Source: Eutreptiella sp. 'Long Island Sound 2002' (lineage: Eukaryota > Euglenozoa > Euglenophyceae > Eutreptiales > Eutreptiaceae). Taken from it: a DNA stretch of 64,000 nucleotides. The stretch is from assembly GCA_964036045.1 (NCBI GenBank), contig OZ038387.1:21095348-21159347 (forward strand). The letters are read 5' to 3'. Positions 1-64,000 of this stretch are shown piece after piece (position 1 is the first letter of the stretch; each line of letters starts with the position of its first letter). The translations under genes and the position numbers were made by a program. The notes beneath the pieces are model-generated. The model was not told where the DNA came from, did no database searches, and saw only the letters and a list, made by a program, of their open reading frames with translations.

Positions 1-3000
1 TTGTGGGCCACTTCTGATTCTGTCCCCTGCTTTGAAGCGGAGGGGACCCCCGAGGCGGCAGGGGTTATGTAGCCACCTTGCCCACTTGTGGGCCACTTCT
101 GATTTTGTCCCCCGCTTTGACGCGGTGGGGACCCCCCGAGGCGGTAGGGGTTATGTAGCCACCTTGCCCACTTGTGGGCCACTTCTGATTTTGTTCCCTG
201 CTTTGAAGCGGAGGGGACCCCCTCGGCGGTAGGGGTTATGTAGCCACCTTGCCCACTTGTGGGCCACTTCTGATTTTGTCCCCTGCTTTGAAGCGGAGGG
301 GACCCCCGAGGCGGCAGGGGTTATGTAGCCACCTTGCCCACTTGTGGGCCACTTCTGATTTTGTCCCCCGCTTTGACGCGGTGGGGACCCCCCGAGGCGG
401 TAGGGGTTATGTAGCCACCTTGCCCACTTGTGGGCCACTTCTGATTTTGTCCCCCGCTCTAAAGCGGAGGGGACCCCCTAGGCAGTAGGGGTTATGTAGC
501 CACCTTGCCCACTTGTGGGCCACTTCTGATTTTGTCCCCTGCTTTGAAGCGGAGGGGACACCCTTGGCGTTAGGGGTTATGTAGCCACCTTGCCTACTTG
601 TGGGCCACTTCTGATTTTGTTCCCTGCTTTGAAGCGGAGGGGACCCCCGAGGCGGCAGGGGTTATGTAGCCACCTTGCCCACTTGTGGGCCAATTCTGAT
701 TTTGCCCCCCGCTTTGAAGCGGAGGGGACCCCCTAGGTGGTACGGGTTATGTAGCCACCTTGCCCACTTGTGGGCCACTTCTGATTCTGCCCCCCGCTTT
801 GAAGCGGAGGGGACCCCTTCGGCGGTAGGGGTTATGTAGCCACCTTGCCCACTTGTGGGCCACTTCTGATTTTGCCCCCCGCTTTGAAGCGGAGGGGACA
901 CCCTTGGCGGTAGGGGTTATGTAGCCACCTTGCCCACTTGTGGGCCACTTCTGATTTTGTGCCCCGCTTTGACGCGCTGGGGACCCCCTAGGTGGTAGGG
1001 GTTATGTAGCCACCTTGCCCACTTGTGGGCCACTTCTGATTTTGTCCCCCGCTTTGACGCGGTGGGGACCCCCCGAGGTGGTACGGGTTATGTAGCCACC
1101 TTGCCCACTTGTGGGCCACTTCTGATTCTGCCCCCCGCTTTGAAGCGGAGGGGACCCCTTCGGCGGTAGGGGTTATGTAGCCACCTTGCCCACTTGTGGG
1201 CCACTTCTGATTTTGCCCCCCGCTTTGAAGCGGAGGGGACACCCTTGGCGGTAGGGGTTATGTAGCCACCTTGCCCACTTGTGGGCCACTTCTGATTTTG
1301 TCCCCTGCTTTGACGCGGAGGGGACCCCCGAGGCGGCAGGGGTTATGTAGCCACCTTGCCCACTTGTGGGCCACTTCTGATTTTGCCCCCTGCTTTGAAG
1401 CGGAGGGGACCCCCGAGGCGGTAGGGGTGATGTAGCCACCTTGCCCACTTGTGGGCCACTTCTGATTTTGCCCCCCGCTTTGACGCGGAGGGGACCCCCT
1501 CGGCGGTAGGGGTTATGTAGCCACCTTGCCCACTTGTGGGCCACTTCTGATTCTGTCCCCCGCTTTGACGCGGTGGGGACCCCCCGAGGCGGTAGGGGTT
1601 ATGTAGCCACCTTGCCCACTTGTGGGCCACTTCTGATTTTGCCCCCCGCTTTGACGCGGAGGGGACCCCCTCGGCGGTAGGGGTTATGTAGCCACCTTGC
1701 CCACTTGTGGGCCACTTCTGATTTTGTCCCCTGCTTTGAAGCGGAGGGGACCCCCGAGGCGGCAGGGGTTATGTAGCCACCTTGCCCACTTGTGGGCCAC
1801 TTCTGATTTTGTCCCCCGCTTTGACGCGGTGGGGACCCCCCGAGGCGGTAGGGGTTATGTAGCCACCTTGCCCACTTGTGGGCCACTTCTGATTTTGTCC
1901 CCCGCTCTAAAGCGGAGGGGACCCCCTAGGCAGTAGGGGTTATGTAGCCACCTTGCCCACTTGTGGGCCACTTCTGATTTTGTCCCCTGCTCTAAAGCGG
2001 AGGGGACCCCCGAGGCGGCAGGGGTTATGTAGCCACCTTGCCCACTTGTGGGCCACTTCTGATTTTGCCCCCCGCTTTGAAGCGGAGGGGACACCCTTGG
2101 CGTTAGGGGTTATGTAGCCACCTTGCCTACTTGTGGGCCACTTCTGATTTTGTTCCCTGCTTTGAAGCGGAGGGGACCCCCGAGGCGGCAGGGGTTATGT
2201 AGCCACGTTGCCCACTTGTGGGCCACTTCTGATTCTGTCCCCTGCTTTGAAGCGGAGGGGACCCCCGAGGCGGCAGGGGTTATGTAGCCACCTTGCCCAC
2301 TTGTGGGCCACTTCTGATTTTGTCCCCCGCTTTGACGCGGTGGGGACCCCCCTAGGCGGTAGGGGTTATGTAGCCACCTTGCCCACTTGTGGGCCACTTC
2401 TGATTTTGCCCCCCGCTCTGCAGCGGAGGGGACCCCTCGGCGGTAGGGGTTATGTAGCCACCTTGCCCACTTGTGGGCCAATTCTGATTTTGCCCCCCGC
2501 TTTGAAGCGGAGGGGACCCCCTAGGTGGTACGGGTTATGTAGCCACCTTGCCCACTTGTGGGCCACTTCTGATTCTGCCCCCCGCTTTGAAGCGGAGGGG
2601 ACCCCTTCGGCGGTAGGGGTTATGTAGCCACCTTGCCCACTTGTGGGCCACTTCTGATTTTGCCCCCCGCTTTGAAGCGGAGGGGACACCCTTGGCGGTA
2701 GGGGTTATGTAGCCACCTTGCCCACTTGTGGGCCACTTCTGATTTTGTCCCCTGCTTTGAAGCGGAGGGGACCCCCGAGGCGGCAGGGGTTATGTAGCCA
2801 CCTTGCCCACTTGTGGGCCACTTCTGATTTTGTCCCCCGCTTTGACGCGGTGGGGACCCCCCGAGGCGGTAGGGGTTATGTAGCCACCTTGCCCACTTGT
2901 GGGCCACTTCTGATTTTGTGCCCCGCTTTGACGCGCTGGGGAACCCCTAGGTGGTAGGGGTTATGTAGCCACCTTGCCCACTTGTGGGCCACTTCTGATT

Positions 3001-5684
3001 TTGTCCCCCGCTTTGACGCGGTGGGGACCCCCTAGGTGGTACGGGTTATGTAGCCACCTTGCCCACTTGTGGGCCACTTCTGATTCTGCCCCCCGCTTTG
3101 AAGCGGAGGGGACCCCTTCGGCGGTAGGGGTTATGTAGCCACCTTGCCCACTTGTGGGCCACTTCTGATTTTGTCCCCTGCTTTGAAGCGGAGGGGACAC
3201 CCTTGGCGGTAGGGGTTATGTAGCCACCTTGCCCACTTGTGGGCCACTTCTGATTTTGTCCCCTGCTTTGAAGCGGAGGGGACCCCCGAGGCGGCAGGGG
3301 TTATGTAGCCACCTTGCCCACTTGTGGGCCACTTCTGATTTTGTCCCCCGCTTTGACGCGGTGGGGACCCCCCGAGGCGGTAGGGGTTATGTAGCCACCT
3401 TGCCCACTTGTGGGCCACTTCTGATTTTGCTCCCCGCTCTGAAGCGGAGGGGACCCCTCGGCGGTAGGGGTTATGTAGCCACCTTGCCCACTTGTGGGCC
3501 ACTTCTGATTTTGCCCCCCGCTTTGAAGCGGTGGGGACCCCCTAGGTGGTAGGCGTTATGTAGCCACCTTGCCCACTTGTGGGCCACTTCTGATTTTGCC
3601 CCCCGCTTTGAAGCGGAGGGGACCCCTTCGGCGGTAGGGGTTATGTAGCCACCTTGCCCACTTGTGGGCCACTTCTGATTTTGTCCCCGGCTTTGAAGCG
3701 GAAGGGACCCCCGAGGCGGCAGGGGTTATGTAGCCACCTTGCCCACTTGTGGGCCACTTCTGATTTTGTCCCCCGCTTTGACGCGGTCGGGACCCCCGAG
3801 GTGGTAGGGGTTATGTAGCCATCTTGCCCACTTGTGGGCCACTTGTGATTTTGTCCCCCGCTTTGACGCGGAGGGGACCCCCTAGGTGGTAGGGGTTATG
3901 TAGCCACCTTGCCCACTTGTGGGCCACTTCTGATTTTGTCCCCTGCTCTAAAGCGGAGGGGACCCCCGAGGCGGCAGGGGTTATGTAGCCACCCTGCCCA
4001 CTTGTGGGCCACTTCTGATTTTGCCCCCCGCTGTGAAGCGGAAGGGACCTCCTAGGCGGCAGGGGTTATGTAGCCACCTTGCCCACTTGTGGGCCACTTC
4101 TGATTTTGTCCCCCGCTTTGACGCGGTCGGGACCCCCGAGGTGGTAGGGGTTATGTAGCCATCTTGCCCACTTGTGGGCCACTTGTGATTTTGTCCCCCG
4201 CTTTGACGCATTGGGGACCCCCTAGGTGGTAGGGGTTATGTAGCCACCTTGCCCACTTGTGGGCCACTTCTGATTTTGTCCCCTGCTCTAAAGCGGAGGG
4301 GACCCCCGAGGCGGCAGGGGTTATGTAGCCACCCTGCCCACTTGTGTGCAACTTCTGATTTTGCCCCCCGCTGTGAAGCGGAAGGGACCTCCTAGGCGGT
4401 AGGGGTTATGTAGCCACCTTGCCCACTTGTGGGCCACTTCTGATTTTGTCCCCCGCTTTGACGCGGTGGGGACCCCCCGAGGCGGTAGGGGTTATGTAGC
4501 CACCTTGCCCACTTGTGGGCCACTTCTGATTTTGTCCCCCGCTCTAAAGCGGAGGGGACCCCCTAGGCGGTAGGGGTTATGTAGCCACCTTGCCCACTTG
4601 TGGGCCACTTCTGATTTTGCCCCCCGCTCTGAAGCGGAGGGGACCCCTCGGCGGTAGGGGTTATGTAGCCACCTTGCCCACTTGTGGGCCACTTCTGATT
4701 TTGCCCCCCGCTTTGAAGCGGAGGGGACCTGCTAGGTGGTACGGGTTATGTAGCCACCTTGCCCACTTGTGGGCCACTTCTGATTTTGCCCCCCGCTTTG
4801 AAGCGGAGGGGACCCCTTCGGCGGTAGGGGTTATGTAGCCTCCTTGCCCACTTGTGGGCCACTTCTGATTTTGTCCCCCGCTTTGAAGCGGAGGTGACCC
4901 CCGAGGCGGCAAGTGTTATGTAGCCACCTTGCCCACTTGTGGGGCCACTTCTGATTTTGTCCCCCGCTTTGAAGCGGAGGGGATCCCCCAGGCGGCAGGG
5001 GTTATGTAGCCACCTTGCCCACTTGTGGGCCACTTCTGATTTTGTCCCCCGCTTTGACGCGGTGGGGACCCCCTAGGTGGTAGGGGTTATGTAGCCACCT
5101 TGCCCACTTGTGGGCCACTTGTGATTTTGTCCCCCGCTTTGACGCGCTGGGGACCCCCTAGGTGGTAGGGGTTATGTAGCCACCTTGCCCACTTGTGGGC
5201 CACTTCTGATTTTGTCCCCTGCTCTAAAGCGGAGGGGACCCCCGAGGCGGCACGGGTTATGTAGCCACCTTACCCACTTGTGGGCCACTTCTGATTTTGC
5301 CCCCCGCTTTGAAGCGGAGGGGACCCCCTTGGCGGTAGGGGTTATGTAGCCCCCTGCACACTTGTGGGCCACTTCTGATTTTGTCCCCCGCTTTGAAGCG
5401 GAGGGGATCCCCCAGGCGGCAGGAGTTATGTAGCCACCTTGCCCACTTGTGGGCCACTTCTGATTTTGTCCCCTGCTTTGACGCGGTGGGGACCCCCCGA
5501 GGCGGTAGGGGTTATGTAGCCACCTTGCCCACTTGTGGGCCACTTCTGATTTTGTCCCCTGCTTTGAAGCGGAGGGGACCCCCTAGGCGGTAGGGGTTAT
5601 GTAGCCACCTTGCCCACTTGTGGGCCACTTCTGATTTTGCCCCCCGCTTTGACGCGGAGGGGACCCCCCGAGGCGGCAGGGATT
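1..5684. repeat. 85-86 bp satellite array (satellite A), about 66 copies
   Basis: Head-to-tail units of 85-86 bp fill this stretch and run off the left edge. Each unit contains GTAGCCACCTTGCCCAC, then GTGGGCCACTTCTGATT, a CCCCGCTTTGAAGCGG-type block and a GGGGACCCCC block ending in GGGGTTAT. Three dyad symmetries recur: GCCCAC-TT-GTGGGC, CCGCTT-TG-AAGCGG and GGGGACCCC. Variation is mostly single substitutions (AAGCGG or ACGCGG arms; GAGGCGG, TAGGTGG or TTCGGCGG joints). Some multi-unit blocks recur almost unchanged, for example around 240-490 and 1690-1930, which indicates repeated unequal exchange. Because the unit length is not a multiple of three, the open frames through it are artefacts. 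Confidence 0.97.
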
Positions 5685-5872
5685 ACCACGCTTGGGTGCT
5701 CCCTAGGGTGTGCGCAAATGGCTAAGTTGCAACTGGGGCGGTTCCCCATCTCTAAAAATGGCTACGTTGTGTCGCAGTTTAGGATCACCACACTTTGGTG
5801 CTCCATAGGGTGTGTGCAAATGGCTAAGTTGCAGGGGCGGTTCCCCATCTCTAAAAATGCCTACGCTGTGAT
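5680..5872. repeat. Tandem duplication of a roughly 95-bp segment at the satellite edge
   Basis: Copy 1 (5680-5781) and copy 2 (5782-5872) both run GGAT-ACCAC..., GGTGCTCC-TAGGGTGTG, CAAATGGCTAAGTTGCA, GGGGCGGTTCCCCATCTC and TAAAAATG-CTACG-TGTG. They are about 85-90% identical with small indels. The GGGGCGGTTCCCC core could form a small stem. They sit exactly at the end of the satellite and just upstream of a gene-like region, so they could be promoter-proximal or a second minor tandem family. No function is visible. Confidence 0.8.
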
Positions 5873-5966
5873 GCTTGACCTTGTGAAGTGGGCATACATG
5901 CATACATGTGTAGCGTGTTTCTTTCGTGCCCGTTTTTCCTTCATGGTGCTTCAAACATCTTAGACA

Positions 5967-6971
5967 ATGCCCTACCACACGCAGTATGATTGTGAGTGCG
6001 GAATGGTGTTACGGTCCGTCACCGATCAGGCTATTCAAGCACACCTTCAAGGCAAGCCCCACAAGAAGTGAATGCAAGACAATGGACCCTGGCAAGATTA
6101 CGAATGTGATTGCGGGCGCAAATTGGAGCGTGTGAAGGCATTCCAAATCAAGCAACATCGCGAATCTCCGGCGTGTAGGGAGGCGCGCTTGCACATTCTA
6201 AGCCAAAAGTTCATGGCTAAAAGGGTGCAAGCCATGCCGAGCGATTTTGCTTTTGAGGAGGAGAGTAATCCGCCCCCGGTTGCGGAAGCAGACCCATGTG
6301 TTGGGCCCGCAGATGAGGTTATGGTGGAGGTCGATGACACCGGGTTTGCTACTTGCCCGGGGTTTTGACCGGAGTAACTCACCCCAGAAACATTTTACAA
6401 GTTGTATCCATTTGCGATACACACTCCCGGGGGGATCCCAAACTGCCCGCCCATTAGTTGGCTGCCGGGTCACAACGTGGTATTCAGTGTTGCGTGTGAT
6501 GGCACAATGCACGACGGGGAAAAGTGTTGCGAGCACTGCGCGGAGTTGAAGGAATCGGAAGCATTGAAGAAGGTCGTTGAGTATGCCATCGATGCCACGC
6601 CTAGGAGTGATTATTTGCGATTGGGTGTGCAATAGCTGAGTGAACTCTTGCACAAAAAACGCGATCAACATGACGATCAACGTTCGCCTGGCTGCGCTAA
6701 ATGCTCACCGCAAAATTGTGTCATTGCGTGGTGTTGCTGACACGGCCTCCAAATTGGTGATCGCACTGCGCACAATGCTGCAATGCGCGAGTTGGATTCT
6801 GATACTGACTCTAAGTGTGCTTCTGACCCCGATTCTAATTTTGCCTCTGACCCGGAAGATTTCTCGGATCGGGATGTTCCCGCTTCGGAGATTGCACGTG
6901 AATCACCGGAAAATGACACCACGTGTGAATATCATGGTTTGTTGCAAGCAGCCGAGGACACGAACCAATAG
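5967..6971 (+). pseudogene. Decayed gene with two CxCG zinc-finger-like modules; in-frame stops
   Basis: One reading frame (ATG at 5967) stays protein-like for about 1 kb but is broken by TGA 6069, TGA 6366, TAA 6375, TAG 6633 and TGA 6738. The first part has two similar modules, each opening with Y(D/E)C(E/D)CG and followed by spaced His or Cys (around 5985-6065 and 6093-6180), resembling degenerate zinc fingers. Around 6384-6632 it reads as a Cys/His-rich domain (SVACDGTMHDGEKCCEHC), followed by a charged helix near LSELLHKKRDQHDDQ. A +1 shift near 6682 briefly gives a better peptide, LAALNAHRKIVSLRGVAD, before the first frame resumes with an acidic Asp/Ser tail ending at 6971. The number and type of breaks favour a dead mobile-element gene over introns, because most breaks lack GT-AG borders. 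The family is not recognised. Confidence 0.5.
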
Positions 6972-7224
6972 CTGTTTGTGGCTTTTGAGGGGCGTCGCAT
7001 CCACGTTTAACAGTTGTTGAACATTGTTGTGAATTCAGACATGTGAGCTGCAACACAGAATTATCATCGACTATTATGCAACCAACAACCAGCATCCCCA
7101 CAAGCTATTCTCATCCCCCCCCCCAAAAAAAAACGACCGTGTCCAGCCGTTTGATATTTTTTGCACTCTCGTGAACTAAAATGACAAGAAGTGCAGCATC
7201 AGTTTTTTTTCCGTGGTAAAGGTT

Positions 7225-8331
7225 ATGCATGCAGGGTGCCAAACGTTCCCGAGCGTTGCAAATTTGGAAGGCAGTCCCTATGAAGTCCACTGCCAATTCA
7301 TGCCCTTTGAGTTTTTGGGTGATGCTGGCGTTGTCCATTGGAATGGGCGTTTCCTGCAAAAGGTGCACAGTGTTTGTGCTGCTGATGCACATTTCGTTGC
7401 ACCAATTGCAACGGTGCAGAGGTTGTGGCCGTTCTCGCAGAACGACATTGAACAGCTTTCGCGCTTTCCGATGCATGTCCCCTTGCCAAAGGCAGTGCCG
7501 CTTGTGCCGTATGCGGCGTTGGGTTGTGCTCAATACCGTGAGCAGCCGAGGAATGCTCCAGGAGCAAAACGTATGCCCTGCCCTTTTCCGAATGGCGACC
7601 GATTTTTCATGCACGCTGGAATGTGGTCGCATATTGCTGGGCATTTTTTGCGAGGCCATAGGTGGGCCGGCCAAGAGGGTGCGGATAAAGGCGCATTTTG
7701 CTTGTGGTGTGGCAACACAGATGGCAAGTGCAGCAAAAGTGTGCACGGCAAGAAAAATTACAGCAATTGCAGTCTCGCGTACCATCGGCTACGGCTAAAC
7801 AGCGCGGCAACCCCAACAGCCATGAACCCTGGCACCAACTTGCCAGTTCGCCGCAAGGTGCTTGATTGCCGAAAATGGCATTGCACCTACGCCATGCCAC
7901 ACCACATGGCACAAGCGCACCCCGGTGTGTCCCATGACTATGCCGGGTGCAGCGAAGAGGAGAAAACAAAGGTGTTGCAAGCCTTTGACAATTTTCGGGC
8001 CCCATTGCCACCGAAGGCGAAGCCTGCTGCGCCGCCGGCCTTGCCCGCTGTTCTCCCTGCTCTTCTCTCTGGGCCAAACCAGGGTAATAGTAGTAGTGGT
8101 AGTAGTAGTAGCAGCAGCTCCACCACCAATGCCTCCTCCAGTATGAGTGCATCCTCCGGCAGTAGTGCCCCGTCATGCACTGGTGACTATGTGCCATCGG
8201 AATCCATGTCTCATGGGCCGGCAGCCTACTGGGTCACAAGATCGCAAGCAGCCCGGCCAAAGAAGAGTGCTCGCCCCAAGAGTACCAGCAAGAGGGCACA
8301 CGACGAGTGGGAAGATGATTCCAATGCTTGA
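7225..8331 (+). CDS. Hypothetical Cys/His-rich protein with low-complexity, basic C-terminus (368 aa)
   Basis: An intact ORF of 368 codons from ATG 7225; a GTG four codons upstream is not a plausible eukaryotic start. The N-terminal half (about residues 1-110) is a mixed globular segment. Residues near 115-235 are rich in Cys and His: CPFPNGDRFFMHAGMWSHI, CLWCGNTDGKC, a Cys at YSNCSLAYH, then CRKWHCTYAMPHHMAQAH. The spacing suggests one or more zinc-binding sites. Next comes a Pro/Ala linker, a Ser/Gly/Thr-rich tract (around 8085-8190) and a basic tail (ARPKKSARPKSTSKRAH) that looks like a nuclear localisation signal. It lies 250 bp downstream of the decayed gene and may belong to the same element; both encode Cys-clustered, apparently DNA-binding proteins. 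The family is not recognised and no catalytic motif was seen. The 3' end abuts repeat family B. Confidence 0.6.
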   Translation: MHAGCQTFPSVANLEGSPYEVHCQFMPFEFLGDAGVVHWNGRFLQKVHSVCAADAHFVAPIATVQRLWPFSQNDIEQLSRFPMHVPLPKAVPLVPYAALGCAQYREQPRNAPGAKRMPCPFPNGDRFFMHAGMWSHIAGHFLRGHRWAGQEGADKGAFCLWCGNTDGKCSKSVHGKKNYSNCSLAYHRLRLNSAATPTAMNPGTNLPVRRKVLDCRKWHCTYAMPHHMAQAHPGVSHDYAGCSEEEKTKVLQAFDNFRAPLPPKAKPAAPPALPAVLPALLSGPNQGNSSSGSSSSSSSTTNASSSMSASSGSSAPSCTGDYVPSESMSHGPAAYWVTRSQAARPKKSARPKSTSKRAHDEWEDDSNA

Positions 8332-8365
8332 GGCCCCTCCCCTCCCTTCGCTTCTCTCTATATAT

Positions 8366-8402
8366 TACTACACCCCTCTCCCCTTAAATTTAGCTAACAA
8401 GC

Positions 8403-8455
<53 letters not shown>

Positions 8456-9582
8456 GCACGTCTCCATGCCGTTTTGGCTCCGTCCCAACACTTCGGATCT
8501 TTTGCCCATGTAGCCATCTTGGAGCCTAGGTGGTGCCCTTGCCAAATCCAAGTTTTGAGCCGGAAACTCCCCGGTGGCGGCCCGGGGCGTGGGCGCCAAG
8601 TCGAGAGGTGCCCTCCCAAATCTGCACAGTTTTGGGCCAAAAACAGCCATTTTTCGCCCAAAACAGCCCCCAAACCCGGGCAAAACGCCCAAACGAAGGG
8701 AAACGGTATTAACGCGACACGTGCGGCTTGACTTCACCGTGTCAAAGAGCCCTCTAGTGCCCTTCAACTCCACGATATGTCCGAGAAACGGCCCAAAGAG
8801 GCACCAAAAAGCCCTAAAATCTGCGCAATGTGCACCAACACCCCGAAACCAAGCACAGGCGGTATCTTGGGCTACGTGGCTCAAAATCCGATTCCGAGGG
8901 CACCTAGTCCACCCGCAACCCCCCACTTTTTGTGGTTTCCAAGCCGCAAAATCGCCCAACGAGACGCCTAGACCCCCGTACCATTGGTCACTTGGTGCAG
9001 CCGGAGGGCAGCCTGGCCCGCGCACAGTTGGGGCCAACGGTGGGTCCACCGGGGTCCCCGGGGCGAAAAAAATGATTTTTTTCAAAGTTGTTCCCAGACC
9101 ACTTTGGATGCTCAAACAAGTGTTTTTAGGCCGTTTTGAGCCCGTGGTGACGCGTGGCCACGGAAAATCCCAAAATGCCTTGAAAATGGGCCGTTTTGGG
9201 ACCAAAAATGGGTCAAAAATGGGTCAAAAACGCGCTTTTGCAAAAGTGATCCTGTACCATTTATGATGCTCAAACAAGTGTCTTTAGGCCGTTTTGAGCC
9301 CGTGGTGACGGGTTTTGGCCCATGGAAAATCCCAAAATGCATTGAAAATGGGTCGTTTTGGGACCAAAAATGGGTCAAAAATGGGTCAAAAACGCGTTTT
9401 TCCACAAGTGATCCCGGACCATTTGGGATGCTCAAACAACTGTTTATAGCGCATTTTGAGCCCGTTTTGACCGAGTTTAGCCCCTTCCATCACATGTATG
9501 CACCACGTTGTGCCCTTCGCACGTACCTTAGAGCCATATGGTGGAGCCACCTAGAGTTGGGGAGAGGGGTGTAGATTGGAGG
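8366..9582 (+). mobile_element. Family B element, copy 1 (forward)
   Basis: The left end is TACTACACCCCTCTCCCCTT and the right end GGGGAGAGGGGTGTAGATTG, so the termini are inverted copies of CTACACCCCTCTCCCC. Order inside: a (CAA)n tract (CAAG-type in other copies), a conserved segment of about 550 bp (from GCCAAATCCAAGTTTTGAGC to CGGTGGGTCCACC), a roughly 160-bp unit repeated in tandem (GATGCTCAAACAAGTG at about 9110, 9269 and 9429), and a conserved tail (CACATGTATGCACCACGTTG, GTACCTTAGAGCC). The (CAA)n tract here is pure and longer than in other copies. There is no coding capacity, so this is a non-autonomous element. Confidence 0.8.
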
Positions 9583-11533
<1,951 letters not shown>

Positions 11534-11630
<97 letters not shown>

Positions 11631-11654
11631 GTATGTATATATATATGTATATAT
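11534..11654. repeat. (TA)n microsatellite with TG interruptions
   Basis: About 120 bp of alternating TA with scattered TGTA steps, between the heads of copies 2 and 3. Confidence 0.95.
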
Positions 11655-13010
11655 TACTACACCCCTCTCCCCTTAAATCTAGCTAACAAGCAAGCAAGCA
11701 ACAAGCAACAACAAGCAACAAGCACTTCTCCTTTCCGTTTTGGCCATTGCTCGGCCTCATCGCTCCGGGCTCTACTCTACTCTAGCCATCCTAGAGCCTA
11801 GGTGGTGGCCTTGCCAAATCCAACTTTTGAGCCAAAAACTCACCGGTGGCGCCCCGGGGCGGGGGCGCCAAGTCGGGAGGTGCTCTCCCAAATCTGCGCA
11901 TTTTGTGCCCCGAAACAGCCTTTTTTGGCCCAAAACCGCCCCGAAACCCCCGTCGAAACGGCCAAATGAAGACAAACACTTGCTACACTCCACGTGCGGC
12001 TTGACTTCACCGTGACCAAGAGCTCTTTGTTGCCCCCTAACTCCACGATATGTCCGAGAAACGGCCCAAAAAGGCGCCAAAAAGCCCCAAAATCTGCGCA
12101 ATGTGCACCAACACCCCGAAACCAAGAACGGGCCGTATCTTGGGCTACGTAGCTCAAATCCGAATTCCGAGGGCACCTAGTCCACCCGCAACCCCCCACT
12201 TTTTAGGGTTTCCAAGTCTCAGAGTCGCCCAACAAGCCACCTAGACCCCCGTACCAGTGGTCACTTGGTGCAGCCGGAGGGCAGCCCGGCCCGCGCACGG
12301 CCGGGGCCAACGGTGGGTCCACCAGGGTCCCCCGGGCGAAAAAAATCATTTTTTCCAAAGTTGTTCCAAGACCACTTGGGATGCTCAAACCGGTGTTTTT
12401 AGGCCGTTTTGAGCCCGTGGTGGCGCGTTTTGGGCCATGGAAAATCCCAAAATGCCTTGAAAACGGGCCGTTGTGGGACAAAAAATGGGTCGAAAAAGGG
12501 TCAGAAACGCATTTTTCCAAAAGTGATCCTGGACCATTTGGGATGCTCAAACAAATGTTTTTAGCCCATTTTGAGCCTGTGGTGATGTGCTTTGGCCCAT
12601 GGAAAATCCCAAAATGCCTTGAAAATGGGCCGTTTTGGGACCAAAAGTGGGTCAAAAATGGGTCAAAAACGCATTTTTCCAAAAGTGATCGTGGATCATT
12701 TGGGATGCTCGGACAAGTGTTTTTAGCCCATTTTGAGCCCATTTGGACGGGTTTTGGCCCATGGAAATCCCAATATTCCTTGAAAAGGGGCCGTTTTGGG
12801 AGCAAAAATGGGTGAAAAGTTGGTCAAAAACACATTTTTCCAAAAGTGATCTTGGACCATTGGGGGTGCACAAACAAGTGTTTTGAGCCCATTTTGAGCC
12901 CATTTTGAACGAGTTTAGTCCCTTCCGCTACGTGTATGCACCAAGTTGTACCCTTGGCATGTACCTTAGAGTGGAGCCACATAGAGTATGGGAGAGGGGT
13001 GTAGATTAGA

Positions 13011-13012
<2 letters not shown>
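11655..13012 (+). mobile_element. Family B element, copy 3 (forward)
   Basis: Same plan as copy 1: CTACACCCCTCTCCCC head, CAAG repeats at 11690-11730, conserved central segment, three diverged 160-bp tandem units (about 12370-12880) and the tail ending GGGAGAGGGGTGTAGATTAG. The tail variant (CGCTACGTGTATGCACC, CATAGAGTATGGG) defines a subtype shared with the far ends of copies 6 and 7. Confidence 0.8.

Positions 13013-13095
<83 letters not shown>
13013..13095. repeat. (TA)n microsatellite
   Basis: About 80 bp of pure TA, ending in three TAGTCA steps before the GC-rich insert. Confidence 0.95.
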
Positions 13096-13098
<3 letters not shown>

Positions 13099-15267
13099 AT
13101 AGTCATAGTCATAACCACTTATCATGCCGTCTACTGGAGTTACCGGGCATCTCGCGCCGACAGGTGGTTCCTGCCTCGCTCGATCCCGTGGGTCCCAGGG
13201 CTGCCTGAGGTGGCCCACAGCATGACGGAGGACCCAGAGGACCGGGGATACCGGGCAACCAGGCTTTGGGGGCAGTGGCAACTGCAAAGCGTTAGCATTA
13301 GCAACGGCGACGGACGCTGGCCCGTTTGTTCGCCGGGGGTAAGGGGGCAAGGCAAAGCAGCGCAGCAGCATCGCAACAAGCAGAAAGCAAGGGCACCTCT
13401 GTCCGTCGCAAAGCAGCAACCAAGGAACAAAGCAGCACGCATGCGGCGAAGCGAGAGCTGACCCTCCATCGTTCACGTACCCCCGCCACTGTGGAGACAC
13501 CCAACACCCATGACCCCACGTAATCCATTGTCGTCCGCGTCCTCGAAACTGCCCACCACCCCTGACTCCACGTATCCCTCTGCCAGCACGCAATAGCCCG
13601 TATGTGCATAGCCAGGATTTCTGGGAGGCTCCAGCCTAGCCTGGCCCTCAGCTTTCATCGCCCCCATGTCTCCACATTGTACGCCATCTTCCCACCGCAC
13701 CAGTCCCCTAGTATAGTACAGAAACACGTTACCAACTCCACGTCCCCGTGGCCCCGTGCTGCCCCCACACCCCAGATATATACTATGCTGGCATCCCATG
13801 TCAGGGGCCAGCGCCCAATCTGCTTCGAGGTATTCACTTGCCCACATATAATATATCTTGAGGGTCTACAGGGGGGGACGCCGGCCGCTTTGCGACGGGA
13901 GTGGCGCAACCCGTGAATATCGCTGGCTGGGATTCGGGCTGGTGGGTGCCGTAGCTTGGTTATCGACCCCCTGTAGGGGTACCCACCAGAGGCTCGCCCC
14001 GGGCCGTGGTTACCAGGTGCACCTCATCTGGCCCACATACAATGCCCTGGCGCCTACCCTTGACCCTTACCTGCACTGATTGGCCAGCTTCCGTGGTTGC
14101 GCCTCTTCCGCCACAGCAGCGGCCAGGCCGCAGGTTCGGCCCCCACCGACGACGTGGCGAGCCTACTTATAGCATTGGCCCGCGCGTCACCCCCCGGACC
14201 ACTCAGCATGCCGCTCCCCTGCCCTCCTCGCCTCTAGCCGACCGGACTGGCGCCCCCCAGGGGTAAGCCGTTACAGTGGTGAGGCGACTGCATACTCTTC
14301 ACTACGACGCCGCGCAGTACCGCCGTTGCCACGCCGACGCCACCTGCTAGCCGCCACGACACTCACCACTGCAACCACAAGGCCATGGTCAGAGACTATG
14401 TACATGCCCGCAGGCACGGTCCCTCTAGTTTGTTAACGGGGCCAGGGGATGCCCCTGCGCTCCCCCTGAGTTGTTAGAGGGGTCAGGGGGACACCCCAGT
14501 ACCGCCATGCATCCCCGTGCTCCCCCACTGTACGGTTCCCCAGTACCGCCGCGTTCCCCCACCGTACGGACCCCAGTACCGCCGCGTACCCCCACCATAC
14601 GGTCCCCTGTACCGCCGCGTACACCCCCACGATGTCAGTACACCGTCATCTGGAACTTCCCCGCTGCTCCCCCACTGTACGGCTCCCCAGTACCGCCGCG
14701 TACCCCCACCGTACGGATCCCAGTACCGCCGCGTTGACCCCCAAGACTCCAGTACTCCGCCACCTGGAACTCCACGTGCCCCCTGTGAGCGCTCCTTCCA
14801 GGCTGCCATGCCGTCTCCACGACGCCCGCCATACTGTCCCCCTGATGACCCCACCGTCATAACCTTCCACGCACACATCTTCGCCCCGTCGCCGCTCCTG
14901 GGGCCTGCAAGCTGACCCCGCAACCCCGTGTAACACTCCCAGGGGGCGCCGCAGCGCTGTAACCCCCAAACAACTCCGTGCACCCCCCGTGTATCCCGAG
15001 CAACCACTCCCAACACTGCCGTAGCCGGGCCGCCAGTAGAGACCCCGGTGCCATGGGAATACCCTACAGGGGTTTGGGCCTTATTACCCTGGTCGGGACG
15101 ACCCATGACACCTCACTGTTGTATGCGGCGACCCGGGGCAGGCGGGTGAAGCATCCCTGTCCGACCCTCATGCACGGGGGCAGTACGGCTCACCATCAGG
15201 CCGGCACGACCTGTCACATCGCGTTGGCCGTCATACGCCGCCTGCCAGTACCGCACAATCAGGCCGC

Positions 15268-15268
<1 letters not shown>
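13096..15268. other. GC-rich segment between two TA runs, no convincing gene
   Basis: This 2.2-kb block is unlike family B, GC-rich, and bounded on both sides by (TA)n. Several open frames cross it on both strands, but none has recognisable domains and they overlap one another, as expected in GC-rich non-coding DNA. A CCCTGTAGGGGTACCC-like dyad near 13970 and an inverted-looking CCCTACAGGGG near 15062 could mark an internal structure. It may be an insertion into the TA tract or older host DNA left between B copies. Confidence 0.4.
14471..14760. repeat. Minisatellite of about 28-33 bp (CAGTACCGCCGCGTACCCC type)
   Basis: Two clusters (about 14500-14625 and 14665-14760) repeat CAGTACCGCCGCGT, CCCCCACCGTACGG and GACCCCAG with small changes. 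The clusters resemble each other, so a block of units was itself duplicated. This explains the long Pro/Arg-rich open frames through the area. Confidence 0.75.

Positions 15269-15347
<79 letters not shown>
15269..15347. repeat. (TA)n microsatellite
   Basis: About 78 bp of pure TA between the GC-rich insert and the next family B head. Confidence 0.95.
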
Positions 15348-15349
<2 letters not shown>

Positions 15350-16572
15350 CTACACCCCTCTCCCCTTAAATCTAGCTAACAAGCAACAACAAGCAAGCAA
15401 CAAGCAAGCAACAAGCAAGCAACAACAAGCAACAAGCACTTCTCCTCACCGTTTTGGCCATTGCTCCGCCTCATCGCTCCGGGCTCTACTCTACTCTAGC
15501 CATCCTAGAGCCTAGGTGGTGGCCTTGCCAAATCCAAGTTTTGGGCCACAAACTCACCGGTGGCGGCCCGGGGCGGGGGCGCCAACTCGGGAGGTGCCCT
15601 CCCAAATCTGCGCAGTTTTGGGCCAAAAACAGCCATTTTTCGCCCAAAACAGCCCCAAAACCCGGGCGAAACGCCCAAACGAAGGGATACGGTGAGTACA
15701 CTGCACGTGCGGCTTCACTTAACCGTGTCAAAGAGCTCTCTAGTGCCCTTCAATTCCACGATATGTCCGAGAAACAGCCCAAAAAGGCGCCAAAAAGCCC
15801 CAAAAACCTGCGCAATGCGCACCACCACCCCGAAAACAAGCACAGGGCGTATCTTGGGTTAGGTGGCTCAAATCCAAATTCGGAGGGCACCTAGTCCACC
15901 CGCAAGCCCCCACTTTTTGTGGTTTCCAAGCCTCAGAATCGCCCAACGAGACGCCTAGACCCCCGTACTAGTGGTCACTTGATGCAGCCGGAGGGCCGGC
16001 TAGCCCACGCACAGTGGGGGCCAGCGGTGGGTCCACCAGGGTCCCCGGGGCGGAAAAAATCATTTTTTCCAAAGTTGTTCCTAGACCACTTGGGATGCTC
16101 AAACTAGTGTTTTTAGGCCGTTTTGAGCCCGTGGTGGCGCGTTTTGGGCCATGGAAAATCCCAAAATGCCTTGAAAATGGGCCATTTTGGGACCAACAAT
16201 GGGTCAAAAATGGGTCAAAAACGCGTTTTTCCAAAAATTATCCTGGACCATTTATGGTGCTCAAACAAGTGGTTTTAGCCCATTTTGAGCCCGTGGCGAC
16301 GGGTTTTGGCTCATGGAAAATCCCAAAATGCCTTGGAAATGGGCCATTTTGGGACCAAAAATGGGTCAAAAATGGGTCAAAAACGCGTTTTTCCAAAAAT
16401 GATCCCGGACCATTTGGGATGCTCAAACAAGTGTTTTTAGCCCGTTTTGAGCCCGTTTTGACCGAGTTTAGCCCCTTCCACCACATGTATGCACCACTTT
16501 GTGCCCTTCGCACGTACCTTAGAGCGGTGTGGTGGAGCCACCTAGAGTTGGGAGAGGGGTGTAGATTGGAGG
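15348..16572 (+). mobile_element. Family B element, copy 4 (forward)
   Basis: A complete copy with CTACACCCCTCTCCCC head, CAAG tract, conserved central segment, two to three 160-bp units (about 16060-16440) and tail GAGAGGGGTGTAGATTGGAG. Very close to copy 1 in layout and length (1.2 kb). Confidence 0.8.

Positions 16573-18379
<1,807 letters not shown>

Positions 18380-18427
<48 letters not shown>
18380..18427. repeat. (TA)n microsatellite
   Basis: About 48 bp of TA between tails of two convergent B copies. Confidence 0.95.
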
Positions 18428-18429
<2 letters not shown>

Positions 18430-19946
18430 TCTAATCTACACCCCTCTCCCATACTCTACGTGGCTCCACTCTAAGTAAGGTACGTGCCAAGGGTACAACT
18501 TGGTGCATACACGTAGCGGAAGGGACTAAACTCGATCAAAACAGGCTCAAAATGGGCTCAAAACATTTCTTTGTGCACCCCCAATGGCCCAAGATCACTT
18601 TTGAAAAAATGCATTTTTGACCCCTTTTTCACCCATTTTTGCTCCCAAAAAGGCCCCTTTTCAAGGAATTTTGGGATTTCCATGGGCCAAAACCCGTCCA
18701 AATGGGCTCAAAATGGGCTCAAAACACTTGTCCGAGCATCCCAAATGGTCCGGGATCACTTTTGGAAAAATGCGTTTTTGACCCATTTTTGACCCCCTTT
18801 TGGTCCTAAAGCGACCCATTTTCAAGGCATTTTGGGATTTTCCATGGGCCAAAACACGTCACCACGGGCTGAAAATGGGCTAAAAACACTTGTTTGAGCA
18901 TCCCAAATGGTGCAGGATCACTTTTGCAAAAACGCATTTTTGACCCAATTTTGACCCACTTTTGGTCCCAAAACGGCCCATTTTCAAGGCATTTTGGGAT
19001 TTTCCAAGGGCCAAAACACGTCACCACGGGCTCAAAATGGGCTAAAAACACTTGTCCGAGCATCCCAAATGGTCCAGGATCACTTTTGCAAAAGCGCGTT
19101 TTTGACCCATTTTGGACCCATTTTTGGTCCCAAAACGGCCCATTTTCAAGGCATTTTGGGATTTTCCGTGGCCCAAAACGCGTCACCACGGGCTCAAAAT
19201 GGCCTAAAAGCACTTGTTTGAGCATCCCAAGTGGTCTAGGAACGACTTTGGAAAAAATGATTTTTTTCGCCCCGGGGGACCCTGGTGGACCCACCGTTGG
19301 CCCCACCCGTGCGCGGGCTGTGCTGCCCTCCGGCTGCACGAAGTGACCACTGGTTCGGGGGTCTAGGCGTCTCGTTGGGCGATTTTGCGGCTTGGAAACC
19401 ACAAAAAGTGGGGGGTTGCGGGTGGACTAGGTGCCCTCGGAATTCATTTTTGAGCCACGTAGCCCAAGATACGGCCCGTTCTTGGTTTCGGGGTGTTGGT
19501 GCACATTACGCAGATTTTGGGGCTTTTTGGTGCCTCTTTGGGCCGTTTCTCGGACATATCGTGGAGTTGAAGGGCACTAGAGGGCTTTTTGACACCTTGA
19601 AGTCAAGCCGCACGTGGAGTGTAGCCACCGTTTCCCTTCATTTGGGCGTTTTGCCCGGGTTTGGGGGCTATTTTGGGCGAAAAAAGGCTGTTTTTGGCCC
19701 AAAACTGCGCAGATTTGGGAGGGCACCTCCCGACTTGGCGCCACCGCCCCGGGGCGCCACCGGTGAGTTTTTGGCTCAAAACTTGGATTTGGCAAGGCCA
19801 CCACCTAGGCTCTAGGATGGCTAGAGTAGAGTAGAGCCCGGAGTGACGAGGCGGAGCAATGGCCAAAACGGAAAGGAGAAGTGCTTGCTTGCTTGCTTGC
19901 TTGCTTGTTGCTTGTTAGCTAGATTTAAGGGGAGAGGGGTGTAGTA
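18428..19946 (-). mobile_element. Family B element, copy 6 (reverse)
   Basis: On the + strand it begins CCTCTAATCTACACCCCTCT and ends GGGGAGAGGGGTGTAGTAAT. Four 160-bp units lie at about 18560-19240, then the central segment and the CTTG tract (reverse of CAAG) at 19880-19915. It pairs with copy 5 as an inverted repeat around a short TA spacer. Confidence 0.8.
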
Positions 19947-19956
19947 ATATATATAT

Positions 19957-21504
<1,548 letters not shown>

Positions 21505-22136
21505 TACTACACCCCTCTCCCCTTAAATCTAGCTAACAAGCAAGCAAGCAACAAGCAAGCAAGCAACAAGCAAGCAACAAGCAAGCAACAAGCACTTCTC
21601 CTTTCCGTTTTGGCCATTGCTCGGCCTCATCGCTCCGGGCTCTACTCTACTCTAGCCACCCTAGAGCCTAGGTGGTGCCCTCGCCAAATCCAAGTTTTGA
21701 GCCAAAAACTCACCGGTGGCGCCCCGGAGCAGGGGCGCCAAGTCGGGAGGTGCCCTTCCAAAACTGCGCATTTTGTGCCCCAAAACATCCGTTTTTTTTG
21801 GCCAAAAACGGCCCCAAAACCCAGTCATAACGGCAAAACGAAGGCAAACGGGCCCTACAATCCACGTGCGCCACGATTGCCCCGTGAACAAGAGCTCTTT
21901 CTTTCCCTCTAGCTCCACGATATGTCCGAGAAACGGCCCAAAAATGGCCAAAAATGGCCTAACTGTGCGTTATTTGTGTCCAACACGGCCAAAACCAAGA
22001 ACGGGCCATATCTTGGGCTACGTGGCTCAAAACCAAGTTCTGAGGGCACCTAGTCCACCCGCAACCGCCCACTTTTTGTGCTTTCCAAGCCTCGGAATCG
22101 CCCAACAAGACCCCTGCACCCTCGTACTAGTGGTCA
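21505..22136 (+). mobile_element. Family B element, copy 8 (forward, 3' truncated)
   Basis: The head, CAAG tract and central segment (the subtype of copy 5) are present, but the copy stops at CGTACTAGTGGTCA and passes directly into TA. All 160-bp units and the tail are missing. The break falls at the conserved ACCAGTGGTCACTTG dyad that also borders other rearrangements. Confidence 0.75.
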
Positions 22137-22145
22137 TATATATAT

Positions 22146-22799
22146 TACTACACCCCTCTCCCCTTAAATCTAGCTAACAAGCAAGCAAGCAAGCAACAAG
22201 CAAGCAACAAGCAACAAGCAACAAGCAACAAGCACTTCTCCTTTCCGTTTTGGCCATTGCTCGGCCTCATCGCTCCGGGCTCTACTCTACTCTAGCCATC
22301 CTAGAGCATAGGTGGTGGCCTTGCCAAATCCAAGTTTTGAGCCAAAAACTCACCGGTGGCGCCCCGGGGCGGGGGCGCCAAGTCGGGAGGTGCCCTCCCA
22401 AATCTGCGCATTTTGTGCCCCAAAACAGCCTTTTTTGGCCCAAAACCGCCCCGAAACCCCGTCAAAATGGCCAAATGAAGGCAAACACTTGCTACACTCC
22501 ACGTGCGGCTTGACTTCACCGTGACCAAGAGCTCTTTGTTGCCCCCTAACTCCACAATATGTCCGAGAAACGGCCCAAAAAGGCGCCAAAAAGCCCCAAA
22601 ATCTGCGCAATGTGCACCAACACCCCGAAACCAAGCACGGGCGGTATCTTGGGCTACGTGGCTCAAAAGCGAATTCCGAGGGCACCTAGTCCACCCGCAA
22701 CCCCCCACTTTTTGTGGTTTCCAAGTCTCAGAATCGCCCAACAAGCCACCTAGACCCCCGTACCAGTGGTCACTTGGTGGAGCCGGAGGGAGGGCGGGT
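22146..22799 (+). mobile_element. Family B element, copy 9 (forward, 3' truncated, joined to family C)
   Basis: Intact head and central segment up to GTCACTTGGTGGAGCCGGAG. The sequence then changes at about 22795-22800 into a family C unit (TTTTCAGGACGATCG). The 160-bp units and the tail are absent. The break lies within about 30 bp of the truncation point of copy 8, so this spot is a recurrent breakpoint. Confidence 0.7.
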
Positions 22800-23116
22800 T
22801 TTCAGGACGATCGTCGTGAAAGTTCAGGACGATCGCCGCTACGCCAAGCAGGTGTTTCCGATGAGGGCCGTTGTTCTTTCATGGCGATTGGGCTATCAAA
22901 GGATGGCAAATGCGTGTGTAATAAGGCGTGTACCACGCCGTGGTGCCACGCGGTGGTCCATTTTGAGGTGAAAATGAGCCGTTTTCCAGCCGCGTTTCAG
23001 GACAATCGCTGTAACCATGGAGGCACATCTCTAAAGCAACCGGTCTTTCTTCAACGGTGATTTCCAATGCGTTACGCAAGACTAGGACCCAGCTCGGTCC
23101 TAGTTCGAGTCTTGAT
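22800..23116 (+). repeat. Partial family C macrorepeat unit
   Basis: Starts at the CAGGACGATCG motif and ends at GTTCGAGTCTTGAT, covering about half of the unit defined at 30040-53091. It is the only C copy outside the main array. Its right end coincides with the hairpin loop where other C units also break. Confidence 0.8.
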
Positions 23117-24503
23117 TTGTGACAAGGGGAAGGGCAGGCCTTTGGGCGAACTCAAGGCAACATTCAGTACTGCCCTGAAAGTGATGCAGTGCAGCAAAAC
23201 AATCATGAGCTATGACCAGTCACAGTGCGTCTTGTTAGCTTTGTGTGTTTGCGGGCTTGGACGGGGCCTGACGGAAAAGGTGCTAGGTTTGGGTCAACGA
23301 AGGGGGGGGGGGTGGCCCCCCCCTTCGGAGGGGGGGGGGGGCTTCCCCTTCCCCCCCTACAGCCCCCCAAACTGTCGAACACCCCTCGGGGTCACACATT
23401 GGCTGGCGGCGGCCCCCGTGCCTTTAGTACACTACCTCAGTGCCTTGGCCCCCAAAGGCGCAGGGTCACAGGATGCCCTGTCTAGCCGGTGGTTGCATGT
23501 TTTGGGGCAGTGTGGTGTGGTAGGGTGTTGGTGTGGGGCAGTGTGCTGTGTTGTGCTGTGCTGTGCTTTGCTGTGCCCCGTGCTGTGCTGAGCTGTGTTG
23601 TGTTGTGCTGTGCCGTGATTGGGATGCTGCGGTGTCTTATGCACCACTTGTAGGCCCACGTTGTGTGGTGTGCTGCAGTGCAGTAGTGTGGTGCCGCTTT
23701 GCGGTGCCGTGTTCTATGCCCAACCATCATACTACACCCCGTACCGTACCGCACCACAATACGCCACCACAACACCACAGAGCACAGTCAGGCAGTGCAA
23801 TGCAATGTGGTGTGCAGTGGACAGGTTTGGGCAGATGTGAATTGGTGTATCACTGTATGAGGTGGTGTGGTGTGGCGTGGTGTAGAGTGCAGTGGAACTG
23901 ATGTGGATTGGCTCACCGCATGGGGCGGGTAAGTTCCCCGACAAGGGCTGGTGAGTGCACATGCACTTTTTGAATTTGTTGCAATCACTTTTCACTCCGC
24001 CTTTTGCTTTGTTTGCTGTCAAACCCCCAGTGTTTGGTGTGTCCAACATTGAGGACACCTTGGGCCAGTGGAAACTTTTTGGCCACAGGAAAAATGGAGA
24101 AATGGAGGCCACAGGAAACGAGGAAACATCCAATTGTGTCATGTGTGTGTGAGTTGATCGCTGGTCAAAGTTGTCAAGTGTCCATCGCCTGTTGAGTCAG
24201 AGGGTTCAACCCCCGACGCGCGGGTGTTGGACAGTGAACCTGAAGAAAATATAGCACAGCCAGAAAAGAACGGGTGAAGTCGAAGTCTGTGGCAAAAACC
24301 ACCGCAGGGTCACAATATTCACTTGATAGCTTTGGGAGCAACATGCCCTGTGCTGCCCCTTGTGTGCATCACTTGTTATGTTGCGTTTCTTTGCATCAAC
24401 ACGCATTTTGCATTTGCAGTTTGCATGTTTTTTCGCTATTTTTTTTGACATTGCAATCGGCATCCCTATCCAAGTCTAAGTCTTCATCTCTTCTCATGCC
24501 CAG
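23117..24503. other. Unassigned DNA with low-complexity tracts
   Basis: G/C homopolymers near 23305-23345 and a TGTGCTGTG-rich tract (about 23510-23625, then CCACCACAA-type sequence to 23780) dominate the first part. The second part (23900-24500) is ordinary sequence with no supported ORF. It probably includes the intron upstream of the exon at 24504, whose 3' splice site would be the AG at 24502-24503. Confidence 0.5.
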
Positions 24504-25010
24504 CCATACGACGAACACAAGCTGCAGAAGCTCATCGAAATGTACGGAGATGTGCTACCGGTTGAAGTCACGGTGGGCACAGCCGCGTTTAAAGAGCAGC
24601 TTCACACCGAAGTCTCCAACAAGTCCATTTGTAAGATCAAAACGGATGCGCTGGCAAACCTCAAGGCCCAAATTCCAATGCAACCGGAGGGCGAAGTGTC
24701 TAACAAGCTGGCGCTCGCCGAGGACGCGCAAGCGGAGTCGAAGCGGTCCTACGCGACAGAGAAATGGCAGTTCATTGCGTCGCATACGGGGGACCCCGAC
24801 AACCCCCGCTCCATCGCCAGATTTCGCGAAAATCCGAAGGCATGGCGTGTCGTCTCATTCGACGCTTTCATTCCCGTTACGGACCTGCTCCCCAAAGCCC
24901 TTCGAGGGTCGCTGGACGCGTGGAAGACCGAGCTGCAGGGGTGGCTGAAACAGAAGAAAACGTCCCTCGGAGGGGCTGCAGACGTGCTCCCCAGGACCTG
25001 CGTAGACTGA
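24504..25010 (+). CDS. Terminal exon of an unrecognised gene (168 codons plus stop)
   Basis: The frame opens immediately after a good 3' splice site (CTCATGCCCAG, ending 24503) and runs to TGA at 25008. The codons are GC-rich and balanced, unlike the surrounding repeats, and the peptide looks globular. It starts PYDEHKLQKLIEMYGDVLPV, is Lys/Glu/Ala-rich in the middle, has a WQFIASHTGDPDNPRSIARF segment and ends in a Trp-rich amphipathic stretch (LDAWKTELQGWLKQKK). An internal ATG at 24540 could serve as a start if the upstream AG is not used. Upstream exons were not found. No family is recognised; the style resembles the exons near 56469 and 62220. Confidence 0.5.
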   Translation, partial: PYDEHKLQKLIEMYGDVLPVEVTVGTAAFKEQLHTEVSNKSICKIKTDALANLKAQIPMQPEGEVSNKLALAEDAQAESKRSYATEKWQFIASHTGDPDNPRSIARFRENPKAWRVVSFDAFIPVTDLLPKALRGSLDAWKTELQGWLKQKKTSLGGAADVLPRTCVD

Positions 25011-27374
25011 CCATGTCTTTCTTCAACAAAAAGCGTCTTGATGTGCCCTCCGCCGCTTCCAATGCAGCCGTCCACCGCCGGTTGGTCGCCCGGTCGGTGA
25101 ACGGCGTACACACACCGCCAACCGCCGTCGATTGACCAACCACATGAATCGGGCACACCGCACGCACCGTGCAAAAGACAGTGACCATGCACGCCGCAGC
25201 CGGTCACACACAAGTGCGTGCTATGAAGCTGTAAGCGGGGAATGGGTTGGCAGTGGCCGCCCGCGGAAGATAGCCTACATCCTCCAGTGCCCCGTGAATG
25301 CAAAGTCGCAGCGTGGTACGAAGGCTGGGGGCACACATGGACGGCGGTCAGCAGGTTACCAACGATATTCGCTGGTCGGCAGGCGCTTCCTTGAGATTCA
25401 GGCAGGTAGATTTTTCAGGCTCTTGAGATGCCCCCCAATAATATATATGTTGGACAATCCCACCCACACCTCTGGAGCGTGTTGACAAGACTCCTTTCGC
25501 GAAATGTCGTGTTGCAGACGGGACCTCGACACCGAAGTGTGCATGCCCGGCCTGTGCGCCTTCCTGCTCCTCTTTGCCGCTCTTTGCTCCTCATCTAACC
25601 ACCCTTTGTCCCCATCTCCCCCGACCCGCTTCTCCAAAGGCCGTCTGCCTCCAGTCAACAAGGCCGGCCACCCAATGGGGGTGAAGCTGTCCCCTCGCCC
25701 CTTCACCACACACACATTGCCCCTTGGGACCGAGGATCTGCCGTTCTGATTGCCGAGAAGGGGATCTGTTTGTCGTACCCCCCGCCCGCGCACAAAATGC
25801 ATCCCCCACTCCCTCCCGAAACTAATATGAAGGAGCACCGAAGAGCCTGCTCCGCGGTGTTGGATCCAGGGTCAGGGGGGCACACCCACACGCCAAAGGG
25901 CCAGTGCCCTCCCACAAATGACCTCGATCAGGCAAAGCAAATTTCGCAAACAAGACATGGCACTGGGCATCGGTTGTACGACGCGGCCAACCGGCCTTTA
26001 TGGAGCCCCCCCCCCCCCCTCCCTTAATTGCTTCCTCAAAGGCACCTGCCCCTTTCTACAAAGCCGGCCGCCTCCAAACTAGGAGTGTTTGACATCTTCC
26101 GCGTGTCTGGCAGCAGTTGGAAGTTCAGAACCCTCATCGGATTTGAAATGGGTTCGCCAGTTGTTGCAGACTGGGGCACAGTCCAAGGTGCGGCTGAGCC
26201 TAACGGACGGGGGGTGTTTATGTCCAATGATGCAAATCCCTCCGCCTTCCTCGAAGGAAAGTGATCGCAAACAGGGCACATCCAATAGTTCAGTCCGGGT
26301 CGCAGCCACTGTGTTGAGCATCAATCAATCACCAAAAGGCATCGGGTGTATATCTGTGACAGCTCGTCCGGACATGAATGCTTCCGCAGGCTCTGTGATG
26401 TGCATTGGCGTTCGTGATGTGGTTTTGTCGGTTTGCCGATCTGGTCGTACGGCAGGAGAACGCTCCGCGCGAATGTCTCCCGAATGTTTCACCGCGGCGG
26501 CTATGTCTCAAAAGGTTGCTGATCCGCATGAGCGGCGCCTCTGCCAATTTTTTGCTCTGCACTGTAAATATGTGTCCCGACCTTGTTTCTTGGCAGAGCT
26601 GGCTGGCAGAGTCAGGGGCAGGGGCATGGGCAGCATCCGGCCAAACCCAGGCACGGCAAGGGAGGGCGTCTGGGAAGATGCAGGCACATTGGGAAGGATG
26701 AGAGGGTTGCGATACACAGTCTAGGCCTATGTTCTGATCATGATAATGACCGCTTCCGCTGTCGTTCGGCTGTCGATCAATGCGTGCCAAAGCCACTCCC
26801 CACAGTAGAGCGCAGCATCATCCGCCACAATAGGCAGCACAATCATCTATCAGAACGGGCAGGGTAAGGGGGTCTGGCCAGGCAGATCCCGGCACCCGAG
26901 TCTTAGGGGCGCGCAAGCCCTGCACGCAGACGACGGCAGTGGTTGCCCTTGTGTCAGGATTCCGGGATAGGTCGGGCTTCGCGACTTGTATACCTCAGGG
27001 GGCTCCTTGGGGCCCATTGGCCCTTTGCTTTGCGCGCGCCATCGTTATGTCGCCCCCGCGCGGAGGGCAGACACCCCTCTCAGTAACAGATCTGATGTGC
27101 ACTAGACGTATGTGTGTGTGTGTGTGTGTGTGTGTAGCCCTGTGGCAGCGCAATGTGTGTGTGTGATGCCCCAATGATGGTGCATTATTTTGCTCTGGGA
27201 GTTAATCGGTCGTCAGGTAGTCATTGAACATTGGGTCCTCTGTATCTCCCCCTTTCCCAATGAAGTGACTGGTCGGTATCACAAACCTCGGTGGGCCTGA
27301 TGCAGCAATAGGGCGGGGCAGGGCCTGACTTTCCCAAATTATCCAGGGTACCTGACTGGGAATCCAATCTTCGT
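25011..27374. other. Unassigned non-repetitive DNA
   Basis: No coding exon or repeat family could be supported. Short open frames overlap on both strands without recognisable domains. Features seen are a 12-nt C run near 26007-26018 and a (TG)n tract at about 27111-27136. It may be intergenic or intronic. Confidence 0.4.
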
Positions 27375-28133
27375 ATGTTCTGCACAGGCTTCTGGTACAG
27401 CGCAGCTGCCAGAGCCCGCCCAGAACTTCATCTTGAACACGATGCATCCCCCACAATGCGAGCCCGTCCCTGCCTTTCCCGTTACTGCAGAAAGGCGCCT
27501 ATTGGCGGCGAACATGCTCTGTCTTGTTTGACATTCCAACTTACGAGGATTCTGACGCTCGGAAACCGCATTGTGCCCGTTTGTCTTGTAATCGTGTGTG
27601 TGTATGTGCGTGCGTGTGTCACCAGCAAACAGCTGCCCGCCACAGCACTGTCTGACTTCACCGATTCTCCTGCGCACCGCATTCCAGCGCAACACCGGGA
27701 AACGCCCTCAGAAGATTGCAAGGCGTTGGCAGATGCTCAATCTGCCCAGGATGCTCAACTTCGATTGCCCGGGACAGAATCCACCAAGGGAGGCACACCC
27801 AAGCCAAAGCGTACCTTGCACAGTTTTCCTCCCTTGCCTCACTTTGATCTCCCCCGGATAACCTCCTGCCCAGCATGTGTGCTATGCATACCAGCAGAGC
27901 ACTGCACGGCGTGCTGCATGGCGCATGGCACGTGTTGGCTCGCTCTGCGGCCAACATACAAAAAGTCGCCTGTCCCTGTCGCATGCGGCATGACAGTAGC
28001 CAGACGAAGTGCCCAGACGAAGTGCACGTTCGCGTACAGCCTGGACGCAATACTGCTGATGCCTGCGTGCCTTTGCAAAGAACTGGGGCTGACTGAGCAC
28101 CAGCTCCAGTGGATGCAACGGGCGCACAGATAG
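27375..28133 (+). CDS. Low-confidence hypothetical ORF (252 aa)
   Basis: An ATG-started frame of 252 codons, the longest in the non-repetitive middle of the window. The composition is Cys/Arg/Pro-rich with a short hydrophobic stretch (IVPVCLVIVCVYVRACV) over a TGTGTGTATG tract, which is more typical of chance coding. The last 60 residues (from about KKSPVPVACGM to HQLQWMQRAHR) look more protein-like. No domain is recognised and no splice signals were assigned, so it may be spurious. Confidence 0.2.
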   Translation: MFCTGFWYSAAARARPELHLEHDASPTMRARPCLSRYCRKAPIGGEHALSCLTFQLTRILTLGNRIVPVCLVIVCVYVRACVTSKQLPATALSDFTDSPAHRIPAQHRETPSEDCKALADAQSAQDAQLRLPGTESTKGGTPKPKRTLHSFPPLPHFDLPRITSCPACVLCIPAEHCTACCMAHGTCWLALRPTYKKSPVPVACGMTVARRSAQTKCTFAYSLDAILLMPACLCKELGLTEHQLQWMQRAHR

Positions 28134-29574
28134 ATGTGCACCTTTACTAGGTATAGTGTCAGAGCTTCACGGAATTAAGCACTGGCTTGTACAGCTTAGC
28201 TGAGCTCCGAGCGCCTTATGGACTGGCTGAGCTATTGGTTTTGCTTTTCTGCCGCTTTTGGCAGGCACCCTGGGAGCCACACTGGCAGCTACACCTTTGA
28301 TTGAGCGTATGGGGTTTCAGGGCTTTGGGCTACTGCAAAGGAAGCCCGCATCCTTTTTTCTGAGACACTTTGTTGTGCACAGGGTTAATGGCAATGTCCT
28401 GCTCTGTGTTTTGTGCTTCGACGCCTGTCGCATATTCCGCTGGTTTGGAGTGTAAGCAAATCCATCAATCTTGGATTTTGAGTGCATAGTGTGAAGTTTG
28501 GGTGTGATAAGCCGAAGGCCCAGAAATTCTCACTAACAGAACCTTGCCAGAACCCTATTCCGAAACAGGGAAAACATGGGGAAATGGGGGAAAATGCGTA
28601 AAGATGTGATGTGTCATTTTTGGAAAACTGAGTGGAAAATTGGTGATGACCCACCCCCCCAAAAGGTGGAAAGTGGTGGTATTCAGTGCTGATGGGACAC
28701 AGGGGGTGGGTGGCTGGAGGAAAAATGGGTGAAAGTGGGGGGAATGGGGGGAAATGGGGGAAAATGGGGAAGAATAGGGCAGAAGTTGGGGATGCGTCGG
28801 GGGGCATGAAGGGTTCTCATGCAGCCCATGGGTCCCCTTTCACAGTGTTGCCTCTTTTCTCCTATGGACCATGTGCACCCATACAAAGGGCCGCTAAAGG
28901 TCATCCGCGGCCCACAGAGGGGTTGGGTATTGGCTGACTGGCTCTCCAATTTTCCCCTAGTCTCCACATTTTTTCCCATTTCCTGTCATTTTTACAATAT
29001 CTTTCCCCTATTTTCCCCCATTCTTCCTCAGGAACGTTGTCGGGAGCCTTATTGCCGGCTGTGTCAGGAATTTCTGGGCCTTGTAAGCTCTTCACTGTAT
29101 CTCCGGACAACCACCACCACCACCTTTTTCAGTTGCAGGCTTTAGTCCTGGCAGGATGCGCTACAGCTAGTCACCATTACCCTGCGGACTTGCGGATTGC
29201 AAAAACCGTTCTCAATGGCTCCAGCACGCCCAAAAAAAAAGGAAACCTCCTCCCATGGGGGGCGCCCAGCTGCCCTTCAAAATGGCCAAACCAGTCAGAA
29301 GGTGTGGACCACATTTGGTCCCAATTTGGTGCCGAAGGCACCAGAAAGGTTTTTTTAGCATGTGGTGGGGGGGTTGAACTTTCGTTGTTACCCCATGTGT
29401 GTTTACTCAAAATGCTAAGAATTTCATGGGGAATCCAAATATGTATGCAAAACATGAAAAGTTTTTCTGACTCGTGACCTCCATTGAGCCTCCCAAACGT
29501 GGCTGCTAGGACGGGACCCACCAAAAGGTAAAAACATTTTTCCCAAAAAAACCCGCATAACAAGGGGATCATTT
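28134..29574. other. Unassigned DNA with facing purine-rich and pyrimidine-rich tracts
   Basis: A purine-rich stretch on the + strand (about 28710-28790: repeated GGGGGAAATGGGGG) faces a pyrimidine-rich one (about 28945-29035: TTTCCCC and TTTTCCCCCATTC), separated by 150 bp of ordinary sequence. They are roughly inverted copies and could pair or form triplex DNA. No gene is supported. Confidence 0.45.
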
Positions 29575-29579
29575 TGAGG

Positions 29580-30028
29580 TACCCCCCCCCCCTTGCAAAC
29601 TCCCCCCCCTTGCAATCCCCCCCCCCCCCACCCGGGAGACCGTCACTTCCATGTTTTTCTAGTTAACATGTCTTGTGCTGGTTTGTGTTGCCCATCTGCT
29701 TTACACCTGCTTAGCAGCACACCACGTGCCTGTCATGCAAACTGAGCATGTGCAACAATTCAAAGTATGTTATTCTCATACCCAGAAGTTCTTTACCGTT
29801 TCTTTGGATCCCCAATAACGTTTGTGTTGGATAAAGCACATTGGCATCAACGCAAAAGTCGCTTCACACGTGTTCTCTTTGCTTGCATTAGTGGAGGGTA
29901 CCACAGTTTGCCTTGAAATACCCCTTGCAATCCCCCCCCCCCCCCGGGAGACCGTCACTTGGCAACCCCCCCCCCCCCGGGAGACCCTCGCGCGCTAACC
30001 CGGGAGTTTGCAAGGGGGGCGGGGGGTA
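29580..30028. mobile_element. C-rich foldback (MITE-like) element, about 450 bp
   Basis: The left border reads ACCCCC...CCTTGCAAACTCC and the right border GGGAGTTTGCAAGGGGGG...GGTAT, an inverted repeat of some 25-29 bp. Inside, CTTGCAAT, a C run and CCCGGGAGACCGTCACTT occur twice (about 29603-29650 and 29924-29960), with a third partial copy before CCCGGGAGTTTGCAAGG. There is no coding capacity and no clear target-site duplication. Homopolymer lengths are uncertain. Confidence 0.5.
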
Positions 30029-30039
30029 TGTATGTTGTA

Positions 30040-33000
30040 TGTTCACCGAGCTGGGTTTACCCTGTCGAGGTTTTACACCACCTTTTAGGGGCCAAGGGTG
30101 AGCTACATGTTTTAGCAAGCAACAGCAAGCAGCAGCAGCAGCAGCAGCAGGCGGTTAAAAAGTCCTTGCGACCACACCGCGGCTCAAAACCGGCATCCAA
30201 GTAGCTCAAAACGACCGGGGAGCCAAGGCGCATCACCACAAACAAGTTTCGTTGCGTTTCGAGCCGTCTAGCCCGTTCTACGGCCGATTTAGTGTCCAAA
30301 AATGGCCGTTTTTGGGCTGTTTTTGGCTGTTTTCAGGACGATCGTCCTGAAAGTTCAGGACGATCGCCGCTACGCCAAGCAGGTGTTTCCGATGAGGGCC
30401 GTTGTTCTTTCATGGCGATTGGGCTATCAAAGGATGGCAAATGGGTGTTCAATGAGGCGTGTACCACGCCGTGGTGCCACGCGGTGGTCCGTTTTGAGGT
30501 GAAAATGAGCCGTTTTTGAGCCGTGTTTCAGGACGATCGTCCTAACCATGGAGGCACATCTCTAAAGCAAGCGGTCTTTCTTCAACGGTGATTTCCAATG
30601 CGTTGCGCAAGACTAGGACCCAGCTCGGTCCTAGTTCGAGTCTTGATTACCGGGCTGGGTTTACCCTGTCGAGGTTTTACACCACCTTTTAGGGGCGAAG
30701 GATGAGCTACACGTTTTAGCAAGCAACAGCAAGCAGCAGCAGCAGCAGCAGCAGGCGGTTAAAAAGTCCTTGCGACCACACCGCGGCCCAAAACCGGCAT
30801 CCAAGTAGCTCAAAACGAACGGGGAGCCAAGGCGCATCACCACAAACAGGTTTTGTGCCGTTTCGAGCCGTCTAGCCCGTTCTACGGCCGATTTAATGTC
30901 CAAAAATGGCCGTTCTTGGGCCGTTTTCAGGACGATCGTTTTTAAAACTCAGGACGATCGCCGCTGTGTCAAGTGGGCGTTTGCAATGAGGGCCGTTGTT
31001 CTTCCATGGCGATTGGGCTATGAAAGGATGGCGAATGGGTGTTCAATACGGCGTGTACCATGCCGTGGTGCCACCCGGTGGTCCATCTTGAGGTGAAAAT
31101 GAGCCGTTTTTGAGCCATGTCTCAGGACGATCGTCCTGACCGTGGGGGCACATCTGCAAAGCAAGCGGTCTTTCTTCAACGGTGATCTCCAATGCGGTAC
31201 GCAAGACTAGGACCCAGCTCGGTCCTAGTTCGAGTCTTGATTACCGAGCTGGGTTTACCCTGTCGAGGTTTTACACCACCTTTTAGGGGCCAGGGGTGAG
31301 CAACACGTTTTAGCAAGCAACAGCAAGCAGCAGCAGCAGCAGCAGGTGGTCCAAAAGTCCTTGCGGCCACACCGCGGCTCACAACCGGCATCCAAGTAGC
31401 TCAAAACGACCGGGGAGCGAATGCGCATCACCACAAACAAGTTTCGTTGCATTTTGAGCCGTCTAGCCCGTTCTACGGCCGATTTAGTGTCCAAAAAATG
31501 GCCGTTTTTGGGCCGTTTTCAGGACGATCGTCCTGAAAACTCAGGACAATCGCCAGTGTGTCAAGTGGGCGTTTGCAATGAGGGCCGTTGTTCTTTCATG
31601 GCGATTGGGCTATACAATGATGGCAAATGGGTGTTCAATAAGGCGTGTACCATGCCGTGGTGCCACACGGTGGTCCATTTTGAGGTGAAAATGAGCCGTT
31701 TTTGAGCCATGTTTCACGATGATCGTCCTGACCGTGGAGGCACATCCAAAAGTCCTTGCGACCACACCGCGGCTCAAAACCGGCATGCATGTAGCTCAAA
31801 ACGACCGGGGAGCCAAGGCGCATCACCACAAACAAGTTTCGTTGCGTTTCCAGCCGTCTAGCCCGTTCTACGGCCGATTTAGCGTCCAAAAATGGCCGTT
31901 TTTGGGCTGTTTTTGGCTGTTTTCAGGACGATCGTCCTGAAAGTTCAGGACGATCGCCGCTACGCCAAGCAGGTGTTTCCGATGAGGGCCGTTGTTCTTT
32001 CATGGCGAGTGGGCTATCAAAGGTCGGCAAATGGGTGTTCAATAAGGCGTGTACCACGCCGTGGTGCCACGCGGTGGTCCATTTTGAGGTGGAAACAAGC
32101 CGTTTTTGAGCCGTGTTTCAGGACCATCTTCCGACCGTGGAGGCACATCTTGAACGCAAGCAGTCTTTCCTCAACGGTGATCTCCAATGCGCTACGCAAG
32201 ACTAGGACCCAGCTCGGTCCCAGTTCGAGTCTTGATTACCGAGCTGGGTTTACCCTGTCGAGGTTTTACACCACCTTTTAGGGTCCAAGGATGAGCAACA
32301 CGTTTTAGCAGCAACAGCAGCAGCAGCAAGCAGCAGCAAGCATCAGAAGGTCCAAAAGTCCCTGTGACCACACCGTGGCTCAAAACCGGCATCCAAGTAG
32401 CTCAAAACGACCGGGGAGCGAATGCGCATCACCACAAACAAGTTTCGTTGCGTTTTGAGCCGTCTAGCCTGTTCTACGGCCGATTTAGTGTCCAAAAATG
32501 GCCATTTTTGGGCTGTTTTCAGGACGATCATCCTGAAAATTCAGGACGATCGCCGGTGTGTCAAGTGCGCGTTTGCAATGAGGGCCGTTGTTCTTCCATG
32601 GCGATTGGGCTATCAAATGATGGCAAATGGGTGTTCAATACGGCATGTATCATGCCGTGCTGCCACATGGTGGTCCATCTTGAGGTGAAAATGAGCCGTT
32701 TTTGAGCCGTGTTTTCAGGACGATTGTCCTGCCCGTGGAGGCATATCTGTAAAGTAGGCGGTCCTTCTTCAACGGTGAACTGCAACGCGTTACGCAAGAC
32801 TAGGACCCAGCTCGGTCCTAGTTCGAGTCTTACCGAGCTAGGTTTACCCTGTCGAGGTTTTACACCACCTTTTAGGGGCCAAGGGTGAGCAACACGTTTT
32901 AGCAGCAGCAAGCAGCAGCAGCAGCAAGCAGGAGCAGCAGGCGCATAAAAAGTCCTTGAGACCACGCCGCGGCTCAAAACCGGCATCCAAGTAGCTCAAA

Positions 33001-34634
33001 ACGACCGGGGAGCCAAGGCGCATCACCACAAACAAGTTTCGTTGCCTTTGGAGCCGCCTAGCCCGTTCTACGGCCGATTTAGTGTCCAAAAATGGCCGTT
33101 TTTGGGCTGTTTTTGGCTGTTTTCAGGACGATCGTCCTGAAAGTTCAGGACGATCGCCGCTACACCAAGCACGTGTTTCTGATGAGGGCCGTTGTTCTTT
33201 CATGGCGATTGGGCTATCAAAGGATGGCAAATGGGTGTTCAATATGGCATGTACCATGCCGTGGTGCCACACGGTGGCCCATTTTGAGGTGAAAATGAGC
33301 CGGTTTTGAGCCATGTTCCAGGACGATCGTCCTGATCGTTGAGGCATATCTGTAAAGCAAGCGGTCTTTCTTCAACGGTGATTTCCAATGCGTTACGCAA
33401 GACTAGGACCCAGCTCGGTCCTAGTTCCAGTCTTGATTACCGAGCTGTTTTCGGGACGATCGTCCTGAAAGTTCAGGACGATCGCCGCTACGCCAAGCAG
33501 GTGTTTCCGATGAGGGCCGTTGTTCTTTCATGGCGATTGGGGTATCAAAGGATGGCAAATGGTTGTTCAATAAGGCGTGTACCACGCCGTGGTGCCACGC
33601 GGTGGTCCATTTTGAGGTGAAAATGAGCCGTTTTCCTGCCGTTTTTCAGGACAATCGCCGTAGCCATGGAGGCACATCTCTAAAGCAACCGGTCTTTCTT
33701 CAATGGTGATTTCCAATGCGTTACGCAAGACTAGGACCCAGCACGGTCCTAGTTCGAGTCTTGATTACTAAGCTGGGTTTACCTTGTTGAGGTTTTACAC
33801 CACCTTTTAGGGGCCAAGGGTGAGCAACAAGTTTTAGCAGCAGCAAGCAGCAAGCAGCAGAAAGCAGCAGCAGCAAGCAGACGCTTAAAAAGTCCTTGCG
33901 GCCACACCGCGGCTCAGAACCGGCAGCCAAGTAGCTCAAAACGACCGGGGAGCCAAGGCGCATCACCACAAACAAGTTTCGTTGCATTTGGAGCCGTCTA
34001 GCCCGTTCTACGGCCGATTTAGTGTCCAAAAATGGCCGTTTTTGGGCTCTTTTCGGCTGTTTTTAGGACGATCGTCCTGAAAGTTCAGGACGATCGCTGC
34101 TACGCCAAGCATGTGTTTCCGATGAGGGCCGTTGTTCTTCCATGGCGATTGGGCTATGAAAGGATGGCAAACGGGTGTTCAATACGGCGTGTACCGCGCC
34201 GTGGCGTCACGCGGTGGTCCATTTTGAGGTGAAAATGAGCCGTTTTCCAGCGGTGTTTCAGGACAATCGCCGTAAGCATGGAGGCACATCTTCAAAGCAA
34301 GCGGTCTTTCTTCAACGGTGATCTCCAATGCGCTACGCAAGACTAGGACCCAGCTCGGTCCTATTTTGAGTCTTGATTACCGAGCTGGGTTTACCCTGTC
34401 AAGGTTTTACACCACCTTTTAGGGTCCAAGGCTGAGCTACACGTTTTAGCAAGCAACAGCAAGCAGCAGTAGCAGCAGCAGCAGCAAGCAGCAGCAGCAG
34501 CAGGTGGTCCAAAAGCCCTTGTGACCACACCGTGGCTCAAAACCGGCATCCAAGTAGCTCAAAACGACCGGGGATCGAATGCGCATCACCACAAACAAGT
34601 TTCGTGCCGGTTCGAGCCGTCTAGCTTGTTCTAC
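30040..34634 (+). repeat. Family C macrorepeat array, part 1
   Basis: Tandem units of about 600 bp. Unit landmarks in order: GTTTACCCTGTCGAGG, TTTTACACCACCTTTTAG, an (AGC)n tract, CCGGCATCCAAGTAGCTC, CATCACCACAAACAAGTTTC, a 16-bp palindrome CAGGACGATCGTCCTG plus nearby partial copies, GAGGGCCGTTGTTCTT, CCATTTTGAGGTGAAAATGA, and the terminal hairpin region CTAGGACC...GGTCCTAG followed by GTTCGAGTCTTGAT. Some units are fused by deletion (about 31747, 32830, 33447). The Leu/Ala-run reading frames on the minus strand are just the (AGC)n tracts. No gene is supported. Confidence 0.9.
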
Positions 34635-34903
34635 TATGAGGACCCCCCCCCCCCCTGCTGGTGGGGCAGCCGGAGATCCAGACCTGAGGGCTGCTGATTT
34701 TGTGGGTGATGATGGATGGGACCCGGACCCCCCCCCCTCCAGAAGCAGTGTCTGTTCATAGTGATGATTCCGACGCCCCCGTGGCTGTCCTTTCGGAGCT
34801 GAATGAGTTTGACCCTCGATTTTTACCAGGTGCATCCGACTGTGATGCTATTTCTGCCATCTGTGTTCAATCGTCGAGCGCTGCCAGTAGTCATCAACAT
34901 TAG
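34635..34903 (+). pseudogene. C-terminal remnant of gene A in element 1
   Basis: The segment encodes a Pro-rich stretch followed by an acidic, Asp/Ser-rich tail ending with a stop at 34903. The coding frame changes across C runs at about 34643-34656 and 34729-34738. The layout (Pro run, frame change at poly-C, acidic tail with DSDAP and ASDCDA) parallels the end of gene A in element 2 (45720-45939), which lies in the same place relative to gene B. The N-terminal 90% is gone. Confidence 0.5.
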
Positions 34904-35363
34904 AAGCCTGTAAATCAACAATTTGCAGCCCTGTGGCCTTTTGTAGTGTGTTGTGTGACCCTTTGTTAGCCCCTTTGCTAAGCTATGCCTTCGGATACCG
35001 AACTGCCGGAAGGGGATGAGCAGCAGACCGCATCGCAAGCCGTTCACACAGCAGAGAAGACTCGGGCGCAGTCGGGGCAGGCTCCAGTGAAGCGGACGGG
35101 GACAGACCGGGCAACGAAAACATTCCGGACAACGTGGATCAAAAAGGAGCTGGTCAAGATACAGCTGACCAAGATAAAGTTTGACACCGACCTCACGCGT
35201 GGGCAGACCAGAGAGAGGGACGAGGACCCAGTACTATCGCGGATCGCAAGCCTGAGGACAAATCCACCCTGCCGGCCTATCTCAAACATTCTCATATGGC
35301 GAAACGAAGGTACACTACCATCCTGTCACACACGCGTCGTAATTTTGACACAGTCTGGTCGTT

Positions 35364-35381
35364 TGGGCACTGCAGTGCCCA
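35364..35381. repeat. Palindrome P1, copy 1 (TGGGCACTGCAGTGCCCA)
   Basis: An 18-bp perfect palindrome within the first intron (35310-35433) of gene B of element 1. It defines the P1 family. Confidence 0.85.
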
Positions 35382-35978
35382 TCTCGCTGATATCTCCCAT
35401 CTCCCATCTCCCTGTGGTCCATTTTTCTATCAGCTGAAATTCCCTACTGCTTGGGCGGGGCTCATATCCTGACAGCACTCCAAAGACTTCACGGAGAATA
35501 CTGTGAGAAGTCACGGGCACTGCCAGACTGGTTACAACACGTCTACTGTGAGGAGATCAGACACGACTGTCCTGTTGACATCAGAGAGATTATTGGAGGC
35601 GATCACAATGCGGTACAACACTCAGTGAGCAAGCTGAGTATGGGACAAGTGGCCGCTCGAATTTGGACTGAAGTGCAGAAGGGCAAAGCGAAAGAGATGC
35701 TGCTGGTGGCTCTGCGGAAGTGTGGCCGGCTGGGCGAGAAAACATCTGTGGTATGAGAGATGCACGATGAGACCACCGTTGTCAGTCCTTTGCGTACCTG
35801 TGGCCTGTCCAACACTGTATCCCTGCCAGGATTCAATCTGGAAAAATTGGAGACCGCTGGTTTCATTACTGCAGATATCTGGTGGCCGCGTGGCTGAGTT
35901 TATTGACACCTTTGAGAAGACTGCCGGTGAAGGTATTATGTCCTCCGAGCACCTGTTTTCGTCGTCTTTTGGTGTTCA

Positions 35979-36031
35979 TGGGAATTGCAGTGCCCAAATT
36001 CGACGCGACCCTAATTTTTGCACTGCAGTGC
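35979..36031. repeat. Palindrome P1, copies 2 and 3
   Basis: Copy 2 (35979-35996) is TGGGAATTGCAGTGCCCA, imperfect. Copy 3 has the perfect core GCACTGCAGTGC at 36020-36031. Both lie at the intron 35933-36028, and the CTGCAG centre of copy 3 provides the AG of the predicted 3' splice site. Confidence 0.7.
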
Positions 36032-36740
36032 TCAATCCCTACACTCTGCGGCCGTTGACGGGACTGCATGGTGACCAGATGGATGAAATATTGCTGTACA
36101 TGGCTGGAGATGGGGCCAAGATCGCAGGACTACATGCCAAGGCCAGACTGTTGAAGCGGGACCGCCTGTGGGAGATGCTGTACCTTCACCCGGACAACAC
36201 GCTCATCCATCCTTCTCGACGTATGTTTATGGGGCGGCAGGGTCTGGCGCGATCGCTGTTGACCCCCCCCCCCCCCCGGACCCACGACGCCAGGCTGTTT
36301 CGATCCCAGTGGTACCAGTGGTCTCCTGTTCTAACAGTGAACGTGCATGAAATGCAAAGAGTCCGCAAACTGCTTGCAAAGTCGCCGAGGGCCGCCAAAT
36401 TGTCACTGGGGAAATGGACCTGGAGTGCCGAAAATCCCTTACCAAGCTCGGACACCATCCAGAAAGCACCGCTGTGGCAGGATGAGGAATGGGCTGACCT
36501 GAGGATTGCGCTGGCGAGGCCTGTCAAGGAAACTGCAGTGACAACGACTGATGGGGAGAAATCAACAACTATCTGGCTCAACAAGCCGCAAGATGGGACT
36601 GAAGCAACCGGAGCTCGGGCAGAGGCAATTGCGTTGGTTCGTGGCAAGGCTATCCCGTATACGATTGGATTGAGGGAGTACAAAGCGGTATGCAACCATT
36701 AGGCATAAGAATGGGATCGATTTCGCATTGCTGGTCACTT

Positions 36741-36758
36741 TAGGCACTGCAGTGCCCA
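36741..36758. repeat. Palindrome P1, copy 4
   Basis: TAGGCACTGCAGTGCCCA, one mismatch from the perfect form, in the intron 36688-36787. Confidence 0.8.
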
Positions 36759-37788
36759 TCTGTAATGAAATGTGCTTTTGACAACAGGTCTTCATTGAGT
36801 GTACGAAGGAACAAATGGACGATATCCATCCGCTGGTGCTGAAGGTTGCTGCGAAGTTGGTACCTGTGGCTATTGGTGGAATGGCGGCCGACGTTAAGTT
36901 CCTGGTTAATCAATTGCGCGACTCTGAGGAGTGTGGAGGCTGGCAGTATATTATGACCTTTTTTTTTTTATCAGGCAGTCGGTCACCCGACCTATCGGTT
37001 CGAGGAGAGGACTATTTGCTTCTGTGTCCCCGACAAGTTTAGGGTGAAGGTCCCGAATATTTTCATTTGCGATCAGGGTGCATACGGCAGCACCATTGGT
37101 CTGCCAGCGGCTAGTTGGCTCCTGCGTGTGCTTGGTATTGTTCCCCGACGCGACAGACAGTCCGAGGATGAAGTCTGGCTCCTGCTTTTGACAGCATCGG
37201 CTGTATTGCCAGCACAGCTCCTGTCCTGCCTTCCCAAGTCCCCCTATCTGGCAGCTTGCTTCACTGGGCGCCAGGGTTTGTTTAACGAGTTCTGTGAACA
37301 GCTAGCGGCGTATGTGCAGGAGATGGACTGTGTCTACTTGGTTAACTGGGACGCTTGGATGCCAAGGATTAGGGACTGTATGCCAGTTGTGGTGTAGCGG
37401 CCTGGGGAAGGGGAAGATGAGGAGGGGGGGGACGATGTGGAGGAAGAGGAGGATGACGAGATCGTGCTGGTCGGAGGTGGTGACAGCAAGAAGAGGACCA
37501 CCCCCAGCAAGAAGAAGCCGTCCTCCGACGACAGTGGGGATGAGGTTGATGATCCCCCCAAAAGGCCAGCCAAAAAGGCCAAGGACAGTACCCCCCTCAA
37601 TATGTTTCACGCCAAAGTAGGTCAGGCCAAGGGTAAGAAAGCTCCACCAAAGCAGAAGTAGACTGCGTTGTGCGGTTGGCACTGCCTGTGACCATGTCAG
37701 TAGTTTTTTCGCCTCCATTTGCACACTGTCGCGCGTCCTGTTCTATGCAGGTGTGAGACTGGTGCCCTTTTTCATGTTTTGGTAATTT

Positions 37789-37806
37789 TGGGCGCTGCAG
37801 TGCCCA
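37789..37806. repeat. Palindrome P1, copy 5
   Basis: TGGGCGCTGCAGTGCCCA, one mismatch, in the 3' non-coding region of element 1. Confidence 0.8.
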
Positions 37807-38118
37807 AACTCAGCGACTCGCCCTTTTTTTACCCCTGGTGGGCCATTTCTTTTGCAGGCATTGTTGTTGTCATTTATTATTGGATTGCCTGCACTGGCGG
37901 CGCCTCCGTTGTTTGTCGGCACCACTGGTGGTGCATCATTCTTGACGCTTCGCATACAATCACAGTGACTGGGTCAGCAGACGCGGTAACCAAAAGCAAA
38001 CCAGACTTTTGCATGTGTTTGCCTGTCGTCCTCCTTGCTTCATTTTTTAGGTTGCATTTTACGGCATGGTTTGAAATGCAGCAGCGGATGATTTGGAAGA
38101 ATTGGATTTTTCTTTGGA

Positions 38119-38136
38119 TGGACACTGCAGTGCCCA
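38119..38136. repeat. Palindrome P1, copy 6
   Basis: TGGACACTGCAGTGCCCA, one mismatch, about 200 bp inside the right end of element 1. The rest of 37662-38341 is non-coding and otherwise featureless. Confidence 0.8.
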
Positions 38137-38341
38137 AATTTGAAGGGGATACATGACTTTTGACTGGCACATGTTGTACCCCCTACACACAGTCATTTTG
38201 GATAATTCACAGGTTTTTGGGGGTGTTCTCTGCAAAGCACAATTGTGCAATTTTTCATAGTGGTTTTTCAGCCCCCGTTTTGGGGTGGTACCCATTTGGG
38301 AACTGTGGCAATTTTGCTACGTGCGTATAGAGCCGCCTAAG

Positions 38342-41300
38342 TTTGAGGTGAAAATGAGCTGCTTTTGGGCTGTTTTCAGGACAATCGTCCTGAAAATTCA
38401 GGACGATCGCCAGTGTGTTAAGTGGGCGTTTGCAACGAGGGCCGTTGTTCTTTCATGGCAATTGGGCTATCAAAGGAATGCAAATGGGTGTTCAATAAGG
38501 CATGTACCATGCCGTGGTGCCACGCGGCGGTCCATTTTGAGGTGAAAATGAGCCGTTTTTGGGCCGGTTTTGGGCCATTTTTCAGGACAAACGTACTGAC
38601 CGTGGAGGCACATATCCAAAGCAGGCAGTTTCTCCTCCATGGTGATTTTCAATGCGTTAAGCAAGACTAGGACCCAGCTCGGTCCTAGTTCGAGTCTTGA
38701 TTACCGAGCTGGGTTAACCCTGTCGAGGTTTTACACCACCTTTTAGGGTCCAAGGATGAGCTACACGTTTTAGCAGCAACAGCAAGCAGCAACAGCAGCA
38801 AGCAGCAGCAGCAGGCGATTAAAATGTCCTTGGGACCACACCGCGGCTCAAAACCGGCATCCAAGTAGCACAAAACGACCGGGGAGCAAAGGCGCATCAC
38901 CACAAACAATTTTCGTTGCGTTTTGAGCCGTCTAGCCAGTTCTATAGCCAATTTAGTGTCCAAAACCGGCCGTTTTTAGGCTTTTTTCGGCTGTTTTCAA
39001 GACGATCGTCCTGAAAGTTCAGGACGATCGCCGCTACGCCAAGCTGGTGTTTCCGATGAGGGCCGTTGTTTTTCCGTGCCGATTGGGCTATCAAAGGATG
39101 GCAAATGGGTGTTCAATAAGGCGTGTACCACGCCGTGGTGCCACGCGCTGGTCCATTTTGAGGTGAAAATGAGCCGTTTTTGAGCCGTGTTTCAATCGCC
39201 GTAACCATGCAGGCACATCTCTAAAGCAAGCGGTTTTTCCTCAACGGTGTTTTCCAATGCGTTATGCAAGACTAGGACCCAGCACGGTCCTAGTTCGAGT
39301 CTTGATTACCGAGCTGGGTTTACCCTGTCGAGGTTTTACACCACCTTTTAGGGTCCAAGGATGAGCTACACGTTTCAGCAAGCAGCAGCAAGCAGCAACA
39401 GCAACAGCAAGCAGACGCTTAAAAAGTCCTTGCGGCCACACCGGGGCTCACAACCGGCATCCAAGTAGCTCAAAACGACCAGGGAGCCAAGGCGCATCAC
39501 CACAAACAAGTTTCGTTGCATTTCGAGCCGCCTAGCCCGTTCTACGGCCGATTTAGTGTCCAAAAATGGCCGTTTTTGGGCCATTTTCGGCTGTTTTTAG
39601 GACAATCGTCCTGAAAACTCAGGACGATCGCCGCTACGCCAAGCTGGTGATTCCGATGCGGGCCGTTGTTCTTTCATGGCGGTTGGGCTATCAAAGAATG
39701 GCAAATGGGTGTGCAATAAGGCGTGTACCACTCCGTGGTTCCACGCGGTGGTCCATTTTGAGGTGAAAACAAGCCGTTTCTGAGCCGTGTTTCAGGACAA
39801 TCGTCGTAACCATGGAGGCACATCTGCAAAGCAAGCGGTCTTTCTTCAACGGTGATTTCCCATGCGTTACGCAGGACTAGGACCCAGCTCGGTCCTAGTT
39901 CGAGTCTTGATAGTTGGGTTTACCGTGTCGAGGTTTTACACCACCTTTTAGGGTCCAAGGGTGAGCAACACGTTTTAGCAGCAGCAGCAACAGCAGCAAG
40001 CAGCAGGCGGTTAAAAAGTCCTTGTGACCACATCGCGTCTCAAAACCGGCATCCAAGTAGCTCAAAACGACCGCGGAGCCAAGGCGCATCACCACAAACA
40101 AGTTTCGTTGCGTTTCCAGCCGTCTAGCCCGTTCTAGGGCCGATTTAGTGTCCAAAAATGGCCGTTTTGGGGCTGTTTTTGGCTGTTTTCAAGACGATCG
40201 TCCTGAAAGTTCAGGACGATCGCCGCTACACCAAGCAGGTGTTTCTGATGAGGGCCGTTGTTCTTTCATGGCGATTGGGCTATTAAAGGATGGCAAATGG
40301 GTGTTCAATAAGGCGTGTACCACGCCGTGGTGCCACGCAGTGGTCCATTTTGAGGTGAAAATGAGCCGTTTTTGAGCCATGTTTCAGGACCATCGCCGTA
40401 ACAATGGAGGAACATCTGCAAAGCAAGCGGTCTTTCTTCAACGGTTATTTCCAATGCGTTACGCAAGACTAGGACCCAGCTCGGTCCTAGTTCGAGTCTT
40501 GATTACCGAGCTGGGTTTACCCTGTTGAGGTTTTACACCACCTTTTAGGGTCCAAGGGTGAGCAACACGTTTTAGCAGCAACAGCAGCAGCAGCAGCAGC
40601 AAGCAGCAGCAGCAGGCGATTAAAATGTCCTTGGGACCACACCGCGGCTCAAAACCGGCATCCAAGTAGCTCAAAACGACCGGGGAGCAACGGCGCATCA
40701 CCACAAATAATTTTTGGTTGCGTTTTGAGCCGTCTAGCCCGTTCTATAGCCAATTTAGTGTCCAAAAATGGCCGTTTTTAGGCTGTTTTCGGCTGTTTTC
40801 AAGACGATCGTCCTGAAAGTTCAGGACGATCGCCGCTACGCCAAGCTGGTGTTTCCGATGAGGGCCGTTGTTCTTCCGTGCAGATTGGGCTATCAAAGGA
40901 TGGCAAATGGGTGTTCAATAAGGCGTGTACCACGCCGTGGTGCCACGCGCTGGTCCATTTTGAGGTGAAAATGAGCCGTTTTTGAGCCGTGTTTCAGGAC
41001 AATCGCCGTAACCATGCAGGCACATCTCTAAAGCAAGCGGTCTTTCCTCGACGGTGATTTCCAATGCGTTATGCAAGACTAGGACCCAGCACGGTCCTAG
41101 TTGGAGTCTTGATTACCTAGCTGGGTTTACCCTGTCGAGGTTTTACACCACCTTTTAGGGTCCAAGGATGAGCTACACGTTTTAGCAAGCAGCAACAGCA
41201 GCAGCAAGCAGACGCTTAAAAAGTCCTTGCGGCCACACCGGGGCTCACAACCGGCATCCAAGTAGCTCAAAACGACCGGGGAGCCAAGGCGCATCACCAC

Positions 41301-43157
41301 AAACAAGTTTCGTTGCGTTTCGAGCCGTCTAGCCCGTTCCACGGCCGATTTAGTGTCCAAAAATGGCCGTTTTTGGGCTGTTTTTGGCTGTTTTCAGGAC
41401 GATCGTCCTTAAAGTTCAGGACGATCGCCGCTACACCAAGCAGGTGATTCCGATGAGGGCCGTTGTTCTTTCATGGCGATTGGGCTATCAAAGGATGGCA
41501 AATGGGTGTGCAATAAGGCGTGTACCACGCCGTGGTCCATTTTGAGGCGAAAGTGAGCTGTTTCCCAGCGCTTTCGGCTGTTTTCAGGACAATCGTCCTG
41601 AAAGTTCAGGACGATCGCCGCTACGCCAAGCAGGTGTTTCCGATGAGGGCCGTTGTTCTTTCATGGCGATTGGGCTATCAAAGGATGGCAAATGGGTGTG
41701 CAATAAGGCGTGTACCACGCCGTGGTGCCACGCAGTGGTCCATTTTGAGGTGAAAATGAGCCGTTTTTGAGCCGTGTTTCAGGACGATCGTCCTAACCAT
41801 GGAGGCACATCTGCAAAGCAAGCGGTCTTTCTTCAACGGTGATTTCCCATGCGTTACGCAAGACTAGGACCCAGCTCGGTCCTAGTTCGAGTCTTGATTA
41901 CCGAGCTGGGTTTACCCTGTCGAGGTTTTACACCACCTTCTAGGGTCCAAGGGTGAGCAGCACGTTTTAGCAGCAAGAGCAGCAGCAGCAGCAGCAACGG
42001 CAAGCAAGCAAGCAGGCGATCCAAAAGTCTTTGCGACAGCTCCGTGGCTCAAAACCGGCATCCAAGTAGCTCAAAACGATCGGGGAGCGAATGCGCATCA
42101 CCACAAACAAGTTTCGTTGCGTTTTGAGCCGTCTAGCCTGTTCTACGGCCGATTTAGTGTCCAAAAATGGCCAATTTTGGGCTGTTTTCGGGACGATCGC
42201 CCTGAAAACTCAGGACATTCACCGGTGTGTCAAGTGCGCGTTTGCAATGAGGGCCGTTGTTCTTCCATAGCGATGGGGCTATGAAATGATGGCAAATGGG
42301 TGTTCAATACGGCATGTACCATGCCGTGGTGCCACACGGTGGTCCATTTTGAGGTGAAAACAAGCCGTTTTTGAGCCTTATTTGAGAACGATCAACCTGA
42401 CTGTAGAGGTCTGTAAATCTGTAAAGCAAGCGGTCTTTCTTCCACGGTGATTTCCCATGCGTTACGCAAGACTAGGACCCAGCTCAGTCCTAGTTCGAGT
42501 ATTGATTACCGAGCTGGGTTTACCCTGTTGAGGTTTTACACCACCTTTTAGGGTCCAAGGCCGAGCAACACATTTTAGCAGCAACAGCGGCAGCAGCAGC
42601 AAGTAGCAGCAGCAACACGCAGCAGGCGGTCCAAAAGTCCTTGCGACCACACCGCGGCTCAAAACCGGCATCCAAGTAGCTCAAAACCACCGGGGAGCAA
42701 AGGCGCATCACCACAAACAAGTTTCGTTGCATTTTGAGCCGTCTAGCCAGTTCTATAGCCAATTTAGTGTCCAAAAAATGGCCGTTTTGGGGCTGTTTTC
42801 CGGACGATCTTCCTGAAACTTCACGACGATCGCCGGTGTGCCAAGTAGGTGTTTCCGATGAGGGCCATTGTTCTTTCATAGCGATTGGGCTATCAAAGGA
42901 TGGCAAATGGGTGTTTGATAAGGCATGTACCATGCGGTGGTGCCACGCGGTGGTCCATTTTGAGATGAAAACGAGCCCTTTTTGAGCCGTACTTCAAGAC
43001 GATCATCCTGACTCTGGAGGCAAATCTGCACAGCAAGCGGTCTTCCATCCGCAGTGATTTCCAAGGCGTTACGCAAGACTAGGACCCAGCTCGGTCCTAG
43101 TTCGAGTCTTGATTACCGAGCTGGGTTTACCCTGTCGAGGTTTTACACCACCTTTTA
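38342..43157 (+). repeat. Family C macrorepeat array, part 2
   Basis: About eight units of the roughly 600-bp repeat, with TTTTACACCACCTTTTAG near 38725, 39335, 39935, 40535, 41135, 41925, 42535 and 43145. A unit at 41530-41600 is shortened, so two CAGGACGATCG blocks come close together. No gene is supported. The array ends exactly at the target-site duplication of element 2. Confidence 0.9.
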
Positions 43158-43181
43158 CTTAGGCGTCACAAGTTGCCCACC
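43153..43181 (+). repeat. Left target duplication and TIR of element 2
   Basis: TTTTA (43153-43157) then 24-bp TIR beginning CTTAGGCGTCACAAGTTGCC. Confidence 0.9.
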
Positions 43182-43361
43182 CTCTAGGACCCCGTATACG
43201 CGCGATTTGACAATATTCTACATTTCTACTTGAGTATGTTATTTGACGTATGTGACCAAAGTTGTTGGCAGAGCTGTGTGACACCCGTTGAAATACGTGT
43301 TGATGTGTTAGCCTTGTGTATCCCCGTCTTCTAGTGTGTTGTATTTGACGTTTTTCTGAAG

Positions 43362-43662
43362 CTGGCCGAAATTTCGGCCAGGTTTTGGGTAACATTGCAA
43401 ACAACTATGTGTATATGCAGTTATTGACCCTTCTGGCCGAAATTTCGGCCAGCTTTTTGGTTTCCTGGTGAATAGGCATATTTATTTTCATTTTTCTTAG
43501 GGCTGGCCAAAATTTCGGCCAGCTTTTTGTTCTGTTCACTATTCAAGCACTTATATTCTGGTTTTTGGGCGGTCTGGCCGAAATTTCGGCCAGCTTTTCC
43601 TATTTTTGAACATTTTATTAATTATTTCCCCTTTGAACACACCTGGCCGAAATTTCGGCCAG
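43362..43662. repeat. Phased palindrome cluster P2-I (5 copies) upstream of gene A
   Basis: CTGGCCGAAATTTCGGCCAG, a 20-bp perfect palindrome, starts at 43362, 43433, 43503, 43574 and 43643, so the steps are 71, 70, 71 and 69 bp. The copy at 43503 has one change; the rest are exact. The roughly 50-bp spacers are unrelated and AT-rich. The cluster ends 70 bp before the ATG of gene A, so it lies in its promoter or 5' leader. It could be an operator, a binding array for the gene B protein, or transposition sites. This is not a CRISPR array. Confidence 0.92.
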
Positions 43663-43733
43663 CTTGCAATTGTCGTTGTTCATGAGTATTACACCATACA
43701 CTCCTACATGACTGTTTTCTTGTATCAGCATTA

Positions 43734-45812
43734 ATGTCTTCTGCTATTACTGTCAATGTTGTACATGCTGCAGTTACTGGTGCTTTTGCTACTACAGCCA
43801 AACCGCTGTTGCGAAATGCATTACGTCGTGGGACTCTGCAAAAGCTTTTGCAATTCTGCCTCTTGTTGCGGAAGAATCGCAGGAGCCAGCACTCCCTGAC
43901 ACAGTTGAAGGCTGCCGCCACTGAGAAGAAGCCCCCACGATGGTACATGACATTTTTGTCACAGTTCCATGCCCTATACTGCCTGCTGCGCCGTATGGCC
44001 CTCCCATACTCTAGCTGTGGGTCTGGTTACAACTGGGGTATTATGTCCTGCCGCCAACGCCGTAAGGTAGGAGTCCTTGGTCAGTGTAATACTAAGCAGG
44101 AGTCCATTCACCATCGTGCTGGACTAGCAGCACACAACTTGTGGAACACCATGCACCGTAGGCAAGTTTGTATATGGTTTGATAACTTGAGGCGTTACAG
44201 GTCGGGAGCTGATCCCCATTCACCCGACTTAACCCTAAACTGTACAGCTGTTGCTGTTTTGCACACTACTGCCCTACCTGCATACCGGGGTCTGCCGGAG
44301 CTGGCCGAAATTGAGGCCAGGGTACCAAAGGTTGCTGATGACATCTTTCGCTCACATAGAGCATTGTTTGATCGTATTGATGTTGCCAACCAAGGTATTC
44401 AGAGAGTTTGGGTTCGTGCTCCTTTGGATATTGCCAGAAAAAATGTTCGTTCCCTCAACTGGAGACCCTTTTTCCTTTCTGAGCTCCGCTCCGGCACACA
44501 CAAAGAGCTTTTGCAACTCGTGGTTGATTTGTCATGTGTAGAACACCACACCAGACACTGTGTTCCGCTGCTTGTGGACATGAAAATACACTTTGCCCTA
44601 CTTAAGCTGTGTTATGGTGCTGCTTATGTTCCCTGGAATTTACCACAATTACTGTTGGGTTTTCCTTTGGTGTACGGAGTATGGCATAGCTATAAGTATT
44701 GCGTTGAATTGATCTACAGGGCGTTCCTGCCGTTCATTAAGTTTTTGGAGGAGGGGAACAGCCTTCACGTTGGGTCTATCCTCCCTCGCAAGGTCAAGGT
44801 CATCCATATGGAGAAGACGTTGCTTGGACTCATGCTAGCCACATCGTCCAATAGAGGCAGACTAGATGAGCGCGTCACTTCCCTGCTCAATAGCCAGCGG
44901 GACTTGACACCCATTCAGCGCAAGGGTTTGCGTATGTTATTAGCCCTTAAGGCTTTGCTGTACACATACTGTGCAGCTGCTTTCAGCATTGGGACTTTGG
45001 TTCGTGAGTGCAACTGGGAGGGACGGGGGGCAGGTTCCGGTATTGTAGCTAAGCAGGCACTTGAGATGTCCCTACTGCTCATGCTGAACATCCTAAAGCC
45101 CGAGGAACAGTTAACCACGGAGTATGTGAAAACCACCGCTGTTGCTCTTTTGTTTTGGAGTCAGTGGCATTCCGCCTCCCTAGGGTGTATCCACTCTGAG
45201 GAGCTGGGTGAGGCACTTCTGATTCGGTTCTCAGCCCAATGTCGCCGCAACACTGCCTGTACTAGTGTCCAACAGTCGTCTGATTTATTTCTGACACTTC
45301 CCCCTGTCCAACCAGGAGAGAAAGTTTTGCGTGGTGTGCTGACTGAGAGATCCGTGGCAATGTTCTGTGCCAATCTTAAACAATTCATCTTGACAGCCCA
45401 TACACAGAGCCTGCCCATTTGTGTTCCCGTTCCGGACTATAAAGTTGAGGTGAGAAGACTGGATGCAGTTGAGGATTTGACGTTCCCCGGTACCATGTCT
45501 AGGACACGAATCACCACAGACCGTTTAAAAGTGGTTCTGTTGCATGCAATGCAAAATCTGGTTGCGCGTACCAGGGTTCCTGAGGGTGTTGAGGATTTTT
45601 TACAGACAAATGCACCTGCCCGCACTGCTGCCGAGCAAGGGGTGTTGCGTACCGCACATGCTTCTATTCGCGCTGCCAACCGTGCACCGGCTGCTGCTGC
45701 TGCTGCTGCTCCCGTTGGAATTGCCTTGCCCCCAAAGCCACCCCCGAAGCCCCGAGCCAGAGGCCCCCCAGTACCCCCCCCCCCCCGCCCAGTACCCCCC
45801 CCCCGCCCCTGA
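43734..45812 (+). CDS. Gene A of element 2: large protein of unknown family, possible transposase
   Basis: A 692-codon ORF from ATG 43734; AG just upstream (TATCAG) could be a leader splice site. The N-terminal 65 residues are basic. The core (about 70-560) is rich in Trp, Tyr, His and Leu, with segments VCIWFDNLRRYRS, LVDMKIHFALLKLCYG, VYGVWHSYKYCVELIYRAFL and VIHMEKTLLGLMLA. Asp150, Asp282 and Glu360 in these are candidate acidic catalytic residues, which is speculative. The C-terminus is Pro-rich over long C runs (45776-45810). In another frame the sequence continues as an acidic tail (DSCDSDQDIDCDADN) to a stop at 45939. The remnant in element 1 shows the same layout, so the true protein probably includes that tail and the C run is miscounted. 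Coding use clearly differs from the flanking repeats. Confidence 0.7.
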   Translation: MSSAITVNVVHAAVTGAFATTAKPLLRNALRRGTLQKLLQFCLLLRKNRRSQHSLTQLKAAATEKKPPRWYMTFLSQFHALYCLLRRMALPYSSCGSGYNWGIMSCRQRRKVGVLGQCNTKQESIHHRAGLAAHNLWNTMHRRQVCIWFDNLRRYRSGADPHSPDLTLNCTAVAVLHTTALPAYRGLPELAEIEARVPKVADDIFRSHRALFDRIDVANQGIQRVWVRAPLDIARKNVRSLNWRPFFLSELRSGTHKELLQLVVDLSCVEHHTRHCVPLLVDMKIHFALLKLCYGAAYVPWNLPQLLLGFPLVYGVWHSYKYCVELIYRAFLPFIKFLEEGNSLHVGSILPRKVKVIHMEKTLLGLMLATSSNRGRLDERVTSLLNSQRDLTPIQRKGLRMLLALKALLYTYCAAAFSIGTLVRECNWEGRGAGSGIVAKQALEMSLLLMLNILKPEEQLTTEYVKTTAVALLFWSQWHSASLGCIHSEELGEALLIRFSAQCRRNTACTSVQQSSDLFLTLPPVQPGEKVLRGVLTERSVAMFCANLKQFILTAHTQSLPICVPVPDYKVEVRRLDAVEDLTFPGTMSRTRITTDRLKVVLLHAMQNLVARTRVPEGVEDFLQTNAPARTAAEQGVLRTAHASIRAANRAPAAAAAAAPVGIALPPKPPPKPRARGPPVPPPPRPVPPPRP
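44301..44320. repeat. Degenerate P2 palindrome inside gene A
   Basis: CTGGCCGAAATTGAGGCCAG, two mismatches from the 20-bp consensus, lies in frame within gene A and encodes ELAEIEAR. It is the only copy in coding sequence. Confidence 0.6.
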
Positions 45813-46031
45813 TGATTCCATTGCTGTCGACTCTTGTGATAGTGACCAGGATATTGATTGTGATGCAGACAACGTTGCCTCCTTTGAAGCCCTAGATGAG
45901 GCGGAACACATTTGTGTGGATACCCAGGACTGGGACTGATTTCTGTTTGCAGCTGTGTTTGTCACTGTGGTATGGGTTCTGCCACGCATTGCCAGTGGTT
46001 TTGGTGTGTCTATTTGCTGTTTCATGTTTTT

Positions 46032-46190
46032 CTGGCCGAAATTTCGGCCAGACTTGTTGTTTTTTCATATGACTAACCCCAGAACACAAATGACTTAAGG
46101 TTCTGGCCGAAATTTCGGCCAGCCTCTCAGAATGGTATTTGTACACAGTGGTTTGACATGCAGAGCAGTGCTGGCCGAAATTTCGGCCAG
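46032..46190. repeat. Phased palindrome cluster P2-II (3 copies) between genes A and B
   Basis: Exact copies of the 20-bp palindrome start at 46032, 46103 and 46171, spaced 71 and 68 bp. They occupy the gap between the end of the gene A tail (45939) and the ATG of gene B (46310), probably its promoter. Confidence 0.92.
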
Positions 46191-46309
46191 GTTATCCGAA
46201 TTTCCTGTCAGGCAGTCCGTTTTGGTCCTTTTTTGGTTGATCTGTGCTTGTTATTTGCTATCTGGGAACTCTCCCCTTCATGAAATGTTGCCCTGTAGCC
46301 CTTTATTTT

Positions 46310-48897
46310 ATGACTGAGCCTGGAGGGGTATCACAGGACATGGCTGTTTCGCCAGATGGTGAGCCTGCAGCAGACAATGGGCAATCTGAAGTGCAATCCC
46401 AGTCTCAAGAGGACCAGGCGAGCACAGAGGGATTTCAAAAGAAGCCTAAGGCCGCACCAAAGAAAAATTCATCATCCTCCATCAAGTTATCCGACTGGGT
46501 TACGTCAACGACGAAAATAAAGGTTCGGTGGGATCAGATTATTATCTACCACGACCGAAAATTTGGGCAGGTCCGTAGGATTTCGGATGATCGCGTGCAA
46601 CGCCGCTACGACGATCTGAAGGCAGCCCCGCCTGTGGATTACATCCAGCATCTTCTTTTTTATAAAGTCACTCGTATGTGTGTTGTGGTATTCTTCTCGA
46701 TAGTACCGTTTTCGCGTCTGAATTTTCGACCCTGCCATTACGAATATTCCTGTTCCACAGCCACTCGCTGGGTTCTGTTGGGGGGTCAGCATGTTTACAC
46801 TGCTGCCCAAAAACACAAGACCGAATTTGAGATGAAAAATATGGAGACTCCGGATTGGACCCTGGTATTTGGTGGTTATGAAGTCAAACAGGACTGCCCC
46901 CTGCGGACTAGGCGCCGGCTTGCAGGCTTACATCAAATCCAGACCACTTCTGGCTCAGCATCCACCAAATCGGAGCGAATGTCCCTACTCCTGGATAGGC
47001 TTGAGGATGAGGATGCCAATGAGTACACCCTGTACCATCACATTACTGTTATGCTTGAAGAGTGTGGTGTTGCTGCCGAGGAAGGCACTGTGGTGTGTTT
47101 CGTTTATTAATTCGGTTTTGTCGATCGACCTGGCCGAAATTTCGGCGAGCTTCTGTGTTCCATATGTTCTCCTGTGCAGAGTGCTGTTGCCAAACGGTGG
47201 GGTGGCGTTGGGCGTTTGGTGAAATTTGTGGGTCTTCCTTCAGTAGACGCCATGGCAGCCATGGAAAAGCGTGGACTACATCCCGCACTGGGTACGTTCA
47301 AGGAAGTGGAAGGCATCACGCCTGACCGACTTCGCGACATCGTAGGTTACATGGATGGGACAAAAAGTACCCTACCCGGTCTCAAAAAAATTATAAAAGA
47401 TGTTAAAAAGGCCCAGATGTGGTCCTGGCACATTCTTCATCCCGAGGCGGTTACCAATGGGCTTGTGAACAACACCAGAGGTATGTTTTGGTCAAACAGG
47501 GGTTTGTATTCGAATAAATCGACCGACCTGGCCGAAATTTCGGCCAGCTTGTGTGTCGTTCAATTAATGCACAATAGGAGCCCACCCTGTGCTACCACCT
47601 GTCTGCAGCTACACTTGGTACTATCGAGATGGCCAAAAGGCAGTGCGCTATTGCATCACACCTGAAGGTAGCCTATGGCAGTTGGACCTGGACTGAAGTA
47701 AACCCCTGGCCCCCGTGGTCAGCAGTAATTAAGGCCCCTCTTTGGAAGGAACCCAAATATGAGGGGTTGCGGGGATTGTTGCAGAAGCCTGTTGCTAAGC
47801 CTGTTTGTGAAAAATCTGATACTGGTCTGGTCAGTATCCAGTGTGCTAGGGAGTCCCTCGTTGAGTCAAGCACAGGCAAACTCATTGCAGAGTCAGGCCG
47901 TGTGGAACTGATGGCAATGCGTTGTGGAGTCCCTGTTCCCAGTATCATTAGTTCACTGCCCTTTGCTGCTTGTGTCATTGAGGTGCCCCGCCTCTATACA
48001 GCTGGTTTGCATAACTTGGTTGCGCAGCTGCTTTTGTCCGGTGTGCCTGTGTTCATTGCGGGTGAGTCTGCTTATGTGAAAGCCACTATTGCTGCTTTGA
48101 AGGCCACTGTGGCTGAGGATATGTATCAGTGTGATGTTGCACTTTACAATTTGTCAAGCAAGACCCCGCTGTACACTTCTACGTCCCATCCGGTTTCCAT
48201 TTGTTCTGCCACTGCCTTTGATAACAGGCTGCCCCGTTACGTGGCTTTTACTGAAGGACCCATGTCGTCTGTGATGCCTGTTGAAATATTCTCATTTCTT
48301 TTGAGCCTGGTTCCGGTCCCAGAACGGGCAGGCAACTGGTTTTTGCTGGGGACTCTGTCTGTGTATTTTGCAAGCATGATGTCTACCAGGTTTTCCAAGG
48401 ACTGCAATGTTGTGTGTGCCCTTTTGGGTGAGGAGACTGTTGTGCCCGATGACTTTGTTCAGCTCATCAGAGCAGGTATCACCAACGCCGACACGTGCCC
48501 CCCCAAGTCATGGGAGGATGTGTACCACGACTTGGGGGCAGGTTTTCCTGTGGATTGTTCTGGGGTTAGGTATGTAGATGAGGATCCTGAGGAGCAAGAT
48601 GGGGAGGCAGAGTCGCAACCAGAGACACACACTCCAAAGAAGAAACCCAAACATGCCCCTGCCCCCTCACCCAGTGGCACGCAGTGCGCTCAGGCCACCC
48701 CAGCTTCCTCCTCAGGCGCTGTTGCCCCTACTGGCAAAGGTATGAATACTTTTGTGAATCATTTTTCACCATCCCAGGGTGGAAACACACAGTCACAGAA
48801 CTCTGCCACTGCCAAGCCTGGTGCTGCAGCCCCTGCCAAGCCTCCTGCTAACACAGGTGCTAAGAAGCCCCGTGCATCTGGTCTGCGCAAGCGCTAA
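46310..48897 (+). CDS. Gene B of element 2: ParB/sulfiredoxin-fold-like protein, four exons, 761 aa
   Basis: Exons 46310-46673, 46761-47092, 47180-47480 and 47609-48897 join in phase across GT-AG introns of 87, 87 and 128 nt. ATG 46310 is chosen because the frame upstream has only a GTG. Residues 1-60 are acidic/Gln-rich then basic (KKPKAAPKK). Residues 71-185 follow the order of a ParB N-terminal domain: IIIY strand, QVRR, helix, then WVLLGGQHVYTAAQK at about 125-139, a PDW strand and CPLRTRRRLAGLHQ. The GGQH motif corresponds to the GxxR/DGQHR box of ParB-like proteins, by eye only. The middle contains YMDGT, LHPEAV and SWTWTEVNPWPPW, shared with element 1. The C-terminal 90 residues are acidic then Pro/Ala/Lys-rich (THTPKKKPKHAP, ending SGLRKR), suggesting nuclear localisation and DNA contact. 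Introns 2 and 3 each contain one P2 palindrome. A DNA-binding or regulatory partner of gene A is the best guess. Confidence 0.75.
47130..47149. repeat. P2 palindrome in intron 2 of gene B
   Basis: CTGGCCGAAATTTCGGCGAG, one mismatch, inside intron 47093-47179. Confidence 0.85.
47528..47547. repeat. P2 palindrome in intron 3 of gene B
   Basis: An exact 20-bp copy inside intron 47481-47608. Confidence 0.9.
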
Positions 48898-48936
48898 TGC
48901 CAGTCCTGCTGCTTATATTGCCTGTCAGCATGAAGT

Positions 48937-49260
48937 CTGGCCGAAATTTCGGCCAACATGCAGTCCTCAGCCCCTTCAGCCTTTTATTATTGTGTTTCCC
49001 CATAGGCACTACAAAAGTCTGCTTTGATTCGTCAGGTGGCAAGTATTTGCTTGTAATTGAGTATATTATGTTGCACACCCTGTTCAAATGTCACTGCTCC
49101 TGTGTTCCTTGCTCATGTCTACTGTCTTAGGTACCCATTTCAGTGATCATATTCGGAGTTTCGATGGACCTGGCCGAAATTTCGGCCAGCTTAGGCCTGT
49201 CTGTCAAATAGGACCATGTGTTTGGACATTTTTCGAAGAGCTGGCCGAAATTTCGGCCAG
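48937..49260. repeat. P2 palindromes downstream of gene B (3 copies)
   Basis: Copies start at 48937 (last base changed), 49170 and 49241. The last two are exact and 71 bp apart. They lie in the 3' region of element 2; the remaining 49261-49682 is AT-rich, non-coding, with a C run at about 49408-49425. Confidence 0.9.
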
Positions 49261-49682
49261 GTTGGTTAAAATAGGAAATACAAGTACATGCTTTGGGATA
49301 GTTTTCTGTGTGCTTCAATGAAAGGTATGTTTGGGGTTCCCTCATCTGTGGTGCATAGGGGGGTTCTGTGATCAACCTCGAACAAAGGGGAGAGAAAAAT
49401 AGGCAGCCCCCCCCCCCCCCCCCCACACTGGAGGCCATGGCCCCACACTGGAATGCATTGGTGTAAATGTAAAACAACACTATATTTTGGTGATTGAATG
49501 TCTTTATTTTGAAAATCTGTGTGTTTCCAGAAATGCAAATAATGGCATATATTTGAAATACACACCTTGTTTTTGCATGTTGCCACCAGGGGGGTTTGGG
49601 TACCCAAAAAATAACACCCCTTTTCACATACTTTTCCCCTCATTACAACATGGACTTCCGTGGGCCATAGCGCCAGGTGGGG

Positions 49683-49711
49683 GGTGGGCAACTTGTGATG
49701 CCTAAGTTTTA
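49683..49711 (-). repeat. Right TIR and target duplication of element 2
   Basis: The TIR ends AACTTGTGATGCCTAAG (to 49706), followed by TTTTA (49707-49711). One mismatch to the left TIR (A for G at position 8). Confidence 0.9.
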
Positions 49712-52700
49712 GGGGCCAACGGTGAGCAACACGTTTTAGCAGCAGCAGCAGCAGCAGCAGCAGCAAGCAGCAAGCAGCAGGCGGTCCAAAAATCTTTGCC
49801 ACGACACCAGGGCTCAAAACCGGCATCCAAGTAGCTCAAAACGACCGGGCAGCAAACGCGCATCACCGCAACCAAGTTTCGTTGCATTTCAAGCCGTCTA
49901 GCCCGTTCTATAGCCAATTTAGTGTCCAAAAATGGCCGTTTTGGGGCTGTTTTCGGTTGTTTTAAGGACGATCGTCCTGAAATTTCAGGACGATCGCCGC
50001 TACGCCAAGCAGGTGATTCCGATGAGGGCCGTTGTTCTTTCATGGCGATTGTGCTATCAAAGGATGGCAAATGGGTGTGCAATAAGGCGTGTACCACTCC
50101 GTGGTTCCACGCGGTGGTCCATTTTGAGGTGAAAATGAGCCGTTTTTGAGCCGTGTTTCAGGACCATCGTCGTAACCATGCAGGCACATCTCTAAAGCAA
50201 GCGGTTTTTCCTCAACGGTGATTTCACATGCGTTACGCAAGACTAGGACCCAGCTCGGTCCTAGTTCGAGTCTTGATTACCGAGCTGGGTTTACCCTGTC
50301 GAGGTTTTACACCACCTTTTAGGGTCCAAGGGTGAGCAACACGTTTTAGCAAGCAGCAAGCAAGCAGCAGCAGCAGCAGGCGGTCCAAAAGTCTTTGCGA
50401 CGACACCGTGGCTCACAACCGGCATCCAAGCAGCTCAAAACGACCGGGGAGCGAAGGCGCATCACCACAAACAAGTTTCGTTGCAATACTGAGCCGTCTA
50501 GCCCGTTCTACGGCCGATTTAGTGTCCAAAAATGGCCGTTTTGGGGCTGTTTTTAGGACGATCGTCCTGAAAACTCAGGACGATCGTTGGTCTGCCGCGT
50601 AGGTGTTTCCGATGAGGGCCGTTGTTCTTCCATAGCGATTGGGCTATCAAATGATGGCAAATGGGTGTTCAATAAGGCATGTACCATGCCGTGGTGCCAC
50701 GCGGTGGTCCATTTTGAGGTGAAAATGGACAGTTTTTGAGCCGTGTTTCAGGAGGATCGTCCTAACCGTCGAGGCACATCTTGAAAGCAAACAGTGGTGA
50801 TTTCCAATGCGTTACGCAAGACTAGGACCTAGCTCGGTCCTAGTCGTGAGTCTTGATTACCGAGCTGGGTTTACCCTGTCGAGGTTTTTCACCACCTTTT
50901 AGGGTCCAAGGGTGAGCAACACATTTTCCAAGGGTGAGCAACACATTTTTACCGAGCTGGGTTTACCCTGTCGAGGTTTTACACCACCTTTTAGGGTCCA
51001 AGGGTGGGCTACACGTTTTAGCAAGCAGCAGCAGCAGCAGCAGCAAGCAAGCAACAGGCGGTCCAAAAGTCCTCGCGACCACACGGTGGGTCAAAGCCGG
51101 CATCCAAGTAGCTCAAAACGACCGGGGAGCCAACGCGCATCACCACAAACAGGTTTCGTTGCGTTTCGAGCCGTCTAGCCCGTTCTACGGCCGATTTAGT
51201 GTCCAAAAATGGCCGTTTTGGGTCTGTTTTCAGGATGATCGTCGTGAAAACTCAGGACGATCGCCGGTGTGTCAAGGGGGCGTTTGCAATGAGGGCCGTT
51301 GCTCTTCCATGGCGATTTGGCTATCAAATGATGGCAAATCGGTGTTCAATATGGCATGTACCATGCCGTGGTGCCACACGGTGGCCCATTTTGAGCTGAA
51401 AATGAGCCTTTTTTGAGCCATGTTTCAGGACGATCGTCCTGATCGTTGAGGCATATCTCTAAAGCAAGCGGTCTTTCTTCAACGGTGTTCTCCAATGCGT
51501 TACGCAAAACTAGGACCCAGCTCGGTCCTAGTTCGAGTCTTGATGTAATAGGCTGGCCAGAAACATGCTTTTTCTGCCGGTTTGAGCCGTCTAGCCCGTT
51601 CTACGGCCAATTTAGTGTCCAAAAATGGGCGTTTTTGGGCGGTTTTCAGGACGATCGTCCTGAAAACGATCGCCGGTGTGTCAAGTGGGCCTTGCAATGA
51701 GGGCCGTTGTTCTTCCATGGCGATTGGGCTATGAAAGGATGGCGAATGGGTGTTCAATAAGGTATGTACCATGCCGTGGTGCCACACGGTGGTCCATTTT
51801 GAGGTGAAAATGCGCCGTTTTTGTGCCGTGTTTCACGACGATCGTCCTGACCGTGGAGGCACATCTCTAAAGCAAGCGGTCTTTCTTTAACGGTGATTTC
51901 CCACACGTTACGCAAGACAAGGACCCAGCTCGGTCCTAGTTCGAGTCTTGATTACCGAGCTGGGTTTACCCTGTCGAGGTTTTACACCACCTTTTAGGGG
52001 CCAAGGCTGAGCAACACGTTTTAGCAGCAGCAAGCAGCAAGCAGCAGCAGCAGCAGCAGCAAGCAGCAGACGCTTAAAAAGTCCTTGAGACCACACTGCG
52101 GCTCAAAACCGGCATCCAAGTAGCTCAAAACGACCGCGGAGCCAAGGCGCATCACCACAAACAAGTTTCGTTGCATTTCAAGCCGTCTAGCCCGTTCTAC
52201 GGCCGATTTAGTGTCCAAAAAAGGCCGTTTTTGGGCTGTTTTGGGCCGTTTTCAGGACGATCGTCCTGAAAACTTAGAACGATCGTTGGTTCGTCTAGTA
52301 GGCATTTGCAATGAGGGCCGTTGTTCTTCCATGGTGATTGGGCTATCAAATGGTGGCAAATGGGTGTTTAATACGGCATGTACCATGCTGTGGTGCCACA
52401 CGGTGGTCCATTTTGAGGTGAAAACAAGCCGTTTTTCAGCCATTTTTCAGAACGATCGTACTGACTGTGGAGGCACATCTCTAAAGCAAGCGGTCTTTCC
52501 TCAACGGTGATCTCCAATGCGTTACGCAAGACTAGGACCCAGCTCGGTCCTAGTTCGAGTCTTGATAGCAAGCAGCAAGCAAGCAGCAGCAGCAGCAGCA
52601 GCAGGCGGTCCAAAGGTCCTTGCGACCACGCCGTTGCTCAAAACCGGCATCCAAGCAGCTCAAAACGAGCGGGGAGCAAACACGCATCACCACAAACAAG

Positions 52701-53091
52701 TTTTGTGCCGTTTTGAGCCGTCTAGCCCGTTCTATGGCCGATTTAGTGTCCAAAAATGGCCGTTTTTGGGCTGTTTTCAGGACGATCGTCCTGAAAACTC
52801 AGGACGATCGTTGGTGTGTCGCGTAGGTGTTTCCAATGAGGGCCGTTGTTCTTCCATGGCGATTGGGCTATCAAATGATGGCAAATGGGTGTTCAATATG
52901 GCATGTAACATGCCGTGGTGCCACGCGGTGGTCCATTTTGAGGTGAGAATGAGCCGTTTTTCAGCCGTGTTTCAGGACAATCGTCCTGACCGTCGAGGCA
53001 CATCTCTAAAGCAAGCGGTCTTTCTTCAACGGTGATTTCACATGCGTTAAGCAAGACTAGGATCCAGCTCGGTCCTAGTTCGAGTCTTGAT
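49707..53091 (+). repeat. Family C macrorepeat array, part 3
   Basis: About five more units, resuming at TTTTAGGGG directly after element 2. Irregular joints: a local duplication of CCAAGGGTGAGCAACACAT at 50920-50950, a break at GTCTTGAT near 51544 followed by about 35 bp of other sequence, a direct jump from GTCTTGAT to the (AGC)n tract at 52566, and the end of the array at GTCTTGAT, 53091. No gene is supported. Confidence 0.9.
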
Positions 53092-56000
53092 GGGGTACCT
53101 GGAACCCCAGCCTGGTTGCCCCCCTGAGCCCCCCTTTAGGGGGCTGAAATCTTTAGAGGGCGTCGCTGTCATGGGCTGCATATGGGCGCCCCCCATGCCC
53201 CCGTCCACCCCATTTCTGCGCTGTTATGTCCATTTGGATCCAATCAAGGAAATATGGATTCTTCTAGAGGGGAGGTGTTCCACGAAGATTGGGCGGGGGT
53301 GGGAAGTAACAGAAACTTTTGACCCCCCCCCCTTTAGCAACTGTAAGGTGTCTGCATGGATCCGCAATCCGATTCCTCTAGATATAAAAACAAGCAAATG
53401 GCAGTCCCACGGAACCACAAGAAAAAGTCACAATGCCCGCCAGTTGGTTTCAGGGGCAGAGGGTGGAATTTTGCATTCCACTTTCTCCCCGTAGCATACG
53501 GGGAGCCCCTAGCCCTAGGCTCCTTTTTGTGAAGATGGAAGTAAAGAGACAGGCAACGAGAATACAACAATGTACGTGGCTGGTGACGTGCTCATGTGGA
53601 GCACATCTTTGCACAACTGGGATAGTAGAAGGTTGATCAGATGGCCATTTGCTCACTAGTCATTTGGTGCGACTATTGTTATTTGGGACTTTTCTGTGAG
53701 GGTTGGTATGAGGGTTGAACACTATGTGGACGCCCAAAAGGTACCCTCAAAATAGGCATGTCTCAGATGATAATAGGAAGACCATGATGCCCCACCGGAG
53801 AAAAACATGCAACATGGTGTCACCAAGCATTGGATCCAAGGATGTGCTTAGTGCTTGGCTGACCCTAGGCGTGAAAGGGGGGGGGGCGGCGTGCGCCACT
53901 CATCAAATTCATACTGCAGCCAAACCTCCTGGTCTACAGTCTTTGTGCCGCTGCCTGAGGTCCTCTATGACAACTCCAAAGTTGCGCTCACCGCCCCCAT
54001 CTCCTGTTGGGCCCCATCGAGAGGGCTGGGGGAGGGGGGGCTGTTGGACACTCACACACCCATCACCCAAGACCGAAAAAATTCTTCTGGCACCTTTGGT
54101 GCCGGTCCAAACCCTTCAAAAGTACCCATCCCATGGGGGGATAAGGTGGGGTCTTCCAAAACCCATCCACCCAGAATTTCCCAAACCCCTCTGCGCCCCA
54201 GTTCAGCTGAGGATGGTGGGCAGATGTGATGTTCCATTGCTCATGAAAGGGTAGGAGCTGTACTTCTTGATGGTCCACCTATCTGAAGAGTTAAGGCTAC
54301 CACACCAGGCCCAGAGGACATGGACGTCTAGTGGCTTCAAAGGGGGAGTTAAAAGGGTTCAAAGAGTTCAAAGGGGGAGTTAGCGCGCCGGGCATCTTTT
54401 TTGACCCGTGCTGCACCGGTGACCTTTTAGGGGGTGCACTAAACGCAGTGCGCGCGCAGTGCAACTATTTGGACGTCTAGCCGTCCTAGAACCCCATACT
54501 TTGTAATACTATGGGCATCATTGTTGTTTGACAACGGGTATTTTGATGCTTCTTTCACATTCGGGATGTGGTATATTTGGATTCTCACCCAGTTTCACCA
54601 ATTTTCTTCCACTTCTTGCTCGTTTCCACCACATCCACTCCTTACTAGGTTGATTTCTCCCCACCATGGAGACCCCAAGAAAGCAGGGGTAATGTAGCCA
54701 TATTGATTTCTCCCCACCATGGGGACCCCGAGAAGGCAGGGGTGATGTAGCGAATACCAAGTTTGCGCTTCGTTCTCGTGACGTGAGGCAGAAACGCCGT
54801 CCAAACCGCTTGCGGCTTGGGGACTCATTGCCATAGCGAAATCTATGGGAAAGGTAAAGGCAAAGTACCGTTTGTTAAGTACAATACAAATGACATTTGG
54901 AGTTGTTGAATTCACAGCTATTGCCTAATTGTGCAACGTGCTTTGTAGGGAAGGTGCGCAGTCCATCATGGTCTATTTGGGGGGCCTTCTCCATCAGAGG
55001 GTAAATCTGGGGCTGAAGTCGGGATAGTTAATAGAAAGGTAGCGCGCTGGGCGCGCGCCGGGCAAACATTCCCCCAAAAACATGGCTCATACATTTTGGA
55101 TGGGATGCAAAGCTGACAGTGCCTCGTGCAAGTGGCAGAAGGACTGTTTCAATTTTGTTGGGGTGGATAGGGGTGAGTACAGAGTGTGGTTTGTTGGTTT
55201 GCTGGTGTTCCACATGTGCTGCGGCACTGCAGAATCCGGAGTGAGAGATTTTAATAAGTGTTTGAATATTTTCCTTTTAACTGGACCGAGAGTGAGGAGC
55301 TTTTTGGTGAAGAGCAGTACAGGCTCAGGCTATACAAATGAGCCAACTAGGTGTATCTTTTTGTTCCATCTTTGGCTGGAACCCAATCAAGCTGCCGGGA
55401 AGGGAAAAGGGACCTGAACCTGACCCAGTATCCAAGCCAAGAAACATTCGATAGTGTCATCAATTCAAGGCAACATCTGGTACTGGTGCAAAAGAGTTAG
55501 GCCAGTCCTCCAATGGAATATTCAGAATGAGCTTGAGTCATTCAGTGAATTTGTCATGGCTGCCGGTGGGGTTGGGACATTTTTCGGTCTTTGGGTGGGT
55601 GGGTCTCTGAATTCACCTTGTGGGTAAGTACATGGCTGATTGGATCTGGAACCATGAAATGTGGAATTTATGCACAACCGACTCTTCTCTGTCCCTGCAA
55701 CTGCCTCTGTCGCCATGCAACTGCAAAATGGGCAGGCAAATGCATGAAAACCACCACAATTTTTCTCAGCTTCCAGGACATATGTAGGGAATCACCGGTC
55801 TCAGCAGTGTCCTGAGCAGAAAAACACACAAGGCACTTGGGAAAAAGGCTCCTTGTCATTGATTGCAAAAAAACTAAATAAAAGTATTCAAGGTATATCT
55901 ATCGTGACTATCAGTGGCTGAAAAATTAAAAAATGTCCAACCCCCCTTTTTTTTATCATGGCAATTTGAATGATGAGCCAAAATGGTCACGGAAGCGAGC

Positions 56001-56455
56001 AGCAAGAACTATGCACCCCTTACCCCTGAAGCAATATTCAGACCTACGGCATGTATTTCCACCCAATTTGACCACTGCCAATATTTTGACCACTGGTTCA
56101 CCATTCGTTCAATTATCGATCCAAACAGCACCGGGCTTTTGTTGCTTTTTGGTTGTTTGCGCAAGGAAGCGGGGATGTGGTGCAGGAGCACCTGACGTGG
56201 TGTGTGTGGTGCAGAGGTGGTGCACAAGTAGGCAGGGGTGCCACCAGTTTCCCTGGGAGGCTCACCCGCCAACACAGATGTTGATATTTCTGTTTGGTGC
56301 ACGAAAGCTACGCTTTGCGTACGCTGCGCCCCTGCCCCCCCCCTCGCCGCCCCTGTTAGAGGGAGTGTGTTTTTTTTTGGGATATGGGCGTAGCTCTGAC
56401 AAAGAGGGCGGGCGGGTAGCGCCAGCTTGACGTTTTATCGTCATTTTGCAGAGTC
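53092..56455. other. Unassigned non-repetitive DNA with a small satellite-like dimer
   Basis: No convincing ORF was found. Small items: C-rich or G-rich runs at 53321-53332 and 53878-53887; a short direct repeat TTCAAAGGGGGAGTTA near 54337 and 54367; and two 50-bp copies at 54652-54752. The final part probably contains the intron ending at the TTTTGCAG acceptor near 56451. Confidence 0.4.
54652..54752. repeat. Dimer related to satellite A
   Basis: Two tandem copies (54652-54701 and 54704-54752) of TTGATTTCTCCCCACCATGG, GACCCC-AGAA-GCAGGGGT and ATGTAGC. The second half resembles the GGGGACCCCCGAGGCGGCAGGGGTTATGTAGCC part of satellite A, allowing for substitutions. It may be a diverged isolated copy of the satellite or its ancestor. 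Confidence 0.5.
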
Positions 56456-56468
56456 TATCGAAGGCGCC

Positions 56469-59400
56469 ATGTTGTCCGCAACATTAAAAACAGTGCCTTC
56501 CGAGTCCAAAAAACCGTCGCTGAAAAAGACGCTGGCGAAAAAGCGCAAGGCGAAAAAGGACGGTGCAGATGCTCCTGCACCAAAGCGGGCGAAACGTGTG
56601 AACAGCTGGCAGAAGTATGAAGGGAAAGGGACGGACGAGAAGAAGAAGAGGAAGAAAGGGGACGATACCGATGCGGCGCATCAAACCGTCCATCGGACCT
56701 TCGTCAGCAAGCGTCTGCATGAGAAGGCCGACGACGCGCAGGCGAAGGAGCTGTACGTCAAGCCAATCAGAACGTACGATCAGAACACTTTGGCGTGGCT
56801 GGTGGCGAATCCCAAGTTCATTGCAAATCGGGTCTGCCAGCAGTACCTGCCCGGCCTCGTGAACGTGCGGTTCTGCCGCGGGCAGGGCCTGCTCTTGTTC
56901 CACAACGAGTACGCGGCGAAACAACTGCTGAAGCGGAAAAAGGTTGAAATCGATGGCCAGGGGTATGAGCTCGAGGCGTTCCAACCGAAGCTTCACCGGC
57001 AACTGAAGACGCTTGGCAAGGTGTTCAACAATTATGGCTACAAGAAGTACCATCCGGCAGTCATCAAGGCCCAGGTGGTGCATACCCCTCAGCTGCCGTG
57101 TGTCTGCCTCCCTCTTGTCCTATTTCCACCTCCTGCCCCGCAGTCCCCTCAGGTCAGACATGATTGGGAATGTCTTGGGGATTTGTGTTGTGCAACAGCT
57201 CTGCCCTGCAGTTCTGGAACGCTTTGTGTCCCGCTTCTGAGTCCTTTGTGCGGCCCGCTTCTGAGTCCTTTGTGCGGCCCGCTTCTTAGTCCTTTGTGCG
57301 GCCCGCTTCTGAGTCCTTTGTGCAGCCCGGCCTATCTCCTCCCGTCCGAGGCTCGATGCCTGTGGTATTCCCGCTGCTGGTTCGCGCCCTCTGCGTGCGC
57401 TGCTCCAACCTCATGTCGGGTCTGTAGTGAAACCTAGTAAAAAATTTTTTTAAAAAAATTTTTTTTTACTAGGTAACAGTTTACTAGGTTCACTGGTTTT
57501 TTACTAGGTATTGGGAACCTAGTAAAAAAAAAGTTTTTTTTTTAATAGGTTTCAAAACCTAGTAATAAAAAAGTTTTTGTTTTTACTAGGTTTCGGAACC
57601 TAGTAAAAAAAAAGTTTTTTTAAAAAATTTTTTTTTTACTAGGTAACAGTTTACTAGGTTCACTGGTTTTTTACTAGGTATTGGGAACCTAGTAAAAAAA
57701 AAGTTTTTTTTTTAATAGGTTTCAAAACCTAGTAATAAAAAAGTTTTTGTTTTTACTAGGTTTCGGAACCTAGTAAAAAAAAAGTTTTTTTTTTAACTAG
57801 GTTACTGGGTAGCCACCTTGCCCACTTGTGGGCCACTTCTGATTCTGCCCCCCGCTCTGAAGCGGAGGGGACCCCCGAGGCGGCAGGGGTTAAGTAGCCA
57901 CCTTGCCCACAAGTGGGCCACTTCTGATTCTTGCCCCCGCTCTGAAGCGGAGGGGATCCCCGAGGCGGCAGGGGTTAAGTAGCCACCTTGCCCACTTGTG
58001 GGCCACTTCTGATTCCGCCCCCCGCTCTGAAGCGGTGGGGATCCCCGAGGCGGCAGGGGTTAAGTAGCCACCTTGCCCACAAGTGGGCCACTTCTGATTC
58101 TGGCCCCCGCTCTGAAGCGGAGGGGATCCCCGAGGCGGCAGGGGTTAAGTAGCCACCTTGCCCACAAGTGGGCCACTTCTGATTCTGCCCCCCGCTCTGA
58201 AGCGGAGGGGATCCCCGAGGCGGCAGGGGTTAAGTAGCCACCTTGCCCACTTGTGGGCCACTTCTGATTCCACCCCCCGCTCTGAAGCGGTGGGGATCCC
58301 CGAGGCGGCAGGGGTTATGTAGCCACCTTGCCCACAAGTGGGCCACTTCTGATTCTGCCCCCCGCTCTGAAGCGGAGGGGACCCCCGAGGCGGCAGGGGT
58401 TAAGTAGCCACCTTGCCCACTTGTGGGCCACTTCTGATTCCGCCCCCCGCTCTGAAGCGGTGGGGATCCCCGAGGCGGCAGGGGTTAAGTAGCCACCTTG
58501 CCCACAAGTGGGCCACTTCTGATTCTGCCCCCCTGCTCTGAAGCGGAGGGGACCCCCGAGGCGGCAGGGGTTAAGTAGCCACCTTGCCCACAAGTGGGCC
58601 ACTTCTGATTCTGGCCCCCGCTCTAAAGCGGAGGGGATCCCGAGGAGTTGGCAATAGTGAACCTCATTGCCGAACAAGAAGGCATTAAGGCAAGGGCGCA
58701 GAAGAGGTGGGACAAGTTTTTGGGTGAGTTCGGCAGTGTAGCTTTTGCTATAGCCCCCCTCTACTCCACCTTCCTACACCAGGACGACGGTGTGAGCTGC
58801 CATCCTGCCTGCCTTCTGATGCTACATTGCCTTTTGTGTAGGCGTGTTGTCAACGGTAGCACCCAACTTCCACAAGACAGATTGTGGTTGTTGCGTGAGA
58901 TTGCACAGGCAGCTTTGCACTATCGCAATTCTCCGCATGCCCCCCCCTATTGAGACCACACCCAGTTGGGCCTTGGCACGGATGTATGCTACGCCCTATT
59001 GTTCACCCAGCCGTTCGTCGTGCTTTTTTTTTGCGACGACACAGCCCACATCACATGCCCTGAATGTAGAGTTTATCAGTGTGCCCTGCATGCTTCCGGT
59101 TTTTGTCCCTCGGAGATATGTGTGGCATTGCGCAAATGGAGAGTGCAATTTACTGCCACACTGGCATGCATTGTGTTGGCATTCGCCTTGGGTGACCGGC
59201 TTGTGGTTGACAAGCCGCCTTCTGTAGATGAGGTCCATCCAAAGGTGGTGATCCGTGGTGAAGAATTTTTTGTTCCAGAGCATTACCCCAAAGATGCCTC
59301 TGGGAAATTGGAGTATGACAAAAATCTAATCAAAGAGTTGGAAGAAAAGACCACGGGCGTGCTTCGCAACATGTGCAAGCACAACCCTCCCTCTGCACAA

Positions 59401-62400
59401 CCCACATACAAAGATAAGAAGTCGGACCTCATCTACAAGCGCGTGTTTTGCGACTTCATATAAAGCACACGTGTGTGCACCTCATATATGTATATATATT
59501 TATGATATAAAAGCTCCTTCTTTTCTTGAGCCTCATTTTATTTTTGCTGACCTTGCAATACACGGTTTGGCCCGGGTGGGGCGCCACTTACAGAAGTGGC
59601 CTGGAATAGACCAGGGGGCACCATGCCCTTAAACATAAATACCACCTACCGTTGACCCCCCCCCCCCCATAAACTTGGTGTTTTTTGTTCAAATTCAAGT
59701 CCAAATTTGTCACTACCTAGTAACCTAGTAAGGGAAAATTTTACCTAGTAAAAAAAAATTTTTTTTTACTAGGTTTTGCTACATTTACTAGGTTTTGCTA
59801 CATTTTACTAGGTTTTGCTACGTGCATACTAGGTTTCACCAAATGCCCCCTCATGTCCTCCGGTGGGTGGGGCAGGAGGCTCATGCCTCGGCATTCAGAC
59901 CCAGGGCCGCCCGCACTGTGTGTAGCCCCCGCACTTGTTGCACCTTTTCGGGGGGCCTTGATCGTCACTTCATGAAACAGGTGGATCTGCATGCGACAGG
60001 GCCATCCTTGAGACGATTACCCCCCCTCCCCATCCAACGCAGTCCAGTGAATAGGCGTCTTATGCTGATTGACAACCCCCCCTCTCGCCAGCACAGCCCC
60101 AACATTCCGGCGGTTCCGAGGTCATGGTGGCCTGGGGGTCCCCATTCATGAAAGGCGGCTCACAAAGCGTGCGTAAACGGCACGGCACAAAGACACAGTG
60201 CTCTTGCATTGGCACTCTTCGCCAATGGTATCATCCAACTCCTCCCGGGGTGCAGCCCCCAAAAGCGGTTTCCCACAAGTCCCTCAGGTGACAAAAATAA
60301 AGGAGGCATGCCAAGTGCTTCCCAAAACCCTTGAATCCCATGGCTGCGCTTTGATTTCCGCGCGGTGTGTGCGAATTCTTTGTTGGACAAAGGAGCCTGA
60401 AGTCGCCCACGGAACATGCGGTGCCCTTTCGTAGGGGATGGCGCGATCGGCTGAGCCCTGTCCCCATGAGGCGCGTTGCGGGCATGAGTTGGTCCTTTGA
60501 AAATGCTTCGTAAAGCAGCAGCACAGGGAAGTGGTGCACGAGACTGGGCACCGGGCACCCTTGTGCCACCCAGACATCAGCTGCTGCGGAGAGAGCAGTG
60601 TCAGGGCTTTTGGAGTGCAATGCAGTGGGCGCTCCCTTGGGCAGAGGGGAGCACATGGAGACAAACAGGCCTGTGGCAGTTTGGGAGCCACACCGGAGGG
60701 AGTGGCGGTGGTTGGGCGGTAGAGCCGGGGGGGGCGGGGGGTTCCAAAAGGCTGGTTGGGTCACTTGGGGTACTACCAGTGTCCAGTGTTATGTCTTTTG
60801 TGTGACGTGCTTTGTTGGTCGGGATCATTTTTGGGGGAGGGGGGGCTGAATGCAATCCGATGCGTGATTGGAATGTTTGTCTCACTGTCCACCTACGGGC
60901 CTCCAGGCGTGGCACTTCCGGCTGCATTCTGTGGTTTCAGATTTAGCTTGCCCTACCTGCGTGTCATGTCCGCTACCACGCTGAGCTGTGGGACAACTGT
61001 AGCACTGGACTGCTGGAGGGTGGGGGGTTTGGCATGACGCCGGGTGGATTGCTGTTTCAGGCGGCGCCTATTGGCCTCTCTCGCCACTTACCCTTGTCTT
61101 TTCCTTGGGGGTGGGGCGAGGATGAAGGCAGTGGAGGAGGACTTGTCCGGAGAGAGGCCCATCGGCCCCTAAACCCACTGCCGGAAGACAGTGCCCCTCT
61201 CCTCCAGGGAAAATGCAACCCCCTGCAGACTCCACACATCACCCACGCAGGGCGGGCCCCGACAGTGTGGGCTACGTGTCAATTCGGTGGTATAGGGAGG
61301 CCCCGCGTTTCCGGGGGCCGCAACGGTGGACGCAGCATGTTCAAGAGGATGCAGCGCGTTACCGTACTACAACAACCGAGACGCAGAGTCCGTAGGCGGC
61401 ACGTCAATGCAGTGTAATGAAGGACTGCCGAGATGGAAGTGTGAATGAAGGGCGAACTGCCGGTCCGATTTTTCGGTTGGCGATTGCGGCGTTTCGCTTT
61501 GCACTGAGGCATCTCAGAGAAATAGGCTGAGCCTCTGAAACGATGGGAATATTGGGAATGAGACGAATGGGAATGGGAAATTCGCCCCACTGTTCTGGCA
61601 TCCCCCCCCCCTTCCCCCCCTTTTTTTCCCACATTGTGTGGCCTCTGCGTACACTTTGCATCCCTGAGGGTCTTCCGCTTTGCCCCACTTTCCTCGAATT
61701 TGCCCCCTTTCCAGAGCTCAAGGCCTTGATTTGGTGAGCTCCGTGGCGATCAATGCTGATGCTTGCCCCCCCAACCCCCGCAGCTGCACACAGCAACACA
61801 ACCGAGGGTCATGCCAAACCCCCACCCCCAACCCCGCGGCATTGCTGCGCACCACCGATGGGCAGCGCTGGGTTCATCCGGGACCTCCTGACCCGTGTTA
61901 CAGTTCCCACATCGGCGGTGGTGAGCCCCCTCCAAACTTCACAGTCTTCGGACGGGAGTCGTGAAGCACGCCGACGCCAACACGGGAGGGCTGCCAACGG
62001 GCAGAAGCAGCAGCTGTGAGCCGAGGAACAACTGTCCCATCCCCACAGCGGCTGCAGACAAGTAATGTAGACTGAAAACCTGAAAACCCAAGGCATTGCG
62101 CACACTCGGAAGTACCGCACGGCACACTCACTTGACCTGTATGGCCACCCCCCCGCCCCTCTCCCCCCCATCACTTGAGTGATTCTGTGAATTGCGTTAT
62201 GGCCCTCATCAATGCCTAGGTCACTGAGATCTCGTCGCGGGCGTTGACTACGCGGATTAAGGGATTGGACATTGTGAATTGGGAGCCTGACCGACGGTCC
62301 ACGGAGAGGCTGGTCGAAACGTTTTGTGGGGCCAAAGCCAAGTTCTCCAGCGCGGCTTCGTGCCAGAGCGCCGTCGACATTGGCCTGTTCAACATCGAAG

Positions 62401-62477
62401 GCGAGAACCTCCGCGTCCGACCGTACCTCAAGTTCCACCAACGAAACGAGGAGATACGGCGAGGAGCGGTCGAGTGA
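56469..62477 (+). CDS. Probable host gene: Lys-rich protein with two RNA-binding-like segments, 5.1-kb intron
   Basis: Exon 1 (ATG 56469; frame open from the TTTTGCAG acceptor at about 56451) runs to 57074, and a second exon runs 62220-62477. Exon 1 ends on a whole codon at GCCCAG|GTGG; exon 2 starts in the same phase after AATGCCTAG. Joined length is about 287 aa. The N-terminus is highly basic (KKTLAKKRKAKKDG, PAPKRAKR, EKKKRKKGDD), a nucleolar or nuclear type. The middle (from about KELYVKPIRTYDQNTLAWL) contains VNVRFCRGQGLLLFHNEYAA. Exon 2 has IKGLDIVNWEPDRRS and LFNIEGENLRVRPYLKF. Both resemble parts of RRM-like folds, by eye only. Codon use is GC-rich and even. The join across a 5.1-kb intron is inferred from phase and style alone. 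Confidence 0.45.
57809..58645. repeat. Second satellite A array, about 10 units
   Basis: Same orientation and period (85 bp) as at the left edge, but a distinct subtype: TAAGTAGCCACC instead of TATGTAGCCACC, CTCTGAAGCGG and GGGGATCCCCGAGG joints. The central dyad occurs as GCCCAC-TT-GTGGGC in four units and GCCCAC-AA-GTGGGC in six, in the order T,A,T,A,A,T,A,T,A,A. Confidence 0.95.
58646..59463 (+). pseudogene. Gene remnant inside the TACTAGGT element
   Basis: One frame is open from about 58648 to TAA at 59461 apart from a TGA at 58951, next to a C7 run. Protein-like segments are IKARAQKRWDKFLGEFG, LPQDRLWLLREIAQAALHYR, then CDDTAHITCPECRVYQCALH with a Cys-x2-Cys pair, a hydrophobic stretch (TATLACIVLAFALG), and a charged C-terminus (KLEYDKNLIKELEEKTTGVL, ending KRVFCDF). 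A GT-AG intron at 58724-58841 is possible but would change frame. Probably a damaged element gene; the family is not recognised. Confidence 0.4.
59839..62219. other. Remainder of the host intron, no supported features
   Basis: GC-rich, non-repetitive DNA with overlapping open frames on both strands, none convincing. G or C runs occur at about 60729-60741, 60836-60845 and 61603-61620. It ends at the predicted acceptor (AG at 62218-62219). Confidence 0.4.
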
Positions 62478-64000
62478 GGGAACGTGAATCTCAGCGACGG
62501 GGATGCGGACCCCGCACTCCGTCCCCCACCCACCCCAAACCACAGCCCGATCGGCATGTTATGAACTTAGCCCCCAAGCACAAACAACGGCATGGCAAAT
62601 CAGCGTCTGTGTGCACGAGGCACACTTGTTCGTGACCGCCGGAGGCTTCAGGAGGTTTGCGGGCCATCTGCGCAAATCATTGCGCTTTGCGATGACGTGG
62701 CAGTTCCCGCTCCACATGACATGAATCGGGGGTAACTGACTCAGACGGCGTATCATGCCCGTCCACCACCGCTCAGTTCGGGGCCCACCGCAGAACAGGG
62801 CGGCACTGATTCCTTAATCGGATTTTGTCTGGCGTGCCTTGTGGCCGTGGAGCGATCTGGCCAGCGCTGCAGTGAAAGGCGTGCTCATTGTTTTGATGGC
62901 GACACGAATGGAACGGTGATCGAGGCACTGATGCACAGCCCCCCCCCCCCCCGGCCAGGTTTGGCATAGAGAATAAAAATGCACTTATGCCTGACTGTGG
63001 AGTGCATTACCTCTGGTTTGCATTTGTCTGTTTTTTAATTAGGTCCCCCCCCCCCACCGGCAAAGTACAAGAGGGCCAAGCTTGTCCAAGGGCAGTATTC
63101 CTGCAGCGCCGGTGTTTAAGGGACCATGTTTTTTTGCTGCCCCAATCATGAGAGGAGATGTGGTGGGGGATTTCTTGAGGGCCGACAGTGTGATCAGCTT
63201 TTGTATCTCGGAGGCTGGGCTGTCCTTTAGGAATGAGGTGTGGTTTTTTTTTCAAGGGCAGGCTCATGTTTCAGATGCCGGGGTTAGCCCGTACCGACGG
63301 TGGTTGGCCGTCAACGGACGTCGGTCGGCCAGTAACTGACAGCAGTTGCACGTCGGCCGCTGCCTTGTTAAGGGCCCGGGTTCCACAGTGGCAGAGTGTG
63401 GCAATTTTGTTTGGCATGATCGACAGCCCTGATCTGAGGGTCTGTTGGGCTGAGAATGGACACGGAACTATTGGGCAGGAGCTATGAAACTCTGGAGGCC
63501 CTACCGGCACTGAAAGTGCACTGCAGACTTAAATTGCATGTGCTGTGCACAAGTACACCGCTCCCTCTTGCGTGACCCCATCAGGCGGCTGTTTTCCTGA
63601 CCACAATTTTTGTGGCGAGGCATGTCAGATGACATGTATGAAGAGGCGTTTGATCATGTCTGTGAGAGTTGTTCCTGCTGACAACAACACTTTGGTTGAG
63701 ACTGCAAACCCACTACCCTCTGGCTATCGTCCCATTCGCTGGTCAGCTGGTGGATGGATTGAAATTGAGGAGTAGGCGAATCAAACTGGGCAGCACAAAG
63801 GCATATTGCATAAAGGCCGCCGCTCCTAGTTCCATCACTTGGAAGCGCATGAGGTAAGAAGAAATTGAACAGTGCGGGTGAAGAGCTTTTGGTTGCAGAA
63901 TTCTGGTATGGGTGGGGTTTGGGTATGTTTCTGGTGCATTCCTTTCTGTCATACTGCGGGTCACGCACGGCCTGTCGAGGCATTGAATCCGGGCTGATTG
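62478..64000. other. Unassigned DNA downstream of the host gene
   Basis: No gene is supported. C runs at 62940-62952 and 63046-63055. A short open frame near 63658-63775 (ATG in GATCATGTCTGTGAG) encodes about 39 residues without known motifs. The 3' UTR of the host gene may occupy the first few hundred bases. Confidence 0.35.

Follow-up and report, generated by a model that had tools for sequence, protein, structure and literature searches.

Palindromic sites at near-fixed spacing, putatively bound by a transposon-encoded protein, in a CTTAGGC-terminated DNA transposon of Eutreptiella

The window (the whole 64,000-nucleotide stretch analysed) contained a DNA transposon of 6,549 bp, element 2 (43158-49706, plus strand), with CTTAGGC termini and a 5-bp target duplication. 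Its limits were read from the termini, the target duplication and the repeats, and other copies ended identically. The left terminal inverted repeat (43158-43182, plus strand) started with CTTAGGC and the right one (49682-49706, minus strand) differed from it by one mismatch. The two TTTTA target-site duplications were located at 43153-43157, within a tandem repeat of ~608 bp, and at 49707-49711; among 22 loci with both ends, the 5-bp duplication was identical in 19 and one base off in three. Gene A (43734-45812, plus strand) was an open frame of 692 amino acids with a proline-rich end and without a known domain. Gene B, on the same strand, was predicted to have four exons at 46310-46673 (with GT-AG junctions in the sequence and a phase-consistent translation), 46761-47089, 47180-47480 and 47609-48897, giving a spliced protein of 760 amino acids. 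The predicted intron 1 (46674-46760) was open in frame and free of palindromes, and the frames of related proteins diverged at its junction, while the predicted introns 2 (47090-47179) and 3 (47481-47608) each contained a palindrome. The window also held element 1 (34640-38341, plus strand, left edge approximate and set by eye), a 5'-truncated distant relative with a gene B relative. The CTTAGGC termini were common to element 2, the right end of element 1 and the related loci L052, L055 and L058.

A search of the window for the palindrome CTGGCCGAAATTTCGGCCAG with up to three mismatches revealed 14 copies, all within 43362-49260, of which ten were exact, three had one change and one had two changes; none of 100 dinucleotide shuffles contained a match. 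Five sites were found in the leader (43362-43381, 43433-43452, 43503-43522, 43574-43593 and 43643-43662), all exact except the third, which had one change; the first three lay at positions 205, 276 and 346 from the left terminus. Three exact sites followed between genes A and B (46032-46051, 46103-46122 and 46171-46190), one with one change in intron 2 of gene B (47130-47149), an exact one in intron 3 (47528-47547), and three in the 3' region, with one change at 48937-48956 and exact at 49170-49189 and 49241-49260, the last starting at position 447 from the right terminus. The recount agreed in every copy with the 13 sites (ten exact, three with one change) of an earlier sequence-only reading, which had confined them to the leader, intergenic DNA, introns and 3' region; all 13 were noncoding. 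A fourteenth site, beyond those 13, was located within the reading frame of gene A (44301-44320) and carried two changes, both also present in most copies. With a noncoding fraction of 0.334 (predicted exons), the probability of at least 13 of 14 sites being noncoding was 6e-6.

The steps within clusters (71, 70, 71 and 69 bp in the leader, 71 and 68 bp between the genes, and 71 bp in the 3' region) were exactly those given before. The regularity of about 70 bp, which had been claimed throughout the element, held inside the clusters, whereas the other gaps ranged from 233 to 1,731 bp. The idea that the steps correspond to seven helical turns, with all sites on one face of the DNA, was not supported by calculation: at 10.5 bp per turn, 69, 70 and 71 bp equal 6.57, 6.67 and 6.76 turns, so neighbouring sites would be about two-thirds of a turn apart, and steps of ~70 bp would bring them into phase only if a turn measured close to 10.1 bp. 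The spacers, described as unrelated, were not entirely so: three of the four leader spacers were weakly similar to one another (z 2.4-3.1). The mean z was 1.72 for the six pairs within the leader versus 0.23 for 16 pairs of leader spacers with two intergenic and two L052 spacers. Tandem duplication of a ~70-bp unit is the probable origin of the arrays, after which the spacers would have drifted and the sites and their distances stayed.

The relatives bear on whether the spacing matters by itself. L052 and L058 carried a site related to CTGGCCGAAATTTCGGCCAG, and their spacers hardly aligned with those of element 2. Measured from the left terminus, the first three leader sites were at 204, 275 and 343 in L052 and at 206, 275 and 344 in L058, against 205, 276 and 346 in element 2, so that the steps and the first-site distance agreed within 2-3 bp. 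The third-to-fourth site step, by contrast, was not kept (113 bp in L052 versus 71 bp in element 2). Among 26 same-strand neighbouring intervals of up to 300 bp between the relatives' sites, 14 were 69-70 bp and two more were 138 bp, and in all 11 groups with sites on both strands the order was plus-then-minus, i.e., inward-facing. Some of these sites scored weakly (13/18 for the third site of L052 and 11/18 for the first of L055), and a comparison of terminal regions between families reached z = 2.94 in one case, which implied that faint homology may persist there. L059 showed steps of 69, 69 and 111 bp and lacked the CTTAGGC terminus where expected; in the degraded or rearranged L053 and L054 the leader array was not found. 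The regular spacing could be a mere relic of duplication of the ~70-bp unit, in which case the sites would matter and the spacing would not. The weak similarity of the three leader spacers fits such a relic, as does the family of element 1, where no 70-bp array was seen among the matches listed; however, the distances shared by relatives whose spacers hardly align make it unlikely.

The family of element 1 carried a different 18-bp palindrome, TGGGCACTGCAGTGCCCA. It was exact in the predicted intron 1 (35364-35381) and had one change in an intron placed by eye (36741-36758), in the 3' region (37789-37806) and at 206 from the right terminus (38119-38136). Two degenerate sites at 35979-35996 (two changes) and 36017-36034 (three changes) were possibly coding. 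In relatives of gene B, frames read through an intron gave peptides that would fit a palindrome there.

Genome-wide, CTGGCCGAAATTTCGGCCAG occurred exactly at 6,168 places versus none for the reversed control, and a motif of gene A at 780 places. The 50 distinct palindrome places listed of the 6,168 fell into six clusters, each with element 2-like sequence by blastn. Other copies of element 2 shared the palindrome layout. Column majorities, calculated from the window copy together with those fetched, L026 excepted (mean coverage 23), read CTGGCCGAAATTTCGGCCAG at all 13 noncoding sites, which implied that the three one-change sites were private mutations of the window copy, while the gene A site retained its two changes. 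Among young copies, lower divergence of the palindromes was looked for and scarcely seen (1.28% versus 1.41% for other noncoding DNA), as neutral decay predicts, with no sign of selection. Within the palindromes as well, CpG positions changed more than the others (1.96% versus 1.10%), and the CpG ratio of the element (0.54) was below that of the window (0.70); together these values gave no sign that the sites are kept unmethylated.

L026, a rearranged relative of 3,923 bp with the target duplication TACTA, had lost the gene bodies and was assembled from site-bearing segments with clear block duplication. It carried 31 sites with up to four changes, 11 of them exact. Its 261-bp junction segment had at least 40 matches at 98-100% identity, itself included (the best 40 of 1,169 candidates). 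This derivative argues against the palindrome acting as an RNA hairpin, for instance in splicing or stability. Self-complementarity of the site is perfect, and the leader and predicted intron positions would suit such a role, but 31 sites persist there despite the lost gene bodies, sites lie close to both termini, and the leader sites of relatives are imperfect palindromes whose right half carries CC or TT and which pair imperfectly; a hairpin function is therefore highly improbable. A host factor might instead bind the sites, or the sites might position nucleosomes, with no binder encoded by the element. Two steps cover ~140 bp, near nucleosome length, and neither gene product has a known DNA-binding domain. 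Against this, the motif varies between families within one genome and its places, among the matches listed, are confined to the transposon, which leaves a host binder or nucleosome positioning with little probability.

The palindromes are probably family-specific binding sites for one of the transposon's own proteins, from gene A or gene B. The sequence-specific binder proposed earlier gained indirect support from sequence comparisons, since the sites appear confined to the transposon (among the places listed), noncoding in 13 of 14 cases, family-specific, at near-fixed distances from the terminus even in distant relatives, and multiplied in L026; its one-face geometry was not supported. Each palindrome would be bound by a homodimer. 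The arrays at both ends may help to unite the ends or flag the element to its transposase, in the manner of TNPA at the Spm/En subterminal repeats, and occupied leader, intergenic and intron sites may keep the genes of the element expressed or counter silencing, as for VANC in VANDAL elements.

Like element 2, with its arrays toward the ends, the CACTA element Spm/En has a repeated motif near its ends that differs between families. In the part of the source consulted, these subterminal repeats diverge between families and are recognised by the element's DNA-binding protein (PMC2613891). Spm/En has CACTA termini and a 3-bp duplication, in contrast to CTTAGGC and 5 bp here, and the sites of the present elements are palindromes of 18-20 bp at steps of ~70 bp that also occur between genes and in predicted introns. 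VANDAL elements have a target duplication of ~9 bp, unlike the 5 bp of element 2. They share with it a short, family-specific motif in noncoding DNA including introns (predicted ones in element 2). Traces of tandem duplication may be a further similarity; they were weak in the spacers of element 2, and L026 showed clear block duplication. The VANC motifs of Arabidopsis are described, in the portions consulted, as occupying noncoding tandem repeats, introns included, and the VANC21 motif as nine bases arrayed in one orientation (PMC5735166, PMC10398659), which differs from the 18-20-bp palindrome at ~70-bp steps. By analogy with these motifs, an anti-silencing role is perhaps present beside an Spm/En-like mode of working. 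It is rather less probable that the arrays act solely against silencing or for gene expression and not in transposition, with a protein that coats the family's noncoding DNA and strips silent chromatin marks from it. The intron and intergenic sites, the family-specific motifs, the duplication traces and the partly consulted VANC reports agree with that restricted role; the fixed terminal distance, the inward-facing groups and the multiplication of sites in the recurrent L026, devoid of gene bodies, fit end recognition better, and CpG decay in the sites showed no sign of being reduced.

Sequence-based Pfam searches of gene A and of the exons of gene B gave chance-level matches only (e.g., HTH_47 at E 0.18), with no CACTA or Mutator transposase domain, and a recognisable DNA-binding or transposase domain was found in neither protein. 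In the protein searches, scoring covered those candidates with the most words in common (7,998 and 7,995). An IMG/VR scan with gene A returned 26 pattern matches with no relative among them, and Rfam gave nothing at gathering thresholds. The AlphaFold2 models were unusable (mean pLDDT 41 for gene A and 37 for gene B exons 1-2 with the in-frame intron). The core CCGAAATTTCGG had no match in the literature searched, a result of little weight, as most sequences are absent from running text. Tentatively, the elements might constitute an undescribed DNA transposon superfamily, with CTTAGGC termini, a 5-bp duplication and two genes lacking a recognisable domain, in which protein and palindrome change together by family, the sites keep a fixed distance from the ends (~205 bp, then steps of ~70 bp), and one putative binding system would serve the element in recognising its ends as well as in escaping silencing. 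If this is true, another and apparently independent transposon marks its noncoding DNA with protein sites specific to its family, under an unusual geometric rule that is directly testable. With at least two families in one genome, their sites different or related, the co-change of protein and site could be followed, and the 780 gene A motif places and 6,168 exact sites would make a rich natural experiment.

The sites of the clamp protein ParB, parS, are palindromic, as are those described here. In the part of the source consulted, parS measures 16 bp (PMC8494293). A ParB-like reading of gene B, made by eye, had no trusted match in Pfam, NCBIfam, PHROGs, PADLOC or PDB sequences, and hhalign of four sequences against single YbdM and P1 ParB sequences, a weak test, was not significant; a ParB domain in gene B gained no profile, PDB or hhalign support. 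Brown algae are reported, in the portion of the source consulted, to have a transposon with a ParB-like accessory protein, and green and red algae to have similar proteins (PMC12477816). By eye, gene B showed a faint Q-R and GGQH pattern.

The analysis of the window revealed 14 sites of the 20-bp palindrome of element 2, of which ten were exact, three carried one change and one carried two; none appeared in 100 shuffles. The steps between palindromes given in the sequence-only reading, close to 70 bp, were all correct. The 13 copies that it counted were all noncoding; the additional two-change site was located in gene A. Five sites lay in the leader (the left end up to gene A), three between the genes, three in the 3' region, and one in each of gene B's inferred introns 2 and 3. 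With 33.4% of element 2 being noncoding, the probability of at least 13 of 14 noncoding sites was 6e-6. The same pattern, predicted for other copies, was recovered in them: all 13 noncoding sites were present and exact in the column majorities, so the three one-change sites are private changes of the window, and the gene A site retained its two changes. The exact palindrome occurred at 6,168 places genome-wide; 50 distinct listed places fell into six clusters, each with element 2-like sequence as shown by blastn on the fetched DNA, and a gene A pattern was found at 780 genomic places at ≤1 mismatch.

Element 2 (43158-49706) was bounded by CTTAGGCGTCACAAGTTGCCCACCC and an inverted copy with one mismatch. 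It lay within an about-608-bp tandem repeat, with the target duplication TTTTA at each flank. The ends were surveyed at 28 loci, the window and 27 fetched loci. Both were found at 22 loci, where the five flanking bases were identical in 19 and one base off in three; two further loci were adjacent parts of a single copy that had been interrupted, flanked by CCCCA at either end, and the remaining four showed a single end only. The matching flanks at the two-ended loci indicated that element 2 is mobile as a unit and creates a 5-bp target duplication. The about-608-bp repeat (41000-43150 and 49712-52500) contained its own inner palindrome, with the core GGACGATCGTCC at 16 places in the window.

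The gene A open frame encoded 692 aa. Among the candidates scored in protein searches with genes A and B, the relatives were all unnamed 'ena' proteins, and Pfam and PDB sequences gave no trustworthy match for either gene, the best being at chance level (e.g. HTH_47, E 0.18). Where the gene A frame ends is uncertain, because its relative P0002 (747 aa), past a run rich in C at 45760-45940, finished in a frame other than that of the window copy. Another gene A relative, the 722-aa database protein P0024 (28-29% identity), came from a 2.6-kb contig, possibly of another organism. The simplest reading of gene B has four exons encoding 760 aa, with GT-AG introns of consistent phase. Seven database proteins (P0090, P0091 and P0093-P0097) were 48-57% identical to exons 1-2 of gene B, and the likeness ended at intron 1. 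Beyond this junction, three of the seven contained VGRNFGQ, three a one-change version, and P0096 contained RLAEISAS; GRNFGQ and LAEISAS are the palindrome translated in two frames. From these protein letters, the family seems to hold its site in a different intron than element 2.

The leaders of relatives were scored with a degenerate site of 18 informative positions. Locus L052 carried a gene A relative (main aligned stretches 32-48% identical to the database protein P0001 and 73-78% to P0017), and L055 a further P0017-type piece; the terminus of each started with CTTAGGCC. Sites were located 205, 276, 346, 417 and 486 from the terminus in element 2, at 204, 275, 343 and 456 in L052 (scores 17, 15, 13 and 17 of 18), and at 207, 277 and 346 in L055 (11, 16 and 14, the first at background level). 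None of the shuffled L052 and L055 leaders (100 each) reached the threshold of 13. In L058, a better copy with a leader 89% identical to that of L052, the sites at 206, 275 and 344 scored 18, 18 and 17. L059 showed steps of 69, 69 and 111, and CTTAGGC was not detected there at the expected place. Spacers of element 2 compared with those of L052 and L055 gave z of -0.4 to 1.4, and those of L052 compared with L055 gave 3.1 to 10.8. Comparison of element 2's terminal part with L058 gave z = 2.94, so the two terminal regions may be faintly homologous. The conserved distances of the sites from the terminus are the strongest argument for constraint; the third-to-fourth distance differed, being 113 in L052 and 71 in element 2. 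L052 also contained a long satellite (3960-7501) rich in inverted repeats of the CGTCAAATATTTGACG and GGGGGTGTACACCCCC types at 26- and 52-bp steps, broken up by tandem repeats that looked coding-like by eye.

The relatives' site, TGGRCGAAATTTCNNCCAGC, was found at 10,840 places at ≤1 mismatch, family 2 (element 2) sites included, and its reversed control at none. Intervals were taken from 100 listed places, all exact; two plus-strand duplicates of self-complementary places were dropped, leaving 98. Among their 26 same-strand neighbours within 300 bp, 13 were at 69, one at 70, two at 138 and ten at 111-257. The 80 asymmetric places formed 45 groups (7-kb grouping), and in all 11 two-stranded groups the order was plus then minus, inward from each side, with the outer sites presumably at element ends. 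Family copies share descent, and hence these places are not independent events.

A protein binding cooperatively on one face of the DNA had been proposed from the spacing. Steps of 69-71 bp correspond to 6.6-6.8 turns at 10.5 bp, so consecutive sites would not be on one face; such placement would require about 10.1 bp per turn. The view that spacers were unrelated survived only in part, since three of the four leader spacers were weakly alike (z 2.4-3.1). Mean z was 1.72 for the six within-leader pairs; the 16 pairings with two intergenic spacers and two from L052 averaged 0.23, and one leader spacer also resembled the right-end spacer (z 3.9). The palindrome arrays probably grew through tandem duplication, which PMC5735166 likewise describes for VANC targets.

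Element 1 (about 34640-38341) shared the CTTAGGC end with element 2. Its gene B relative showed two blocks of 23-30% identity, and a separate comparison gave 28%. Its palindrome, TGGGCACTGCAGTGCCCA, was found in the window at one exact and five degenerate places (chance mean 0.1), and genome-wide at 842 exact places and at 5,609 with ≤2 mismatches, where the reversed control gave 67. The sites of this single truncated copy occupied its 3' region and predicted introns, one of them 206 bp from the right terminus; two degenerate sites at 35979 and 36017, 38 bp apart, were possibly coding. No spacing of about 70 bp was found for this family, with none closer than 232 bp in either set of 50 distinct listed places, and the recurrent steps among them were 653, about 722, 1,378, 1,592 and about 1,736 bp. 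TGG..CCA over 18 bp was common to sites of the three families, and the inner bases were most different in family 1 (element 1). Another palindrome, AAAACGCGTTTT, occurred at nine places (9388-10280 and 16217-18200), several at 160-163-bp steps in another repeat.

By analogy, the palindromes would be sites for an element-encoded protein acting at element ends. In Spm/En, TNPA acts on subterminal repeats (PMC2613891), and the anatomy of element 2 is compatible with such an end role. VANC targets lie in and between genes, and element 2 showed further sites likewise placed. By the features tested, element 2 belongs to neither group. Within element 2, CpG change was 1.96% for palindromes, 2.29% for the rest of the noncoding DNA and 1.66% for coding DNA, and the CpG ratio of the element, 0.54, was below that of the window (0.70). 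Since palindrome CpG decays as elsewhere and the element is CpG-poor, these figures tell against an anti-silencing role but do not decide the matter. Literature searches on VANC, CACTA, ParB, new superfamilies and the core sequence found no description of the element, most subscription papers and the repeat databases being outside their scope.

L026, a rearranged derivative of 3,923 bp with the target duplication TACTA, came from a relative sharing 70-82% identity with element 2. It consisted of duplicated and inverted segments of that relative's leader, intergenic DNA and 3' region, and had lost the gene bodies except the start of gene B. L026 itself carried 31 sites at ≤4 changes, 11 of them exact. 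Its recurrence was judged from a 261-bp junction piece, which had at least 40 matches at 98-100% identity, itself included, the best 40 of 1,169 candidates having been scored. Recurrence without gene bodies suggests that arrays and ends are enough for recognition in trans; L026 may also owe its success to other causes. One junction match lay at 21080653-21080913 (G000:C10), about 14.4 kb left of the window.
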